Below are positions 1 through 64,000 of a stretch of 64,000 bases of DNA, in pieces (within the stretch, counting starts at the first letter, position 1; the number at the start of each line of letters is the position of its first letter). Origin of the DNA: Nitrospirota bacterium (GTDB taxonomy: Bacteria; Nitrospirota; Thermodesulfovibrionia; Thermodesulfovibrionales; UBA6898); NCBI GenBank assembly GCA_016214855.1, contig JACRMT010000006.1, positions 1 to 64,000 of the forward strand, in the 5' to 3' direction. The position numbers and the translations under genes were made by a program. Under the pieces are notes generated by a model that saw only the letters and a program-made list of their open reading frames with translations, had not been told where the DNA came from and ran no database searches.

Positions 1-53
1 ACGTCATACGTTGCTCTTGACTGCTTCTCTGTCTCGGTGATACCCTTCTTCAT
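1..53 (-). CDS. start of an unidentified gene (5' end only)
   Basis: On the minus strand an ATG at 53 opens a frame that runs off the window edge after 17 codons (MKKGITETEKQSRATYD). It is preceded by a strong ribosome binding site (AGGAAGGAG at about 61-69) and lies 55 nt downstream of the stop of the STAND ATPase gene, so the two are probably co-transcribed. The visible residues are polar and charged, with no signal peptide. Too little is present to assign a family. I call it because of the good ribosome site and the open frame. Confidence 0.5.
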   Translation of the reverse strand, partial: MKKGITETEKQSRATYD

Positions 54-108
54 GGTGGTGGCTCCTTCCTTTGTTGTTTGGTCGCAACTTGAAAGGATAC
101 ACCGCCTT

Positions 109-1836
109 CTATCTATTTACACACTTTTTGATTGTATCTCCAATTGCTCGATTCAAGTCACAAAGCGCTTCAGCATATTTCCCCATTAAACTATATGTTT
201 CGCCTCGTCGTACAAAAAGGGCGTGTTGTGCCTCTGGCGCCAAGTCTTGCCTCTTAGCAATCAAGTTTGCTAAGTGCAGGAGTGTTTCATGTTGATTTCC
301 CTCAGACGCATTATAAAAAGCTACTAATGTTCGAGCCCACGCTTGCACTTCCGCAGACACAACTTCCCGACCCACCTGCTGACACGCCTGAGGAATGCCG
401 TCAGCAAAAATGCAAGCACCGCCTGAGGCAGAAAGAAATGCGTTAACAGCTCTTCCAATATTTCCAATAGGCTGTTCACTCAGCAAGTGGTAAACTCTTT
501 CCACCTCCAATCTGCGCCATTCACGGCTGTGCGCCGATAGACCATCAAGAATTAGTTGATCCTGACGTCTTTCAAAAAAAATAACCAATCGCCTGTGTGC
601 TTCCTCTAAGTCGTTCGGCGTTGTGTTATGTAAATACCGCAACATAAGTTCACGCACTTTATCATGATAGAACCAGCCACGTTTCGAATTTGTTCGTATA
701 TAGCTTTGCGTGGAAAGCCATTTAAACTGGTCAATAGCGTTGCTCCCAAGGCAGGCGCTCAAGATGTCGAGATTGAACTGACGGGGTACAGACGCCATCA
801 ACGCCACGAGTCGCCTTTCTTCCTCAGGTATCCACTGAAGAAAGCGCTTCACAGCATCTCGGCTTATATCGGGTAAGGGCAGCCCTGGCTTTGGATTGGT
901 GCCGGCCAATAGTTCAACTAGTACGGGCAATCCACCAGTATCTTCATGAATCTGGTTCACTAAGGATTCATCAACAATGTTGCGATTGGCCAAATAGAGT
1001 CGCGTTTCTTCTTGAGTAAAAGGTTCTAAAATGATATGACAAATGGAACTTGCTATTTCAGTCCAGTGCTGGTCTATCTGATCACGGCCACTGATAACAA
1101 AGGTCAGATATGAATCACATTCTCCATACTTAAAGTTGAGACATTCCATCAACCAAGGTTCAAGAGCTTCGCAAGTACGTTCAAAGACATCAAACATCAA
1201 GACGACGCGACGATTAACACAAGCAGTATTTAGCAAGTTTATAAATAGAGGCGTTAATATCTTCTCAGGCTCACGCAACAATTGCACCTCATCTTTGTTG
1301 CCGAAACGGTCAATGAGATAACTGACACCTTGCGTCAGTGCCTCGCCCGCCTCTTTTTCATTCACATATTCTGCAAACACACCAACTCCGGGAGTTCGCC
1401 GTGCAGCTTTAATTGCAAAGTCAGTCATGCCACGAACTACGAGATTCAGTGCCCCTCGTGGTGCCTTTTGATCACCTTCGATTTGTTCTCGACAAGTACG
1501 GTAGGTCTTATAGCGCTCATCAAATTCCTTATTCTTAATATCGATCAGCGCCAGTTTTTCGGCAATATATCCCATTACTGAGACTGGAGAAAGTTGGTTT
1601 TCGTCGCAAAGAATCGCAACACCATTAATCGATGGGGAAGTGACAATGCTCTGAAATTGCTGCAACAGTGTACTTTTACCAACGCCACCCTCACCAGTGA
1701 CAGAAAAAAGTAGGAAATTCGGGAGTCCTGAATGAAAGTTATTTGAAAAAGTGTGAAGGTAATCTGAACGGCCCACAAAGTTCTCTTTACGGCGTCTATC
1801 AATTATTTCTTTCCAGCTTTTTCTCTTTTCTGTCAT
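109..1836 (-). CDS. STAND/AAA-type NTPase with C-terminal helical repeats
   Basis: A 575-residue protein with the layout of a STAND signal-transduction ATPase. Residues 20-23 carry the FVGR-type entry motif, 48-56 a perfect Walker A (GEGGVGKST), and around residue 213 a Walker B-like strand (RRVVLMFDVFE). A winged-helix/ARC-type region follows. The C-terminus holds one TPR-like repeat (YSLMGKYAEALCDLNRAI) and stops within it, which is short compared with STAND proteins that carry many TPRs. No N-terminal effector domain is visible. Such proteins act as NTP-driven switches in regulation or antiviral defence; which applies here cannot be read from the sequence. It sits beside a toxin-antitoxin pair and upstream of another gene (start at 53), which fits an accessory or defence island. 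Confidence 0.75.
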   Translation of the reverse strand: MTEKRKSWKEIIDRRRKENFVGRSDYLHTFSNNFHSGLPNFLLFSVTGEGGVGKSTLLQQFQSIVTSPSINGVAILCDENQLSPVSVMGYIAEKLALIDIKNKEFDERYKTYRTCREQIEGDQKAPRGALNLVVRGMTDFAIKAARRTPGVGVFAEYVNEKEAGEALTQGVSYLIDRFGNKDEVQLLREPEKILTPLFINLLNTACVNRRVVLMFDVFERTCEALEPWLMECLNFKYGECDSYLTFVISGRDQIDQHWTEIASSICHIILEPFTQEETRLYLANRNIVDESLVNQIHEDTGGLPVLVELLAGTNPKPGLPLPDISRDAVKRFLQWIPEEERRLVALMASVPRQFNLDILSACLGSNAIDQFKWLSTQSYIRTNSKRGWFYHDKVRELMLRYLHNTTPNDLEEAHRRLVIFFERRQDQLILDGLSAHSREWRRLEVERVYHLLSEQPIGNIGRAVNAFLSASGGACIFADGIPQACQQVGREVVSAEVQAWARTLVAFYNASEGNQHETLLHLANLIAKRQDLAPEAQHALFVRRGETYSLMGKYAEALCDLNRAIGDTIKKCVNR

Positions 1837-2039
1837 GCCTTGCCTCCCTCGTTATTCCCGCACGCCCTCATTGCATTTGGTGTTACCAGTTTCGTACTTA
1901 TAAGAGAGCTACATGTTTTAGTTCAACGCCAAGCGTCACCCGTTTATTCTCCTGCTGCTTTGGCTTGTGGCCGCATCGTGATGACCGCGGCTGAGGCGGC
2001 GGGCTGGCACAAGGCAGTTCGCTCTCACCTCTTACCCGA

Positions 2040-2336
2040 TCAGTCTTTGTCTCTTTTCCCTGCTTTCTCATATACCGCATCCTTGTCTCGCTTGCCCACA
2101 GCAATAACCATGACACAGATCTCTTTATCCAATACTTCATAAACCAGACGATAGCCGCTTGCACGAAGCTTTATTTTGTAATGATCCGTGAAGCCATGAA
2201 GCCGGCTTGATGGCACCCGTGGATTGTTGAGGCGTTCCGACAGCTTTTTCTTGAATTGAACCTGGATAGACCGATCCAGTTTTCCCCATTCCTTCAAGGC
2301 AGTGGGGATGAATTTCAGCTTATACCTAAAGTTCAT
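2040..2336 (-). CDS. RelE/ParE-family toxin
   Basis: A 98-residue basic protein matching RelE-type mRNA interferases: MNFRYKLKFIPTALKEWGKL at the start, the central SSRLHGFTDHYKIKLR segment and the closing YRLVYEVLDKEICVMVIAVGKR strand. RelE proteins cleave mRNA in the ribosomal A site when freed from their antitoxin. The gene overlaps the end of the antitoxin gene by 11 nt, the usual arrangement for translational coupling. After the normal RelE end the protein has an extra tail in which GKRDKD occurs twice, so the last residues may be a small duplication. Family call is firm; activity is inference. Confidence 0.85.
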   Translation of the reverse strand: MNFRYKLKFIPTALKEWGKLDRSIQVQFKKKLSERLNNPRVPSSRLHGFTDHYKIKLRASGYRLVYEVLDKEICVMVIAVGKRDKDAVYEKAGKRDKD

Positions 2337-2577
2337 CCAGAGAGACTGCTATGGCCCTTATTTTTTCACTCTGTCTTTCCTGAACGATAAGACCAAGCTG
2401 GTAGTCTTCGAGTCTTTCCATGAGTAATTCATAGGTTTCAGCCGGAATGAGATAAGCAGTGGGGCTGTTGTGATTTAAGATCGCGATCGGTTCACCTTCT
2501 GATTTTTCGATCAGGGCGGTCGGATTTCTTTTTAACTCTGAAATGCTGGCAGAGCATTTTGCAAGGACGGCCTTCAT
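2326..2577 (-). CDS. Phd/YefM-type antitoxin (RelB-like partner)
   Basis: An 83-residue protein that begins MKAVLAKCSASISELKRNP and contains the GEPIAILNHNSPTAYLIP strand-turn typical of Phd/YefM/StbD antitoxins, which bind DNA through the N-terminal half and wrap the toxin with the C-terminal half. It precedes and overlaps the RelE-type toxin gene, so the two form one autoregulated operon. A minus-strand promoter and two operator-like repeats lie just upstream (2600-2650). Confidence 0.85.
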   Translation of the reverse strand: MKAVLAKCSASISELKRNPTALIEKSEGEPIAILNHNSPTAYLIPAETYELLMERLEDYQLGLIVQERQSEKIRAIAVSLDEL

Positions 2578-2595
2578 ATTTGTCTCACCTCTGCA

Positions 2596-2640
2596 TTAAA
2601 TTAGCTCTTAATTCTGGTCTTATATTAGCACGTAATTTAA
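2596..2640. promoter_or_regulatory. operator-like repeats overlapping the toxin-antitoxin promoter
   Basis: ATTAGCTCTTAATT (2600-2613) and ATTAGCACGTAATT (2624-2637) are direct repeats with 12 of 14 identities, 24 bp apart, the second overlapping the -10 box. The outer parts also form a perfect 8-bp inverted repeat (TTAAATTA at 2596-2603, TAATTTAA at 2633-2640). Autorepression by the toxin-antitoxin complex at such sites is normal for the family; binding here is inferred. Confidence 0.5.
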
Positions 2641-2650
2641 CCTCGTGCAA
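2622..2650 (-). promoter_or_regulatory. promoter of the RelE/Phd operon
   Basis: On the minus strand TTGCAC (2650-2645) is followed after exactly 17 nt by TAATAT (2627-2622), a good sigma70-type promoter 45 nt before the antitoxin ATG at 2577. Confidence 0.6.
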
Positions 2651-2747
2651 GTGTCAGCGTTTTGAATCGAGCATAAAGGTACCAGTGCCGTCATTTACGC
2701 GGTGATTCAGCATTTGGTCCTTGAGGGTCTTTCATATCGATCAGCGA

Positions 2748-3638
2748 TCAGCCGTTTCTTTTCAGCTCTTCGATCATCTCGCCTGTCTGCCTGTCAGCAT
2801 CCGCAGGGACGAGAACGCAGGCACCGGCGCCTCTATGCCCGCCGCCACCGTAATTGCTGCAGAGATGGCCGATGTTCGTTTTGCAGTCCCTCTTGAAGAT
2901 GTTATGGCCCAAGGTGGCCGCCACAAACTTCTTTTCAGGCCCCCACTGAAGTCGGAGGGAAACATTCACATCAGGAAAGATCGTGTACACGAGAAACCGG
3001 TTGCCGACCGGGACCTTGTCGAGCGGCCGGAAATCAGTGACTATAACATTACCGTCTTTTCTCGAATGTTTCTTCAGAAACGAAAGGAACTCAGTGTTGG
3101 CTTCTTTCATGCGCTGGGTTCGTGCAGCAACTTCCGGCTGTTTCAGGACATCCTCCGGCGACATAGCCATCAGCCAGGTAACAAGGCTGCTGAAATACTC
3201 CTTGAAGCTGCCCATGCCTGTGCGGCTGTCGACCGTGAATCCGAGCAGGATCACTCCCTTGGGGTCGGTCACGTCGACTGGCTCAAGATTAGCTGCATCG
3301 AGACGGTCCGTCTCGTTCACGAGGTGTTCGTATTTCTTCAGTGATCCGGAATTATAATAGTCGTAGATCACCCGCGCGACGCTCGGAGCGATCGCATGTC
3401 TTCCCTTGTAGTTGGCCGGCGGTTTCTCATTGCTGTCGGTCAGCTCGTGGTGGTCGAACCACATGGCGCAATCCGGATGATAGGGCAGGTTGGCCATGAT
3501 GTCATTGCCGGTTATGCTGAATTTCTTGTCTGTAATATCCTGGGGATGGATCAGTTCGATCGAGTCGATCTGCTCCATGGTCGACAGCAGAACAGCCGAA
3601 GTCACTCCGTCAAGGTCTCCTCTGGTAACCAGTCTCAT
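2748..3638 (-). CDS. DHH/DHHA1-family phosphoesterase (exopolyphosphatase-like)
   Basis: A 296-residue protein with the DHH phosphoesterase motifs: RGDLDGVTSAVLL near the N-terminus (metal site), WFDHHE at about residues 61-66 (the name-giving DHH), and the DHHA1 glycine-rich segment GGGGHRGAGA near the C-terminus. The family includes exopolyphosphatases, nanoRNases and c-di-AMP/pApA phosphodiesterases, all Mn2+-dependent phosphodiester or phosphoanhydride hydrolases; the substrate cannot be chosen from sequence. It lies downstream of the GH57 gene on the same strand with a 63-nt gap. Confidence 0.8.
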   Translation of the reverse strand: MRLVTRGDLDGVTSAVLLSTMEQIDSIELIHPQDITDKKFSITGNDIMANLPYHPDCAMWFDHHELTDSNEKPPANYKGRHAIAPSVARVIYDYYNSGSLKKYEHLVNETDRLDAANLEPVDVTDPKGVILLGFTVDSRTGMGSFKEYFSSLVTWLMAMSPEDVLKQPEVAARTQRMKEANTEFLSFLKKHSRKDGNVIVTDFRPLDKVPVGNRFLVYTIFPDVNVSLRLQWGPEKKFVAATLGHNIFKRDCKTNIGHLCSNYGGGGHRGAGACVLVPADADRQTGEMIEELKRNG

Positions 3639-3701
3639 GGTACCTCCTGTTTATTTCAGATCGCTCTTTCAATGCTATCAAACATCACTCATCACGGCCT
3701 C

Positions 3702-5868
3702 TCAATACCACATCATTGCTTCAAAGTCAGGAGTGGGGACAGAAAGGCTGATATAACCTCTCCAGGGGCATCGCTCTATTTCTTCGTTTCCCTTTCGGAC
3801 CGAGATAAAGAGATTAAGTTCATCCTTCTGTTTTGCCTTCAGGTCAGCGAAAGGGATGCTGATCTCGAAGATCTCCTTTATCGCCACATCAGGTATCTCT
3901 TTGACCAATATCCATTCCTCGTTCAGTTTTTCGAAGAGCTTTGCACGTATGTCGCTGCCGTTGACAGGGCAGCTGATCCGGATCTCCTGAGGTTTTGAGG
4001 TCATGATCGCTATTTCGAGATCATGATCAAGCGTGTCAAAGGGTGCAGCCGTGTCTATCCTTACAAACAGGTGATCTTCATTGAAGCCGTAGTACACGCT
4101 TGCCACCAGACTCTCTGATTTATGCATGCTTCCGCCCGACTTCTTTGCATCGATCTGTGCGCCCTGATACCATTCGTAGTAGCTTGTAACAATCCCGTCG
4201 ATCTTCGGCTTTATGAACCCCCTGATAGCAAGCGCAGGAGCAACGCCCCTGTCATGTCTGAGCACCGGTACAAAGAGGTGGGACGGCACATCTTTGCCCA
4301 TTTCCTTGTACACCTGCATAAGGTTCAGCCTGAAGAGCTCGTCAAAATCTTCTTCTGTCTCTGTAGAATGCTCATCGCCATACCACCAGTTCCAGTCGCT
4401 GCCTTCTGCAATATGTATGGATTTCCAGGCCTTTTCGAGCGGCAGCTCAGGGTTTGCCTGCTGAAAGTGTTCGAGTGCTTCGCGTGCCTCGGTAAGATAA
4501 TCCCAGGACAGGTTATCTTCTTCATGGCCGATCCAGATGCCGTAGTTGGCATTGATCCATGAGCCCGGATGCAGCCGTTCAAGCGGATCGCCGCGGTGCA
4601 GGGTATTGATATATTCCGAGACGGTTATGGTCTTGAGACGCTCTTCTTTTGAAAGCCCCTCATACAGATAGAGGAAGAAATCCCTGCCGTCGTTCTTGTA
4701 ATGTTCCCATGCATTCTCGCCGTCAAGGATGATCGGCACTACATGAGGAGAGTTGGATGGAAGCGAGCTGCGGATAGTCAGCAGTCTTTGGATCAGATCA
4801 TCGGCAGCTCTTTTGGGGTCCCACTGGGAATAGACAAAGCCGATGAGGTCAGAGACGGTATGGTCTCTGAAGACCATTGAGACATTTTCATAGGAATAAG
4901 GCCGGTAGAGCATATGCGGATCGAGCAGGTTTCCCGCTCCATCGCGAAGTCCCCTGCCCAGGGATGAAGCGAGTACGCCTTCATCCGTTGCCACCCACTG
5001 AATGCCGAGCCGGGAAACGGTCCGGAGGACTTCTTCGCTTACTGAGCCCTCGGACGGCCACATGCCGACGGGCCGGTAATCGAAAAGAGACTCAAAATAG
5101 TTGATGCCCATCCTGATCTGTTTTTCCGCGTCTTCAGGATGCACGAAACGCTGCCTCGGCAGCCGCACATTCGGCATTGCTACACGTGCTATGTCAGTGT
5201 CGCAGAGTAACGGAAGAATAGGGTGGTAAAAGGGCGTGAACGAAAGTTCGACCTGACCTGAGGCTGCCATATCCTTATATGCAGGTATGATCCTGCGCAG
5301 GATATGCATCTGTTCTTCAATAAGCAGTATCTTTTCTTCTTCCGTGTACCCCTGTCCCTTTTCCACGAGCGATCTCAGAAAGGGATCATTGTTCCTAAAG
5401 AGAGGGTCTATCCAGCAAAGGTTGAAGAATACCTGGAGATCGAGAAAGTCCTGGTCAGTGAAATACTTTACCGCCCTGACAAGGTCGCTCTTGATAAGAT
5501 GGGTGCCGCGTTTGACCAGCAGTTCATAGTAGCGCGGAAAGGGCCTGATCATATTATCCCAGTGCGCAAGAAAGAAATTTTCGAGGATGAAGGACCGCTC
5601 CTGGTCTGTCAGCTCTGCTGCAGGCTTTCTGGTCAGCTCAAGATGAACGTCCCTGCCGCCATGATCTGCATAGTCGACGAGCTGTTCAAGGAGCGACGGC
5701 ACAAGATTGAAGTTCTGTCTGACCGCAGGAAATTCTTTCAGGATCTCGAGCATGTCGAGATAGTCCTTGGTGCCGTGAAGCCTTACCCAGGGCAGGCGGT
5801 ACAGACCCGTGGACGGGTCCTTGTAATACGGCTGGTGCATATGCCAGATGAAGACAATATGGAGTGGA

Positions 5869-5879
<11 letters not shown>
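3702..5879 (-). CDS. glycoside hydrolase family 57 (alpha-glucan-active enzyme)
   Basis: A 725-residue GH57 protein, a family of retaining alpha-amylases, 4-alpha-glucanotransferases and branching enzymes that process glycogen-like glucans, mostly in anaerobes. Region 1 is visible as WHMHQPYY (residues 12-19), the nucleophile region as MWPSEGSVSEE (about 275), and the acid/base region as ILDGENAWEHY (about 381). A further C-terminal domain of roughly 200 residues follows, as in glucan-acting members. I choose the ATG at 5879 rather than the upstream ATG at 5930, because the homologous sequence begins at MTADPLHIV and the longer start would lie deep inside ftsB. The ATG overlaps the end of ftsB by 11 nt. 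No signal peptide, so cytoplasmic. Confidence 0.85.
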
Positions 5880-8852
<2,973 letters not shown>

Positions 8853-8853
<1 letters not shown>

Positions 8854-10253
8854 TATCCGCGGTCTTCCTTATTGCCCGGCAGATGCACCGCCATCTGATG
8901 GACGTCTTCCGCTGCTTCCATGACAGCCTCTGCCAGCGTAGGGTGGGCATGGATCGTGCCTGCGAGTTCACGGGCAGTGAGCCCTGCTTTCATGGCAACT
9001 GCAGCCTCAGCAATGAGATCAGAGGCATGAGGGCCGATAATGTGGGCGCCGATGATCCTGTCTGTTTCTTCGTCGGTAATGATCTTTGCCATGCCGGCTA
9101 TCTCATTCATGGCATGAGCCTTGCCAAGGGCCCTGAAAGGGAAACGACCTACACGGTAACGAATACCTTTTTCAGCTGCCTGCTCTTCACGAAATCCGAC
9201 TGACGCGATCTCCGGCGAGGTGAATATGGCCGCAGGCACAACGCTGTAATCGATCTCGGTATTCTGCCCCATGATATTCATTGCTGCGACGATCCCCTCT
9301 GCAGACGCTTTATGGGCAAGGAGCATGCCCCCGGTCACATCTCCAACGGCATAGATGCCGGGAATGGATGTTTCCATTTTCCTGTTGACGATGATCTCTC
9401 CTTTTGGCCCTGTGCCTATGCCGGTTTCCTTCAGTCCTATGCCGTCGGTATTCAAGGCTCTGCCGATGGATACCAGGATCTTTTCCGTGACGATCTCCTT
9501 CCCGTCAGAGAGCACTGCATGAATGCCGTCTTCCCTGATGCCGGTCTTTTCGATCCTGACATTAGTGATGAGTTTTATCTTCCTTTTCTTTAATTCTTTT
9601 TCAAGGAGCTCTGATATCTCCCGGTCTTCTGTTGCAACCGCTCTGGGAAGCATCTCAACGATAGTCACCTCGGCGCCGAGTTCCCGAAAGATGCAGGCGA
9701 ACTCACACCCGACAACGCCAGCGCCGACGATCAGCATGCTTTTTGGTATCAGCCGCAGATCAAGGGCGTCAGTGGAGGAAAGGATATGCGTTCCGTCAAA
9801 AGACAGGGACGGGATCGCCGCAGGACGCGAACCTGTTGCAATGATAATGCTGTCTGAAGGAACAATCTCCTCTGTTCCATCCTTCAAGGTGACGGTGATC
9901 GCTCCCGGTGAAGAGATCACCCCTCTTCCCTGGACAAGTGTTATGTCCCGGTTCCTGAAGAGACCCCTGATACCCTTGACGAGTGTGGATACGACCTTGT
10001 TCTTCCGGTCAACGATGCGGCTCAGGTTCGGGATCACACTGCCTTTGAGTTCAAGGCCGAAATCCTCAAGATCTCTGAGCCTGGCGAGGAGGTCTGTTGA
10101 TGCAATAATAGTTTTTGTGGGGATGCACCCGCGGTTCAGGCAGGTGCCGCCGACCTCACTATCTTCAATGACCGTGACGCGGGCGCCGAGCTGGGCAGCC
10201 CGTATCGCAGCGACATATCCGCCCGGTCCTGCGCCGAGGACCGAAAGTCTCAC
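8853..10253 (-). CDS. lpdA: dihydrolipoyl dehydrogenase
   Basis: A 466-residue FAD-dependent pyridine nucleotide-disulfide oxidoreductase, the E3/L-protein that reoxidises dihydrolipoyl groups with NAD+. Visible are the FAD-binding GAGPGGYVAAIRAAQLG at the very start, the redox-active GGTCLNRGCIPTK, the second nucleotide site VGAGVVGCEFA, the FAD segment IYAVGDVTGG, and the C-terminal catalytic HAHPTLAEAV. It follows gcvH with a 4-nt overlap, so its likely partner is the lipoylated H protein of the glycine cleavage system, although gcvT and gcvP are not in the window. Confidence 0.95.
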
Positions 10254-10636
10254 TTAGATTCCTCGTCCACAAGCCTGCCGTATTCAGAGGCATCCAGGAG
10301 ATCATCGATCTCAGCCGGGTTATCCAGTTCGATCACGGCTATCCAGCCGGCTCCATACGGGTCCTCGTTGATGATCTCGGGGGTCTCGGAAAGTTCCTCG
10401 TTGATCTGGATGATCCTTCCGCTGACCGGCGAGATCACGGATGATGTCGATTTTGTGGATTCGATCTCGGTGATCTCGGTGCTTGCCTCAACTGACGCAT
10501 CGACCTCCGGAAGTTCGATATAGACGATATCTCCCAGCGCGTCCTGCGCATAGTCGGTTATACCGATCGTTCCTTTTTTGCCGGAAACCCTGACCCATGT
10601 ATGTTCCTTATGATACTTCACGTCCTGTGGATGCAT
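10250..10636 (-). CDS. gcvH: glycine cleavage system H protein
   Basis: A 128-residue lipoyl carrier of the glycine cleavage system. The fold signature HTWVRVSGKKGTIGITDYAQ is at residues 12-31, and the lipoylated residue is Lys62 in EIESTKSTSSV, followed by SPVSG. It shuttles the aminomethyl group from the P protein to the T protein and is reoxidised by the L protein, encoded next door. The ATG has a strong ribosome site (AAGGAGG, about 7 nt upstream) and the gene probably opens the gcvH-lpdA-unknown-eno-ftsB-GH57 run. Confidence 0.95.
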   Translation of the reverse strand: MHPQDVKYHKEHTWVRVSGKKGTIGITDYAQDALGDIVYIELPEVDASVEASTEITEIESTKSTSSVISPVSGRIIQINEELSETPEIINEDPYGAGWIAVIELDNPAEIDDLLDASEYGRLVDEESK

Positions 10637-10723
10637 TGTTGCCTCCTTAGTGAAAAATACAGCAGAGATTTTTTCTCTATCATAGCATGTTCTCTTCAGT
10701 CAAAAAAGGGTTTGAAAGGCTGG

Positions 10724-13303
10724 TTAAAGCCGTACCCTGTTCTTCAGTTCGATCAGCTTTGCAAGTGCTTCTTCGGGCTTCATGCTGTCCGTCTCCAGCG
10801 CAAGGATCGCGTCAATGATCGAGCCGCCAGAAGAGGAAAACAGATCGAGTTGATCGAGCTTTTTCTTGCCGCTTTTCTGTTGGGCGAACTTGGGAGCGCC
10901 GGTCTCATTCAGTTCTTCCTTCTCAAGATTATGCAGAACCTCTTTTGCCCGGGCGATTATGATATCAGGTATGCCGGCAAGACGCGCAACCTGTATGCCA
11001 TAGCTTTTATCAGCCGGGCCTTCCTCTATCTTTCTCAGAAAGATGATCTCGTCTCCCCATTCCCTGACCGAGATATTGAAGTTTTTTACCCCTTCGTGGA
11101 TAATGGCCAGTTCTGTCAGTTCATTGTAATGCGTAGCGAAGAGCGTCCGCGCCTGGATTCTGTTCAGAATATGCTCTGCAATGGCCCAGGCGATGCTGAT
11201 GCCGTCAAACGTGCTTGTGCCCCTGCCGACTTCGTCAAGGATGATGAGGCTCCGGCCGGTGGCATTGTGGATGATATTGGCAGCCTCTATCATCTCGACC
11301 ATGAAGGTGCTCTGTCCCTTGACGAGAAAGTCCGATGCACCGATCCGGGTAAATATCCTGTCCGTGATGCCTATGCGGGCCGATGCGGCCGGCACAAAGC
11401 TCCCCATCTGCGCCATGAGGGTTATCAGCGCAACCTGTCTCATGTACGTGGACTTGCCTGCCATGTTCGGCCCGGTCAGGATGATAAGCAGATTATCCTG
11501 TGTGTCAATAAGCGTATTATTCGGAATGAAGCGCTCTCCGGCCAGTACCCGTTCAAGCACGGGATGCCTGCCCTCCGTGATCTCGATCACCGCGTCTTCG
11601 ACGATCTCCGGTCTTGTGAAATTGTGCCGCTTGGCAACGACCGCAAGAGCAGAGAGAAAATCAGCGGCTGCCAGTGCTGATGCTGTCCTGAGGATCTGGT
11701 CAGAAGCATCCCTGAGGCTCAGCAGTATCTGGTTGAATACCTGATATTCAAGACTTTTCAGTTTATCCTCGGAACCGAGAACCTTGCTCTCATACTCCTT
11801 GAGTTCCGGGGTAATGAACCGTTCTCCTCCCACCAGCGTCTGCTTTCTGATGTAATCATCCGGGACGATATCAAGGTTTGACCTGGTGACCTCGATGTAA
11901 TAACCGAAGACCCTGTTGTAACCGACCTTCAGGGACGAAATGCCGGTACGTTTCTTCTCCCGTGCTTCCATCTCGGCAATGAAGTCTTTGCCGGTCGTCG
12001 AGATCGATCTGAGTTCATCAACTTCTGCATGGTATCCGTCCCTGATAATGCCGCCGTCCCTGATGCTGAGCGGCGGGTTGTCGACGATCCCTTTTTCGAT
12101 CAGTTCCCTGTGCAGGGGCAGTTCTGCTATCTCCCCGGCAAGGGATTTGAGATAGGGCTCCCTTGACGCGTTCAGGGCTTTTCTGAGCTTCGGCAGTTCT
12201 GTCAGCGATGCCCGTATGGCAATAAGGTCCCGGCCATGTGCCTTGCCTGTCGTAACCCGTGCGGCAAGCCTCTCCAGATCCTGAACCCTTCTGAGACAGG
12301 TGCGGATGGTTTCGAGCAGTTCGAAATCATCGATCAGATATTCAATGGCGCTGAGCCTTGCCTGGATCAGCGGTATGTCTGTCAGCGGACGCAGCAGCGA
12401 AGTTCTGAGGAACCTGCCGCCCATGGGGGTGAGCGTCTCGTCGAGTGCCCAGAGAAGGGTGCCTTCCCGCGAACTGTCCCTGGTATTGTGCGTCAGTTCG
12501 AGATTGCGCTGGGTTGCCGCATCGATGAACATGGTTGCTGTCTGTCTGAAGGTCGTAATCTTTCTGAAATCAGGATTTTCCTTCAGGGTGGTCTTGAGAT
12601 ACTCAAGGAGCGCTCCTGCGGCTGATATGCCGGCGGTGAACCCGCCGCAGCCAAACCCGTCAAGAGACGATACCCGGAAATATTCTGTGAGCGCCCGATA
12701 TGCGTCAGCATAGTCAAATGACCAGTCATCCCGGAATGTCTGGTAATAGCCTGAAAGGGTCTCCTGGTAATGAATGTTGTCTCTGAGGCTTGAGGGGAGC
12801 ATGATCTCCCTGGGCTCGAAGCTGCTCACCTCGTCCTCGATATTCTCTGCGGTCTCAAAGACGATGAACTGGCCTGTTGATATGTCGGCAGCTGCAACGC
12901 CATGCTTTCTGCCTGCAGGGAACAGTGAGATGATGTAGGTGTTTTCTTTCGGATTCTCAGGCGTGTGCGTGCCGGGTGTAATTACCCTCACGACCTCGCG
13001 GGCAACAATACCCCTGGCCTCTTTCGGATCTTCCACCTGCTCGCAGACGGCTACCTTATAGCCGGCCTTGATGAGCTTGGAGATGTATGTCTCTGACGCA
13101 AAGTAGGGAACCCCGCACATCGGCAGAGGGTTGTCCTTTGATTTATCTCTTGAGGTGAGGGCGATCTGAAGGATACGGGATGCCTTCTCCGCATCTTCGC
13201 CGAACATTTCATAAAAATCACCGAGCCTGAAGAGCACGATCGCATCGGGATAGCTTTCTTTGACAGCGGTATATTGCTTCATAAGCGGCGTGAGTTCTGA
13301 CAT
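10724..13303 (-). CDS. mutS: DNA mismatch repair ATPase MutS
   Basis: An 859-residue MutS, close to the usual length. The N-terminal mismatch-binding domain carries LFRLGDFYEMFGEDA with the Phe-X-Glu motif that stacks on the mismatch. The C-terminal ABC-type ATPase has GPNMAGKSTYMRQ (about residue 610), the signature and Walker B segment DEVGRGTSTFDG, and a following ATHYNEL switch His. The protein recognises mispairs and recruits MutL. It is transcribed away from yceD, with 161 nt between the two starts. Confidence 0.97.
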   Translation of the reverse strand: MSELTPLMKQYTAVKESYPDAIVLFRLGDFYEMFGEDAEKASRILQIALTSRDKSKDNPLPMCGVPYFASETYISKLIKAGYKVAVCEQVEDPKEARGIVAREVVRVITPGTHTPENPKENTYIISLFPAGRKHGVAAADISTGQFIVFETAENIEDEVSSFEPREIMLPSSLRDNIHYQETLSGYYQTFRDDWSFDYADAYRALTEYFRVSSLDGFGCGGFTAGISAAGALLEYLKTTLKENPDFRKITTFRQTATMFIDAATQRNLELTHNTRDSSREGTLLWALDETLTPMGGRFLRTSLLRPLTDIPLIQARLSAIEYLIDDFELLETIRTCLRRVQDLERLAARVTTGKAHGRDLIAIRASLTELPKLRKALNASREPYLKSLAGEIAELPLHRELIEKGIVDNPPLSIRDGGIIRDGYHAEVDELRSISTTGKDFIAEMEAREKKRTGISSLKVGYNRVFGYYIEVTRSNLDIVPDDYIRKQTLVGGERFITPELKEYESKVLGSEDKLKSLEYQVFNQILLSLRDASDQILRTASALAAADFLSALAVVAKRHNFTRPEIVEDAVIEITEGRHPVLERVLAGERFIPNNTLIDTQDNLLIILTGPNMAGKSTYMRQVALITLMAQMGSFVPAASARIGITDRIFTRIGASDFLVKGQSTFMVEMIEAANIIHNATGRSLIILDEVGRGTSTFDGISIAWAIAEHILNRIQARTLFATHYNELTELAIIHEGVKNFNISVREWGDEIIFLRKIEEGPADKSYGIQVARLAGIPDIIIARAKEVLHNLEKEELNETGAPKFAQQKSGKKKLDQLDLFSSSGGSIIDAILALETDSMKPEEALAKLIELKNRVRL

Positions 13304-13409
13304 ATCGGATATTAAATACCATCAGGGAGACAAAGTGCAACCTGCCCAAAACAGGCAGAAAAGCGATTGTTTGTCATCGTCCCGGCAAGGTTCCTGCCTG
13401 CCGGTTTTC

Positions 13410-13439
13410 TTGACTTATTGAACTGCAAATCTCTATAAT
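13410..13439 (+). promoter_or_regulatory. promoter of the yceD-rpmF-plsX-fabH operon
   Basis: TTGACT at 13410-13415 and TATAAT at 13434-13439, separated by 18 nt and ending 25 nt before the yceD ATG. This would give a very short leader; no clear Shine-Dalgarno precedes that ATG. Confidence 0.65.
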
Positions 13440-13464
13440 TATATTCTTTTTACGGTCTTTAAAA

Positions 13465-13974
13465 ATGAAAATAGTTATTCCAGATATACCGGAAGAAGGG
13501 CTTACTGTAGAGCTTGAGGAGACGTTCAGTATTGACGGTTGCACGGTCTCTTCTCCGGTGAAGGCGCAGCTGGCCGTGAACAGGACCGCAAATGAGGTCA
13601 TGATCACGGGGAACCTTTCCGTGGAACTGGAAATGCCGTGCAGCAGGTGCCTGAAAGACCTGCGGCAGGCTCAGGACCTTCCGGTGAGCGTCGTGTATCA
13701 TCCTGCCGAGGAGATCGGCTCGGATAAGCACGGACTCCATGATGATGAGATGGACATGGGGTTTTATACGGGCGAGGAGCTGGACCTGCAGGAGTTGATC
13801 AGAGAACAGGTTTTGCTCAGTATTCAGATGAAACCTCTCTGCACGGAAGACTGCAAGGGCATCTGCCCGAAATGCGGCATTGACCTGAACACCGGTACCT
13901 GTACCTGTGTTCAGAAAGAGATAGACCCCAGGCTTGAGGTCTTAAAGAAATTATTAGACAAAGAAAAGGAGTAG
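13465..13974 (+). CDS. yceD: DUF177/YceD-family protein (23S rRNA accumulation factor)
   Basis: A 169-residue member of the YceD/DUF177 family. The N-terminal half forms the beta-rich part, and the C-terminal part has a four-Cys zinc-knuckle-like arrangement (CTEDCKGICPKCG then CTC). An additional CSRC pair occurs around residues 55-58. The family is needed for proper 23S rRNA levels and is almost always encoded directly before rpmF, as here. Its last codons contain the ribosome binding site of rpmF, so the two genes are tightly linked. Confidence 0.88.
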   Translation: MKIVIPDIPEEGLTVELEETFSIDGCTVSSPVKAQLAVNRTANEVMITGNLSVELEMPCSRCLKDLRQAQDLPVSVVYHPAEEIGSDKHGLHDDEMDMGFYTGEELDLQELIREQVLLSIQMKPLCTEDCKGICPKCGIDLNTGTCTCVQKEIDPRLEVLKKLLDKEKE

Positions 13975-13978
13975 TACC

Positions 13979-14161
13979 TTGGCAAATCCGACGAGCAGAC
14001 ATTCGAGAGCAAGAAGAGACAAGAGACGGGCAAACTGGAAGGGTGAGACGCCGAACCTCGGCCAGTGCCCGGAGTGCAAGGAGCTTAAGGTCCCTCACCG
14101 GGCCTGCCCGAGCTGCGGAGCCTACAACGGCACCAAAGTCCTCGAGATCGTAGAAAAATAA
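13979..14161 (+). CDS. rpmF: ribosomal protein bL32
   Basis: A 60-residue bL32. The basic N-terminus (ANPTSRHSRARRDKRRANW) and the zinc-ribbon type CPECKE...CPSCG motifs are typical; this is the zinc-binding form. The start is a TTG, supported by AAAGGAG at 13965-13971 with 7 nt spacing and by the family N-terminus. It sits 4 nt after yceD and 8 nt before plsX. Confidence 0.97.
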   Translation: MANPTSRHSRARRDKRRANWKGETPNLGQCPECKELKVPHRACPSCGAYNGTKVLEIVEK

Positions 14162-14169
14162 ACGACATA

Positions 14170-15180
14170 ATGAATGTCGTTCTTGATGCCATGGGCGGTG
14201 ACCATGCGCCGACTGTCAATATTGACGGAGCCCTGGAAACGGTGCATGAGTCCGACGACATTCATGTTACCCTTGTCGGTGACGAAACTGTCATCAGGAA
14301 AGAGCTCAGGGGCAGAAAATACAGGCCGGGAAGCATCTCCATAGTCCATGCATCGCAGGTCGTTGAGATGCATGAATCCCCTTCCGTAGCGATCAGAAAA
14401 AAGAAGGATTCTTCCATTCGCGTGGGCATCGGGCTTGTCAAGGCAGGCAAGGCTGACGCCTTTGTGAGCGCGGGCCATTCCGGCGCCGTGATGGGCACCT
14501 CTCTTCTCCTCCTCGGTATGTCAAAAGGTGTTGACCGTCCGGCAATTGCAACTCTGATGCCGAACCTTAAAGACAAATTCCTGATCCTTGATGTCGGCGC
14601 AAATGTCGACTGCACCCCCCGGAATCTTCACCAGTTTGCGCTCATGGGCAACATATACTGCCAGTTGATCCTCGGACGGGAAAAGCCGAAGGTCGGCCTT
14701 CTGGGCATCGGCGAAGAGGATAGCAAGGGGAATGAACTGACGAAAGAGGCCTTTAAGCTCATCAAGGGGTCGTCTTTGAACTTTATCGGTAATATCGAAG
14801 GCAGGGACATCTTCAGCGGCAAGGCAGATGTTGTTGTCTGTGACGGCTTTACCGGCAATATAGCGCTCAAGATCAGTGAAGGTCTTGCCGAGACCATTAT
14901 CAAGATGCTCAAGCGGGAGATATCGGGCATCACTGCAGGAAGACTCGGCTATCTCATGCTCAGGCCGGCATTCAGGAACTTCAAGAAGAAGACCGACTAT
15001 GATGAATTCGGCGGAGCGCCGCTCCTCGGTATTAACGGCACAAGTATCATAAGCCACGGCAGATCATCGTCAAAAGCGATCAGAAACGCCCTCAAGGTTG
15101 CGCATGATTTTGCCCGCAAACGCGTGTACGAAGCCATCTCGGATGCTATCCAGTCGGACCTTCATGCCCGTGAGGCTTAG
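14170..15180 (+). CDS. plsX: phosphate acyltransferase PlsX
   Basis: A 336-residue PlsX, which makes acyl-phosphate from acyl-ACP and phosphate, the first step of the PlsX/PlsY phospholipid route. The N-terminal VVLDAMGGDHAP, the central SAGHSGAVMG and the later CDGFTGNIALK and FGGAPLLGING segments are all diagnostic. Peripheral to the inner membrane. The stop codon is directly followed by the fabH ATG, and the order yceD-rpmF-plsX-fabH is conserved in many bacteria. Confidence 0.97.
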   Translation: MNVVLDAMGGDHAPTVNIDGALETVHESDDIHVTLVGDETVIRKELRGRKYRPGSISIVHASQVVEMHESPSVAIRKKKDSSIRVGIGLVKAGKADAFVSAGHSGAVMGTSLLLLGMSKGVDRPAIATLMPNLKDKFLILDVGANVDCTPRNLHQFALMGNIYCQLILGREKPKVGLLGIGEEDSKGNELTKEAFKLIKGSSLNFIGNIEGRDIFSGKADVVVCDGFTGNIALKISEGLAETIIKMLKREISGITAGRLGYLMLRPAFRNFKKKTDYDEFGGAPLLGINGTSIISHGRSSSKAIRNALKVAHDFARKRVYEAISDAIQSDLHAREA

Positions 15181-16161
15181 ATGATACGCGCACGGATCAT
15201 TGCCACCGGGTCTTATGTCCCTGAGAGCGTCATCACCAATCACGATCTTGAGAAGATCGTCGAAACGTCTGATGAATGGATCATGGACAGGACAGGGATC
15301 AGGGAGCGAAGGATCGCGGATACATCCCAGGCTGCTTCTGACCTGGCCAGTGAGGCAGCGCAGAGAGCGCTGAAACAGGCACATCTCAAACCGAAGGACA
15401 TAGACCTTGTTATTGTTGCTACCTGCACCCCTGATATGCCGTTTCCCTCGACAGCATGCATTCTTCAGGACAAGCTCGGCATAAAACATGCCGCTGCCTT
15501 TGATATCAATGCTGCCTGTTCCGGCTTTGTCTACGGCCTGCATATTGCCAATTCCCTGATAAAGACAGAGGCACACAAGAGGATACTCCTTGTCGGTGCT
15601 GAGGTCCTGTCAAGGGTGACGGACTGGCAGGACAGGACAACCTGTGTGCTCTTTGGCGACGGCGCCGGCGCCGTGGTCCTGGAAGGCACGAAAGAAAAGC
15701 GCGGCATCATGTCAACCCATATTCAGTCTGACGGAAGCCTCGGCGACCTGATCATGCTGCCTGGCGGCGGCTCTCGATTCTCCTGCTCGCAGGAAAGCAT
15801 CCTGAAGCGGCTCCACTTTATCAAGATGAAAGGAAACGAGACCTTCAAAGTGGCGGTGAGGACCCTTGCGGAGCTTGCCGCAAGAACACTTGAGGAAAAT
15901 AAACTTGACCCGTCAAAGCTCTCGCTGCTTATCCCTCATCAGGCCAATCTCAGGATCATTCAGGCAACGGCAAAGCGGCTTGATCTCCCGGATGAAAAAG
16001 TCTTTGTGAACATCGAAAAGTACGGCAACACCTCTGCCGCATCCATACCCATTGCACTTGATGAAGCAGTCAGGGCAGGGAGAGTCAGCGAAGGAGATCA
16101 TATTCTTCTTGAAGCCTTTGGCGGCGGTCTCACCTGGGCATCAGCACTGCTGAAGTGGTAG
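15181..16161 (+). CDS. fabH: beta-ketoacyl-ACP synthase III
   Basis: A 326-residue FabH, which condenses acetyl-CoA with malonyl-ACP to start fatty-acid synthesis. The catalytic triad is visible: Cys in NAACSGFVYG, His in IPHQANLRI, and Asn in EKYGNTSAASIP. The N-terminal ITNHDLEKIVETSDEWI and TGIRERRI are also typical. It is the last gene of the operon; an imperfect inverted-repeat tract follows. Confidence 0.97.
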   Translation: MIRARIIATGSYVPESVITNHDLEKIVETSDEWIMDRTGIRERRIADTSQAASDLASEAAQRALKQAHLKPKDIDLVIVATCTPDMPFPSTACILQDKLGIKHAAAFDINAACSGFVYGLHIANSLIKTEAHKRILLVGAEVLSRVTDWQDRTTCVLFGDGAGAVVLEGTKEKRGIMSTHIQSDGSLGDLIMLPGGGSRFSCSQESILKRLHFIKMKGNETFKVAVRTLAELAARTLEENKLDPSKLSLLIPHQANLRIIQATAKRLDLPDEKVFVNIEKYGNTSAASIPIALDEAVRAGRVSEGDHILLEAFGGGLTWASALLKW

Positions 16162-16285
16162 ATAAAAGCAGGTTTAGGTCAAGACTTAGGCTAAGATCGA
16201 CTGCAGAATATGAGCTTCATTCGAGAGTCGAAATACCTGTCGATATTTTTCGCTCCTGGTTTTTATCTCAACCTTAGCCTCAGCC
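16162..16285. other. convergent intergenic region with imperfect inverted repeats
   Basis: This 124-bp space between fabH (plus) and the TVP38 gene (minus) contains a short palindrome (CTTAGGCTAAG near 16185) and two sets of imperfect complementary segments, one pairing the left edge (GATAAAAGCAGG at 16161-16172) with CCTGGTTTTTATC near 16255. A T-rich tract lies on the right. It may act as a two-way terminator, but the arms are imperfect and the order does not give one clean nested stem. Confidence 0.3.
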
Positions 16286-16960
16286 TTATTCTTTTTTCTT
16301 CCTGCCTCTCTCTTTCTTTCTCGAACTGATGTGCCATATTCTGAAGATCCTCTCGATCTTGTCCTTGTATACCATGGAAAGAAAGATGATCACAATAGCA
16401 ACGCCGATCAGGATTGAGAAGCGGTAATACTGCTGATATCTGAGATAGGTGCCGCCGAGGGTCAGAAGGACCGTACCGCCGAATCTCCCCACCGTGCTGA
16501 TGATCAGGAACTCCCTGGTCGTAAGATGTCCCAACCCGATTATATAGCAGAGGATGTCTTTAGGAAATCCGGGGATGAGGAAGAGGACAAAAACAAGGAA
16601 TGCCCCCTTGTGATGCAGCAGGTAGTCATATTTTTCCATTGTTTTTTTCGAGACGAATTTGTCCGTAAAAGGCCTGCCGAATGTCTTTGCCAGAGCGAAG
16701 TTCACCCATGATCCAATGGTAAGCCCGATGGTCGAGAGGAAGAGCCCCAGCAGCGGGCCGTAGAGAAATCCGCCAAGGACGCCGGTGACCTCGCCGGGGA
16801 TGGGTGCGGCCACTACCTGGAGCGCCTGCAGCAGGATGAAACCGAGAAAAGAGAGCGGACCGAGAGAGTCAAGAAATGTCCGGACCCGTTCCCGGTCCAT
16901 GAAGAACTGAAATGCCCCTGCCTTGTACAGGATGAACGTCAAAAGAAGGAAGAAGAGCAA
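16286..16960 (-). CDS. TVP38/TMEM64-family (DedA-like) membrane protein
   Basis: A 224-residue inner-membrane protein with about five hydrophobic segments. The family core is visible: LLQALQVVAAPIPGEVTGVLGGFLYG followed by LGLFLSTIGLTIGSWVNFALAKTFGR, in split form the VTT/SNARE-associated domain, with a re-entrant loop implied by the prolines and glycines. The C-terminus is very basic (SSRKKERGRKKKE). Members of the DedA/TVP38 superfamily are linked to lipid flipping and membrane homeostasis. It lies 53 nt downstream of the slipin gene, last in the nfeD-slipin-TVP38 run. Confidence 0.82.
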   Translation of the reverse strand: MLFFLLLTFILYKAGAFQFFMDRERVRTFLDSLGPLSFLGFILLQALQVVAAPIPGEVTGVLGGFLYGPLLGLFLSTIGLTIGSWVNFALAKTFGRPFTDKFVSKKTMEKYDYLLHHKGAFLVFVLFLIPGFPKDILCYIIGLGHLTTREFLIISTVGRFGGTVLLTLGGTYLRYQQYYRFSILIGVAIVIIFLSMVYKDKIERIFRIWHISSRKKERGRKKKE

Positions 16961-17013
16961 TACGGAAACCTTGATCCATATATGCTCAGAGCCTCTTTTT
17001 TGGATCTGTGGTT

Positions 17014-17793
17014 CTATGACTCAGCCTTCGCTTTATCCGGGCCTATGAAATACTTCAGTGTGTCAATGGGGACAGGAAAGAGAATTGTCGAGTTCTTCTC
17101 TGTTGCGATCTCGGTCAGGGTCTGCAGGAATCTGAGCTGCAGGGCGATCGGCTGAGACGATATCACTGAAGCTGCATCAGCGAGTTTTTGCGAGGCCTGG
17201 AATTCACCCTCTGCATGGATTATCTTTGCCCTCCGCTCGCGCTCTGCCTCTGCCTGGCGGGCTATGGCGCGCTGCATCTCAACCGGCAGATCTACATTTT
17301 TTACTTCCACGGTTGAGACCTTTATGCCCCAGGGCTCTGTCTGGAAATCGATCACCTTCTGGAGTTCTGCGTTCAGTTCATCGCGCTTTGCGAGCAGGTC
17401 ATCCAGCTGACCCTGGCCCAGCACACTCCTCAGTGTGGTCTGCGAAATCTGCGAGGTGGCATAATAGAAATCCTCAACTTCCGTGATCGCCCTGATGGGA
17501 TCCATGACCCTGAAGTAAATGACAGCATTTACTTTCACGGTAATATTGTCCCGGGTGATGATATCCTGCGGCGGCACATCCATGGTTATGGTCCGGAGGC
17601 TTACCCTGACCAGCTTGTCAATGATCGGCCAGATGAGGACAAGCCCCGGCCCCTTGATCGGTATGATCCTTCCGAGTCTGAAGACAACGCCGCGTTCGTA
17701 TTCCTTGAGGATCTTTATCGCGCTCGTCAAAATATAGAAGCCAAAAAACAGGCTTAGTATCATCAACGTCAGAAATGGCGTGAATAGTGACAT
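17014..17793 (-). CDS. slipin / stomatin-like SPFH-domain protein
   Basis: A 259-residue SPFH (band 7) protein. One N-terminal membrane segment (residues about 5-27) precedes the SPFH core with [51 protein letters not shown], and the helical [17 protein letters not shown] repeat region that oligomerises. Slipins form rings in membrane microdomains and are usually paired with an NfeD protein, exactly as here, where nfeD lies 2 nt upstream. Confidence 0.92.
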
Positions 17794-17795
17794 GA

Positions 17796-18530
17796 TTATT
17801 CCTCCTTTTTATTGACCTTCAGTTTAAGTCCTGTTACTTCCCGAACGATGACGCTGCTGCCTTTCTCTATCAATGTGTCTGAAAAGGCAGACCAAAGTTC
17901 TCCATGCAATGATACCATGCCGCTCTCTTTTGTGATATCTTCAACTGCTTTTCCTCCAAGTCCGATCATACCTTCGCTTCCGGTTACCGGGGGTGTCCGG
18001 TATGCCTTGTAGGCAAGCCTGAATGTCAGGGTAAAAAAGAGGGCTGTGATCAGCACTGCAGGGATGATGATCGAAAGTGAAAGCCGGTAAAAAGGCCCCA
18101 CCGATTCAAAGAGCATGAGCGAGCCAAAGCTCATGGCAATAATGCCGCCAATGGCAAGCATGCCGTGCGATACGATCTTCACCTCAAGGACAAAAAGGAT
18201 AATTGAAAATATGATCAGCGCAAGGCCGGCGTAATTCACCGGAAGGCGCTGGAACGAAAAAAAAGCGAGGATCAGAAAAATGCCGCCTGCAACACCGGGG
18301 AAAAGAGCACCCGGATTGGCAAACTCAAAGATGAGCCCGTAGAATCCGAGCAGCAGGAGCATATAGGCCACACTCGGATCAGCGATGAAATTCAGGATGG
18401 TATGACGCATGCCCAGCTCCTCTCCGACAGCACCTGACACTATCTGCCCTGCAGATTCAGCAGAGAAAAGGAGTGCCGTCGGCAGAAGGAAGAGAAGAAT
18501 AACAGCCCCGGCGCATAGTGCACTTTTCAT
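17796..18530 (-). CDS. short NfeD-family membrane protein without the ClpP-like protease domain
   Basis: A 244-residue protein: signal-like N-terminal helix ([22 protein letters not shown]), a linker, four to five membrane segments, and a C-terminal OB-fold NfeD domain ([24 protein letters not shown]...[13 protein letters not shown]). Full-length NfeD1b proteins of about 430 residues carry an N-terminal serine protease domain that cleaves stomatin tails; here only the last few residues of that region ([14 protein letters not shown]) seem to remain, so it is the non-proteolytic or truncated type. It is the first gene of the run and precedes slipin by 2 nt. Confidence 0.85.
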
Positions 18531-18605
18531 GATTTTATTATACTATGGCAGCGACGAAACAGATGAATATTGACAGAGATGGAGAGTTGCCGCCCGAGCA
18601 TTTCA

Positions 18606-18635
18606 TTGACAAAAATTGGTCTGGTTTGCTATAAA
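18606..18635 (+). promoter_or_regulatory. promoter of tRNA-Asn
   Basis: TTGACA (18606-18611), 18-nt spacer, TATAAA (18630-18635) with an extended -10 TGC immediately before it, 43 nt ahead of the mature tRNA 5' end. Confidence 0.75.
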
Positions 18636-18678
18636 CAATGTCTGCTTGCAACAGCAAACAGTGCGGTTATTTCAATGT

Positions 18679-18754
18679 TCCCAGGTAGCTCAGCCGGCAG
18701 AGCGGGTGGCTGTTAACCACCATGTCGGGGGTTCGAATCCCTCCCTGGGAGCCA
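18679..18754 (+). tRNA. tRNA-Asn (GTT)
   Basis: A complete cloverleaf of 76 nt with encoded CCA. The acceptor arms are TCCCAGG and CCTGGGA, the D stem GCTC/GAGC, the anticodon stem GGTGG/CCACC around loop CTGTTAA (anticodon GTT), and the T arm has the TTCGAAT loop. Discriminator base G. Confidence 0.97.
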
Positions 18755-18969
18755 ATTCTTAGGTTTCATGGCGACTTTCTCTCTCTCCTTACGAAGTGAA
18801 TCAACGCACAGTTAAGACATCGACTCCCCTGCAGGTATTACCAATTTTTTTCAGCAACGCCATCTGCTGTTGAACTGCAGGTCATTTACGTTCTTCAGGA
18901 TTCTTTGCGAATGGTAATCATGCCGCCATGTTCCGTTAAATCGGCGGATGGCCTGTTGCCCTGGTTTTG
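18755..18969. other. intergenic region after tRNA-Asn
   Basis: No open frame of note. Two weak hairpins are visible: CAGCA/TGCTG near 18854-18871, and CCGCC (18923-18927) with GGCGG (18943-18947). The latter lies just before the cytochrome promoter and could be a regulatory site, but the stems are short. Confidence 0.3.
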
Positions 18970-18999
18970 TTGACTTGTTGTATACGTATTTAATATTAT
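18970..18999 (+). promoter_or_regulatory. promoter of the cytochrome-porin operon
   Basis: TTGACT at 18970-18975 followed after 18 nt by TATTAT (18994-18999) in an AT-rich stretch; TAATAT at 18991 is an alternative -10. A strong ribosome site GGAGG (19021-19025) precedes the ATG at 19032. Confidence 0.5.
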
Positions 19000-19031
19000 T
19001 TATTACTTATGCATAGATATGGAGGATCACA

Positions 19032-20042
19032 ATGGTCTTAGCGCGCAGAATTATTGTTATTCTTGCCCTGTTACCTGTTCTATTCGTTGGTTGCGAATCC
19101 CTCAAGGCCTCGAAACCTATTCTGCCTCTCAAGGATTACGAGCGGATGATCGCCGGAAGGCTTGATGCCAACTACGTCGGGACGCAGAACTGTCTTGCAG
19201 CCTGCCATGTTCACGACAAGATCAAACGGGATTTTGATGCCAGCACCATGGGGATGCAGCTCTCGGGCAGATCGGGCATGCCGCTTGTTAACTGTGAATC
19301 CTGTCATGGACCAGGCAGCCTTGCCATTGAAGGTTTGACGCCTGAAAAGATAGAGGCTGATGCGAAGGCCGGCAAACAGACAGCCTGTGATTACAAGACA
19401 TTAATAGATCTGAAGAATCTGCCGAGCCAGGCAAAATCACTGATCTGTCTCAAATGCCATACGGCAAATGCTACCTTTAATCTTCACAACTGGAATGCCG
19501 GTGCTCATGCGGTCAGCGATGTGTCCTGTTCAGACTGCCACAATATCCATGCAGGATATGACCTGAAGGTCGAGCCGAAGAACATGGCTGTCATGTGCGA
19601 AAAATGCCATCAGGAAGTAAAGGCCGAATTTGCTCTGCCGAGTCATCACCCGGTTCCTGAAAAGCGGGTCGTATGCAGCGACTGCCATGATACTCACGGA
19701 TCGGTGAATGATAAACTGCTGAAGAAGTCTACCGTAAAGGAGACCTGTACGCAGTGCCATGCGGAAAAGGAAGGTCCTTTTGTGTATGAGCATGCAGAGA
19801 ATATGGAGGACTGTCGTACTTGCCATAACCCTCACGGATCGGTGAACAATAACCTTCTCGCGGTTAAGGTGCCGTTCCTCTGCTTGCAGTGCCATGAAGC
19901 GCACGCTGCCCGGGATACGACCGGCGCGGCGAATGCCCTGCAGAGACGGGTCGGGATCTATACGCGCTGCACGGATTGTCATTCTCAAATTCACGGCACT
20001 GACCGTCCTTCCCCCAGCGGCAAGGGCAGATTCATTCAATAG
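19032..20042 (+). CDS. decaheme c-type cytochrome lipoprotein (DmsE/MtrA-like)
   Basis: A 336-residue periplasmic or outer-membrane-anchored cytochrome. The N-terminal hydrophobic segment ends in a lipobox-like FVGC (Cys21). Nine CXXCH heme sites are visible (CESCH, CLKCH, CSDCH, CEKCH, CSDCH, CTQCH, CRTCH, CLQCH, CTDCH). The position of the expected first heme reads CLAACH (Cys54, Cys58, His59), a CX3CH variant, giving ten possible hemes as in DmsE/MtrA. Such proteins sit inside an MtrB-type barrel and carry electrons across the outer membrane. The next gene, 8 nt downstream, encodes such a barrel. Direction of electron flow and terminal acceptor or donor are unknown. Confidence 0.92.
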   Translation: MVLARRIIVILALLPVLFVGCESLKASKPILPLKDYERMIAGRLDANYVGTQNCLAACHVHDKIKRDFDASTMGMQLSGRSGMPLVNCESCHGPGSLAIEGLTPEKIEADAKAGKQTACDYKTLIDLKNLPSQAKSLICLKCHTANATFNLHNWNAGAHAVSDVSCSDCHNIHAGYDLKVEPKNMAVMCEKCHQEVKAEFALPSHHPVPEKRVVCSDCHDTHGSVNDKLLKKSTVKETCTQCHAEKEGPFVYEHAENMEDCRTCHNPHGSVNNNLLAVKVPFLCLQCHEAHAARDTTGAANALQRRVGIYTRCTDCHSQIHGTDRPSPSGKGRFIQ

Positions 20043-20050
20043 GAGGGGAA

Positions 20051-22051
20051 ATGAACATGAAAAAGATATTAATTGCCCTGTTTATCGGAATAGTGTTCCT
20101 GAACTCTCAGGTGTCTGCCGGAGAGCCAACTGAGGCGGCAAAGCAGCCTGAGACGACAGAAGCAGCGGATGTATCTGAAGAGCATTACCTTTTTCCCGTT
20201 ATTCCTCCGGAAGTAACCCTCACCGGCGGTTACCGCTTTGTCTCTGACAGAGGTGCAGCCACGGCTGACGAATATGAATACCTGCATAATTCCCCTGTCT
20301 TTGGCGGGGACGTAAGATACTTCAGCTTTCCTCACCGGTTTCATCTTAATCTTGATTTCGAGAACAGAAAGGATTATTACGGAGATATCAATTATGCGTA
20401 TGAAGACATCGTAATTTTCCGGGGTATAAACCGCACCCTCTATCATAATCTCGATAATCTGACGCTGATCGATACCAACCCTGCTGATTCCCTGTATCGG
20501 GTGACCCGCAGGGATCCGGGAAATCTGTATGGTGTTAAGGTTGGTATGAGTAATTTCTTTTTGCGGTTCAAGACTCATGATTTCCCCTTTCATGTCTATG
20601 CAGAGGGCGGACTGGTCACACGAGACGGCAGTCAGCAGCAGAGATTTTATCTCGGCAGCACAAACCCTTCGAGCGGGTACAGGACCTCTGATTCCCGCAA
20701 TACGGACTGGCAGACAAAGGCACTTACCGTTGGGGTGAACAGTCATTTCGGGCCGATCGAGATCGATTATTCTCATGGTGAAAAGTGGTTCAGTGTGAAT
20801 GGCGACGCAGTGCTGTTCGATCCCTATGCTGCTGTTACGCAGAATGCTACCCGTCCGGCGAGGGCTGCCGGTGACTATGCGCATAATCTTATCCCCGAAC
20901 TCAGAGGTTCATCGGACACGCTCAAGCTTCATACGTCCTATACAGGAGGGCTGGTCGCTTCAGCAACGCTCTCAAAACTTGACCGTGAGAACAGGGACAG
21001 CGGAGCACGTGCAACTCACACTATCGCAGCCGGGGAGATAACCTGGGTGGCCGCACCGAAACTGACTTTTTTCCTGAAATACCGGCACAAGGAAGCGGAC
21101 ATTGACAATCCTTCGGACATAAGAGTTTCTGACAGGACAGGAATAAATATTGTTACCTACGGAAAGAATGACGGCTTCGGTTCGATCAAGGATTCCATAT
21201 CTTCCTCAACCGATACCGTGACCGGGATTGTCCGGTACAGACCTGTGTCAGGAGTTGTCTTCAGGGGAGAAATTATTCATGATGTTGTCAACCGGACTGA
21301 TGCCGCTGAATGGGGCATTCCTGATAAGACCACCAGGAACCTGGCTTCGCTCTCCGCAGACGTGAGGCTCATGAAAAACCTGAACGCCAAGGTAAAATAT
21401 ACGCATAAGGATATCGAGCACCCCGCTAATAACGTCGAGCCTGATTGGGCTGATGAGATTCGCACATCAGTTTCCTGGGTGCCGACGCCCAGGCTGAATG
21501 CGATGGTGAGCTACGGGTGGGCAAAAGAGAAGAGGTCTGAACTTGTCGGGCTGGTAAATCTTCCGGCTGACGACAGGGAGGTTTTGCGGGACAGATTTTT
21601 GGGTAGTTTAACCTATCTGGTTCTCAACGATCTTTCCCTGACTGCAAGCTATGCCTACATGCATAATAAGACCGCACAGGACATTGCAAGCGGGACGGTT
21701 ACCGACCTGATGGTTCCGAACAAGATCTTCGCCCATTTTTACGGGGCGGATCTGAACTATACGCCGAAGACCAATCTGACCATTGGTGCTGGTATAAGTT
21801 ATACGCTCAGCAGCGGCACGTTCTATCCTTCTGAACCCGATCTCCTGAATCCTTCCATTGCTGCGTTTTCCGAACTAAGGACAAAGGAAACGGTTTATCA
21901 TGTATCCGGAGAATACCGCTTCAAGCACGGCTTCTCGGTAGGCGTGCAGTATAAGTATTCCCGGCTGGATGATGCGATCGACAATGCATATGATGATGTG
22001 CAGGACGGCAGAGCGCATATCGTGTTCCTGACGCTTTCGAAGAAATGGTAA
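20051..22051 (+). CDS. MtrB/PioB-like outer-membrane beta-barrel
   Basis: A 666-residue exported protein with a signal peptide (cleavage after about residue 23, VSA) and a long series of alternating amphipathic strands with many Tyr, Asp and Arg, ending in LSKKW, a C-terminal aromatic typical of BAM-inserted barrels. I see no Cys residues and no heme sites. Size and position directly after a decaheme DmsE-type cytochrome point to the porin of a porin-cytochrome conduit. The ribosome site AGGAGGGG is strong. Its stop lies close before the binding-protein gene. The family call rests on context and barrel character more than on a single motif. Confidence 0.8.
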   Translation: MNMKKILIALFIGIVFLNSQVSAGEPTEAAKQPETTEAADVSEEHYLFPVIPPEVTLTGGYRFVSDRGAATADEYEYLHNSPVFGGDVRYFSFPHRFHLNLDFENRKDYYGDINYAYEDIVIFRGINRTLYHNLDNLTLIDTNPADSLYRVTRRDPGNLYGVKVGMSNFFLRFKTHDFPFHVYAEGGLVTRDGSQQQRFYLGSTNPSSGYRTSDSRNTDWQTKALTVGVNSHFGPIEIDYSHGEKWFSVNGDAVLFDPYAAVTQNATRPARAAGDYAHNLIPELRGSSDTLKLHTSYTGGLVASATLSKLDRENRDSGARATHTIAAGEITWVAAPKLTFFLKYRHKEADIDNPSDIRVSDRTGINIVTYGKNDGFGSIKDSISSSTDTVTGIVRYRPVSGVVFRGEIIHDVVNRTDAAEWGIPDKTTRNLASLSADVRLMKNLNAKVKYTHKDIEHPANNVEPDWADEIRTSVSWVPTPRLNAMVSYGWAKEKRSELVGLVNLPADDREVLRDRFLGSLTYLVLNDLSLTASYAYMHNKTAQDIASGTVTDLMVPNKIFAHFYGADLNYTPKTNLTIGAGISYTLSSGTFYPSEPDLLNPSIAAFSELRTKETVYHVSGEYRFKHGFSVGVQYKYSRLDDAIDNAYDDVQDGRAHIVFLTLSKKW

Positions 22052-22068
22052 GGAGTTTGCTTGTTCTT

Positions 22069-22992
22069 ATGAAAAAAACAGTCATATATTGCCTCGTTCT
22101 TATCTGTTCAGTGCTGTACATTGGGGCTGGTGCCGCAACTGCTGCTGAAAAAACGATCGGTGTGATCATGACCGGCAACATCCCTTATTACAAGGAGATG
22201 CACAAGGCGTTTACCGAAGGGCTTGCTGCCGAGGGTATGGGCAAAGTGGAGGTTGTGCTGCAGACACCCACGCCGGAGCCGATGTCCTGGTCAAATGCTG
22301 CACGCAAACTGATCTCGGTCGGGGCTGATCTTATTGTCACGTACGGGGCTCCCGCAACGCTCACGGTAATGGGAGAAACCTCTGAGATCCCGATCGTCTT
22401 CGCCGGGGTCTATGACCCTCAGGCATTAGGCATTATGGGCAAGAATGCAACAGGCGTCAGCTCAAAAGTCCCGGTTGCCAGTCTCGTGAAGAACCTTAAG
22501 GGTATTTCGAACTTTACAACACTCGGTGTGGTCTTCAGCGAGTCGGAAAAGGACACCGTGCTTCAGGCGAATGATGTAAAACAGCTGGAGGCCTCGTTCG
22601 GATTCAAGTCCTCCCGGTTCAGTGTCAAGAAACCTGACGATATTGCAAAGATAGCTAATGTTGACGCTCTTTTTCTGACAACCGGTTGTGCTGCCATGCA
22701 CTGCGTAAACAATATCATCGGTGTGGCAAGAAAGGCGAAGATCCCGACAGGAACAACCATCGGCGGCGGTGAAAGCAGCGGTATTATCCTGACGCTGTCA
22801 GCCAACCCTCAGGAGCAGGGAAAAGAGGCAGCGAAGATAGCTTCCAGGGTGTTCAAGGGTGCAAAGCCTTCCTCTGTGCCTTTTGAAGCGCCGAAAAAGA
22901 TAGACCTTATTGTAAACCTCAAGGAGGCAACGGACATGGGGCTTAAGATACCTTTTGACCTGCTGACTACTGCTACAAGGGTTATAAAATGA
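22069..22992 (+). CDS. ABC transporter substrate-binding-like periplasmic protein
   Basis: About 307 residues with a clean signal peptide ([20 protein letters not shown]...[13 protein letters not shown]). The fold is that of the ABC_sub_bind family (periplasmic binding protein type 1): [53 protein letters not shown], then the second lobe ending [18 protein letters not shown]. No permease or ATPase gene is nearby. It ends with a 4-nt overlap into a chemoreceptor gene, so it may present a ligand to that receptor rather than to a transporter (inference). I use the ATG at 22069 because the signal peptide begins there; a longer in-frame start at 22045 would overlap the barrel gene. Confidence 0.82.
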
Positions 22993-25073
22993 CCGGTAAG
23001 CTCTCCAGGATGAACCTCCAGAATAAGGCAGTTACGCTCATCGCAGGAATCGTGTTCCTGATCCTCGGGATCAACACTGCTGTTCTGACCGGTGTTGCAT
23101 CGGGGAAATACAAGTCTGCCATGCTGGCGAAGAGCGCTGCCATAGCCGAACTTATGCAGAAGGATCTGGGCAAGGCCGTTACGCTCGGCATACCCATAGA
23201 ATCTCTTGATGGCGTGAATGAAAAACTGGTTGAGCTGGTTTCTCGGGATAAGGCAATGGGGTATGCCTTGGTCATGGACCTGAAGGGCAAGGCGCTGTTT
23301 CACAGCCAGCCGGGTCAGGCAGGCAAAGAGATGAAGGATGCTGAAACAAGTAAGGTCATAGCGTCATCGCAGAGCCTTGTTCAGACGCTGGATTCCTATA
23401 TTGATCTGTCCTTTCCCCTGCTCACTGCAGAGAATAAGCCTGCCGGTTTTCTCAGGGTCGGGGTCCAGAAGCGGGAGATAAACGCCCAGCTCTATGAACT
23501 CCTTTTCTGGGCTGTGGGCATATCAGCTCTCTGCTTTCTTGCTTCAGGTTTTCTCGTCTATATTGCCATTGCCCGGTTTATCACCGGTCCGATTGTCGAG
23601 ATGGAGCATACTGCTGATTCCCTGGCATCTGGAGACCTCAGCAGTGAGCTGAAGGTCACCGGTCACGATGAGGTATCGGCCCTTCAGAAGGCTATCAACA
23701 GAATGGCATTCAATCTCAAGGATATGCTCTCAAAGGTTTCCCATATCACCAACAGCGTCACCACGGTCACCTCGAACATCGCACTTTCTTCTCAGGGCGT
23801 GCTCTCCATTGCTGATGTGCAGCAGCAGGCTGTTGATGAGACTGCCTCCTCGATCGGGAAGATGGACAGTGCCATGGCAGAGATAGCGCTCAGCGGTGAG
23901 AGCCTGTCGGATTCAGCGACTGCAACATCTGCCTCGATCCATGAAATGGCGTCATCGATCGAGAAAGTGGCGGAGACCACGAATGTGTTCAGCGAGACAG
24001 CGCATGAGACTGCCTCCTCGATCGAGGAGATGGTATCGACCATCAAGACCATTGCAGAGAGCCTTGAAACGCTTGCCCAGTCGTCTGAGGCGATCGCATC
24101 ATCGATCGATGAGGTGAACGCCACAACAAAGAATATCGATGCACGAGCCCATGAATCGGTCAATCTTGCCGAGACGGTCATGAATAATGCGTCTGAAAAG
24201 GGCATGCATGCAGCCCAGGCAGCCATGCATGGCATGACGAATATCAAGACCGGTGTTGTCGCACTGTCAGATATCATCAATAATCTTGGCAAGCGGACTG
24301 TGGATATCGGCAAAATACTGAATGTGATCGACGATGTCGCTGATCAGACAAACCTCCTGGCCATCAATGCTGCCATCCTTGCATCAAAGGCAGGCGAGCA
24401 CGGCAAGGGGTTTGCCGTTGTTGCCGATGAGATCAAGAATCTTGCGGAACGGACCTCTTTTTCCACGAATGAGATCGCGGAACTGATACGTTCGGTTCAG
24501 GAAGGCACAAAGACGAGTATCCGCATGGCATCCGAAGGTATCCATACCGTGGACAAGGGGCTGACGCTCGTGAGTGACGTGAGTGACGCCCTTCAGGATA
24601 TTGTCGAGAGTTCGAAAGCATCTACCGAGATGGCCCGTGCGATCCAGAGGGCAACAGAGGAAGAGGCCCTTGCGATCAAGCAGATAACGGATTCTGTTGA
24701 GCAGATGACCGAGCAGACAGAGAACATATCACGGGCGATCCAGGAACAGTCCAAGGGGAGCAGATTCATCATTGAAGCTACGGATCGGGTGAAGGAACTG
24801 TCGCAGCAGGTGAAGAATGCCACGGGCGATCAGAAGGACCGGAGCAGACAGATAGCCGGCGTTATCGAAAATGTTACGACGCAGGCATTTCACATTTCAG
24901 AGGCGATCAGCAAGCAGAAGGACAACAGTGCCGAGATGGTCAGGTCCATGGAGAAGATCAGAAACACCACGGGTAAGCTTACCGGCTCTGCCAATGACAT
25001 GAACGCGGTCGTGAGCGCCCTTAAGGAAGATGCCTTTAATCTCCTTATAGAGTTGAGGAAGTTTAAGGTTTAA
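22989..25073 (+). CDS. methyl-accepting chemotaxis protein
   Basis: A 694-residue chemoreceptor: N-terminal membrane helix (about residues 12-35), a periplasmic sensor of about 140 residues, a second membrane helix (about 170-195), a HAMP domain ([24 protein letters not shown]...), and a long cytoplasmic coiled coil with many SSIEEM-type heptads. The signalling tip is clear: [24 protein letters not shown]... and [16 protein letters not shown]. The tip differs from the usual NAAIEAARAGE in reading [11 protein letters not shown]. It shares 4 nt with the upstream binding-protein gene (ATGA). Context suggests it senses a ligand or redox state linked to the cytochrome conduit. Confidence 0.93.
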
Positions 25074-25151
25074 GGCCGTTGCTCAGGCTGAAGCCGGGTG
25101 ATGAAGTTCCTCATAGTCTGCAGGCCAAACAACTCGAACAGCTCTTATGGT

Positions 25152-27938
25152 TTAATGCAGGATTTCTCCCAGTTTTTCCTGCAGCACAGACAACTTATAG
25201 GGCTTCTGGATAAATCCGTCGGGGATCAAAGGACTTATCTCGCTTAAGGCCGAACTGAGGTCGTATCCTGTTGATATGATTATCTTGATGTCAGGTCTGA
25301 TCTTTTTAAGTCTTTTAAAGGTTTCCCTTCCCCTTATCCCCGGCAGCTGAAGATCAAGAATAACGATCTCGAACCGGTCCGGGACAGATTGAACGGATCC
25401 TATTGCCTTTTCACCGGTATCGACCCCAATAACGTCGTAGCCGAGGCTCAGGAGTCCTGTCTTGAGCAACTGGAGGATATCCGGCTCGTCATCAACGATC
25501 AGGATGCTCTTCTGCGTTGATGCGGGTGGTGCTGTCTTCACGATGGGCAATGCCTGGGCAGCTTCCTCTGAGCGCGGGATCAGTATATGAAATGTCGCGC
25601 CTTTGCCTGCTTCGCTCGAAAAGGTGACGCAGCCGCCGTGATTATGCACGATGCCTGACACTGCCGAAAGGCCGAGTCCCCTCCCCATGAATTTTGTGGT
25701 CACAAAAGGCTCGAAAATCTTGTCTGCTATGTCCGAAGGAATGCCGGTGCCCGTGTCAGTGAAAGAGATTGAGACATAATCACCCTCAGGGTGTTCATGA
25801 TGCAGGGAGCAGGTCCAGGAAGGTCTTGCACGTATGTTCTCAGCGCTGATTGTAAGTGTCCCGCCGTGTTCTTCAGTCGCTTCAAAGGCATTATTGCAGA
25901 GATTGACAAAGGCCTGGATGAACTGGTTCTCATCTGCCATGACCGGCCAGAGGTCCTCAGGAAGAGAGAGCGCGATCCTTGTTGCTGCTGCCTTGCCTTT
26001 ATGGCTGAGATCAAGGGCTTTTCTGATGGGACTGCCCAGAGAAACGCATTTGAGCTGGTACTTTCCCTCTTTGGCATAGGCAAGCATCTGGCGCGTCAGG
26101 TCAGCCATACGCTCAACGCCTGCGATAATGGTGTCCAGAGGCCGGGATGCTTCGGGCTGAAGCTGAAGCTTCAGCTTCAGGAGTTCTGCATTCCCGAGGA
26201 CCCCCATAAGAATGTTGTTAAAGTCATGGGCAATGCCTCCTGCAAGGGTCGCGATCGACTCTTCCTTCTGCTGACGAAAAAGCCTCTCGTCTGCCCGCTT
26301 CTGATCATGCTCCCGTCTGACCCTCTCGGTTATATCCTTGCAGAGCTCGATGATATACGCCACATTGCCGGCGCTGTCAAAGATCGGCGAGGCGGTGATC
26401 TCTACGATCGTATCATTTTCTGCCGCCCCCTTATGGGTATGGATCACTGTTGCGGGTCTCTTCGTGGTCAGCACATCTCTGAGAGGACAGGGATGTCCAT
26501 CGTCGCTGCACGGACTGCCTGCCCGGTGCGAGACCTGATAGCAGAAGGTGCCGTCATCCGACAGGTTTGTCTTTGCCTGCACGTTCATAAGTTTTATGCG
26601 GTAGTCGGAGCTGATCACCATGATCGGGTCAGGAACGCTGTCGATGATAGACTGCAGAAAGATCAGCTGCTCGCTTCTCTCTTTTTCGGCCAGGAGAAGT
26701 TTTTCTTCGGTCTGCTTTCTCCCATTGATCTCATGCATCAGTTCGGTGTTCATATCCCGAAGGTCGGCTGTTCTGGCTACGACCTGCTGCTCCAGATTGT
26801 TCCGGGCGTCCTCTGCATCCTGCTTGGCGAGCAGGATATGCCGATTCAGCTTAAGGATATGTAAAATAACGAGGGTCATGCCGGTTATGGTAAGGATGAT
26901 CAAAACCATCACATACCAGTACTGGCGCATGGATTGGGAGAAGGTGACCTTACCGTAATTTTGGTAAGGACGGAGCCTTAACTCCTTAAGAAGATCGTGC
27001 ACAGCATGATAGTCCAGTGGTATGGTCCATCCATATATTCTTGACGCTGCGGCAGGGCCTGATTCAGGATGCATGTTCAGAAGGGCAATGACGACCTTTC
27101 TTGCGATCTCCTCAGGCGTTTTTTCGAGGCGTGCGATGGGCCATTCGGGATAGAGCCTGGTGCTGAGCAGAAAAGGGAACCCATTTTTTGTTTTGGGATT
27201 GATTATCTTAAACTCCTGCAGGGCGATCCTCCCGTCCTCTGCCATGCGCTCAAGGGTATCGGTCCTGACTGTTCCTGCGTCAGCCTTCCCGTCCCGGACA
27301 GCCATTACAACGCTCTCGTGATTGTCCGTAAAGGAGAGGCTCTTTAGATCTTTGTACGGATCGATGCCGGCAGCATGAAACTCCCCCCATGCGGCACGCC
27401 ATCCTCCCAGTGAGGTCTCATCAACCGCAAGGAATGTCTTCCCCCTGATATCTGCAAGGGTTTTAAGATCATCCCTTTCCGCCCTGCAGAAGATCGTGCC
27501 GCCAAAGACCGTGGATGATCCTTTGAATCCCCGGTTCTTCATGGTAGCGATGCGTGTAACGCCATACCTGGCTTCAAGCTCCACATAAATCGAGCTGTTC
27601 GCAATAATAAAATCGATCCTGTTGTTACGGACCGCATCATCGATCTCGTCAAACGTGAGAGGAATGATCTCGAACGACGTTCCCGGAATGCTCTTCTGCA
27701 GGTACATGCCTGTGGGTTGCCACATCCTGACCGCAACGTCCTTGCCCTTGTATGCAAGCACGCCGATCTTTACGGACTGGGCAGAGGCCGGAGCCGTAAT
27801 GGCAAAAGGAAGAATGATGCCGAACAGGAGAATAAGTATTTCCCTGAAAGCAGGAAGAAAACCCTTGAGACAGCTACAGACCGCGTAATGCAGAAACAAA
27901 GCAGACGATCTGTTATTCCTTATGGTGTTGTGAGCCAT
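25152..27938 (-). CDS. hybrid sensor histidine kinase with periplasmic PhnD-like sensor, PAS and receiver domains
   Basis: A 928-residue membrane sensor. Order: signal/first membrane segment (about 33-54), a PhnD/TtrS-like periplasmic binding domain (about 55-330, with IGVLAYKGKDVAVRMWQPTG), a second membrane helix (about 333-358), a coiled coil, a Cys-rich PAS domain (about 426-543), the HisKA H-box GGIAHDFNN (about 569), the ATPase with DTGTGIP and GRGLGLSAV, and a receiver domain with phosphoacceptor Asp in VILDLQLPG (about 862). I choose the ATG at 27938 because GGAGGG lies 6 nt upstream; an in-frame start at 27983 has no such site. It converges on the chemoreceptor gene. Ligand unknown. 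Confidence 0.92.
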   Translation of the reverse strand: MAHNTIRNNRSSALFLHYAVCSCLKGFLPAFREILILLFGIILPFAITAPASAQSVKIGVLAYKGKDVAVRMWQPTGMYLQKSIPGTSFEIIPLTFDEIDDAVRNNRIDFIIANSSIYVELEARYGVTRIATMKNRGFKGSSTVFGGTIFCRAERDDLKTLADIRGKTFLAVDETSLGGWRAAWGEFHAAGIDPYKDLKSLSFTDNHESVVMAVRDGKADAGTVRTDTLERMAEDGRIALQEFKIINPKTKNGFPFLLSTRLYPEWPIARLEKTPEEIARKVVIALLNMHPESGPAAASRIYGWTIPLDYHAVHDLLKELRLRPYQNYGKVTFSQSMRQYWYVMVLIILTITGMTLVILHILKLNRHILLAKQDAEDARNNLEQQVVARTADLRDMNTELMHEINGRKQTEEKLLLAEKERSEQLIFLQSIIDSVPDPIMVISSDYRIKLMNVQAKTNLSDDGTFCYQVSHRAGSPCSDDGHPCPLRDVLTTKRPATVIHTHKGAAENDTIVEITASPIFDSAGNVAYIIELCKDITERVRREHDQKRADERLFRQQKEESIATLAGGIAHDFNNILMGVLGNAELLKLKLQLQPEASRPLDTIIAGVERMADLTRQMLAYAKEGKYQLKCVSLGSPIRKALDLSHKGKAAATRIALSLPEDLWPVMADENQFIQAFVNLCNNAFEATEEHGGTLTISAENIRARPSWTCSLHHEHPEGDYVSISFTDTGTGIPSDIADKIFEPFVTTKFMGRGLGLSAVSGIVHNHGGCVTFSSEAGKGATFHILIPRSEEAAQALPIVKTAPPASTQKSILIVDDEPDILQLLKTGLLSLGYDVIGVDTGEKAIGSVQSVPDRFEIVILDLQLPGIRGRETFKRLKKIRPDIKIIISTGYDLSSALSEISPLIPDGFIQKPYKLSVLQEKLGEILH
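26157..26180. repeat. 24-bp perfect palindrome inside the histidine kinase gene
   Basis: CTGAAGCTGAAG is followed at once by its exact reverse complement. It encodes the KLKLQLQ stretch just after the H-box, so codon repetition could have produced it by chance. Confidence 0.9.
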
Positions 27939-28000
27939 CAATCCCTCCGCTATTCTTTTATCACGGCGGCAGGGCTTTGTCAATGACAGGGCTGATCATA

Positions 28001-28043
28001 TGAACGGCCATTGTTCATCCCGGGGATCGATACGTGAACAATG
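28001..28043. promoter_or_regulatory. inverted repeat between divergent genes
   Basis: CATTGTTCA (28009-28017) and TGAACAATG (28035-28043) form a perfect 9-bp inverted repeat; a third half-site TGAAC lies at 28001-28005 (left edge may reach 28000). The element lies 19 bp before the -35 box at 28062, so it could be an operator or activator site for the secreted-protein operon or the histidine kinase. Confidence 0.4.
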
Positions 28044-28061
28044 CGGTCCATAAAATAATTC

Positions 28062-28091
28062 TTGACAGGCGAACTAACAGCCTGATATATT
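28062..28091 (+). promoter_or_regulatory. promoter of the secreted transglutaminase locus
   Basis: TTGACA (28062-28067), 18 nt, TATATT (28086-28091). About 48 nt before the GTG start at 28139. Confidence 0.65.
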
Positions 28092-28138
28092 TTGCAGGCT
28101 TACTGCGATCACTATATACAGAGACGCTGACTTGACTT

Positions 28139-29329
28139 GTGGAGGGGCAAGTGGAACGGGGCTATCGGGGTTGTGTACAGTTATACAGGTTTGTTTTATC
28201 TGCCGCATATTTTATCTTCCTATTTATTCCTTTTTTAGCAGAAGCTTTCGAGCCTGACCTTGAGAAAGAACTTCAGCAGTCACTGATCCAGAGCAGGGCC
28301 ATTGTCCTTCAGGCACGGCAGAAGCTGAATAATAGCCCTGCCATCGACATAGAGATAAGCAAACTCAAAGATATCTCTGAGAGCGTTAAGATTTCGCTTG
28401 CATTGCTTCAGGAGCGATTCAGATTGCGACAGGAAGCCGCCAATCAACTTGGGGCAAAGGCAGGGCAACGGCACCGGGCCATGGAAGAAGGATATCTGAA
28501 TGCCATTGGAGAGTATCTGAATTTAAGCGAACAGCTATCAGCAATAAGCGGTCAGCTATTTAGCGCTCAGCAATCAGCCACACCCCCCTTAACTTCCCCC
28601 CTTGGCAAAGGGGGACAGAGGGAGGTAATCGAAACCCTCAAGACCCTTCTCGACAAAATCCTTCCCAAAAACAGAAGACCGATACATGGAAGCCTTCCAT
28701 ACAAAAACCTTAACTACCCTGCACGGGAGCCTGATGCAAGTCCTGCAATCAAGCCTGCGTACAAGGGCGGTAGCCAGACAGTCAGCCCTGATGATACAAA
28801 AGATACACCAGGGGCCCCTTTATCACTCGAAATAGCAACTCTTGCCCAGTCCCTCAACTGGAAACCGGTTGCAATCTACGAATATGTAAAGAACAATATC
28901 GAGACCGAATGGTACTGGGGATGCATGAAAGGAGCTGAAGAGACCCTGAGACAGAGAAGCGGCAATGACTGTGACCAGGCAACACTTCTTGCTGCAATGC
29001 TCCGCGCCTCCGGCTTTCCGACACGGTATGTAAGGGGCACAATAGAGTTCTTCCCTGATATCCAAAAGGCAAAGAACCTCACAGGCATTGAAGACCCTCT
29101 AAAGATGGCAGAGTTCTTCCAGAAGGCTGGCATACCGTATAAGCCTGTGATACAGGGAGGAAAGATAACAAACCTTCAGATAGAGCATATCTGGATCGAA
29201 AGCCGGATACCCTATGGCAACTACAGGGGTACGATGATAGATGACAGCGATCCCACCTGGCTCGGACTGGATACCAGCAAGGCTGCGGCCTGTTTTGAAG
29301 ATAAACGGAGAGATGGTGGTGGCTGGTAA
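28139..29329 (+). CDS. secreted transglutaminase-like protein (N-terminal part, apparently frameshifted)
   Basis: A 396-residue exported protein starting with GTG; hydrophobic segment about residues 17-35 and a signal cleavage after AEA. The transglutaminase/protease-like core shows the catalytic triad: Cys278 in GNDCDQATLLAAMLRASGFP, His350 in QIEHIWIES, and an Asp in the following IDDSDPTWLGLD. After DTS the frame runs through CFEDKRRDGGGW to a stop, while the next frame (from 29241) continues with a more protein-like LRPVLKINGEMVVAG. That points to a frameshift near 29255-29290 (see findings). In front of the core lies a helical region interrupted by repeat-derived sequence (28525-28628). 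Confidence 0.75.
   Translation: MEGQVERGYRGCVQLYRFVLSAAYFIFLFIPFLAEAFEPDLEKELQQSLIQSRAIVLQARQKLNNSPAIDIEISKLKDISESVKISLALLQERFRLRQEAANQLGAKAGQRHRAMEEGYLNAIGEYLNLSEQLSAISGQLFSAQQSATPPLTSPLGKGGQREVIETLKTLLDKILPKNRRPIHGSLPYKNLNYPAREPDASPAIKPAYKGGSQTVSPDDTKDTPGAPLSLEIATLAQSLNWKPVAIYEYVKNNIETEWYWGCMKGAEETLRQRSGNDCDQATLLAAMLRASGFPTRYVRGTIEFFPDIQKAKNLTGIEDPLKMAEFFQKAGIPYKPVIQGGKITNLQIEHIWIESRIPYGNYRGTMIDDSDPTWLGLDTSKAAACFEDKRRDGGGW
28525..28579 (+). repeat. degenerate TCAGC-type short repeats within the coding sequence
   Basis: An array of loosely repeated units built on ATCAGC/GTCAGC, translated as EQLSAISGQLFSAQQSA. Related tracts occur at 29455-29490, 29880-29935 and 37308-37345. Confidence 0.65.
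28582..28628 (+). repeat. C/G-rich palindromic element within the coding sequence
   Basis: CCCCCTT (28597-28603), loop GGCA, AAGGGGG (28608-28614) form a 7-bp stem inside a longer C-run/G-run element. It is translated as PPLTSPLGKGGQRE, a peptide that such elements give when they land in frame. Confidence 0.7.
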
Positions 29330-32300
29330 GGATGGGCTGCCTATGGGAGAAGACTATACACTTACAATAGAACTCATATCGCCTCATGGCACTGAGAGAA
29401 TCTCCAACAGCCATATTGCCGGAAACCTGACAGCAATCGGCATAGTGGCACAGAAAGCTATCAGCAGTCAGCTTTCAGCCATAAGCGAAGAGGATGATGC
29501 AGAGGCGATACTTTTTAAAGAGGCAAACAGATACATTGACCGGTGGAACCAGGCAGAGGACGAGCTTGCATCACTGATGCATCTGGCGATATCGAGACCG
29601 ATACCGACTGTTGTTACCGTCGGCGGTGTGATCGATGTTACCTATCTCCTTGACATGCCCCATGGATTTGAATGGAAAGGGGTATTTATCGATGCGTCGC
29701 TTCGTGCTGTATCACCCATTACCCATAACGCATCACCCATTACCCATAACGCATCACCCATTACTGCCGACAGGCATAAGACCTTCATGCAACTCTCCGG
29801 CCTTCAGGGCTCTGTGCTTGAGCATAAGATATTTGAGGATGATTTTCAGGTTGAGTCCATTTCAACGGCGAAGCTGATACAGGTAATAAGCGATCAGCAA
29901 TCAGCTTTTAGCGGACAGCTATTGACCGTAGACAAGACGAACATCACAGCAGTACTTTCTGCCTCTGACCTTGACGACAACATCAAGGAAGACATCATAA
30001 ACGCAGTTAATCAGAATTACATTGTTCGCATCCCCTCAGCTGACGGCTTATTGCTGAACGCTATAAGCTATAAAGACTGGACCGGCGTGGGATATATCAA
30101 GGAAAACCCTTCCACTGGTGAGGCCGGGTATATGCTATCTGGGATGATAGCAGGCGGGATGACAGCAATAAAGGAATGGCTGAATAACTATCTTAAGGCA
30201 GCCCTTGGAACTCCCTACAATGGAAAGCCGAGCATCGGGCCAGCTACATCCATAGTCAGGATAGCCCCGACAGACAGGCAGAGCGGGATAGTCGGAAAGC
30301 AGTTGGGGCAGCAGCTCATGGTTCTTGTCCAGGACAAAAAGGGAGTGCCGGTTCAAGGTGCAAAGGTGACCTTCAGGGTAGTAGCCGGAGGCGGCAACTT
30401 TGGAAAAAACGCTCTTGGGGAATTTCAGGATAAAATTGAGGTCAAAACAGGTAATAACGGAATTGCAAAGACCAAATATTTCCTCGGGTTATATACGGCA
30501 GACAATCCCCTGTATACAAAACTCAATGAAAAAGATGAATTTATCACCCAAATCGGACTGAATCTCGTAATGGCAACAACCGGCAACATTGGCATTCAGC
30601 AGCCATTCAACGCCTACGGAAGACCGGACATAGAAGGGCCGGGCAAGAATATCATAGACGTCTTTGGGAATCAGTCAGAGACGCTGGTGAACAGTCCTGT
30701 TGGAAACCTTGTCGGAAAGGTCGTGGATCGGTATGGAAATCCCCTATCAAACGTAGATATTCTGTTTAGGGTATCTCCTGCAGTCTCCGGTAAGCCGGAT
30801 GTCCCGCTTCCGGCAAACTACCGGAATGTCAAACTGTATAAGCAGGAGGAATGCAGTCTGCCGTTCCCTTTGTATGGGGAATGCAGCAAGTATTATGATT
30901 CTGTCAGCGTAAAGACAGAATACTACGGCGGGAAAATAAGCGCGGTCCTCGGGAACACGGTCAATACGGAATACACGGTCCAGGTGACTGCCCTGAATCT
31001 CACCGGGGTGGCCCCTACCGAGTTCAAGCTTAAAAGCGGCGGATACAGGAAGACCGCAGATGCTTACGCCCCGCACAACCTCCACCTCAAGCGGCTTGAG
31101 ATCTATACCCCTGAGGGACAGTTAGCCAATGCTGCAAAGGCAGGAACGCCGCTGAAGTCGCCACTGACTGCCGAGTTGTTCGTCACCTATGAAGAGATGG
31201 TAACAGAAGGCCCTGCTGCCTGTACGATAGATAACCAGCAGACAAGCTGCTGGAAGGTCAAGTCAAAGGACGGATTAGTCAAGACCAGCAAGATTACTGA
31301 CGGTGCGGTCACCTTTACCCCTATAACAGGCGGAGGAACGGTAACTGCTGTGAACAACCTTGGCAGCGGAAAATACCAGGCAGCGTATACAACCGGAGCA
31401 GAACCTTTGAAGAACGTCATAGAGGCCTGGGGAGAGGCAACGATAACTGTCCCGGAGATCAGATACAATTTTAGCACGGATAATTTTATAGTCCTGTCCG
31501 AAGTTCCTGTTGCTCGGCAGGCAACCCTGAGATCAAGCCAGTTCGTCTTTTTTGATAAGGATACGGGGAAGCCGCAGACGGGAATTTGTCTGAAAAACGT
31601 GGTCACAGAACAAACAGAATGCTATGGTTCAGACTACTTTATCAAAACCAATTACACGGCTTATGGAGTGGATGTGTCGCTCACCACGGAGCCCAAGCTA
31701 ATGATGCGCAGCGATAAGGGATATACCTATGTCGATACAAAACTCAACTACACTATCCTGCCCCCTGAATACTCGGCTTCAATAGTGGATATAGATCTGT
31801 TGATGGACGGGTACTGGGCGGGATATTTACCGGGGATTAAGACCCAGGGGAGCGATAGTGTAACCATCACGCCCGGGTCCAGGTTCGATGTCAATGCAAC
31901 CTATGCAGCAGAAGCAGTGCTCAACAGAGGCAGCGCCATAGAGGTGAGGAGCGAGAAGGTGCCGCTGTTGAATGCAGCGCTGATCCCGGATTATGACCAC
32001 AATGGGATCATTGATGGAGCAGACCGGGACAGGGCATTCCGGGGGGATACGTTCTACTTCTGGATAAACGACGACGATGATGAGGGGGAAACGGATGGCA
32101 GTGATATACCGCAAGCAAATAACTATGCTATGCAGCCATATCTTAACTACTCTGACCATGTAGTGAATGGTACTCGTGACCTTATAGACTTCTTCCCGGT
32201 GTATCTGGATATAAGAGATCTGCTTAAGAACTATGAACCGGCCAAGTATGCATATAAGCTCAGATCTGAAGATGAGAGTCTTAATTTTGTGTTTACGGAT

Positions 32301-33965
32301 TTAGAGGCTTTGCATGCGGGGTATCATCTGAGAGGCGATGATAACAATCTGAAAATTCCCAATGATCTTGGCGATGCAAACACGGCGCGGATTAATACGG
32401 AAGGGACATTTTTAAACAATCATCCCGATAAGCCAGCCTTTCTTGAGGGCATAAAATTAGGGAAGATAGGGGTTGTTCTTATTGAGGGGAGAAAGGCGTC
32501 GTCAAAACCTCTTGAACTTGTGGTCATAGATGCCAATCAGAAGGCAGTAGTGTCGATGAAACTCAACCTGAGCCTATCTGGTGTTGAGCAAATGTTTAGA
32601 CATAGGAATCTAAACCCTGCGGCAAACGCTGCACTGGTGCCTGCTGCAGGATCAAAGGCAGGAGAGCTGAGCAGGAATGATGCGCCGAAGTGCCCTGATG
32701 TCGAATGTATGGGCGCTGACCCGGAGAATATCAAAAACTTTGTTTTCCTTCATGGCTACAATGTGAATGGTCAGGAGGCCAGAGGCTGGCAGTCGGAGAT
32801 GTTTAAACGCATGTTCTGGTCAGGCTCGAAGGCGCGCTTCTGGGGTGTGACATGGGATGGGTGGGATACGCAGGAAATTCCCGCGATAGGAAGCGTTCCA
32901 TTTACCAGAAATTACCATATTAACGTGCAACATGCCTTTGCTACGGCGCCTGCTTTAAGGGATTTTCTTTTGAATTCGATAGATGGAGAGATTACGCTTG
33001 CAGGCCACAGTCTCGGGAATATGGTGATATCGGCGATGCTTACAGATAATGCTGATTTCTGGGATGTCAACGGAAAGATTAAGAACTATTTTATGATAGA
33101 TGCGGCTGTTGCTATGGAGGCTTATGATGGAGCTTCGGTACAGGAGATCGACAAGAAATCATCACCTGTAGCTTCCCTTCAGAAGCGATATATGGACCAT
33201 CAGGAATGGGCAGGCGCTGGCTATAAGGACTTTCTTTTTGCATCGGAATGGTACACGCTTTTTGCTAAGAACGATGCCAGACGGCAGCTGACATGGCGAG
33301 ACCGATTTAAAGTCAGGCCAAGCGGCACCAAGTATTACAATTTCTACTCTTCCGGTGAAGACGCTCTTGGCAAGTTGCCATACAATCAGTCTTCATGGGA
33401 AGCAGTCGTCGATATTGTTAAAAATAGCGGTAAGTTTTCTTGGGTGACGCAGGAGAGGTTGAAAGGTCGTCTACCGATTGGACTGCTTCTCGGGAGCAAT
33501 TACGGTGGCTGGGGCTTTAATCACGAGTGGGACGAATTAGTAACTGATCCGAACAATGTAGAATTATCCATAACTGTTCAGAAGCCGACATCTGAGGCAA
33601 ATCAGATACTCTCATCTGATTTAAAAGCAAAGCCTTTCTTTAACAAAGGCACTCAGGATGATCTGTTTACGAGTGGGACCATTGGACTCAACAGCATTGA
33701 TTATACCCGGCGCTCTCGGCTGCTTGCCGAGGTATTTCCGGCAATGACATTGCCTGCAGGGGGGAATGAGGTGATAGTAAATTCTGAACTGAAGATTACT
33801 AATACGGACATACAAGTCAAATTCCAGCGGGCAGGTATCTGGCCGAAGATAAGGGATAAGGATTTGTCATGGCGACACAGCGATGCCAGAGAAGTAGCAT
33901 ATCCTTTTGTCTTTAGATTGTTTGAAGCCATGGTAGACGTTATAGAGAAAGGAGTTGCAAAGTGA
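29241..33965 (+). CDS. large Ig-like/hydrolase protein, probably the continuation of the frameshifted transglutaminase gene
   Basis: A 1574-residue frame without its own signal peptide. It begins inside the preceding gene (89-nt overlap, different frame), has no ribosome site of note, and continues the expected sequence from LRPVLKINGEMVVAG. A Big-1-like Ig region is at about 334-454 (QDKKGVPVQGAKVTFRVVAGG), other beta-rich parts follow, then an EF-hand/dockerin-like DYDHNGIIDGADRDRA near 915-930. The C-terminal domain from about 1165 is an alpha/beta hydrolase with FLHGYNVNG and the nucleophile elbow GHSLG (Ser1257). With the upstream frame it would make one exported protein of about 1940 residues. 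Overlaps the next gene by 4 nt. Confidence 0.7.
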   Translation: MTAIPPGSDWIPARLRPVLKINGEMVVAGKDGLPMGEDYTLTIELISPHGTERISNSHIAGNLTAIGIVAQKAISSQLSAISEEDDAEAILFKEANRYIDRWNQAEDELASLMHLAISRPIPTVVTVGGVIDVTYLLDMPHGFEWKGVFIDASLRAVSPITHNASPITHNASPITADRHKTFMQLSGLQGSVLEHKIFEDDFQVESISTAKLIQVISDQQSAFSGQLLTVDKTNITAVLSASDLDDNIKEDIINAVNQNYIVRIPSADGLLLNAISYKDWTGVGYIKENPSTGEAGYMLSGMIAGGMTAIKEWLNNYLKAALGTPYNGKPSIGPATSIVRIAPTDRQSGIVGKQLGQQLMVLVQDKKGVPVQGAKVTFRVVAGGGNFGKNALGEFQDKIEVKTGNNGIAKTKYFLGLYTADNPLYTKLNEKDEFITQIGLNLVMATTGNIGIQQPFNAYGRPDIEGPGKNIIDVFGNQSETLVNSPVGNLVGKVVDRYGNPLSNVDILFRVSPAVSGKPDVPLPANYRNVKLYKQEECSLPFPLYGECSKYYDSVSVKTEYYGGKISAVLGNTVNTEYTVQVTALNLTGVAPTEFKLKSGGYRKTADAYAPHNLHLKRLEIYTPEGQLANAAKAGTPLKSPLTAELFVTYEEMVTEGPAACTIDNQQTSCWKVKSKDGLVKTSKITDGAVTFTPITGGGTVTAVNNLGSGKYQAAYTTGAEPLKNVIEAWGEATITVPEIRYNFSTDNFIVLSEVPVARQATLRSSQFVFFDKDTGKPQTGICLKNVVTEQTECYGSDYFIKTNYTAYGVDVSLTTEPKLMMRSDKGYTYVDTKLNYTILPPEYSASIVDIDLLMDGYWAGYLPGIKTQGSDSVTITPGSRFDVNATYAAEAVLNRGSAIEVRSEKVPLLNAALIPDYDHNGIIDGADRDRAFRGDTFYFWINDDDDEGETDGSDIPQANNYAMQPYLNYSDHVVNGTRDLIDFFPVYLDIRDLLKNYEPAKYAYKLRSEDESLNFVFTDLEALHAGYHLRGDDNNLKIPNDLGDANTARINTEGTFLNNHPDKPAFLEGIKLGKIGVVLIEGRKASSKPLELVVIDANQKAVVSMKLNLSLSGVEQMFRHRNLNPAANAALVPAAGSKAGELSRNDAPKCPDVECMGADPENIKNFVFLHGYNVNGQEARGWQSEMFKRMFWSGSKARFWGVTWDGWDTQEIPAIGSVPFTRNYHINVQHAFATAPALRDFLLNSIDGEITLAGHSLGNMVISAMLTDNADFWDVNGKIKNYFMIDAAVAMEAYDGASVQEIDKKSSPVASLQKRYMDHQEWAGAGYKDFLFASEWYTLFAKNDARRQLTWRDRFKVRPSGTKYYNFYSSGEDALGKLPYNQSSWEAVVDIVKNSGKFSWVTQERLKGRLPIGLLLGSNYGGWGFNHEWDELVTDPNNVELSITVQKPTSEANQILSSDLKAKPFFNKGTQDDLFTSGTIGLNSIDYTRRSRLLAEVFPAMTLPAGGNEVIVNSELKITNTDIQVKFQRAGIWPKIRDKDLSWRHSDAREVAYPFVFRLFEAMVDVIEKGVAK
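29455..29490 (+). repeat. TCAGC-type short repeats in coding sequence
   Basis: Units of the form ATCAGCAGTCAGC followed by TTTCAGCC, translated as AISSQLSAIS; same family as the tract at 28525-28579. Confidence 0.6.
29708..29767 (+). repeat. 21-bp tandem repeat encoding SPITHNA
   Basis: Two exact copies of a 21-bp unit (TCACCCATTACCCATAACGC plus A) and a partial third copy, giving SPITHNASPITHNASPIT. In frame, so the protein gains seven residues per copy. Confidence 0.9.
29880..29935 (+). repeat. TCAGC-type short repeats in coding sequence
   Basis: AAGCGATCAGCAATCAGC and AGCGGACAGC units, translated as ISDQQSAFSGQLL; same family as 28525-28579. Confidence 0.6.
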
Positions 33966-34930
33966 AAAAAACACTATTAATTTTATTGGGCATTGGCGTG
34001 ATATTTGTGCTATGGAAACCATCAGTTTATGCATTGCCAGAAGCCAAAATAACAGTGCAGATTGTGGATGAAGAGAGTGTCCCGATGAGCAGTATTGATA
34101 TGGGAATCACGTTTAGTAGAGTGAAGAATAAGAATTTTGACGGCAAAAGTGACTCATCCGGCAAATTTACGGCATCGGCGGATACCGATGGAAGAGCCTC
34201 TTATGGAGCAAGCAAGCCGGGATATTACGATAGTCACGGTTCATTTGATTTCGTCAAAGTTGAGGGAAGTAAGTGGATACCTATGAGTTACAAATGGCTC
34301 CCATGGAATCCTGAAATCAAGCTGGTGCTCCGCAAGATAAGAAATCCGGTTCCCATGTATGCGCGTGATACTCAAATGTCAGGTCTTCGTCTTCCTGCAG
34401 CGGGCAAGGAAGCGGGGTTTGATCTGATGGAATATTCGTGGATGCCGCCCTATGGGAAGGGCAAACATGCAGACTTTATTTTTAAGCTGGATGAGACGTA
34501 TACGGGCGAAGGTGATTTCATAAGTACTCTCATTATTTCTTTCCCCAATAAATTCGACGGAATTCAGATGGTGAATGAAGATCTAAGGAATGGAAGCATT
34601 TTCAAGCTGCCGCGCTTTGCTCCCGAGGATGGTTATCAGTCTATATTTAAAAGAGTGATGCGCAAGATACCTGGAAAGCCATTAGAGCGTGATTTTGATA
34701 ATGGCAATAGTTACATCTTCAGAGTGCGCTCAGAAATGAAGGACAATAAGCTTATCCGAGCTATGTATGGAAAGATTCAGGGTGATATTGGTTTTGATCC
34801 AGCATTTCAAAAAACGATTGATCTCAGATTTACCTACTATCTAAACCCTGACTATACAAGAAATCTTGAGTATGATCGAACACGAAACCTGTTCGGAAAA
34901 TTGCCATCATTGGAGAGGGTGGATCAGTAG
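33962..34930 (+). CDS. exported protein of unknown function
   Basis: A 322-residue protein with a signal peptide (KKTLLILLGIGVIFVLWKPSVYA). The start is a GTG in a 4-nt GTGA overlap with the preceding stop. The first part after the signal resembles a carboxypeptidase-regulatory-like beta-sandwich (ITVQIVDEESVPMSSIDMGI then DSSGKFTASADTDGRASYGASKPGYY). The remaining 200 residues are beta-rich with a LDETYTGEGDFISTLIISFP segment and are unknown to me. Its coupling suggests it is delivered with, or matures, the upstream secreted protein. Confidence 0.75.
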   Translation: MKKTLLILLGIGVIFVLWKPSVYALPEAKITVQIVDEESVPMSSIDMGITFSRVKNKNFDGKSDSSGKFTASADTDGRASYGASKPGYYDSHGSFDFVKVEGSKWIPMSYKWLPWNPEIKLVLRKIRNPVPMYARDTQMSGLRLPAAGKEAGFDLMEYSWMPPYGKGKHADFIFKLDETYTGEGDFISTLIISFPNKFDGIQMVNEDLRNGSIFKLPRFAPEDGYQSIFKRVMRKIPGKPLERDFDNGNSYIFRVRSEMKDNKLIRAMYGKIQGDIGFDPAFQKTIDLRFTYYLNPDYTRNLEYDRTRNLFGKLPSLERVDQ

Positions 34931-34932
34931 AT

Positions 34933-35286
34933 ATGGCACTTTTCATTACATTCAACAGAAGCGCTGGTCTTATTATGTCAATACTCATGACTTCCAGCTT
35001 CGCTCATGCCGACACAGTCGACTCCATCCACCTCCTCAAAATCTCTTCTCAGGACGAGAGGGCGGTGGTGAAGATGGAAGACGGAACGAAGAAGATCATC
35101 AAGATAGGGGATGCCATAGGGAAGAACGGCAAGGTTATTGAAATCACTTCCGGCAGGGTGGTTATTGAGGAGCAGATGGATGGCGGCAGTGAGATAGTCA
35201 TCATACGACTCGAAGAGGGTAAGCAGTGGACAGAGCACATATCGCGCCTGCCGGATAGTAAGACGTTGCTGTACAAAGCAGAATAA
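34933..35286 (+). CDS. small exported protein with PilP/GspC-like beta domain
   Basis: A 117-residue protein 2 nt after the previous gene. A hydrophobic start (IMSILMTSSFAHA, cleavage near residue 26) is followed by SIHLLKISSQDERAVVKMEDGTKKIIKIGDAIGKNGKVIEI and GRVVIEEQ, the strand pattern of the HR/PDZ-like domain of GspC and PilP. Those domains contact the secretin in type II secretion and type IV pili. A stand-alone copy beside very large secreted proteins is suggestive but not proof of a secretion role. Confidence 0.65.
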   Translation: MALFITFNRSAGLIMSILMTSSFAHADTVDSIHLLKISSQDERAVVKMEDGTKKIIKIGDAIGKNGKVIEITSGRVVIEEQMDGGSEIVIIRLEEGKQWTEHISRLPDSKTLLYKAE

Positions 35287-35296
35287 AATACGTTAA

Positions 35297-35425
35297 ATGA
35301 GGGGACTGGGGACGATGATGGGGGGACAGAAACAACTGCTTTGTACGCTGATAGCGCTTAGTCTGCTGCTTTTTTCTCCGTCTTTAAGGCCATTAGGGGA
35401 CGTAGTTGAATCAGTTAGCTTATAG
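35297..35425 (+). pseudogene. truncated duplicate of the giant gene's leader
   Basis: An ATG at 35297 opens a 42-codon frame whose first 29 codons match the start of the giant gene at 35716 (one early difference, Arg for Gly). It then leaves the repeat and ends at TAG. It keeps a full signal-peptide hydrophobic core (CTLIALSLLLFSPS) but nothing behind it. Confidence 0.7.
35301..35383 (+). repeat. 83-bp direct repeat, left copy
   Basis: Identical over 83 bp to 35720-35802 (offset 419 bp); with one mismatch the match extends 5 bp further left. It includes three GGGGAC motifs near its left end and the sequence encoding the signal peptide of the giant protein. Confidence 0.97.
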
Positions 35426-35719
35426 AGGAAGGGTTGAAACAAAAGTTCATGCCAAGGCAAGCGCGACTTGATTTTCCTGGCACATTGCACCACGTAATAT
35501 GCCGAGGGATAGAGAAAAGAGATATAGTCACTGATGACAAAGACCGAGACAATTTTGTTGAGCGGATGGGCGGCATTGCAGAAAGGATAGGTAACTATGG
35601 GGTCAGACTTGCTTATTGACATTTGGGGTATAGCCAGACAGCATGATACGCAAATCGAGAATGGGTGAGCTGCCGGACGGGCAGTCGTTGTTAAACAAAA
35701 TGCAATAAAAATTGAATGG
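35384..35719. mobile_element. remnant insertion between the 83-bp repeats
   Basis: The 336-bp segment holds the transposase relic, a short hairpin (CTGCC 35670-35674, GGCAG 35680-35684) and otherwise no open frame. It separates the exported small protein gene from the giant gene. With the GGGGAC motifs at both flanks it looks like a decayed REP/RAYT unit. Confidence 0.65.
35449..35619 (+). pseudogene. relic of a REP-associated (IS200-like) tyrosine transposase
   Basis: The 56-residue frame starts MPRQARLDFPGTLHHVICRG and continues with EKRDIVTDDKDRDNFVERMG, the conserved N-terminus of RAYT / Y1-family transposases. It ends at TGA before the HUH motif and the catalytic Tyr, so it cannot be active. 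It lies between the two 83-bp direct repeats. Confidence 0.85.
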
Positions 35720-38700
35720 GGGGACTGGGGACGATGATGGGGGGACAGAAACAACTGCTTTGTACGCTGATAGCGCTTAGTCTGCTGCTTTTTTCTCCGT
35801 CTCTGTCTCATTCTGCTGACTTCATCGCTACAACTCTCGGCGACCAGGGTAACGTAACCGTGATGGAGGTCTCAGGCAACTACGACGCCAATAATCCTGA
35901 CGCCTCGACCAATACTGATCCGAGAAAGGTGATCGCAAAGGAATTCTACCGGCTTCATAAGGACGAATATGATTTCCTTGTCATCTTTTCCAATTTCGAC
36001 GTTAAAATGCCCGAGGTGGATGCAAGGGCATTCTATCTCCACGTAAAAAACGACACGCAGGGGATAGGCCAGCAGATATTCGACAATTCATGGCTCTTCG
36101 GCAGCAACGGCAAACTGCATGGCACCATAGACATGGGCAACATCACAGCGCTCATGACAGACCCTCTTGAGCCGACATTCGAAACCTCCCTCGATATCCT
36201 CAGCCACGAACTTATGCACAGGTGGGGCTCATATGTGAAGTTCATGACAGCGCAGGGCGTTGTCAGTTCTGCGCTTCTCGGCAAAGATCTGAGCCACTGG
36301 AGCTTCCTCCTTAATTCATACGGTTCTGTGCTTTACGGCAACCAGTGGCAGGACAATGGCAATGGCACATTTACATCAATAGCTGCCCGGAAATACTACA
36401 GCCCTCTTGACCTCTACCTCATGGGGTTTATCGATAAATCACAGGTGCCGCCCATGCTTCTGATCGATAACCCTGACATTGACCCAAAGCAGATGCCGGA
36501 GACAGGTATTACGATAACCGGTACCCCAACATATGTGACCATCGACCAGATCATTGCTGCAGAGGGCGAAAGGATACCGGGTCCAACAGAATCACAGAAA
36601 TCCTTTAAAACCGCCTTTATTTTCATAACAGCTCCGGGAACATTCACTGGCGATGAGCTGTATGGTATCGAGAACATCAGAAACGGCTGGGTCACGCGCT
36701 ATTCAGTGCTGAGTGACGGCAAGGGCATTATGCAGGTTTCATCAGCCCTCAGAGAAGATATCCCGACCAATCCCGGTATAACACTGCCACCTGTTACCCC
36801 AAGGACAGTTCCACCTAAGATCGAAGATGGTGTTGCGTGGCTTATGAATGACCAGAAGCCTGAGGGCCACTGGCTTGATATAACACAGACAGCGGAGAGG
36901 GACACTGCTGAGGCTGCTCGCTCCCTGAAGAATTTCGCGGTAGCGCAACAGAACTACAGCCTTGGACTTCAATGGCTGAACTCGATAGCTTCTGATAATA
37001 CTGATTATCTCTCACGAAAGATAGAGGCCATGGCGCAGGCAGGCCAGGATGTAACTATGCTGCTGCAGACCCTGATATCGCGGCAAAACCTTGATGGTGG
37101 GTGGGGGAGCAACAGGGAATATATGAGCAGCACTGCGGATACAGCATCTGTCCTGAAGGCTTTTTCCGTTGCCGGGTACGCAGACCCATCTGCTATTGGA
37201 AAGGCTGTCGCATACCTCAAGGCTAAGCAGAATCCTGATCAGGGATGGGGAAGTGACAATGTAAGCACTATCCAGTCAACGGCAAATGTGCTTACAGCTT
37301 TTAACAGGCTACAGTTATCAGCCGACAGTTATCAGCTAACAGACTATATCGCAAACGGCTTCGCTTGGCTACTTCAGAAGCAGAACCCTGACGGCGGGTT
37401 CGGCAACAGTCCGAGCACGATCTATGATACTGCCCATACTCTGCTGACGCTTGGTGTATTCGATATACCGATGGAGATTGCAAACAAGGCGGTGCAGTAT
37501 ATTCTCTCCTCCCAGTCAGAAGACGGCAGCTGGAACGAAAGCGCGTACCAGACGGCCCTTGCAGTTGAGGCAGTATGGAAGGCAACCGTAGACCCTGACC
37601 TATCGATAAAGAATACGGACATAACGTTCATACCGGCTTCTATTACAACTCTCCCCTCAAATATCGTGATCAATGCAGTTATAGGGAATACGGGAAGGAC
37701 AGGTGTGGCTGCTGCCAAGGTGGCGCTGTATGAAGGAGCAGTAGCAGAGGCAAACAAGATAGGCGAGCAGACCCTTGCATTCCCTGGCCAGTCATCGGTG
37801 AATGTGACGTTTAACGCAACGGCAAGGGACGGCAATGAGCACAGGTTCTATATTGTTGTTGATCCGGAAAATCTTATAAGAGAAGCGAATGAATCGAACA
37901 ATACAACACTGAAGATACTCTATCCTCTGGCAACGTATGATTTTGAGGTGCTCTCATCCGATTTATCCGTATCGGCGAACCCTGTCGATATATTCAAAGA
38001 CGTAAAAATAACCTCAAAAATAACAAATAAGGGCACGATGAATGCGTACAACGTGCAGATCAGGTATTTCATAGACGAGGCAGGCGCTCCCCTTGAGATA
38101 GGGACGTCAACAGTAAACATCCCGGCAGGCGCGACCATTACGAGTGAGATCATCTGGAAAACCAATAAGGCAGGCGTAAATCTTCCTTTGACTGTTTTGG
38201 CAGATCCGTTTAATACCTTTGTCGAGATCTTAAAGGAGAACAACAGGGCTGTTATGTATCTTACGGTGAATGGCTCGACAGAACCGAACCTTACGATATC
38301 GTATAAGGATATGGTGCTTACCCCTTCGCCTGCCAACGAAAGAGGGAGCGCGACTATCTCTGCCCTGGTCAAAAACGAAGGCTTTTCGACTGCAAATAAT
38401 ATAGCGGTGAATTTCTATAAGGGCGTGCCGGGTGTTGACGGAGTTCTTCTTGGTAGTCAGGTGATTCCCTCTCTCATCGCAGGAACGGGCAGTAGGGCAG
38501 CCATTGACTGGACGGATATCCAGGATGCAGGGGAGAGGATTATCTACGTCAAGGTAGATCCTTTGGGGCAGATAACAGAGATCAGCAAGGACGATAATGA
38601 CGCCTTTGTGCTGCTTGATATCCTGAGCCTGCCTGATCTTGCGATATCGACAAATTCCATTAAATTCAATCCTGCTGCTCCGAAGGATGGCGATATTGTC

Positions 38701-41700
38701 GCTATCGTGGTCACGGTCAAAAACCTGGGCATGCAGAGCGCTTCTAATGTTTCTGTAAAGGCAGTTGACGGGGATACGGTCATCGGCACAAAAACTATAT
38801 CAGTTATCGCAGGGAATGCCCAGGGGATAGTTTTATTCTCATATGACACAGCCGGCAAGAGCGGCGCTCATCAGATAACTGTAGCTGTTGACCCTGATAA
38901 TGCAATCGTGGAGCAGAGTGACGATAACAATAGCGCGACAAGGACTTTCGGCGTCCAGAATGCGAACCTATGGCTGACAGAACCGATCTTCTCACCGAAC
39001 GGAGATGGTATCAAGGACAGCACGCAACTCTTCTTCAGGCTGGATGTCCAGCAGACAGTAAGAGTGATCGTAGTCAACAAAAAAAGCGAAACAGTCAGGA
39101 CGTTCAGCGGAATTGAGCTTACAGATATAACAGGCGGGAATATTACCTGGGATGGTCTTAATGACATCGGGACAGTTGTAGCTGACGGTCAATATCAGAT
39201 AAAGGTGGTGGATTTAAACAATAACGTGCTCGGCAGTTTGCTGGTTATTCTGGACAACAACAGATCGCCCTTAACAGAGGCAATTGGGACAAAGTATCTC
39301 CTGAATACTAATCTGACATGCAACTTACCCCTCTCATTATATGAAAATTGGCAATGGCTTTCTGATGATGGCGGTATCATATTTTCCTTAAGCGGCACTG
39401 AGCATAATGTCCCGCAATATCCATCTGGAATTTATTTTATGTCTCCGACAGGAGATGATATTACAAGTATCTTGCCGATGACGCTGTCAGAAAACGATTT
39501 TGCTGATTTGTCCAGTTGGAAATTATCGCCTGATAAAACAAAAATAGCATTCTTGTCCTGGAAATATAATGCTAAGGAAAATATATATGCTCAGGAATTA
39601 TGGACATCAGATATTGAAGGAAAAAACCTGAGATTATTAATTCAGGTCGACCAGGCTGTTAATGATGAGGAAATATTTGAGATAAAATGGTCTCCAGACG
39701 GTAAATATCTTTTGTACAATATTGGCCCTGTTTATAAGTTGGGTTATAGAGCTTATGAACTCTGGATTATAAATATCGAAAATAAGTCTAATATTAAAAT
39801 TGATTCGGGATATTTTACGTTAACCCTTATTTCAGCGGAATGGTCACCTGATGGAACAGAAATAGCCTATTTAGCTTCTCCAACATATGAGGATGACGGT
39901 AATATGGCTACAGATGCGTTAAAAATATCTGATCTGCAGGGTAATAAGAAAAATATTTATCTGTTCAATAACTATACGTGGTGGGAGCCGATCCATTGGC
40001 TTGAAAACCAGAAAATATTAGTGGAACATCCGTCAATGAAACCTCAATTATGGCTTTTTGATGCCAGTGGAAACGGCAATCATATTAAAGTGGCGGACGA
40101 TTATGATGTCCTTTTTGTAGCGCCTGATAGGCAATCATTGGCGTTTCATACAACGGTTAGCGGTGGGCTTCTTACTGGGGGAATGATAAATATTTCTAAT
40201 ATGGATGGAAATATCACATATCAATATCAGAATTCGGATACTGATTATGTTTGGGATATAAATACAATGGGCGTTACATGGGCTCCGGATTCACAGGAAT
40301 TGGTTTTTTCTGAAATGGGTATTAAGAGTATCTGGGAATATTCGAATAGGCGGCATTATCTGACTGTTCTAAATATGAAAAGCAAGGCTACGGAATCGTT
40401 TGATCTTAGTCTAAAGGTAAATGATATCAACAGCTATATTAATTTATTTAACTGGCTTCCAGATAATGCAGCGATTTTGGCGTCACAAAACTATCTTTAT
40501 AATTACCCGGGCGATCTTTATGTGATTAATTCTGAAACCGGGGCATACACTCATCTTCTTTCAAATATGCAATTGCCCTGGGATTTAGATGCAGACAATA
40601 ATCAAGATGATTATAAATCTATATCACCACTCGGACAAATTATTGCCTATTACCCGAATAGGTATCAGGCGAGCGGATGTTATTACGACTATTATAAATC
40701 TAGCGACCTTTGGGGAATGAGTTCTTTGCTGAACCTTACAGCTGACCTGAGCGCAGTAAAGAACAAATCATACGTAATTCTGAAGGGGACAGCCGCAGAC
40801 CTGAATTTTGAAGGCTATATGCTCGAATATGCTGATGCCAAGACCCCTACTGTCTGGAACCTTGTTGGGCCGCCTTCTGATCTGCCTGTTATCAACAATG
40901 TGTTTACAACATGGGTGCCTCCGTATGAGGGTGTTTTCTTTGTGCGGCTGACAGTCTGGGATAAGGCAGGCAACATTAAACGTGAACAGAAGAGGGTCTC
41001 ATGGGGATTGTCATCAAGTATCACGAATCTTTATAAATCGACTGAGATATTTTCGCCAAACGGTGATGGAACAAAAGATACGGTTTCGCTGAATTACACG
41101 GTGTTGGAACCCATTCATCTGGAGTTCACTATTTATGATGAAAACAACAAGCTCATCAGGACATTCCTTAAAGACCATACAACTCCCTGCGCAGACAACA
41201 TAATCTGGGATGGCCGCGATAACACCGGCGACATCGTGCCTGACGGCAAATATACGATAAAAGTGTTCGATTACGAGTTCTTTTTGGAAGTGGATAATAC
41301 GCCGCCTGATCTGGATCTGGAACTGAGTGAGATTAAGCAGTATCAGAATAATTCGATGATGGGACCGGACGGACCGGACCTGATGACATTGGTCGTGCTC
41401 ATGAGAGGACTTGCTTATGACAAGAATCTTAAGTATTGGATAATTGAGTATGGGGAAGGAGATAATCCGCTAACGTGGTATGAATACAGCCGTGGAATGG
41501 ATCTGCTTGCAGCAAAAGATAACAATGGAAACGTTATCACTGATCCGATAGGGAATGCTGAAATAGCACAATATCACAATCAGGAAATCGCATCACTTGC
41601 GGGTCAAAGGTTCAGGATCACTGTTGAGGATCATGCAGGTAATAAGCGCACAGTTCAGTCGAACATGCTGGAGGAGCGCATGCTTCTGTATTTCCATTCA

Positions 41701-44700
41701 TGGGGCGCATTATATACGTCTGATTATGAATATTTCAAGGTGTATAGCTCAGGAGAATATCCGTCTTTAGAGCTGCCCAAAGAGCACATTCTGCAGGGAC
41801 TTGAGACTATAAGCGTTCCGATAACAATTATTAATCTCCAGTATTGGAGCGATTTGCAATGGCATGATGCATCACAACAGGACCACACCTCAGACGGTGA
41901 TATCTATATTGTATGGGATAGAGGCAAGGTTTTGTCTGAAATCGGAGCAGTTAGACTAAGGGCTATTGACATGTTCGGACAAGAGCACTATTCGAATACC
42001 GTAATGACGAAGTCACAGTTCACTATTGACCGCTGCGCTCCTCCGACAAGTGCTGCCCGGAATTATCTCTTTGAAAAATTGACACTGTTAAAGATGCAGA
42101 TACAAAGTGCTGATGATATACGCTTTGCTCAATGGACAGATTATCACATTGCCCAATCCCCCGATGTCCCGACAGGTACGTTTTCCCTTGCGCCACTGCC
42201 TGATCTTCGGACCGGGGCTGAATATCACTTCAGGATGATTGGAATAGGCGAAAGCGGCAGAGAATATATTGGTGAAGAGAACTCATCAGTCTGTGATCAG
42301 CCGAAAACACCTGAACTGAAACTGAACCTTTACGTAAAAGACTATGCAGAGGCCGATTGCGGACTGCTGTCTGATGGAAAAAGTGGACTTTCCTCAATGC
42401 TGTCAACAAAAAACCTGGCAGCCCCGATCACACTAAAAACCCTGAGCTACTATATCCAAATCAACGGTGCCCTTCAGCTCCTGCGTCAATTCGACCTGAC
42501 AAAAGAAAGCTGGGGCGCTGTCGGGATTGAAGCATCGGCCATGGCGGAAGGTAGCTATCCTGTAAGCGCTGTCCTGGACTATTTTGATACCCATGACTAT
42601 AAAGATAAAGAGCTGACAACTGAGGGCACCCTTATTGTCGATCGTACTCTGCCGGAAGCCAGGATAACATATCCGGACAAGTCTCAAACCCTCTGCCCTG
42701 TAAAACGCACGGATGCAAGGGGCGACTGGTTTGCGCTGCCTATCGAAGGCATTGCCCTGGACAACATTGCTGTAAAGAGGTATGAACTCTACTACGGATT
42801 TGGCGAAGCGCCTGAAACATGGAACCCTGCGCTGACACGGGTTCTGACAAAGGATGGTATAGAGCTTGTTTTGATCAAAGGGAAGGATGTAAAAGGCAAG
42901 CTTGGCGACTGGTATGTTGAAGGTATTCATGGAACAGTTTCCCTGAAACTGAAAGTGATCGATATTGCAGGCAATGTTACTTGCTACACGACAAGTTTCA
43001 CGGTCAAGGAAGTCATTGATTTCTCCAAGCCCATTGTAGACAAGCCTCTCTTTTCACCCAATAGGGACGGGCTCTTTGATGACGTTAATGTTACATACGA
43101 AATTAACGAATATGCCACGGTCGACCTTAAAGTTTATCCTCTTGCGCTGATAGACAATGATTTTGTGCTTGGTCAGTCGCCTGTGGGGACTATTGCTTCA
43201 GGAATAAGCCATCTCGGTGGAGAGGGATATGCAGCCTGGGAGGGCTTGACTGATGCCGGCATAGCACTGGATGGACATTATGGCATTGCAGTAATTGCAA
43301 CCGATGCCTGCGGAAATACGAGAACTCGCTGGACAGAGGTGGGGGTGGACAATGCACCGCCCTTAACCCTCATCAGTTATCCTGTGCCCGGAGATATTAT
43401 CGGCAATATTATCGAGGTCAAGGGGACTGTATCAGATGACAACTTCAGGAACTATCAACTTGAAGCAGCTCCAGAAGGCAGCACAAGCGAATGGCGTCTT
43501 ATTGCAAACAATGCAAATCCTGTTATGAATGATATCCTCGGAAAATGGAATACATACGGATTAAACGGCATCTGGACAGTTCGACTGACCGGATATGATG
43601 CGGTCGGCAACAAGAACGAGACTTATGTTGATATTGATCTTGGGGAGCGCAAGGACCTTATTAAAGATCTTGATATCAGCCCAAAGCATTTTTCGCCGAA
43701 CAATGACGGGAAACGGGATGTCGCCACAATTAAATATGAACTATCTTATGCAAGTAATGTAAAGATTGAGATACTTAATTCCGCCGGGACAGCTAAAAAG
43801 ACCTATACAACCATCACCCCATCTTTCGGCTCTTATACGTACATCTGGGACGGGACTGATGCTGTCGGTCTAACAGTTCCTGACGGCACATATGTCGTGA
43901 AGCTGACTGCCGAGCTTACTGCGAATCCGTCGGTCAACCAGTTCGAGGCGATCACGGTCGTTGTTGATACAAAAGCGCCGGTGATTGATATAAAGCAGCC
44001 GGTTTCCGGCTTCTATATCAAGACAACAGATATTTCAGTAAATGGTTCTCTGTCTGATCCGAATATCATGGAATACAGCATGACAGTGTTGTCCGACACA
44101 GGCACAGAGATGCTTGATCAGGGAAATCAGGACAGAATAGCTTACCATTTCGGCATGCTTTCCAGCCCTGCCGAAGGAGCCTATACGCTTAACATCAAGG
44201 CAAAGGACCTTGCCGAAAACTCAGTTGAGGAAAATATACCGTTTGTTATTGACAGAACGCCGCCCAAGGTAACCCTTGACACACCAAAGTCAGGTGAGTA
44301 TTTCGGCCATAATAAGGCCGAAATACTCATTACCGGCAGCATCGAGGAAAAGAACCTCGAAACATTTGAGCTTCGATATGCGTTGGGCGATACACCTGTG
44401 CAATGGACAGAACTGCTGAGAGGCACTGCTGTGCCGACCATGCCTCAGCTATTCACCTGGAAAGTCGGCAGGAACGACAACATGCCGGACGGCAATTATA
44501 CGTTGTCGCTTTTTGCGAAGGACAAGGCAGGACTGACAGGAGAGTCTAAAGTTAAAGTCACGGTAGATAACACTGCGCCGGAAACGGTTATTTCATCACC
44601 AATAGATGGCAGTTACATAAAATCAGCTCTGGATATTAAAGGCACTGCCTTCGATGCCAATCTCGATAAATGTACCGTTGAATTCTCAGAAGGCAACTGC

Positions 44701-47700
44701 CAGAGTGCCTTTAAATGGTCTACTCTCATGAGTTCGACGAAATCCGTTAAGGACGGTGTGTTGGCCAGAATGCAAATCCTTCCTGCAGAAGGCGACTACT
44801 GTATCAAGGTGGCCGCAATCGACAAGCTTGATAATAGATCAGAGGCCCGTGCAAAGATCACGATCGACACCCAGCCGCCTGCTGCCCCTTCGCTCTCAGG
44901 CAGGATTGAAAACAGAGCTGATATGCGAGTCACCTGGGCTGCCAATACAGAGCCTGACATTGCAGGATATGACCTTTACCGGGAAGGCAAGAAGCTTAAT
45001 ACAACGCTTCTTGCAGGACTTTCCTTCCTTGATGCTGATCTGACTGAAGGCACGTATACGTATATGCTTAAGGCCATTGACTATGCAGGCAATGAGAGCA
45101 AGCCTTCAAACGATGTGACGATCAAAATCGACCTGACCGGCCCCAATACACGTGTGCGGACGCCTCAGGATGGCGCACGGGTAAGCGGGCTCGTGGATAT
45201 CAAGGGCACGGCATACAGCGCAGATGATTTCAAGGAATATAGGATGTCAATAGGCAAGGGGCAGTCGCCTTCAGCATGGATGCTCCTCAGGACTTCTCCT
45301 GTTCCGGAGCCCTACGGCATTCTTGCGCAGTGGGACACAGCCGGGCTTACCGAAGACGAGCAATATACCATAAAGCTCGAAGCTGACGATATCAACGGCA
45401 ATACATCCGGCCACCAGATCACGGTGACGATTGACAACAGACCGCCTGCCGTGCCGTTGCTGCTTGCCGCCGTGCCGTCCGTTTCAGATGTTCAAGTGAC
45501 CTGGAAAGCCAATACAGAGCAGGACCTGGCCGGATATTTCCTCTACAGGAACGACCAGCTCGCAAATGTGCAGGGTATTGTTATCGGGAACCTGAAGCCG
45601 TATCTGATCGCAGCTACCGTTTATTCAGACAAGGGGCTTCCTGACGGGACCTATAAATACTCCCTGCTTGCAATGGACAGCGCCGGCAATCTGAGCGACC
45701 AGTCAAATAGCATTGAAGTGACGATAGATACGCGGCCGCCGCATGCTGCAATAGTGGACCCCGCAAATATGTCAAAGTTCGACAAGCAGATCCTTCTGAA
45801 GGCTGAATCTCTGGATATTGATATAGCGGGCATACAGTTCCAATACAGGAAGGCCTCTGATCAGGTGTGGATAACCCTCGGCGGCCCCATATCGCGGCAG
45901 CCTTATATTACCTTCCTTGATCCAATCGCCGTCGGCCTGACTGTTGGCGAATACCATTTCAGGGCGGTTGCCACGGACAAAGGCGGAAAGACCGACCCGA
46001 CTCCTGAATATGTTACGCTCACCTATTCTGACGTGACAGCTCCAGACTTGCCCATGGGGTTGAAGGCCCTGACTAAAGGCACTGATGTTACCCTTACATG
46101 GATGTCCAATCCTGCGGCCGATCTCGATGGGTACAACATATACAGAACATCAGGCAAAACACGGGCTAAGATAAATGCAGCTGTTATAAAAGAATCAACA
46201 TATCCGGACGCCAATCTTGGTGATGGCTCATATGACTATGAAGTTACCTCAATCGATACCTCCGGCAACGAAAGCAAACAGTCCAACAGTGTATCTGCGA
46301 GGATTTATGCTCCACTGTTGGTCCAACCCTACACACCTACAGGCAAGATGGCCCTGTCTGTCATCGGCAGAAACGCAGCAGCCAATGCAACAGTGCAGAT
46401 ATTTGCCGAGACTGTTTCCGGTCCTGAGTCGAGGGGCGCGACCAGTTCCGATGCTTCAGGAAACTTTGCTTTAGATTTCAGTCTTGCGCTCGGAGAAAAC
46501 AAGGTAACGTCAACATCAACGGACGCAGCCGGCAATATAAGCCGAGTTTCTGATATGGTGGTTGTCGTGTACAATGAGCCGCCATTGCTGCCAAAGGGAC
46601 TTCAGTCCGTTGTAAATGGCCACGATATTAATCTAACATGGGTACCCAATACTGAGGTCGACCTTGTGGGATATAACATCTTCAGAGGAGATGAAAAGCT
46701 CAATTCGCCGGTATCCATTATCTCAGGGAATGCAACATCATCATCCTACTATTATTACTATCAGCCTTCAAATGCCTTTGACGGGGATCCCAACTCATAC
46801 TGGCTTGACCTCAGTTACGGTACGTTTAGCCCTGTATGGCTTCAGATTGATTTGCCATCTCCTGAGTTGATAACCCATATGGAAATCAATTGGCTGGGTG
46901 ATGTATATGCGGGCAGCGATTATGAAGTTCAGACCTGGTCGGGGTATGCATGGATCACGCTGAAAAAGGTTGCCGGGAATACTGCGATGGTCAACAGCTT
47001 TGATTTCAAACCGTCTTATAGGACCGACAAGATAAGGATCTCTATAACCGGCACCATCAATCAGGACTACTACAAGCAGGTCGGCATATCCGAAATATCG
47101 ATCCTCAGAGACAACCTCCTGACAGAGGCCTCTTATAATGACCTTAATCTCAGCGATGAGAAATACGCATACTCGATTACTGCTGTGGATTATTACGGCT
47201 TTGAAAGCCTGCCTTCTGAGGAGGTAAAAGCAGAGGTTGGCGATGTAATACCTCCTGCTGCCCCTATAAGTCTGACAGCGGCGACCACAGGACAAGAGAT
47301 CAAACTTAGCTGGTCTGCGAATGCGGAGTCTGACCTTGCCGGATACAATCTCTACGGACTTGAGGCTCAAGCGTGGATCAGGCAAAACAGCTCTCTGATA
47401 ACTGACACAGCGTATAGGGACGCGGGACTGCCAAATGGTACATATACCTATAAGGTAACTGCTGTTGACTCAATCGGCAATGAAAGTCTGCCTTCCAATG
47501 AGGCGTCAGCTGATGTGTATGTTGCTGATACGGTTGCTCCGGCAGTACCTGTGCTCTTCTTCCCGACAATTGCAGGGCTTCCGATCATATTGCAGAAAGA
47601 CAGGACCGATGTCATGGGGTTTGCCGAGCCAGGCTCCTCTGTCACGCTCTATAAGTCCGGCATCTCAGTCGCCACGACATCAGCCTTAGAGGATGATGAT

Positions 47701-50700
47701 ATCAGCACTATCGCAATCGATTACGCTTGGGGCGATGCGACGCTTTCACCTGACGGCACGACCATTGCGTATATGGACAGCAATTATTCATTGTGGGTCA
47801 GGGATCTTGCATCCGGGACCGAAAAACAAGTTGCCCAATATGGCAACTCTCCGGTTTGGTCTTCTGATGGAAGTAAAATTGCATTTCAATACAATGAAGA
47901 CAGGAACGGCCAACAGAATTATCTTATTGGGATTTACGATATCAGGGCGGAAGCAGTTGCGCCACTTACCGGTGCAACTGACGATCCCTATATCGATGAA
48001 TACTACCCTTCCTGGTCATCGGATGGAAGCAGGATCGCTTTCATCAGCTATCAGGGCGGCTCTTATAATATTTGGTTTAAGGACTTCATGGCGGGAGATG
48101 TTAAGCAGCTGACACATGCCGGATATACCGTAGTCCTGAAGCTCTCGCCGGATGGCAAGAGACTTGCCTATATTGACGGTGACAATTATTACCTCTATGT
48201 AATGGATATCGCAAGCGGCGAGAGCATCCTTATTGATGATAAGGCGACCGCTGACTCTCTTGACTGGTCTCCTGACAGCAGAGCTCTTTTGTTTAGCTCA
48301 TCGGTGAATGGAAATGTTGACCTCTACCGTCACGATTTCCCTATGCATGTGAGGGCTCAGCTCACCAGTAATGCCGAATATGAGTTCGCTGCACAATGGT
48401 CTCCCGAGGGAAAAAGCATCTTCTTCGGACAGTACGACGGTAATTGGAATATGTCCTTAAGGATCATCTCGGCCGACGCCCCTCATGACGGCAGACTTCT
48501 CTCTACTGAGCCCGATCTTTATAATCTATCCTGGTTGAAATCAGGCGCCATAACTTTTGCAGACGGATCTATTTTGTTTTTTGTGCATCCCAAAGGGTAT
48601 TTCATGTACAGCGCTGTTGCTCTGGAGGCAGGGGAAAACCTTTTCACAGCGATAGCAACTGACTCCTCTGGCAACTCGGGTCAGCCCTCTGATGAAATCT
48701 CAGTTACATTTGAGACAAGCCAACTGCCTGACATCGAGACCCTGGCCGATGATATCTACCTATATCCTGCCGTCCCTGTTGACGGCCAGCAGCTCTTGAT
48801 GAATATCGTGGTCTGGAATAGGGGACAGACTGAGGCAATAAATGTAGTAGCAGACGTATATATCCAGGATGCATTCGGAAACCTGGAACGCATTAAATCT
48901 GTGAGCATCCCTCTTCTTTCACCCGGCTCAGGTGAGATAATCAGTATTTCGTGGGCTACCTTGGGCAGGAATGGCGCGAACAAACTGTTTGTAGTTCTTG
49001 ATCCAGCTAATATGCTAACCGAACAGAGAGAGGATAATAATATTGGAGAAAAAGAGTTCTATATTGTCACAGGCGAAGGCGTTTCTCTTTCCACGGTCTT
49101 AAGCGCAGCGCAGCTAATGCATGGTCAGGATACAGGCATAGACATAACCATCGTAAACAACGGGATTGCAAGAGAGGGTGTCCTCAATGTGGCTATCGAG
49201 GACGAGAATGGATATTCTGTGGCACTCCTGGACTCCAGAAACATTCATCTTGCTTATGGTTCTCAGGAACATTATGTATATACATGGAACACGGGTTCCA
49301 CTTATGCAGGTATGTACAGAGTGCGTGCTGCAGTGGGGGACGCCTCGGGTATCATAGCGGAGAAGATCGTGCCGTTTACCATACTGCCTGAGATCGCCAT
49401 TGAAGCGTCAGTTGTAACTGACAAGGCCCTGTACGGTCCGCATGAAAATGTTCAGGCAACCTTTATTCTCAGAAACAATGCTCATAATTACATTATCCCC
49501 GACTTGAAAATAAATAACCTGATTATGGACGCAGCCGGGACAGTGCTGTTTGCGGAGGAAAAGGATGTCAGAAACATGCTTTCTGGTATCACGGTTTCAT
49601 TCAGTGCGATATGGGATACAGGGCTGATTAAGCCGGGCAATTACTATGCAGCTATCAATATATATGACAACGGTCAGATGATCCTCAGCAAGACAGCACC
49701 ATTCATCATTGAGTCAGTGGTGACTGTTTCCGGATCGTTACTCGTTTCTCCGTCGATTGTTCTGCTCGGAAATACCGTGCATATGGATTATGCAGTTCTG
49801 AACGCTGGTAATAGTGACGCAATGGGTTTGACAATCAGGGTTTTAGTCGAAGACCCCGAAACGCAAGCGGTCCTGAAGACATTTGAAAATATGGTTGACC
49901 TTGGCATCAACAGCAGCACCTTAGGACAGTTCATCCTTTCCACACAGGGGCTGGGCTTAAAGAACTATACAGCGGCACTTCAATACGTATATCAAGGTGA
50001 TACGAGGTCTTTGGCAAAATCGCTATTCTCCGTGAGAGACGGTATGCCACCCGCAGTAACATTGATCTCACCCTCATCAGGCAGTCTTTTTAACTCCGCG
50101 ATTGATATCACGGCAATTGCTACAGATGATGCGTCAGGTGTTGATTGGGTCGAATTCCGGATAGACAACGGTTCGTGGAAACTGCTGCCGATAGCAGATC
50201 CATCTTCCGGAAGGTTTGCGACAACATGGTTGCCTGCGCGGGCTGATGAAGGAACCCATACCATTGACGTCAGAGCAACGGATAAATCAGGCAATGCTAG
50301 TCCGATAAGCTCAACGCTTCTCACTATCGACACAACAGCACCTGTATTGATTGTATCGACCCTTTCGGATGGCAGTTGGACAAAAAACGAGTTGTTAAAT
50401 GTAGCAGGAATAGTGACGGACAACATTGGTATTCAACAGGTTTCGATCAACGATACAGTAGTACCGCTAAACGTAGACAACAGCTTCAGCTATCCTATAA
50501 CTACGCAGGATGGGGAGAACGTAATTACCGTGACGGCAACAGATCTTGCAGGCAACCAGGCAATTGATACAAGGACGATCAACTTTGACCGGAGCGTGCC
50601 TGTGATAACGATAATCACTCCGGCCGACAATATAAAGACAATGCTTTTGCCGGTTGACCTCTCGGGCACTGTGGACGAACAGTCTTCAGTTGCCGTCGCG

Positions 50701-53184
50701 ATCAACGGATCTTTTCCTGTTCCAGCGATTATGGAAGGCAATAACTTCAGTCTGTCGGTCATTCCGGATTATGGGATTAATACGATAGAAGCGACGGCAA
50801 CAGATCGCGCCGGCAATACCTCAACAGCGAAGAGAACCATACTGTTTGACGATAGAAGTCCCTCACTTGCAGTCATTGATCCGACCCAGGACACAAAGAC
50901 GAACCAGACCGCAATGACGCTGAGAGGAAAAGTAGAGGATCTGACAGAAATCACTGTCAGGGTTACAATGGACGGCAACACATATGTACCTGCTATGGCT
51001 AATGGGACGTTCGAATTGCCGATTACATTTACTGCGGAAAAAGTATACCAGATCTACGTTACGGCAACTGATGAAGTCGGGAATGAGACAGCAGTGCAGA
51101 GAAACGTCTTATATGACATTACGGCTCCCATACTGACTGTAGACTCTGTGATAAGTCCTACGAGTATGGTCAGCCAGGTAGTGACCGGTCTTGTTGAGGC
51201 AGGAGCAATTGTCAGCGTTTCATGTCCCACAGCAAACATTGGTGTCGTCACGTATCCGACGCCTGAAACATGGGCAGTAACACTGCTGGATATGGAGGAG
51301 GGAACCCATATCATCGAGGTTACCGCCACTGACGAGGTCAGCAATATAAGCCAGACTGTTACGGCTGAGATAATTGTTGATCTGACATCTCCCTTAGTGA
51401 CTATTGCAGCACCTGCAAATGGAACTGACCATGTAGGCAAGGTGGACATTATTGCAATAGTCACGGATACCGGTGCTGGCGTAGGAAGCGTAGAATATCA
51501 AATTGATAGCGGTGATTGGAAACTCCTGTCTATGGCTGATCCTGCTGTGCATATGTATTCGGCAGTCTGGCTTCCTGTCCTGTCTGACGAAGGGACACAT
51601 ATGATCAACATCAGGGCCTCTGACAGGCTCGGCTTCATGAGCAACCCTGTGTCCGTTACTTTTGAAGTGAAATCTGATCAGAATTCAGACATCGAGATTG
51701 AAAAGACGATTCCGAATGTCAGAAATGTGCTGCTCTGGATCAACGACGGCTGCCATGAAAGCAATGAAGAATTGACCGGCTCGCAATATGGGACTGGAAA
51801 GAGCTTTCTATCGGGATATCCCGACGGCAACGGAGAAGGCGACGGATGCCGTGAAGAGAATATGGGAAGACTGAGCGCAGATACTTCTATCTCAAATGAA
51901 GAGGACACAGGCGACGACGAAGATTCGTCAGAGGGCGAGCATGAATGCAGAAAGTGCCTCAGGAGTGACCTTGTCGAAAGAGTCCTTGGTGAGTCAGCCA
52001 CGAGCCATTCCATAGTTTATTCTGCGAAGGACTTTCAGCACGAGTTGAGAAATCCGTATTACACAGACATTTTGATCCTCGGCAATCGGTATCCGCTGGA
52101 AGATCACTACTGGGAAGAACTCAGGGAAAAGGTCAATGCCGGTGTCGGGCTGGTATCCTCTCTCTGGATGAGGCGCGGAACTGATGAGCAGAATGAAACA
52201 TATGATCCCATACTGGGGATCCGGTATAAAGGAAGGCTGCCCGGGAGAACTCATAAGATCCGCACTGTCCAGAGCCCCATTACCGGCGCAGACAGAATTG
52301 ATTCAAAGGGCAAAGCGGAGCGGATCGAAACCGGACAGGGGACTGCAATCGCCGGCTGGCTTGAAACCGATGAATGCGAGAAAGGACGTCGCAGATCTGA
52401 TTACCAGATTAATGGCTGTATTGACGACGGGCAAAAAATGTCCTGCGAAAGCCCTGCCATTGTTTTAAACAAGTATGGAAAGGGGAGGGCGGTATTCATT
52501 GCCTTTGATATAGGAGAAACTCTGAATGACAAAACCTATTCGCAGATGACAGCCCTTATAAAGAACTCTCTGACATACGCCCACAGCGTCTCTGACATCA
52601 ACACCTTCGGACCGGGAAGTCTTGTCCCTGTAGAGATCAGCCTCAGTAGCCTCGGTAGCGCTTCCGACCTTAAAGTGACGGAGTCGTATTCTACGGCACT
52701 GAAGATATATGATCCGACAACAGAGGAGTGGATTACAGCAAACCCGTGGATTAATCGGCTGAAACTCGGGGTGAGCGAAACTGCGTCGATTCTTTATTAC
52801 GCCCTATTGCCCGACAGAGGGGGGATCTACACGCTGAAGACGGATATAAGTTATTTGGAAAATGGCATCTATAATCCATACAAGAGTATTTCCAATGATC
52901 TTGTCGTGGCTAACGACTTTAGCGCCTCGCTGTCCGACGTATTATGTGCTCTAGACGAGCTGGACTCAAGAAACAGCCAGGAAGTGAAGAACGCCAGGAG
53001 AATACTTCAGCTCATGCTCCTGCGTGACGCAAACACGAGGCAGACTATTGAGGCGAATATACACGGCGTCTTATCGGCTATACATCTAATTCTGGGGGTT
53101 AATTCGGACACATTCCGTGTCAGGACCATGATGGATGAACTCCTTAAGGGTCTGGAAAGCAGATACTATTACCTTGGCAATTAA
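35716..53184 (+). CDS. 5822-residue secreted multidomain mosaic protein
   Basis: A single 17.5-kb frame. The signal peptide begins at 35716 or, more likely, at the second ATG pair (35734/35737, just after GGGG), ending near HSADF. Domains in order: putative zinc peptidase with HELMHRW (164-170) and HWSFL (194); prenyltransferase-like alpha toroid with QxxDGGWG repeats (371-625); four CARDB Ig domains (629-1082); FlgD-Ig (1085-1170, FSPNGDG); beta-propeller (about 1190-1660); FlgD-Ig modules at 1779, 2446 and 2659; Ig-like and fibronectin III modules (2755-3900), with a discoidin domain at 3667-3799; a second propeller (about 4000-4290); CARDB-like and Ig modules (4336-5319); an acidic linker; an amidotransferase-like domain (about 5425-5625) and a helical tail. 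No sorting motif or membrane anchor is seen at the C-terminus. Probable cell-surface or extracellular adhesin/processing protein; function unknown. Confidence 0.85.
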   Translation: MGGLGTMMGGQKQLLCTLIALSLLLFSPSLSHSADFIATTLGDQGNVTVMEVSGNYDANNPDASTNTDPRKVIAKEFYRLHKDEYDFLVIFSNFDVKMPEVDARAFYLHVKNDTQGIGQQIFDNSWLFGSNGKLHGTIDMGNITALMTDPLEPTFETSLDILSHELMHRWGSYVKFMTAQGVVSSALLGKDLSHWSFLLNSYGSVLYGNQWQDNGNGTFTSIAARKYYSPLDLYLMGFIDKSQVPPMLLIDNPDIDPKQMPETGITITGTPTYVTIDQIIAAEGERIPGPTESQKSFKTAFIFITAPGTFTGDELYGIENIRNGWVTRYSVLSDGKGIMQVSSALREDIPTNPGITLPPVTPRTVPPKIEDGVAWLMNDQKPEGHWLDITQTAERDTAEAARSLKNFAVAQQNYSLGLQWLNSIASDNTDYLSRKIEAMAQAGQDVTMLLQTLISRQNLDGGWGSNREYMSSTADTASVLKAFSVAGYADPSAIGKAVAYLKAKQNPDQGWGSDNVSTIQSTANVLTAFNRLQLSADSYQLTDYIANGFAWLLQKQNPDGGFGNSPSTIYDTAHTLLTLGVFDIPMEIANKAVQYILSSQSEDGSWNESAYQTALAVEAVWKATVDPDLSIKNTDITFIPASITTLPSNIVINAVIGNTGRTGVAAAKVALYEGAVAEANKIGEQTLAFPGQSSVNVTFNATARDGNEHRFYIVVDPENLIREANESNNTTLKILYPLATYDFEVLSSDLSVSANPVDIFKDVKITSKITNKGTMNAYNVQIRYFIDEAGAPLEIGTSTVNIPAGATITSEIIWKTNKAGVNLPLTVLADPFNTFVEILKENNRAVMYLTVNGSTEPNLTISYKDMVLTPSPANERGSATISALVKNEGFSTANNIAVNFYKGVPGVDGVLLGSQVIPSLIAGTGSRAAIDWTDIQDAGERIIYVKVDPLGQITEISKDDNDAFVLLDILSLPDLAISTNSIKFNPAAPKDGDIVAIVVTVKNLGMQSASNVSVKAVDGDTVIGTKTISVIAGNAQGIVLFSYDTAGKSGAHQITVAVDPDNAIVEQSDDNNSATRTFGVQNANLWLTEPIFSPNGDGIKDSTQLFFRLDVQQTVRVIVVNKKSETVRTFSGIELTDITGGNITWDGLNDIGTVVADGQYQIKVVDLNNNVLGSLLVILDNNRSPLTEAIGTKYLLNTNLTCNLPLSLYENWQWLSDDGGIIFSLSGTEHNVPQYPSGIYFMSPTGDDITSILPMTLSENDFADLSSWKLSPDKTKIAFLSWKYNAKENIYAQELWTSDIEGKNLRLLIQVDQAVNDEEIFEIKWSPDGKYLLYNIGPVYKLGYRAYELWIINIENKSNIKIDSGYFTLTLISAEWSPDGTEIAYLASPTYEDDGNMATDALKISDLQGNKKNIYLFNNYTWWEPIHWLENQKILVEHPSMKPQLWLFDASGNGNHIKVADDYDVLFVAPDRQSLAFHTTVSGGLLTGGMINISNMDGNITYQYQNSDTDYVWDINTMGVTWAPDSQELVFSEMGIKSIWEYSNRRHYLTVLNMKSKATESFDLSLKVNDINSYINLFNWLPDNAAILASQNYLYNYPGDLYVINSETGAYTHLLSNMQLPWDLDADNNQDDYKSISPLGQIIAYYPNRYQASGCYYDYYKSSDLWGMSSLLNLTADLSAVKNKSYVILKGTAADLNFEGYMLEYADAKTPTVWNLVGPPSDLPVINNVFTTWVPPYEGVFFVRLTVWDKAGNIKREQKRVSWGLSSSITNLYKSTEIFSPNGDGTKDTVSLNYTVLEPIHLEFTIYDENNKLIRTFLKDHTTPCADNIIWDGRDNTGDIVPDGKYTIKVFDYEFFLEVDNTPPDLDLELSEIKQYQNNSMMGPDGPDLMTLVVLMRGLAYDKNLKYWIIEYGEGDNPLTWYEYSRGMDLLAAKDNNGNVITDPIGNAEIAQYHNQEIASLAGQRFRITVEDHAGNKRTVQSNMLEERMLLYFHSWGALYTSDYEYFKVYSSGEYPSLELPKEHILQGLETISVPITIINLQYWSDLQWHDASQQDHTSDGDIYIVWDRGKVLSEIGAVRLRAIDMFGQEHYSNTVMTKSQFTIDRCAPPTSAARNYLFEKLTLLKMQIQSADDIRFAQWTDYHIAQSPDVPTGTFSLAPLPDLRTGAEYHFRMIGIGESGREYIGEENSSVCDQPKTPELKLNLYVKDYAEADCGLLSDGKSGLSSMLSTKNLAAPITLKTLSYYIQINGALQLLRQFDLTKESWGAVGIEASAMAEGSYPVSAVLDYFDTHDYKDKELTTEGTLIVDRTLPEARITYPDKSQTLCPVKRTDARGDWFALPIEGIALDNIAVKRYELYYGFGEAPETWNPALTRVLTKDGIELVLIKGKDVKGKLGDWYVEGIHGTVSLKLKVIDIAGNVTCYTTSFTVKEVIDFSKPIVDKPLFSPNRDGLFDDVNVTYEINEYATVDLKVYPLALIDNDFVLGQSPVGTIASGISHLGGEGYAAWEGLTDAGIALDGHYGIAVIATDACGNTRTRWTEVGVDNAPPLTLISYPVPGDIIGNIIEVKGTVSDDNFRNYQLEAAPEGSTSEWRLIANNANPVMNDILGKWNTYGLNGIWTVRLTGYDAVGNKNETYVDIDLGERKDLIKDLDISPKHFSPNNDGKRDVATIKYELSYASNVKIEILNSAGTAKKTYTTITPSFGSYTYIWDGTDAVGLTVPDGTYVVKLTAELTANPSVNQFEAITVVVDTKAPVIDIKQPVSGFYIKTTDISVNGSLSDPNIMEYSMTVLSDTGTEMLDQGNQDRIAYHFGMLSSPAEGAYTLNIKAKDLAENSVEENIPFVIDRTPPKVTLDTPKSGEYFGHNKAEILITGSIEEKNLETFELRYALGDTPVQWTELLRGTAVPTMPQLFTWKVGRNDNMPDGNYTLSLFAKDKAGLTGESKVKVTVDNTAPETVISSPIDGSYIKSALDIKGTAFDANLDKCTVEFSEGNCQSAFKWSTLMSSTKSVKDGVLARMQILPAEGDYCIKVAAIDKLDNRSEARAKITIDTQPPAAPSLSGRIENRADMRVTWAANTEPDIAGYDLYREGKKLNTTLLAGLSFLDADLTEGTYTYMLKAIDYAGNESKPSNDVTIKIDLTGPNTRVRTPQDGARVSGLVDIKGTAYSADDFKEYRMSIGKGQSPSAWMLLRTSPVPEPYGILAQWDTAGLTEDEQYTIKLEADDINGNTSGHQITVTIDNRPPAVPLLLAAVPSVSDVQVTWKANTEQDLAGYFLYRNDQLANVQGIVIGNLKPYLIAATVYSDKGLPDGTYKYSLLAMDSAGNLSDQSNSIEVTIDTRPPHAAIVDPANMSKFDKQILLKAESLDIDIAGIQFQYRKASDQVWITLGGPISRQPYITFLDPIAVGLTVGEYHFRAVATDKGGKTDPTPEYVTLTYSDVTAPDLPMGLKALTKGTDVTLTWMSNPAADLDGYNIYRTSGKTRAKINAAVIKESTYPDANLGDGSYDYEVTSIDTSGNESKQSNSVSARIYAPLLVQPYTPTGKMALSVIGRNAAANATVQIFAETVSGPESRGATSSDASGNFALDFSLALGENKVTSTSTDAAGNISRVSDMVVVVYNEPPLLPKGLQSVVNGHDINLTWVPNTEVDLVGYNIFRGDEKLNSPVSIISGNATSSSYYYYYQPSNAFDGDPNSYWLDLSYGTFSPVWLQIDLPSPELITHMEINWLGDVYAGSDYEVQTWSGYAWITLKKVAGNTAMVNSFDFKPSYRTDKIRISITGTINQDYYKQVGISEISILRDNLLTEASYNDLNLSDEKYAYSITAVDYYGFESLPSEEVKAEVGDVIPPAAPISLTAATTGQEIKLSWSANAESDLAGYNLYGLEAQAWIRQNSSLITDTAYRDAGLPNGTYTYKVTAVDSIGNESLPSNEASADVYVADTVAPAVPVLFFPTIAGLPIILQKDRTDVMGFAEPGSSVTLYKSGISVATTSALEDDDISTIAIDYAWGDATLSPDGTTIAYMDSNYSLWVRDLASGTEKQVAQYGNSPVWSSDGSKIAFQYNEDRNGQQNYLIGIYDIRAEAVAPLTGATDDPYIDEYYPSWSSDGSRIAFISYQGGSYNIWFKDFMAGDVKQLTHAGYTVVLKLSPDGKRLAYIDGDNYYLYVMDIASGESILIDDKATADSLDWSPDSRALLFSSSVNGNVDLYRHDFPMHVRAQLTSNAEYEFAAQWSPEGKSIFFGQYDGNWNMSLRIISADAPHDGRLLSTEPDLYNLSWLKSGAITFADGSILFFVHPKGYFMYSAVALEAGENLFTAIATDSSGNSGQPSDEISVTFETSQLPDIETLADDIYLYPAVPVDGQQLLMNIVVWNRGQTEAINVVADVYIQDAFGNLERIKSVSIPLLSPGSGEIISISWATLGRNGANKLFVVLDPANMLTEQREDNNIGEKEFYIVTGEGVSLSTVLSAAQLMHGQDTGIDITIVNNGIAREGVLNVAIEDENGYSVALLDSRNIHLAYGSQEHYVYTWNTGSTYAGMYRVRAAVGDASGIIAEKIVPFTILPEIAIEASVVTDKALYGPHENVQATFILRNNAHNYIIPDLKINNLIMDAAGTVLFAEEKDVRNMLSGITVSFSAIWDTGLIKPGNYYAAINIYDNGQMILSKTAPFIIESVVTVSGSLLVSPSIVLLGNTVHMDYAVLNAGNSDAMGLTIRVLVEDPETQAVLKTFENMVDLGINSSTLGQFILSTQGLGLKNYTAALQYVYQGDTRSLAKSLFSVRDGMPPAVTLISPSSGSLFNSAIDITAIATDDASGVDWVEFRIDNGSWKLLPIADPSSGRFATTWLPARADEGTHTIDVRATDKSGNASPISSTLLTIDTTAPVLIVSTLSDGSWTKNELLNVAGIVTDNIGIQQVSINDTVVPLNVDNSFSYPITTQDGENVITVTATDLAGNQAIDTRTINFDRSVPVITIITPADNIKTMLLPVDLSGTVDEQSSVAVAINGSFPVPAIMEGNNFSLSVIPDYGINTIEATATDRAGNTSTAKRTILFDDRSPSLAVIDPTQDTKTNQTAMTLRGKVEDLTEITVRVTMDGNTYVPAMANGTFELPITFTAEKVYQIYVTATDEVGNETAVQRNVLYDITAPILTVDSVISPTSMVSQVVTGLVEAGAIVSVSCPTANIGVVTYPTPETWAVTLLDMEEGTHIIEVTATDEVSNISQTVTAEIIVDLTSPLVTIAAPANGTDHVGKVDIIAIVTDTGAGVGSVEYQIDSGDWKLLSMADPAVHMYSAVWLPVLSDEGTHMINIRASDRLGFMSNPVSVTFEVKSDQNSDIEIEKTIPNVRNVLLWINDGCHESNEELTGSQYGTGKSFLSGYPDGNGEGDGCREENMGRLSADTSISNEEDTGDDEDSSEGEHECRKCLRSDLVERVLGESATSHSIVYSAKDFQHELRNPYYTDILILGNRYPLEDHYWEELREKVNAGVGLVSSLWMRRGTDEQNETYDPILGIRYKGRLPGRTHKIRTVQSPITGADRIDSKGKAERIETGQGTAIAGWLETDECEKGRRRSDYQINGCIDDGQKMSCESPAIVLNKYGKGRAVFIAFDIGETLNDKTYSQMTALIKNSLTYAHSVSDINTFGPGSLVPVEISLSSLGSASDLKVTESYSTALKIYDPTTEEWITANPWINRLKLGVSETASILYYALLPDRGGIYTLKTDISYLENGIYNPYKSISNDLVVANDFSASLSDVLCALDELDSRNSQEVKNARRILQLMLLRDANTRQTIEANIHGVLSAIHLILGVNSDTFRVRTMMDELLKGLESRYYYLGN
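35720..35802 (+). repeat. 83-bp direct repeat, right copy
   Basis: Right copy of the repeat at 35301-35383. It forms the first codons of the giant gene, so the open frame depends on it for its secretion signal. Confidence 0.97.
37308..37345 (+). repeat. TCAGC-type short repeats in the giant gene
   Basis: ACAGTTATCAGC occurs twice, 15 nt apart, translated as LQLSADSYQLTD between two helical toroid repeats; same family as 28525-28579. Confidence 0.6.
44295..44329. repeat. 14-bp perfect inverted repeat with 7-nt loop inside the giant gene
   Basis: TGAGTATTTCGGCC (44295-44308), loop ATAATAA, GGCCGAAATACTCA (44316-44329). It encodes GEYFGHNKAEIL at a strand turn of an Ig-like module. The stem would be very stable in the mRNA. 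Confidence 0.95.
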
Positions 53185-53335
53185 TACGTTAATGCCCGCA
53201 ACTGATTGTATTGTCCCGGCAGATGTATTCCATGGGAACAAGAAATTTCGCTTCATAACAGAGGTATTCCGGCCAGCCCGCAAGAGCGCGGGAACGAACT
53301 AAATGATATGTTTATAACGAGTGGGTAATACGAGT
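53185..53335. other. convergent intergenic region after the giant gene
   Basis: A hairpin CCCGC-AAGAGC-GCGGG lies at 53277-53292 but has no T tract on either side. No gene or clear promoter is visible. Confidence 0.4.
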
Positions 53336-53986
53336 TTACCCAATGGCCTTGCTGAGTATGCTCAGAAAATCGGTCCTGGATATCTCCCTTGCTCCCAGGC
53401 TGGCGAGATGTTCTGTTCTGACCTGGCAGTCTATAAGCGTGAGCCCTTTTGGCAGCATCTGCTCGACGAAGACGGCAAAGGCAACTTTGGAGGCATTGCT
53501 TTTCCTGGCAAACATGGACTCTCCGAAGAAAATCCTGCCGAGCATGACGCCGTAAAGGCCGCCGACGAGTTGACCTTCATACCATGCCTCAACAGAGTGG
53601 GCGTATCCTGAGGAGTGGAGGCCCGTATAAGCCCTGATCATTTCTTCTGTGATCCATGTGCCTGACTGTCCCTTGCGGTTTGCTTCTGCGCAGGCCCGCA
53701 TCACCTGTTCAAAGGCTTTGTTCATCGTCACGGTAAAAAGGCCTTTTCTGATGCATTGTCTGAGGCTGCGTGAGACGTTCAGTTCCTCGGGAAAGAGCAC
53801 CAGGCGGGGATCAGGAGACCACCAGAGGAGCGGGGAATCTTCAGAATACCAGGGGAAAATTCCCATGGAGTAGGCTTTCAGAAGACGCTTCTGACTGAGG
53901 TCTCCGCCGACAGCAAGCAAGCCGTCTGCCTCCGCCTGCGCAGGAGAAGGGAAAAAAAGTTTGTCAGAGAGAAGAAAAATAGACAT
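53336..53986 (-). CDS. aat: leucyl/phenylalanyl-tRNA-protein transferase
   Basis: A 216-residue Aat, which adds Leu or Phe to proteins with N-terminal Arg or Lys and so marks them for ClpAP. Diagnostic segments: FPSPAQAEADGLLAVGGDLS, LKAYSMGIFPWY, LLWWSPDPR, and the C-terminal FGESMFARKSNASKVA. It lies beside clpA and clpS, so the complete bacterial N-degron pathway (transferase, adaptor, unfoldase) is encoded together here except for clpP. Gap to clpA is 54 nt, same strand. Confidence 0.96.
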   Translation of the reverse strand: MSIFLLSDKLFFPSPAQAEADGLLAVGGDLSQKRLLKAYSMGIFPWYSEDSPLLWWSPDPRLVLFPEELNVSRSLRQCIRKGLFTVTMNKAFEQVMRACAEANRKGQSGTWITEEMIRAYTGLHSSGYAHSVEAWYEGQLVGGLYGVMLGRIFFGESMFARKSNASKVAFAVFVEQMLPKGLTLIDCQVRTEHLASLGAREISRTDFLSILSKAIG

Positions 53987-54040
53987 GGCCGGCAGTGGCG
54001 GTAATGCGTGAAAGCGCTGGTGCGCTACAGCGATCGTTCA

Positions 54041-56290
54041 TCAGGAACCATAGTCAAAGATGAGTGCATCGTCCTTCAGGCCGATGGATACGCTGCCGCC
54101 TTTTCTGAGCTTTCCGAAGAGGACCTCGTCTGAAAGAATATTCTTGATCTTTTCCTGGATGAGCCTGCCCAGCGGTCTTGCGCCCTGAGACGGGTCGTAT
54201 CCCCTGGCTGCCAGCCAGGTCCGCGCCTCATCCGTAAGCAGCACGGTTATTTTCTTTTTTCTCATCGAACTTCTCAGTTCGTCCATAAACTTGTCAACGA
54301 CCTTCTTCATGATCTCCTGCGTCAGGGGCTTAAAGGCCAGCATCGCGTCTATGCGATTTCTGAATTCCGGACTGAACAGGTTTGTGATGGCGTCCCTGCC
54401 TTTGAGCTGCCTGTCTATGGACCTGTCGCCGAATCCGATGACCTGTCTGTCCATATCCTTTGCGCCGGCATTGGAGGTCATGATAAGGATAACGTTCCTG
54501 AAGTCGGCCTTCTTGCCGCTGTTGTCGGTCAGGGTCGCATAGTCCATGATCTGAAGCAGGATGTTGAATATGTCAGGATGCGCCTTTTCGATCTCGTCAA
54601 GGAGAAGAACAGCGTACGGGTGCTTTCTGATCGCATCGGTGAGCAGACCGCCCTGATCAAAACCGACATATCCGGGAGGCGCGCCGATCAGGCGGGAGAC
54701 CGTATGTTTTTCCATATATTCCGACATGTCAAAGCGAATGAACTTGACGCCCATGACCGCGGCCATCTGTTTTGAGACCTCTGTCTTGCCGACCCCGGTG
54801 GGGCCGAGAAACAGGAACGAGCCGACAGGCCTGTCAGGGCTGCCCATGCCTGCACGGATCCTCTTGATCGAAGCCACCAGTGAAGCAATTGCCTCATCCT
54901 GGCCGAAGACGACCTTCTTCAGGTCCTGATCAAGGGTCATGAGCTTTTTTACGTCTGACTGGGAGATGGTCTGCGGAGGGATCTTTGCTATCTTCGCAAT
55001 GATCTTTTCGATCTCAGCGGTGCTGACCGTATGAGTGCCTGCCCTGCCGGAAAGTTTTGAGAGAGCCCCTGCTTCATCGATCACATCGATCGCTTTGTCA
55101 GGGAGGTATTTATCGTTGATATATTTTGCAGAAAGCTCGGCTGCAGCCTTGAGAGCGCCCGGTGAGTAGCGCACGTGATGAAAGTCCTCGTAATAGGACT
55201 TCAGTCCCTGGAGTATGCTGACCGTCTCGTTAAGGGACGGCTCCTGAAGCTCCAGTTTCTGGAAGCGGCGGGAGAGTGCCCGGTCCTTCTCAAAATAGTT
55301 CTTATATTCCTCATAGGTGCTGGCGCCGATGCACCGCATCCTGCCGGAGTTGAGCACCGGCTTAAGGATGTTTGATGCGTCCATTGATCCGCCGCTCGTC
55401 GCTCCTGCGCCGACGATGGTATGGATCTCGTCAATGAAAAGGATCGCGTCCGGAATGCGTTCGAGCGCTTTTATCGTGGCCTTGAGCCGCGCTTCGAAAT
55501 CGCCGCGGTATTTTGTCCCTGCGATGAGCGCACCCATGTCGAGAGAATACATGCTGCTTTTTTTAAGAACATCAGGCACAAGACCTGACCGGATGTTCAG
55601 GGCGAGCCCTTCAACGACGGCAGTCTTGCCGACACCCGGCTCACCCACAAGGATGACATTGTTCTTGCGCCTTCGGCAGAGCACCTGGACCATCCTTTCG
55701 AGCTCATCCTTCCTGCCGACGAGCGGATCGATCTCATTTCTGCCGGCCTTCTCTATCAGATTGACAGCATAGATCCGGAGGGGGTCTTCAGAAGGCCTTT
55801 CTTCCTGCCTTTCATGGTCATGACCCTGCCGCTCGTGCGGAGATGGCCTGTCTGCATCTGTTTTGGCCATGCCGTGTGAAATATATTCGAGGACATCAAG
55901 ACGCTGAATGCCTGCCTGGTGAAGGATATGGACTGCGTGGGACTCTTCTTCCAAAAAGATCGCGGAAAGGATATCTCCTGCGTCTGCCTCTTCTTTGCCC
56001 GCGGACTGGACATGTGTCAGCGCGCGCTGGAGCACACGCTGGAACCCGACGGTCGGCTTGGGATAGGGACTGCTCTTTGTCGAGGTCTTGTGGCAGTGCT
56101 CTGTAAAATAATCGGCAAGAGCCTTCTTGATGCCTGATATGTCGCCGCCGCAGTTCCTTACAACGTCTGCGCCGAGGTCGTCATGAAGGATCGCATAAAG
56201 GATATGTTCCACGGTCAGATATTCATGACGCTGGGAACGGGCGTCCTTGATCGTGGCCTCCATGATGAGTTCGAATTCCTTGTTGATCAT
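54041..56290 (-). CDS. clpA: ATP-dependent Clp protease ATP-binding subunit ClpA
   Basis: A 749-residue AAA+ unfoldase. It has the N-domain (TVEHILYAILHD), first AAA module with GEPGVGKTAVVEGLA, and second module with GPTGVGKTEVSKQ and the RPLGRLIQEKIK sensor 2 region. The ATG at 56290 is chosen because it overlaps the clpS stop as ATGA and has GGAG upstream; the longer frame from 56308 would extend into clpS. ClpA takes substrates from the adaptor ClpS and feeds ClpP, whose gene is not in the window. Confidence 0.96.
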   Translation of the reverse strand: MINKEFELIMEATIKDARSQRHEYLTVEHILYAILHDDLGADVVRNCGGDISGIKKALADYFTEHCHKTSTKSSPYPKPTVGFQRVLQRALTHVQSAGKEEADAGDILSAIFLEEESHAVHILHQAGIQRLDVLEYISHGMAKTDADRPSPHERQGHDHERQEERPSEDPLRIYAVNLIEKAGRNEIDPLVGRKDELERMVQVLCRRRKNNVILVGEPGVGKTAVVEGLALNIRSGLVPDVLKKSSMYSLDMGALIAGTKYRGDFEARLKATIKALERIPDAILFIDEIHTIVGAGATSGGSMDASNILKPVLNSGRMRCIGASTYEEYKNYFEKDRALSRRFQKLELQEPSLNETVSILQGLKSYYEDFHHVRYSPGALKAAAELSAKYINDKYLPDKAIDVIDEAGALSKLSGRAGTHTVSTAEIEKIIAKIAKIPPQTISQSDVKKLMTLDQDLKKVVFGQDEAIASLVASIKRIRAGMGSPDRPVGSFLFLGPTGVGKTEVSKQMAAVMGVKFIRFDMSEYMEKHTVSRLIGAPPGYVGFDQGGLLTDAIRKHPYAVLLLDEIEKAHPDIFNILLQIMDYATLTDNSGKKADFRNVILIMTSNAGAKDMDRQVIGFGDRSIDRQLKGRDAITNLFSPEFRNRIDAMLAFKPLTQEIMKKVVDKFMDELRSSMRKKKITVLLTDEARTWLAARGYDPSQGARPLGRLIQEKIKNILSDEVLFGKLRKGGSVSIGLKDDALIFDYGS

Positions 56291-56601
56291 GCCTTCTCCA
56301 TAGAGCATTTTAGCGGGAACTCATGCTCCTGTGCAATATTGTGGACCGTGTCGATCTTTGTTTCGGCTATTTCCTTGGTGTAGATACCCGCAAGTCCCTT
56401 CCCGTTCTTGTGGACATGAAGCATGATCCTCGTGGCCTCGACCGCCGGCAGATGGAAGACCGTTTCGAGGATATGTATAACGAAATCCATGGTGGTATAG
56501 TCATCGTTCAGGAGAAATACGGAATATAAGGGAGGCCGTTTCAGCAACAGGTCAGCAGCTTCCTCTGATTCTTTTTCTTTAAGGGGCGTGTTCAGTGCCA
56601 T
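56287..56601 (-). CDS. clpS: ClpS adaptor
   Basis: A 104-residue ClpS. Key features: PPLYSVFLLNDDYTTMDFVIHIL (the NDDYT and D/M residues that hold the N-degron side chain) and MLHVHKNGKGLAGIYTKEIAETK. It recognises proteins bearing N-terminal Leu, Phe, Trp or Tyr and hands them to ClpA. First gene of the clpS-clpA-aat run, transcribed away from the ompA-like gene. Confidence 0.96.
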   Translation of the reverse strand: MALNTPLKEKESEEAADLLLKRPPLYSVFLLNDDYTTMDFVIHILETVFHLPAVEATRIMLHVHKNGKGLAGIYTKEIAETKIDTVHNIAQEHEFPLKCSMEKA

Positions 56602-56672
56602 AAATTTATTTTATCACAGCCGCAGCACGTGATTCCTTACTAAAAAAGGGTACATCAAGAATGTAAAAAACA

Positions 56673-56701
56673 TTGACATGAAAGGCAGTTGGCGATAAAA
56701 T
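56673..56701 (+). promoter_or_regulatory. strong promoter of the OmpA-family gene
   Basis: Consensus TTGACA (56673-56678), exactly 17 nt, TAAAAT (56696-56701). AGGAGGG follows at about 56720, just before the ATG at 56732. Confidence 0.8.
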
Positions 56702-56731
56702 AGGCCAATTATAAATTTTAGGAGGGTTCTC

Positions 56732-57736
56732 ATGAAGAAATTTGTAGTCATTGTTTTTGCCGTTGCAGCCCTCATGCTGCCTGTCATCTCTCATGCCGAG
56801 ATCAAGGCCGGCAGTTTTGAGATCGGACCTTACGTGGGGCATCATATCTTTGATGAGGCCGAGGATATTCATCGGAACAGCAGCGGGGAGCGGATCGGTT
56901 TTGACAACGGCGCTGTCTATGGCCTTCGTCTCGGATATAACATCACGAACAGGTTCGGTGTTGAAGCGGCATATGACCATATTGAGCATGCAGCAGATAT
57001 GGGGCATATTGATGCTCTTTACCACTTCACTCCTGAGAGGGCGTTCAATCCATTCTTTGTTGCCGGAATTGGGTACGCAAATATCAAGCCGGAGCAGAGG
57101 GATCATTACAATACTTTGATGGGCAATTTTGGTCTCGGTTTTAAATATTTCTTTAACCAGCATGTTGCACTCAGAGTTGATCTCAGGGATGTGATAACGA
57201 ACATGCAGAATGTTGTGGCTACTGCGGGTCTTACCTTCTCATTTGGCGGAAAGACCCCTGCACCTGCACCAGAGCCTGCACCGGCGCCGAAGCCGACGCC
57301 TCCTCCTCCTGCTCCAGAGCCTGCACCGGCACCGGCACCTGCGCCAAAGCCTGAAGTGAAACCCGCACCTGCGCCGGTAAAGATCGTACTTGAGGATGTG
57401 CATTTTGACTTTGACAAGGCTACGTTGACGAAAGAAGCTAAGACTATTCTGGCAAGGGATATTCAGACCCTCAAGACCAATCCATCGATCAAGGTCCAGG
57501 TCGAAGGACATACCTGTGCTCATGGCAAGGATGATTACAATATGGCCCTTGGCGAGAGACGGGCAAATGCTGTCAAGGAATATCTTGTTAAAGAAGGTAT
57601 TGCTGCTGACAGGCTCACGACCATCAGCTATGGTGAGACGAGACTTGCTATGCCTGAGACGCCTACTGCAAAGAACAAGAATGCAAAAGAGGCAAAAGAG
57701 AACAGGCGTGTGCACTTTGAGGTTATTGCAAAGTAA
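56732..57736 (+). CDS. OmpA-family outer-membrane protein
   Basis: A 334-residue protein: signal peptide (MKKFVVIVFAVAALMLPVIS, cleavage after SHA), an eight-strand-type barrel (about residues 24-172), a Pro/Ala-rich hinge (about 174-215, PAPEPAPAPKP repeats), and a C-terminal OmpA peptidoglycan-binding domain (VHFDFDKATLTKEA, VEGHTCAHGKDDYNMALGERRA). The barrel anchors in the outer membrane and the C-terminal domain holds the cell wall. Promoter and ribosome site are near consensus, so high expression is likely. A rho-independent terminator follows. Confidence 0.94.
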   Translation: MKKFVVIVFAVAALMLPVISHAEIKAGSFEIGPYVGHHIFDEAEDIHRNSSGERIGFDNGAVYGLRLGYNITNRFGVEAAYDHIEHAADMGHIDALYHFTPERAFNPFFVAGIGYANIKPEQRDHYNTLMGNFGLGFKYFFNQHVALRVDLRDVITNMQNVVATAGLTFSFGGKTPAPAPEPAPAPKPTPPPPAPEPAPAPAPAPKPEVKPAPAPVKIVLEDVHFDFDKATLTKEAKTILARDIQTLKTNPSIKVQVEGHTCAHGKDDYNMALGERRANAVKEYLVKEGIAADRLTTISYGETRLAMPETPTAKNKNAKEAKENRRVHFEVIAK

Positions 57737-57753
57737 TTTGCTATAATACAGGC

Positions 57754-57790
57754 AACCCCTGGCTATCCAAACGGTGGCCAGGGGTTTTTT
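57754..57790 (+). terminator. rho-independent terminator after the OmpA-family gene
   Basis: AACCCCTGGC (57754-57763) pairs with GCCAGGGGTT (57777-57786), 13-nt loop, then a T run to 57790. The right arm lies directly before the next gene's start. Confidence 0.9.
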
Positions 57791-57794
57791 ATTT

Positions 57795-59555
57795 ATGATG
57801 AAGAAAATTGTTTTACTCCTTGTCCTGAGCCTCATTGCTGCCTGCGCTTTGCAGCGGGAAATAGTGCAGCCGCCTCCTCAAATAATTCCCCCATCACCAC
57901 CTGTGGCAAGAAGAGAGCCTGTGCCAGTGCCAAAGCGCTACAAATCCGGTCTTGCCTGCGAGGAGAATACCTCAGCAGTCTTTAATCGAAGCGGCATCGA
58001 GATCCTGCCGTTCGTAAGACTTTCTTTTTTTGACCTTGACCATGACGGCAGGCAGGAACTGATCGCAGGCAGTAAGGACGGCTCTCTCAGACTGTATAAG
58101 AGGGACTTTTCAAGCCCGGACCGCAGGTGGGTCCTGATGAGCGGCTATTTCGACGGCATCAGGGTGGGGGCTTTTTCCGCCCCGGCTGTTGCTGACCTGG
58201 ATCTTGACGGAAACCCCGAGATCATTGTGGGCACCGGCGGGTTCTCTTCAGAATCGGGAAGGGTGATTGTATTCAGGAATGCGGGAGCGCTTGATAAGCC
58301 TGTATGGCAGGAGGTCGACATGCAGGTCATTGATGTGGGTGATGACGCTGCACCGGCAGTGATCGATGTGAACGGCGACAACAAGCCTGACCTTATTGTC
58401 GGTAACTCTGTTGGCGCACTCATGCTCTACAGAAACACATCTGCCCAGGGAGTTATATCCTTTGCCAGGGATGCTGACTATTTCAAGGGGGTCAACGTCG
58501 GCATGTACGGCATGCCGGCAGCAACCGTGAGCAATAACAGGGTTATCGTTGTGGCAGGCAACAGTATGGGAAAGCTCTACCTGCTCGAAAAACTGAATGG
58601 AACTGCGTCATGGCAGAAGTCCGGACTGAAAAAGGAATTCAGTCATTTTGCGGCCCCTGCCTTTATGCAGGATCGTGAAGATCCTGTGGCAGGCCTTGTC
58701 GTATCCGATGGAAACGGCCAGATACATTATTTCAGGAATGCAAAGGCAGATTATCGGCACTGGGAGGAGCAGACCGCTTTTCTTGCCGGAAGGATCATGC
58801 CGGGACCGGCCTGCACGCCTGCTATGACCGAGCTTGGCAGCAAGTCCTGTATGGTGACAGGCAATATCAACGGGGAGATGAAGATCTTCGAGTTCCAGCC
58901 CAATGCCGAGAGCCTGCCATGGGCAGAGAAACCTAACTTTTTCAAGGGGATCAAGCTCTCAGGTTATGCGCGAGGCACCGTGGTCTCCTGGCAGGGACGA
59001 TATTTGCTTATAACCGGTCAGCAGGACGGCTATGTTCGGGCGTTCCTTAATATGGGCACTGAGGATAACCCGGCGTGGAAAGAACAGAAGGATTTTTTCA
59101 GGGGGGTGCCAAAGACCTTTCATGCATCGCCAACGGTCTTTGACCTCGACGGTGATGGAATGTGGGAGCTGGTCGTAGGAGACGTCGACGGAAACGTGAA
59201 TGCTTATCGCATGGAGAATCTACCGTCAAATATGCCGTTCTGGACAAAGATAGAAGACGTTTTTGCCGGTGTCAGGACGGACCGCTATGCGTCACCGTCA
59301 CTGGTGCATGATGATGAGCGTATCTATCTCTTTGTGGGGCAGCAGGATGGCGGCATACGTCTCTATTCGGCGAAGATCGTGCAGAAGGGAATGCCGGTGT
59401 TTTCGCGCGAGGAGTTGTTGACCAACCTGATGGTCAACAACCACAGTTCACCATCAGTGTTCATGAATAAAGGTGTCATGGAGTTGTCTGTTGGTGATTA
59501 TAACGGCAATCTCAGGCACTTCGCCTGCAAGTCGGACCGCGTCGAACTGCGCTGA
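57795..59555 (+). CDS. lipoprotein with FG-GAP/VCBS-type repeats
   Basis: A 586-residue lipoprotein: MMKKIVLLLVLSLIAAC gives a lipobox with Cys17, then a Pro-rich linker and a propeller of FG-GAP-like repeats. Calcium-loop motifs recur: DLDHDGRQE, DLDLDGNPE, DVNGDNKPD, DLDGDGMWE. Such propellers bind ligands or partners at the cell surface. The start is the ATG pair at 57795/57798; a longer frame from GTG at 57774 would begin inside the terminator stem. No strong ribosome site apart from the GGGG of the terminator arm, about 10 nt upstream. Confidence 0.85.
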   Translation: MMKKIVLLLVLSLIAACALQREIVQPPPQIIPPSPPVARREPVPVPKRYKSGLACEENTSAVFNRSGIEILPFVRLSFFDLDHDGRQELIAGSKDGSLRLYKRDFSSPDRRWVLMSGYFDGIRVGAFSAPAVADLDLDGNPEIIVGTGGFSSESGRVIVFRNAGALDKPVWQEVDMQVIDVGDDAAPAVIDVNGDNKPDLIVGNSVGALMLYRNTSAQGVISFARDADYFKGVNVGMYGMPAATVSNNRVIVVAGNSMGKLYLLEKLNGTASWQKSGLKKEFSHFAAPAFMQDREDPVAGLVVSDGNGQIHYFRNAKADYRHWEEQTAFLAGRIMPGPACTPAMTELGSKSCMVTGNINGEMKIFEFQPNAESLPWAEKPNFFKGIKLSGYARGTVVSWQGRYLLITGQQDGYVRAFLNMGTEDNPAWKEQKDFFRGVPKTFHASPTVFDLDGDGMWELVVGDVDGNVNAYRMENLPSNMPFWTKIEDVFAGVRTDRYASPSLVHDDERIYLFVGQQDGGIRLYSAKIVQKGMPVFSREELLTNLMVNNHSSPSVFMNKGVMELSVGDYNGNLRHFACKSDRVELR

Positions 59556-59578
59556 AACAGAGGTCAGCTTCGAGGTAT

Positions 59579-59608
59579 TTTCTCTTGTTGCAGGAGAGAA
59601 AGTTTTTC
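59579..59608 (+). terminator. rho-independent terminator after the lipoprotein gene
   Basis: TTTCTCT (59579-59585) and AGAGAAA (59595-59601) form a 7-bp stem with a 9-nt loop, followed by GTTTTT. Confidence 0.65.
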
Positions 59609-59650
59609 ATTCCGCCATGCTTTTAATTCATATTTCGTTTACAACGCCAA

Positions 59651-59659
59651 TGGTATAAT
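59651..59659 (+). promoter_or_regulatory. extended -10 promoter of the glutaredoxin-copA operon
   Basis: TGGTATAAT, an extended -10 box; no good -35 is visible at the expected distance. It lies 39 nt before the GTG start at 59699. Confidence 0.5.
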
Positions 59660-59698
59660 GAACACGATGTGTAACTTTTTGACAAGGATGTCCATGTC

Positions 59699-59962
59699 GT
59701 GAAAAAAGAGATCATACTTTACACTGCAGCCAATTGACATGACTGTCATGCACTGGAAGAGTTCCTTTCAGATAAGGGCCTGCACGTTACGGTAAAAGAC
59801 GTCACGAAGGACCTTTCCGCGCGTGAGGAACTCGTGAAAAAATACGGCCGTATGGCAACGCCGACACTCGTGATCAACGACAAGGTTATCGTGGGGTTCA
59901 GGCAGAAGCAGGATGAAATAGAAAAAGAGATCGCGCTTATCAAGGGAGAAGATAATGGCTGA
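59699..59962 (+). CDS. glutaredoxin-like selenoprotein (in-frame TGA read as selenocysteine)
   Basis: With TGA at 59735-59737 read as Sec, a GTG start at 59699 gives an 87-residue thioredoxin-fold protein beginning [12 protein letters not shown][12 protein letters not shown]. The TGA stands exactly where glutaredoxins have the first Cys of CXXC, leaving a UXXC motif. The rest is intact: [20 protein letters not shown], the cis-Pro segment [11 protein letters not shown], and the closing [11 protein letters not shown]. No other stop occurs. AAGGA at 59684-59688 is a fair ribosome site. A SECIS-like hairpin follows the TGA. The end overlaps copA by 8 nt, so both are one operon. Conventional callers would miss or truncate it. 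A nonsense mutation is the alternative. Confidence 0.82.
59753..59771 (+). promoter_or_regulatory. candidate bacterial SECIS element
   Basis: CTGGAA (59753-59758) pairs with TTTCAG (59766-59771), six pairs including one G-U, around a 7-nt loop GAGTTCC that begins with G. The loop starts 21 nt after the TGA, within the usual bacterial range for SelB recruitment. Confidence 0.6.
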
Positions 59963-62417
59963 AGAAGTTTCAGATACATCAAAGAGGATCGATCTGCCGA
60001 TCACCGGCATGTCCTGCGCATCCTGCGCGAGCCATGTCGAGAACGCCCTGTCAGAACTAAAGGGCGTGTCGAGCGCTTCGGTGAATTATGCCGCAGAAAA
60101 GGCGACCGTGCTGTTCGATCCTTCGCAGATCACTGTCCCTGAATTTATCAGTGCCGTCATTGATCAGGGTTACGGCGTTCCCCTGTCGCGCATAACTCTG
60201 CCTGTACAGGGGATGACCTGCGCTGCCTGTGTGTCAGCAGTCGAGAATGTGCTCAGGGAACTCGACGGTGTTATAAGCGCTGCAGTGAACTTTGCGACCG
60301 AGAAGGCGACGATTGAGTATATCCCGTCACTGGTCGGCATCCGGGACTTTAAAAATATTATCAAAGAGGCCGGGTACGAGGTCGTTGAGGCTGAGCAGGG
60401 CGAAGATATCGTTGAGAAGGAGCAGAAGGAGCGGGAGAGGGCATATAAAGAGCTGAAGACAAAAGTGATCATCGGTGCAGTCCTGGCTGTCCCGCTCATG
60501 CTGCTGATGCAGTGGAACCATATCTTCAGCCACGGATTTCATATCCCTATGCAGTTCAATCATCTGATCCAGCTTGTTCTTGCAACACCGGTGCAGTTCT
60601 GGATCGGCAGGCATTTCTATACGGGGGCACTTGCCGCTGCCCGCCACCGGACAACGAACATGAATACGCTGATAGCCATCGGCACTTCATCTGCGTATCT
60701 GTACAGCATTGTCGCCACCTTCTTCCCGGAGCTCTTTGCGATCAAGGGATACTCGGCTGAGGTCTATTTCGATACCTCGGCAACGATCATCGTGCTGATC
60801 CTGCTCGGCAGGCTTTTCGAGGCCCGCGCCAAAGGCCAGACCTCAGAGGCGATCAAGAAGCTGATCGGGCTTCAGGCAAAGACAGCCCGCGTCATAAAGG
60901 ATGGCAGGGAGACGGACGTCCCGATCGAGGATGTCGAGATGGGCGATATCATGCTTGTGAGACCTGGCGAAAAGATACCCGTTGATGGCGTCATCAAAGA
61001 CGGCTATTCCTCGGTGGACGAGTCCATGGTAACAGGCGAATCGATCCCTGTTGAAAAAAATGCCGGAGCGCAGGTGATCGGCGGAACGATCAACAAGACC
61101 GGTTCTTTCCGGTTTGAGGCGGTAAAGGTGGGCAGGGAGACAATGCTCTCCCATATCATCGAGATGGTCCAGTCAGCGCAGGGATCCAAGCCGCCTATTG
61201 CGCGGCTGGCTGATGTCATTGCATCCTATTTCGTGCCTGCAGTTATCGGCATTGCCGCGCTGACTTTTGCAGTCTGGTATTTTTTCGGGCCGGCGCCTGC
61301 ATTTACCTATGCTGTCCTGAACTTTATCGCCGTGCTGATCATCGCCTGTCCCTGTTCGCTTGGTCTTGCTACGCCGACATCCATAATGGTCGGCACAGGC
61401 AAGGGCGCAGAGAACGGTATCCTGATCAGGAGCGGCGAGGCTCTTGAAAAAACTCACAAGATAACGGCGATTGTGTTTGATAAGACAGGAACGCTCACCA
61501 AAGGACGGCCTGAGGTGACGGATATGATTGCGAAGGGCATGGAAGAAAAAGATCTGCTTTTTTACGCAGCCTCTGCGGAGAAGGGTTCTGAGCATCCCTT
61601 GGGCGAATCGATCATAAAGAAGGCGCAGGAGACGGGCTTGGCTATCGCAGATCCTGAGCAGTTTCAGGCGGTCCCGGGACATGGCATCAAGGCAGTTATT
61701 CGGGGACGGGCGGTGCTCCTCGGCAACCTGAAATTTATGAAGGATGAGGGTGTTGATCTGACGGCATTGACCGCTGAATCGGACACGCTCTCGCTGCAGG
61801 GAAAGACCCCGATGTTTGTGAGCGTTGATAGCGCTGCTGCGGGGATCATTGCCGTTGCGGACACGCTCAGGGCGGAATCTGTGGCGGCAGTGAAGCAGCT
61901 CCATGCCCTTGGTATTGAGGTTGTGATGATCACCGGCGATAATAAGCGCACCGGCGAGGCAATAGCAAGACAGGCAGGCATAGACAGGGTGCTGGCTGAG
62001 GTGCTGCCGCAGGACAAGGCTGCTGAGGTGAAGAAACTCCAGGCAGAGGGTAAGGTCGTTGCGATGGTCGGAGACGGTATTAACGATGCTCCTGCGCTTG
62101 CCCAGGCAGACGTTGGCATTGCGATCGGCACCGGAACTGACGTTGCGATGGAGGCTTCTGACATTACGCTCATAGCGGGCAACATCAAGGGAGTGGTCAC
62201 AGCAATAGCGCTCTCAAAGGCAACTATGAGGAACATCAAACAGAACCTCTTTTGGGCCTTTGCGTACAATGTCATTCTCATTCCCGTTGCAGCGGGTGTG
62301 CTCTTCCCTTTCTTCGGCATACTCCTGAATCCGATGCTTGCTGCAGGGGCCATGGGCTTTTCATCGGTCACGGTCGTGACGAATGCCCTGCGATTGAGAA
62401 GGTTCAAACCAGCGTGA
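59955..62417 (+). CDS. copA: copper-translocating P1B-type ATPase
   Basis: An 820-residue Cu+ export ATPase. Two N-terminal metal-binding domains carry [12 protein letters not shown] and [12 protein letters not shown]. The membrane metal site is CPC in [15 protein letters not shown] (about residue 465), the phosphorylation site DKTGTLTKG (about 510), the class motif SEHPLGE, and the hinge [20 protein letters not shown]. Eight membrane segments as expected for P1B ATPases. It moves Cu+ from the cytoplasm outwards. Translation is probably coupled to the upstream Sec-glutaredoxin, whose stop overlaps this ATG region. Confidence 0.97.
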
Positions 62418-62461
62418 TTGATGCGAAAACCGCTTGAGCCTGATATTTGTATAGCTACTGA

Positions 62462-62812
62462 TTGAAAAGGCAAAATGTCGGACAGGGAGACTTATTTCTT
62501 TTTTTCGGGTGGTTTCGCCGGGTCCTAAAATCTAACGACAAACTCTGTTACGACCTCGACGCGCCACACATTCATTGCCTCTTTGGATGGCTCCAAGTTG
62601 GCAACGTGTATCACCCCGGTGCAGAAGACAGCATTCTACCAAAGTGGGCTTTTGACCATCCCCATGTCCAATACGCCGGTGAGGATTACTACAAGCGTGC
62701 AAAGAACAATACTCTTTATATTGCATCTCCTTGCCAGTTTGTCTTGGACTGTGAGAATTGCCCGAAGGCGCTGGACTGGATCAAAGAGATATTCAAGGCA
62801 AATATAGTATGA
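62462..62812 (+). pseudogene. shortened Nmad3-like (nucleotide modification associated) fragment
   Basis: The 116-codon frame carries GQGDLFLFFGWFRRV and IHCLFGWLQVGNVY, typical of the middle of Nmad3 proteins, then NTLYIAS followed at once by PCQFVLDCENCPKALDWI, which resembles the family's C-terminal end. The N-terminal half and a central segment appear missing. The only start is a TTG 44 nt after copA. I read it as a decayed gene from a phage or DNA-modification context; a genuine short protein is possible. Confidence 0.5.
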
Positions 62813-62819
62813 TGAGAAT

Positions 62820-62851
62820 AATGACAATGCTTGCTGTTGTTACGTTATAAT
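62820..62851 (+). promoter_or_regulatory. promoter of hicBA
   Basis: TATAAT at 62846-62851 with ATGACA (62821-62826) 19 nt upstream as a weak -35. GAGGAGG at 62861-62867 precedes the hicB ATG by 6 nt. Confidence 0.5.
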
Positions 62852-62873
62852 GTTTTGACTGAGGAGGCCCATA

Positions 62874-63086
62874 ATGAATGCAGAATATACGGCAATAATA
62901 AAGCAGTCTGGAGACTGGTGGATTGGGTGGGTGGAAGAAATTCCTGGTGTTAATTGTCAGGAACGTACCCATAACGAATTACTTGAGAGCCTTCGCATTA
63001 CACTGAAGGAGGCTCTTGAATGTAACCGCCAAGACGCACTTGCGGCAGTGGGTTCAGGGTATACAGAAGAAAAAATTGCGGTATGA
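62874..63086 (+). CDS. hicB: HicB-family antitoxin
   Basis: A 70-residue HicB with the partly degraded RNase H-like fold: YTAIIKQSGDWWIGWVEEIPGVNCQERTHNELLESLRITLKEAL. No separate DNA-binding domain follows, so this is the short type. It precedes hicA with a 4-nt overlap and has its own promoter. Confidence 0.88.
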   Translation: MNAEYTAIIKQSGDWWIGWVEEIPGVNCQERTHNELLESLRITLKEALECNRQDALAAVGSGYTEEKIAV

Positions 63087-63268
63087 AACGCAATGACTTT
63101 TTGAAACATCTCCGATCGCAGGGATGCGAATTTGTTAGAGAGGGCGGTCGTCATTCATGGTGGGGAAACCCAAATCAAAATAAACGGTCATCTGTTCCGA
63201 GACATACTGAAATTGATGACAATCTCGCAAAGAAAATATGTAAAGACCTTGGAATAAAACAGCCCTGA
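63083..63268 (+). CDS. hicA: HicA-family mRNA interferase toxin
   Basis: A 61-residue HicA: MKRNDFLKHLRSQGCEFVREGGRHSWW holds the dsRNA-binding-like fold and the catalytic His of GGRHSWW; SVPRHTEIDDNLAKKICKDLGI closes the family pattern. HicA cleaves mRNA when not bound by HicB. Gene order is antitoxin first, the reverse of the first described hicAB loci but common. Confidence 0.9.
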   Translation: MKRNDFLKHLRSQGCEFVREGGRHSWWGNPNQNKRSSVPRHTEIDDNLAKKICKDLGIKQP

Positions 63269-63286
63269 CAAATCAATCATATGAGC

Positions 63287-64000
63287 TCACTTGACGATCC
63301 TTTTCTTCATCAGCCGGAAGGGATAGGGGGCGAGGATAAGGGCAACGACCACGAGCCAGAGGACGTTCCACCCTGCAGCTGCAACATGGCCCTGCGAGAA
63401 TGACCTGCATACGTTCACCATATGATAGAGCGGTGTGAAGAACGCGATCCTGGAGACAAGCGGGGGAAGGTTGTCCAACGGGAAGAAGATGCCCGAGAAA
63501 AGGAACATGGGCGTCATGAAGAGCGTATAGAAGTAATTGAATGAATCAATGCCCGGAACGATCGCTACAAAGATCATCGAGATCTCGGCAAAAATAAGTC
63601 CGCTGATAAAAAGCACCGGAAGCACGGCAACAATGGCAGCAGAATCCACCAGCCCCAGGGCAGATATGACGATCATGATGATCGTTCCGTAGATAACACT
63701 TTTTGCCGCCCCCCACATAAGCTCGCCGGCAACAAGGTCATAGATATTGACCGGTGTTGCGAGGATAGCGTCAAAGGTCTTCTGATAGGTCATGCGCACA
63801 AAGGTGCCGTAGGTGCATTCATACACGGCTGCGAACATGGACGACGAGGCGATCATGCCCGGTGCAATGAAATTGATATACGGCAGACCGTTGATCTCCT
63901 TCACATAGGCCCCAAGCCCAAGCCCCATCGCCCAGAGGTAGAGAATGGGTTCTGCGAAGTTCAGCGCAAGGCTCGATTTATAGAGCTTGGTGAAGACCGT
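63287..64000 (-). CDS. ABC-2 type transporter permease (5' end outside the window)
   Basis: The minus-strand frame is open to the window edge; 237 residues are visible, beginning TVFTKLYKSSLALNFAEPILYLWAMGLGLG. At least five membrane segments follow, with FIAPGMIASSSMFAAVYECTYG and TPMFLFSGIFFPLDNLP, the pattern of NodJ/ABC-2 permeases that export polysaccharides, drugs or lipids. The matching ATPase would lie beyond the right edge. An internal ATG at 63928 is not the start, because homologous sequence precedes it. Confidence 0.88.
   Translation of the reverse strand, partial: TVFTKLYKSSLALNFAEPILYLWAMGLGLGAYVKEINGLPYINFIAPGMIASSSMFAAVYECTYGTFVRMTYQKTFDAILATPVNIYDLVAGELMWGAAKSVIYGTIIMIVISALGLVDSAAIVAVLPVLFISGLIFAEISMIFVAIVPGIDSFNYFYTLFMTPMFLFSGIFFPLDNLPPLVSRIAFFTPLYHMVNVCRSFSQGHVAAAGWNVLWLVVVALILAPYPFRLMKKRIVK

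Follow-up and report, generated by a model that had tools for sequence, protein, structure and literature searches.

The TIR-associated tyrosine transposases (TIRYTs) form subclass 2.1 of the TnpA-Y1 transposases, and the ends of their elements often have the sequence GGGGWSAS in common, according to the descriptions available (PMC3733652, PMC6006769). Elements of the IS200/IS605 type are described as producing no larger target duplications (PMC2817692, in part). Tandem clusters of REP and REPIN sequences that include flanking DNA have also been described (PMC3116915, PMC3733652, each in part).

The locus considered here lies in a window of 64,000 nucleotides, the whole stretch of DNA analyzed, from a Nitrospirota bacterium whose genome (G000) comprises 3,300,430 bases in 23 contigs. 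In this window, the leader of a giant exported-protein gene is repeated on both sides of a transposase relic. Homologous import or gene conversion that leaves a duplicated junction is general bacterial recombination. The locus resembles such a product in that it contains a short tract of different affinity between conserved blocks, with an orphan duplicate at one edge. It differs in having one illegitimate joint, which is situated at a transposon relic, and in that no donor, intermediate or pre-event state was found among the 176 genomes of the order.

As in the TIRYTs of subclass 2.1, so far as these are described, the pieces of the insert come from elements with a Y1 domain, terminal inverted repeats starting with GGGG and, in the intact relative, a weak match to a DnaA-type helix-turn-helix that stays below the cut-off (PMC3733652, PMC6006769). 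In contrast to those elements, the copy in the window is a truncated fusion of two of them that is immobile alone, and the leader repeat is no part of an element. The tandem duplications that occur at TIRYT ends in this order are similar to the REP/REPIN clusters because the repeated unit holds flanking DNA and, mostly, the tip of an end linked to a Y1 transposase. They differ in that many TIRYT units reach just 1-17 nt into the tip and are situated at left junctions of complete elements, and the leader repeat itself is not of such a form (PMC3116915, PMC3733652, as far as these accounts extend). In a non-exhaustive search of the literature, the left-junction form was not found for TIRYTs in the descriptions given by these two sources.

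The Leader Repeat

The direct repeat formed by 35293-35383 and 35712-35802 is 91 nt long and 98% identical, with a spacing of 419 nt. Both of its 2 mismatches fall within the first 8 nt, and 35301-35383 is exact over 83 nt. This is far beyond chance, since the runner-up direct repeat within 34000-37500 is only 21 nt long at 76% identity. An earlier reading made from the sequence only had reported that the start of the giant gene is repeated exactly over 83 nt at a distance of 419 nt upstream, and the comparison confirms this within the slightly longer repeat. The same reading described the upstream copy as a frame of 42 codons with a signal-peptide core. A frame of that length does begin at 35297 and stops after the hydrophobic core, but the start is better placed further downstream. 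In G003, a genome of the same genus, ACG is found where the window has the ATG at 35297, while the ATGATG behind the G-rich ribosome-binding block is retained. For this reason, the ATGATG at 35315/35318 (35734/35737 in copy 2) is the better-supported candidate start, and the orphan frame of copy 1 would then comprise 36 codons. The features of the locus are collected in Table 1.

Table 1. Features of the leader repeat and its surroundings, in window coordinates.
Feature	Position	Strand	Basis
Small exported-protein gene, 117 aa, mosaic: 5' part of resident type, body 35026-35286 G003-like	34933..35286	+	Identities; fourfold sites
Copy 1: ribosome-binding block and signal-peptide leader, orphan	35293..35383	+	Repeat; ATGATG 35315/35318 conserved in G003
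First relic part: left terminal repeat and 5' part of TIRYT-type Y1 transposase gene	35393..35587	+	Alignment to L084 1500-1694
Second-family left tip (35599-35623) and spacer	35597..35642	+	10 own-genome tip matches; intact transposase at G000:C8
Resembles start of second-family transposase gene	35643..35664	+	Alignment; sequences behind other tips
Putative scrap of small-gene 3' end, stop codon 35704-35706	35665..35711	+	25/38 coding identities; anchored score
Copy 2: ribosome-binding block and leader of giant gene, probable ancestral junction	35712..35802	+	Repeat; G003 comparison
Giant exported-protein gene, 5822 aa, ORF annotated from 35716 (to 53184)	35734..53184	+	Start by G003 comparison; homologous N-terminal part in relatives

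A search of the own genome with 35293-35802 (E ≤ 0.001) gave 14 matches and no third copy of the leader; outside the window all matches lay in the middle part of the query and none in the repeat. When the start of the giant gene was searched as protein, copy 1 was the only second leader found. Among 285 fetched loci, which included the other copies of this element, the leader is present only here in the window and in front of the G003 giant gene. The two leaders are homologous but not identical, with 84.5% identity over 71 nt and, in a second alignment measure, 65/81 positions.

The Small Gene and the Giant Gene

The small exported-protein gene upstream of copy 1 has a mosaic structure, with a body identical to that of G003 at 251/261 positions and to that of G007 at 191/261. 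Its 5' part matches G007 at 62/83 positions and has no meaningful alignment with G003. The start of the giant gene has 79.8% identity to G003 (blastn), and four long syntenic stretches shared with the same genome (window 6180-25073) have 86, 84, 79, and 76%. Fourfold sites differ from G003 at 3/31 positions in the small gene vs. 23/59 in the giant-gene start (Fisher p = 0.003). The body of the small gene is thus nearer to G003 than its neighbors are, which indicates a more recent common history with G003. The affinity switches near codon 30 of the small gene and at the ribosome-binding block, and the deviating tract is bounded by break points that lie in conserved sequence.

A second, incomplete piece of such a gene may be present in front of copy 2. 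The 47 nt before this copy align in frame with the end of the small gene, with the stop codon in place and 25 of the 38 coding positions identical. When the 70 nt before copy 2 are aligned outward from the repeat with the 70 nt before copy 1, the score is 11, a value reached by none of 3000 random 70-mers from the window and by 1 of 3000 shuffles; the unanchored alignment is weak (19/1000 shuffles). In the blastn comparison of the window with G003, the match begins at 35670 and continues into the giant gene. The assignment of this scrap as the end of an old small gene is thus statistically supported, but the scrap is short. Because it matches the 3' end of the small gene, copy 2 would retain its ancestral neighbors on both sides, and the duplication appears to have been broader than the leader alone. 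The sequence-only reading had offered, as one possibility, a tandem duplication that was later split. This comes close to the evidence, with the difference that the end of the small gene in front also seems to have been duplicated. Matches to the scrap in G013 and G075 lie within unrelated sequence, look like chance and were rejected.

The protein of the giant gene possesses CARDB, FlgD-like and other Ig-like domains, F5/8 type C and PD40 repeats, and a toroid that is squalene-cyclase-like. A possible zinc-protease motif, HELMH, occurs in the N-terminal part.

The Transposase Relic

The insert between the two leaders is a fusion of the 5' parts of two TIRYT-type transposons, truncated and incapable of moving alone. 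The first part can be aligned over 195 nt, with no gaps, to the start of an intact element in G003, and further copies of this family are present in the own genome at C3 and C4. Between copy 1 and this part, the joint at 35384-35392 is neither repeat nor alignable relic. The tip of the second family has 10 matches in the own genome, and at G000:C8 the transposase behind the tip is intact. The resemblance of 35643-35664 to the start of the second-family transposase gene is only suggestive, as the stretch is short. The segment 35640-35664 had been considered as the tail of a small gene, but this was dropped in favor of the resemblance to the second transposase, and the small-gene scrap is therefore placed at 35665-35711. 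The truncated RAYT gene that the sequence-only reading recognized between the copies is, then, a truncated Y1 (IS200-like) transposase gene, but a compound one made of pieces of two elements.

The intact elements L084, in G003, and L085, in G009, have terminal inverted repeats beginning GGGGACGTTGATGAA. They encode proteins of 323 and 320 aa, respectively, each with a Y1 transposase domain (PF01797, Y1_Tnp; 45 and 44.5 bits, cut-off 23). For the C-terminal helix-turn-helix extension of subclass 2.1, the DnaA-type domain Bac_DnaA_C scores 18.4 and 16.7 bits in the same proteins, under the cut-off of 31.5; this part is absent from the truncated relic. The second-family end GGGGTCAG fits GGGGWSAS fully and the first-family end GGGGACGT fits it at 6/8 positions; for both families, the relic in the window is without a right end. 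Intact elements terminate at GGGGACG.

Relatives and the Paralogous Cluster

The usual order in relatives is a small exported-protein gene followed directly by the giant gene, without the relic, as in G003, G007, G100, G032, and G054. In G003 the small gene, the leader and the start of the giant gene are directly joined. This adjacency is not universal, however, and other sequence precedes the giant gene in G042 and in G009, a genome of another genus of the family. In G009 it is TIRYT debris (L070:9125-9260, G009:C46), and a relic of the small gene with stop codons lies elsewhere in the genome, on C57. The first 495 residues of the giant gene have matches in 26 of 101 genomes (E ≤ 0.001), some of which match only the second part, which is more widespread. 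Only one of the 176 genomes of the order, G003, has a close match to the small gene together with the leader; it is similar to the window but is not the donor. The G003 giant gene matches for about 208 codons and then gives way to unrelated sequence (L067 ~4375-4400, G003:C40), a further rearrangement at that locus.

The own genome also contains a decayed paralogous cluster at G000:C4, 343-362 kb (L065, minus strand). Its proteins have identities to those of the window of 80% for a transglutaminase-like gene, 48% for a 1574-aa gene, and 49% for a 322-aa gene. Behind these genes there is no complete small gene, and instead a related TIRYT fusion and a fragment of a giant gene are found. The C4 relic is 88% identical to the window relic over 118 nt and 94% over 48 nt. 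It has the same joint between the 5' part of the first element and the tip of the second, together with an extension behind the tip that is common to the window and C4 and is present at no other match in the own genome. In long blastn blocks the C4 cluster and the window are at most 83% identical, and one 53-nt piece of the giant gene reaches 91%. As related relics are common to both clusters and have diverged, the relic must be old, while the exactness of the repeat over 83 nt indicates that the repeat is young.

Tandem Duplications at TIRYT Junctions

Head-to-tail duplications of the flank, or of the flank and the first nucleotides of the tip, occur at many left junctions of TIRYT-type Y1 transposons. 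When units of 12 nt or more were counted, tandem duplications were found at 10/85 tips vs. 13/4000 random positions, part of the latter being runs of N or lying beside tips. An earlier test with units from 8 nt gave 13/78 tips vs. 14/600 positions. A control with GGGG[AT]C words gave 11/468, and by eye 8 of these 11 lay inside arrays next to TIRYT tips. Matches occurred in 58 of 101 genomes, from which 60 further regions were picked by hand, mostly for longer reading frames, and the sample is therefore non-random. Among Y1 transposase genes, a tandem duplication was present upstream of 14/59 and downstream of 6/59, and in 3/136 flanks of 68 control ORFs. The 59 genes were obtained from 98 locus ids with filters of our own making (an ORF of at least 190 aa, an HUH-and-tyrosine pattern, and 250-260 nt on each side), the rest being dropped, and the 68 control ORFs were kept from 118. 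For the first family, the stutter occurs at 5/11 left vs. 0/7 right ends, a difference that is not significant alone (p = 0.10), and at 1 of 15 unclassed ends.

Examples of these duplications are 13 bp at G000:C3, 126 bp at G000:C4, 13 bp at G009:C93, and 18-21 bp at G100:C5. Upstream of the G009 giant gene, a 19-bp unit of flank and tip occurs four to five times, and duplications of 12-126 bp were seen at L002, L065, L085, L090, L093, L106, L161, L129, and L070, among others. At L104 6309, on the minus strand, a 23-bp unit within a TIRYT-like terminal repeat is duplicated in tandem.

Repeats that span an element are another matter. A word of at least 12 nt common to the left and right flanks was found for 2/59 Y1 transposase genes vs. 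64/2942 mismatched pairs. This agrees with the view of the sequence-only reading that IS200-like elements do not make target duplications of 83 bp, and a long target duplication made by the element was rejected as unsupported on the same count. Because both copies of a stutter lie outside the element and repeats across elements are not enriched, the stutter alone fails to explain the leader repeat.

Origin of the Duplicated Leader

Any history of the locus has to account for the repeat, the compound relic, the related relic in the paralogous cluster, the element-free relative, and the mosaic small gene, all of which are directly observed. Based on this evidence, it is probable that the leader was duplicated by recombination at a conserved small-gene/giant-gene junction that held an old, dead TIRYT relic, and that the leader belongs to the giant gene and was not borne by the element. 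Copy 2, flanked by the scrap to the left and by the giant gene to the right, would represent the ancestral junction, and copy 1 would adjoin the end of a remade small gene. A G003-like small-gene body would have entered the resident small gene by recombination, with break points near codon 30 and at the G-rich ribosome-binding block, and an illegitimate joint would have connected the native leader to the relic on its left side. The outcome would be a complete small gene, a useless leader frame of 36-42 codons, the relic, the scrap of the older small gene, and an intact giant gene. Homologous replacement of the small-gene body with one illegitimate joint would be the most economical history. 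In the inferred order of events, the duplication of the junction may have preceded the import or taken place in one event with it; copy 1 may have arisen together with the import of the small gene.

The element itself might instead have made the duplication, if the insertion of a TIRYT, or replication over its end, had copied about 140 nt of flank, comprising scrap and leader, to both sides, and a G003-like body had later replaced that of the small gene. Such a replacement would account for the difference between the scrap and the small gene now in place, despite the identical leaders. Tandem duplications at left junctions are indeed common, at tips as well as upstream of Y1 transposase genes, and one of 126 bp lies at the related C4 relic. 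Nevertheless, in these tandem cases the two copies are external to the element, there is no enrichment of direct repeats that span it, and an old and truncated relic stands beside an exact repeat, so that this history has a modest chance at best. There is a smaller chance still that, in this order, TIRYT-type Y1 transposons habitually duplicate the flank on their left when they insert or are replicated and that the leader repeat is an extreme product of this junction stutter, with one copied flank beyond the element. The fusion of two paralogous clusters or alleles by deletion or unequal exchange, one intact (small gene and leader) and the other with the relic in its small gene (relic, scrap, leader, and giant gene), could draw on the decayed cluster at C4 with its related relic in the equivalent place. 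An identity over 83 nt would not be expected for the leaders of diverged clusters, however, and apart from the 53-nt piece of the giant gene, C4 does not exceed 83% in long blocks; this origin is improbable.

A chimeric join of the sequences of two strains is suggested by the number of contigs and by the position of the join between stretches of different affinity. Against this, the whole arrangement occupies about 500 bp inside a contig of 96,515 bases, the spacing of the repeat could be bridged by ordinary reads, and the relic has an independent relative at C4. An assembly artefact is thus very unlikely. Even less credible is the proposal, raised in the sequence-only reading, that the leader makes up part of the mobile unit, which would have supplied the giant gene with its export signal. 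A gap of 9 nt separates the end of copy 1 from the point at which the relic can first be aligned, and the leader contains GGGGAC words similar to the element tip. However, the search for further copies of the 83-bp repeat beside other genes found none in the 3.3 Mb of the genome, the leader is missing at all other element loci among those fetched, and intact elements end at GGGGACG. The comparison with a homologue lacking the element also counts against a mobile leader, since G003 possesses a homologous, non-identical leader and a giant gene, with no element between the small gene and the leader.

In conclusion, the duplicated leader is most likely a local recombination scar; its kind is known, though its history is somewhat unusual. 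If the TIRYT elements did copy their flanks in the manner considered above, they would generate flank duplications, unlike the IS200/IS605 elements as these are described (PMC2817692). Duplication at the left junction may have a bearing on the insertion or replication of this little-studied subclass of Y1 transposases, and this can be tested in many genomes. For the giant gene, the tempting idea of an export signal donated by a transposon is removed, and in its place stands a concrete, probable history of recombination in a variable cluster of exported proteins.

What the first reader, a model, noticed from the sequence alone, without database searches (positions are those of the whole stretch)
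35716..53184. A 5822-residue secreted mosaic protein of unknown function
One uninterrupted 17.5-kb frame takes up over a quarter of the window. It combines a putative zinc peptidase, a prenyltransferase-type alpha toroid, CARDB, FlgD-Ig, two beta-propellers, fibronectin III, discoidin, Ig-like and amidotransferase-like domains. This mix of catalytic-looking ends and a very long adhesive middle is unusual. It may be a surface-spanning adhesin or a processing scaffold.
Basis: partly seen in the sequence, partly recalled or inferred. Interest (0 to 1): 0.75.

Follow-up and report, generated by a model that had tools for sequence, protein, structure and literature searches.

The report
Conserved giant surface protein with peptidase head
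A bacterium of the phylum Nitrospirota carries a real, conserved, roughly 600-kDa secreted protein with an unclassified zinc-peptidase-like head on a long chain of binding domains, and across four bacterial phyla it is repeatedly encoded beside proteins of the inactive-transglutaminase/RHS toxin type, which suggests a role in cell-surface interactions or warfare rather than a random mosaic.

Summary
The 17.5-kb frame is real and is one gene of a conserved family, not an assembly chimera. Single-frame relatives of 5,382-6,426 aa occur in other Nitrospirota, Geobacteraceae, Dokdonella, Tahibacter and Archangium, aligned collinearly, at best over 5,808 of 5,822 residues.

The N-terminal head has an invariant HExxHxW plus HW motif and a confident AlphaFold model (pLDDT 92), yet matches no Pfam family or PDB fold significantly. 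A terpene-cyclase-type toroid without DxDD follows, then CARDB, FlgD-Ig, two propellers, Ig/Fn3-like and discoidin domains. The C-terminal GATase/ThuA-like domain has no conserved triad and is replaced in some lineages, so only one end looks catalytic.

The main new point is the neighbourhood. A transglutaminase(TG)-like gene lies beside the giant: upstream in Nitrospirota and Geobacteraceae, downstream in Dokdonella, Tahibacter and Archangium. Its triad is lost outside Nitrospirota, its C-terminus varies (esterase/lipase, phosphodiesterase, PKD), and in Dokdonella it runs into RHS repeats, the published inactive-TG polymorphic-toxin layout.

Best reading: a Sec-exported surface stalk with a peptidase head, working with TG/RHS-type effectors. 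Delivery, substrate and function are inferred, not shown.

The parts
35716..35814 (+). Signal peptide region (residues 1-33); translation probably starts at ATG 35734 or 35737
   Evidence: sequence; hydrophobic stretch, purine-rich run just upstream of 35734
35815..36750 (+). Putative zinc peptidase head, residues 34-345; HELMHRW at 36205-36225 (H164, E165, H168, W170) and HW at 36295-36300 (H194, W195)
   Evidence: H164/E165/H168/W170/H194/W195 invariant in 28 relatives; AF2 pLDDT 91.7; no Pfam, PDB-sequence or significant fold match
36811..37575 (+). QW-repeat alpha-alpha toroid, residues 366-620
   Evidence: SQHop_cyclase_C 1.7e-15; Foldseek to squalene-hopene cyclase and MstE, prob 1.00; no DxDD motif
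37588..38970 (+). CARDB repeats, residues 625-1085
   Evidence: PF07705 6.3e-31, three stretches here plus more in the next chunk
38971..39270 (+). FlgD-type Ig domain 1, residues 1086-1185
   Evidence: PF13860/NF009276
39283..40785 (+). beta-propeller 1, residues ~1190-1690
   Evidence: PD40 9e-5, TolB propeller 4.6e-7
41068..41265 (+). FlgD-type Ig domain 2, residues 1785-1850
   Evidence: PF13860 8.4e-16
43726..43914 (+). FlgD-type Ig domain 3, residues 2671-2733
   Evidence: PF13860 1.5e-11
43918..46665 (+). Run of Big_13/Fn3-like domains, residues ~2735-3650
   Evidence: PF19077 1.6e-31, six stretches
46732..47064 (+). Discoidin (F5/8 type C) domain, residues 3673-3783
   Evidence: PF00754 1.8e-13
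47695..48735 (+). beta-propeller 2 (TolB-like), residues ~3994-4340
   Evidence: PD40 5.2e-22; TIGR02800 3.8e-32
48754..49044 (+). CARDB domain, residues ~4347-4443
   Evidence: PF07705 7.9e-15
50050..51690 (+). Big_7 / Glucodextran_B Ig-like array, residues ~4779-5325
   Evidence: PF09136 7.5e-30, PF17957 8.8e-17
51715..53184 (+). C-terminal GATase/ThuA-like domain, Ig-like domain and helical tail, residues 5334-5822; non-catalytic by conservation, replaced in some relatives
   Evidence: alignment of 20 C-termini; weak GH42M hit 0.008; swaps
28139..29329 (+). Transglutaminase-like partner, 5' part; C-H-D triad present
   Evidence: PF01841 1.6e-11; triad; intact relatives are one 1848-2105-aa frame
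29241..33965 (+). Transglutaminase-like partner, 3' part: Big_1-like region and C-terminal alpha/beta-hydrolase; separated from the 5' part by a deletion plus frame change (about 140 TG-core residues missing)
   Evidence: tblastn of relatives; Pfam
33962..34930 (+). Conserved 322-aa secreted protein of unknown family
   Evidence: 42-46% identical homologues in the same position in G003 and Geobacteraceae
34933..35286 (+). 117-aa secreted protein resembling the PilP/GspC periplasmic domain (below Pfam cut-off)
   Evidence: PilP 0.0035, T2SSC 0.0094; conserved just upstream of giants in Nitrospirota, Geobacteraceae and Dokdonella
35293..35383 (+). First copy of a 91-bp direct repeat (start and signal-peptide region of the giant gene)
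   Evidence: the repeat finder, 98% identity
35449..35619 (+). Remnant of a Y1/REP-associated transposase between the repeat copies
   Evidence: translation MPRQARLDFPGTLHHVICRG...; an intact Y1_Tnp gene lies in the equivalent place in L066
35712..35802 (+). Second copy of the 91-bp direct repeat, used by the giant gene

Best explanation
The frame encodes one Sec-exported, roughly 600-kDa cell-surface or extracellular stalk protein of a conserved family. Its N-terminal head is an HExxH zinc peptidase of an unclassified family, joined by a flexible linker to a non-cyclising terpene-cyclase-type toroid that probably binds a ligand. The body is a chain of Ig-like, CARDB, FlgD, propeller and discoidin domains that holds the head away from the cell and binds glycan or protein surfaces. 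It acts together with the neighbouring TG-like protein, which belongs to, or derives from, the inactive-transglutaminase class of polymorphic (RHS-type) toxins and carries a swappable C-terminal effector-like domain (esterase/lipase, phosphodiesterase, or RHS plus toxin). Shown: the single gene, the domains, conserved order in four phyla, invariant peptidase motif, repeated adjacency to TG-like genes in both gene orders, loss of the TG triad outside Nitrospirota, RHS continuation in Dokdonella. Inferred: surface location, active protease, physical partnership with the TG protein, use in contact with other cells. The PilP/GspC-like small gene hints at export through a secretin (type II-like) route; this is inferred only.
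For: Single frames and collinearity. Peptidase motif invariant in 28 proteins from Nitrospirota, Geobacteraceae, Xanthomonadales, Archangium and Acidobacteria; confident model. The same domain sits in unrelated architectures beside CARDB and PPC domains, as secreted peptidases do: (L085). Toroid fold; flexible linker (pLDDT about 32) and pTM 0.67. TG gene beside the giant; 12 of 14 genomes with a giant or its remnant also carry a TG relative of at least 50% identity against 3 of 107 without (Fisher p 3e-12, species not independent); 19 of 42 TG loci within 10 kb of a toroid hit. In the window's genome all three TG loci lie beside giant, remnant or toroid genes. TG triad loss. RHS repeats: (Dokdonella TG-RHS followed by a 221-aa gene; RHS frames upstream in L070). 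Published inactive-TG RHS toxins: PMC3482391. Five secretins in the genome.
Against: No RHS repeats in the window's own TG protein, and that gene is broken here, so the partner may be decaying while the giant stays intact. The TG triad is intact in Nitrospirota, so a catalytic TG role there is not excluded. Some giants have no TG gene in the adjacent sequence read (G113, G009, G130, G169, G336). No immunity gene was recognised in the window. The peptidase model matches no solved zincin fold, so the enzyme assignment rests on motif and secondary structure. No membrane anchor was found, so 'surface' is inferred.
Confidence: 0.45

Rival explanations
1. A plain giant biofilm or attachment adhesin. 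The peptidase and toroid are accessory domains, and TG adjacency reflects a shared surface-protein island (hitch-hiking), not joint action.
For: Ig/CARDB/Fn3/discoidin content typical of adhesins; the C-terminus is non-catalytic; patchy presence, 28 of 396 Nitrospirota genomes by the peptidase domain; CARDB and Fn3 surface proteins are read as adhesins elsewhere (PMC10553843).
Against: The most conserved part is the peptidase head (62-74% identity within Nitrospirota giants; motif invariant across phyla), not the adhesive middle. The TG pairing is kept in four phyla with inverted gene order.
Confidence: 0.3
2. A secreted degradative enzyme: a nutrient-scavenging protease on a long carbohydrate- or protein-binding chain.
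For: Peptidase domain reused in other secreted architectures with PPC, CARDB and PKD; binding domains common in secreted hydrolases.
Against: Size and strict collinearity far exceed what a hydrolase needs; repeated pairing with TG/RHS genes is unexplained.
Confidence: 0.12
3. The TG-like protein is a processing protease for the giant, as LapG is for LapA.
For: A papain-fold gene sits beside a giant Ig-rich protein; the triad is present in Nitrospirota.
Against: Triad lost in Geobacteraceae, Dokdonella, Tahibacter and Archangium although the gene pair is kept; the Pfam match is Transglut_core, not the LapG family; the giant begins with a Sec-type signal peptide.
Confidence: 0.06
4. An assembly chimera or a frame fused from separate genes.
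For: None found.
Against: Collinear single frames in 13 other genomes.
Confidence: 0.01

Closest known systems
Inactive-transglutaminase RHS polymorphic toxins (Zhang et al. 2012, PMC3482391)
   Same: Signal peptide, TG-like domain with lost triad residues, Ig-like domains, RHS repeats and a variable C-terminus; met by the Dokdonella neighbour.
   Different: These features are in the neighbouring gene. The giant itself has no RHS repeats. The window's TG protein has an alpha/beta-hydrolase instead of RHS, keeps the triad and is broken.
Giant biofilm adhesins (LapA/BapA type)
   Same: Thousands of residues, chains of Ig-like domains, extracellular.
   Different: Sec-type signal peptide; no RTX or type I secretion signal hit; catalytic-type head; two propellers.
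Terpene cyclase / complement TED alpha-alpha toroids
   Same: Fold and QW repeats.
   Different: No DxDD acid motif and no thioester cysteine in the toroid.
HExxHxW zincins (M1 aminopeptidases, M12-like)
   Same: HExxHxW on a helix; weak hits to M1 and Reprolysin_3.
   Different: No significant sequence or fold match; the invariant third candidate ligand is His 26 residues after the second His.
Huge bacterial surface proteins (PMC11573180)
   Same: More than 5000 aa, Big_13/Glucodextran_B-rich.
   Different: This family keeps a fixed domain order across phyla and a conserved partner gene.

Membership tests
Inactive-TG polymorphic toxin (neighbour gene) | N-terminal TG-like domain after a signal peptide | tested here: met
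Inactive-TG polymorphic toxin (neighbour gene) | Loss of one or more of the C, H, D triad residues | tested here: not met
   Triad intact in the window and other Nitrospirota; lost in Geobacteraceae, Dokdonella, Tahibacter and Archangium
Inactive-TG polymorphic toxin (neighbour gene) | RHS repeat array following the TG domain | tested here: not met
   Absent in the window; present in the Dokdonella homologue
Inactive-TG polymorphic toxin (neighbour gene) | Different C-terminal effector domains in close relatives | tested here: met
   alpha/beta-hydrolase, esterase/lipase, phosphodiesterase, PKD, RHS
Zinc metallopeptidase (zincin) | HExxH motif conserved across the family | tested here: met
   invariant in 28 members
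Zinc metallopeptidase (zincin) | Zincin fold matching solved structures | tested here: inconclusive
   pLDDT 92 but no significant PDB match
Zinc metallopeptidase (zincin) | Proteolytic activity and bound metal | not testable with these tools
   needs a bench assay
Class II terpene cyclase | alpha-alpha toroid fold | tested here: met
Class II terpene cyclase | DxDD catalytic motif | tested here: not met
   alignment of 21 toroids
LapA-type adhesin | RTX / type I secretion C-terminus | tested here: not met
   no such hit at the C-terminus; Sec-type signal peptide
Class I glutamine amidotransferase | Conserved Cys-His-Glu triad | tested here: not met

The most novel reading that the evidence does not exclude
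The giant is one half of an undescribed two-component surface system in which a zinc-peptidase-headed stalk of about 5,400-6,400 aa captures a target cell or matrix and presents or activates a TG-headed effector protein with exchangeable C-terminal domains. It would be related to RHS polymorphic toxins but have a dedicated giant partner.
Probability: 0.2. Interest if true: 0.8.

Novelty: new variant of a known kind. Interest (0 to 1): 0.52.

Why it matters
Giant secreted proteins are usually set aside as lineage-specific, fast-evolving mosaics. This one keeps the same order of domains over 5,400 or more residues across four phyla, carries a peptidase-like domain absent from current family libraries, and keeps a partner gene of a known toxin-scaffold class even when the gene order is reversed. 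That makes a function in cell-cell interaction testable in cultured relatives (Dokdonella, Tahibacter) instead of in an uncultured Nitrospirota. The conserved head also gives a marker for finding the system in other genomes.

Tried and rejected
Assembly chimera or fused genes: rejected by collinear homologues. TG as a LapG-like processing protease: disfavoured by triad loss. Toroid as an active cyclase or thioester domain: no DxDD and no cysteine. C-terminal amidotransferase activity: no triad. Peptidase identity by PDB sequence search, PDB fold search, viral fold search and Pfam over all members: no significant match. Transfer of the giant between Nitrospirota and Geobacteraceae: Geobacteraceae join inside Nitrospirota in the free tree, but one Nitrospirota clade is not rejected (AU p 0.34), so no claim is made. 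Literature searches for the giant family itself found nothing specific. A look-up of an E. coli record served no purpose. Structures were predicted only with sequences from the sources that the structure tool lists, so the C-terminal domain was not modelled.

Full report
Observation. The frame 35716-53184 (+) is open for 5822 codons. The window lies on contig 6 of a 3.3-Mb, near-complete genome. Named relatives place it in the Nitrospirota. A purine-rich run directly precedes the ATGs at 35734/35737, so translation may begin six or seven codons into the listed frame.

Domains. Pfam and NCBIfam confirm CARDB, FlgD-Ig, TolB-like propellers, a discoidin domain, many Ig-like domains and a squalene-hopene-cyclase-like toroid. 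The first 310 residues after the signal peptide match no Pfam family. In 28 homologues, H164, E165, H168, W170, H194 and W195 (protein numbering) are invariant. AlphaFold gives pLDDT 91.7 and pTM 0.89, with HExxH on a long helix after a strand. Neither Foldseek against the PDB and viral models nor profile search of PDB sequences finds a significant relative. The only hints are very weak matches to M1 and reprolysin families. I therefore call it a putative zincin of an unclassified family. A two-domain model of head plus toroid has a low-confidence linker and pTM 0.67. Its toroid matches squalene-hopene cyclase, MstE and complement C3d-type toroids but lacks DxDD, and the region has no cysteine. 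The C-terminal module (5334-5822) is GATase/ThuA-like but shows no conserved Cys-His-Glu set in 20 sequences. It is replaced in some relatives by a beta-helix-like stretch (G042, L066), an acidic tail (L076) or another tail (Dokdonella).

One gene, one family. Relatives in single frames are 6137 (G009), 6151 (G100), 6426 (G042), 5382 (G113), 5537 (G023), 5434 (G336), 5864 (G130) and 5439 aa (G169) in Nitrospirota, 5738 and 5464 aa in Geobacteraceae, 5886 in Dokdonella, 5922 in Tahibacter and 6085 in Archangium. Collinear chains cover 76-100% of the window protein in Nitrospirota and Geobacteraceae and 59-77% in the other two groups. G130 aligns over 5808 residues at 34% in one stretch. Some copies are broken or truncated (G003, G018, G021, G054, G092, Geotalea toluenoxydans). 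The peptidase domain occurs in 28 of 396 sampled Nitrospirota genomes, in 24 of 170 genera. It also occurs in the C-terminal part of other secreted proteins of 1.6-4.2 kaa (G020, G030, G036, G048, G075, L083) and in Acidobacteria with CARDB and PPC domains. It is thus a mobile extracellular module, more like an enzyme acting on other molecules than a self-processing device (inference).

Neighbourhood. Upstream in the window are a TG-like gene (28139-29329), a frame with Big_1-like and alpha/beta-hydrolase regions (29241-33965), a 322-aa gene and a 117-aa gene resembling the PilP/GspC domain. In relatives the first two are one protein of 1848-2105 aa. In the window about 140 residues and the frame are lost at the join. 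The PilP-like gene lies just upstream of giants in Nitrospirota, Geobacteraceae and Dokdonella. In Dokdonella, Tahibacter and Archangium the TG gene instead lies immediately downstream of the giant. In the sampled genomes, 12 of 14 with a giant (or its remnant) have a TG relative of at least 50% identity against 3 of 107 without (Fisher p 3e-12; species are related, so this overstates the evidence). Nineteen of 42 TG loci lie within 10 kb of a toroid hit, although many others are on contig ends. The window's own genome has three TG loci, each beside a giant, its remnant or a toroid paralogue. Exceptions are G113, G009, G130, G169 and G336, where no TG gene is seen in the adjacent sequence read.

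What the partner is. The C-terminal part of the TG protein differs: alpha/beta-hydrolase in the window and Geobacteraceae, esterase/lipase in L061, PKD and a short tail in G042, type I phosphodiesterase in G100 and DUF6531 with RHS repeats in Dokdonella. The Dokdonella protein goes on through 18 RHS repeats to a unique end and a 221-aa gene in the position of an immunity gene. At one more Nitrospirota locus (L070), RHS frames lie upstream of the giant. The only RHS frame in the window's genome lies beside a toroid remnant. The C-H-D triad is intact in Nitrospirota but is A-H-D in Geobacteraceae, V-Q-x in Dokdonella and Tahibacter and A in Archangium. Zhang et al. 2012 described such inactive TG domains, followed by RHS repeats and sometimes Ig domains, as N-terminal parts of polymorphic toxins, and proposed surface anchoring (PMC3482391).

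Interpretation. The best-supported reading is a secreted stalk with a peptidase-like head working with a TG-headed effector-type protein. The pairing and domain facts are shown; surface location, activity and joint action are inferred. The main rival is an adhesin in a surface-protein island with incidental TG neighbours. The window's broken TG gene, its intact triad and the giants without TG neighbours keep confidence at 0.45.

Novelty. The parts are known kinds. The fixed giant architecture across phyla, the unclassified peptidase-like head and the coupling to TG/RHS proteins make it a new variant.

Noticed in passing
window 35293-35802: A 91-bp, 98% identical direct repeat of the giant gene's start and signal-peptide region flanks a Y1/REP-associated transposase remnant; Y1-type transposase genes sit near giant or TG genes in L066, L076, G021, G018 and G000 contig 4 too.
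   Followed up: partly
window 28139-33965; L117 (G000 contig 4): Both close TG copies in this genome are broken within the TG core, at different positions; the contig-4 copy is followed by a remnant of the giant's N-terminus.
   Followed up: partly
L050 (G000 contig 13): Paralogous locus: TG-like gene and a 3022-aa protein with several toroid stretches and eight CARDB stretches but no peptidase head.
   Followed up: partly
L083 7031-14862; L074; L075: The peptidase domain in the C-terminal part of 1.6-4.2-kaa proteins, followed by conserved genes of about 200 and 770 aa; those tested have no Pfam hits.
   Followed up: no
window 19032-22051: Multihaem cytochrome (CXXCH) beside a weak MtrB/PioB-like porin gene, suggesting an extracellular electron transfer conduit.
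   Followed up: no
window 56732-59555: FG-GAP/integrin-alpha-like repeat protein beside an OmpA-family gene, a further surface-protein candidate.
   Followed up: no
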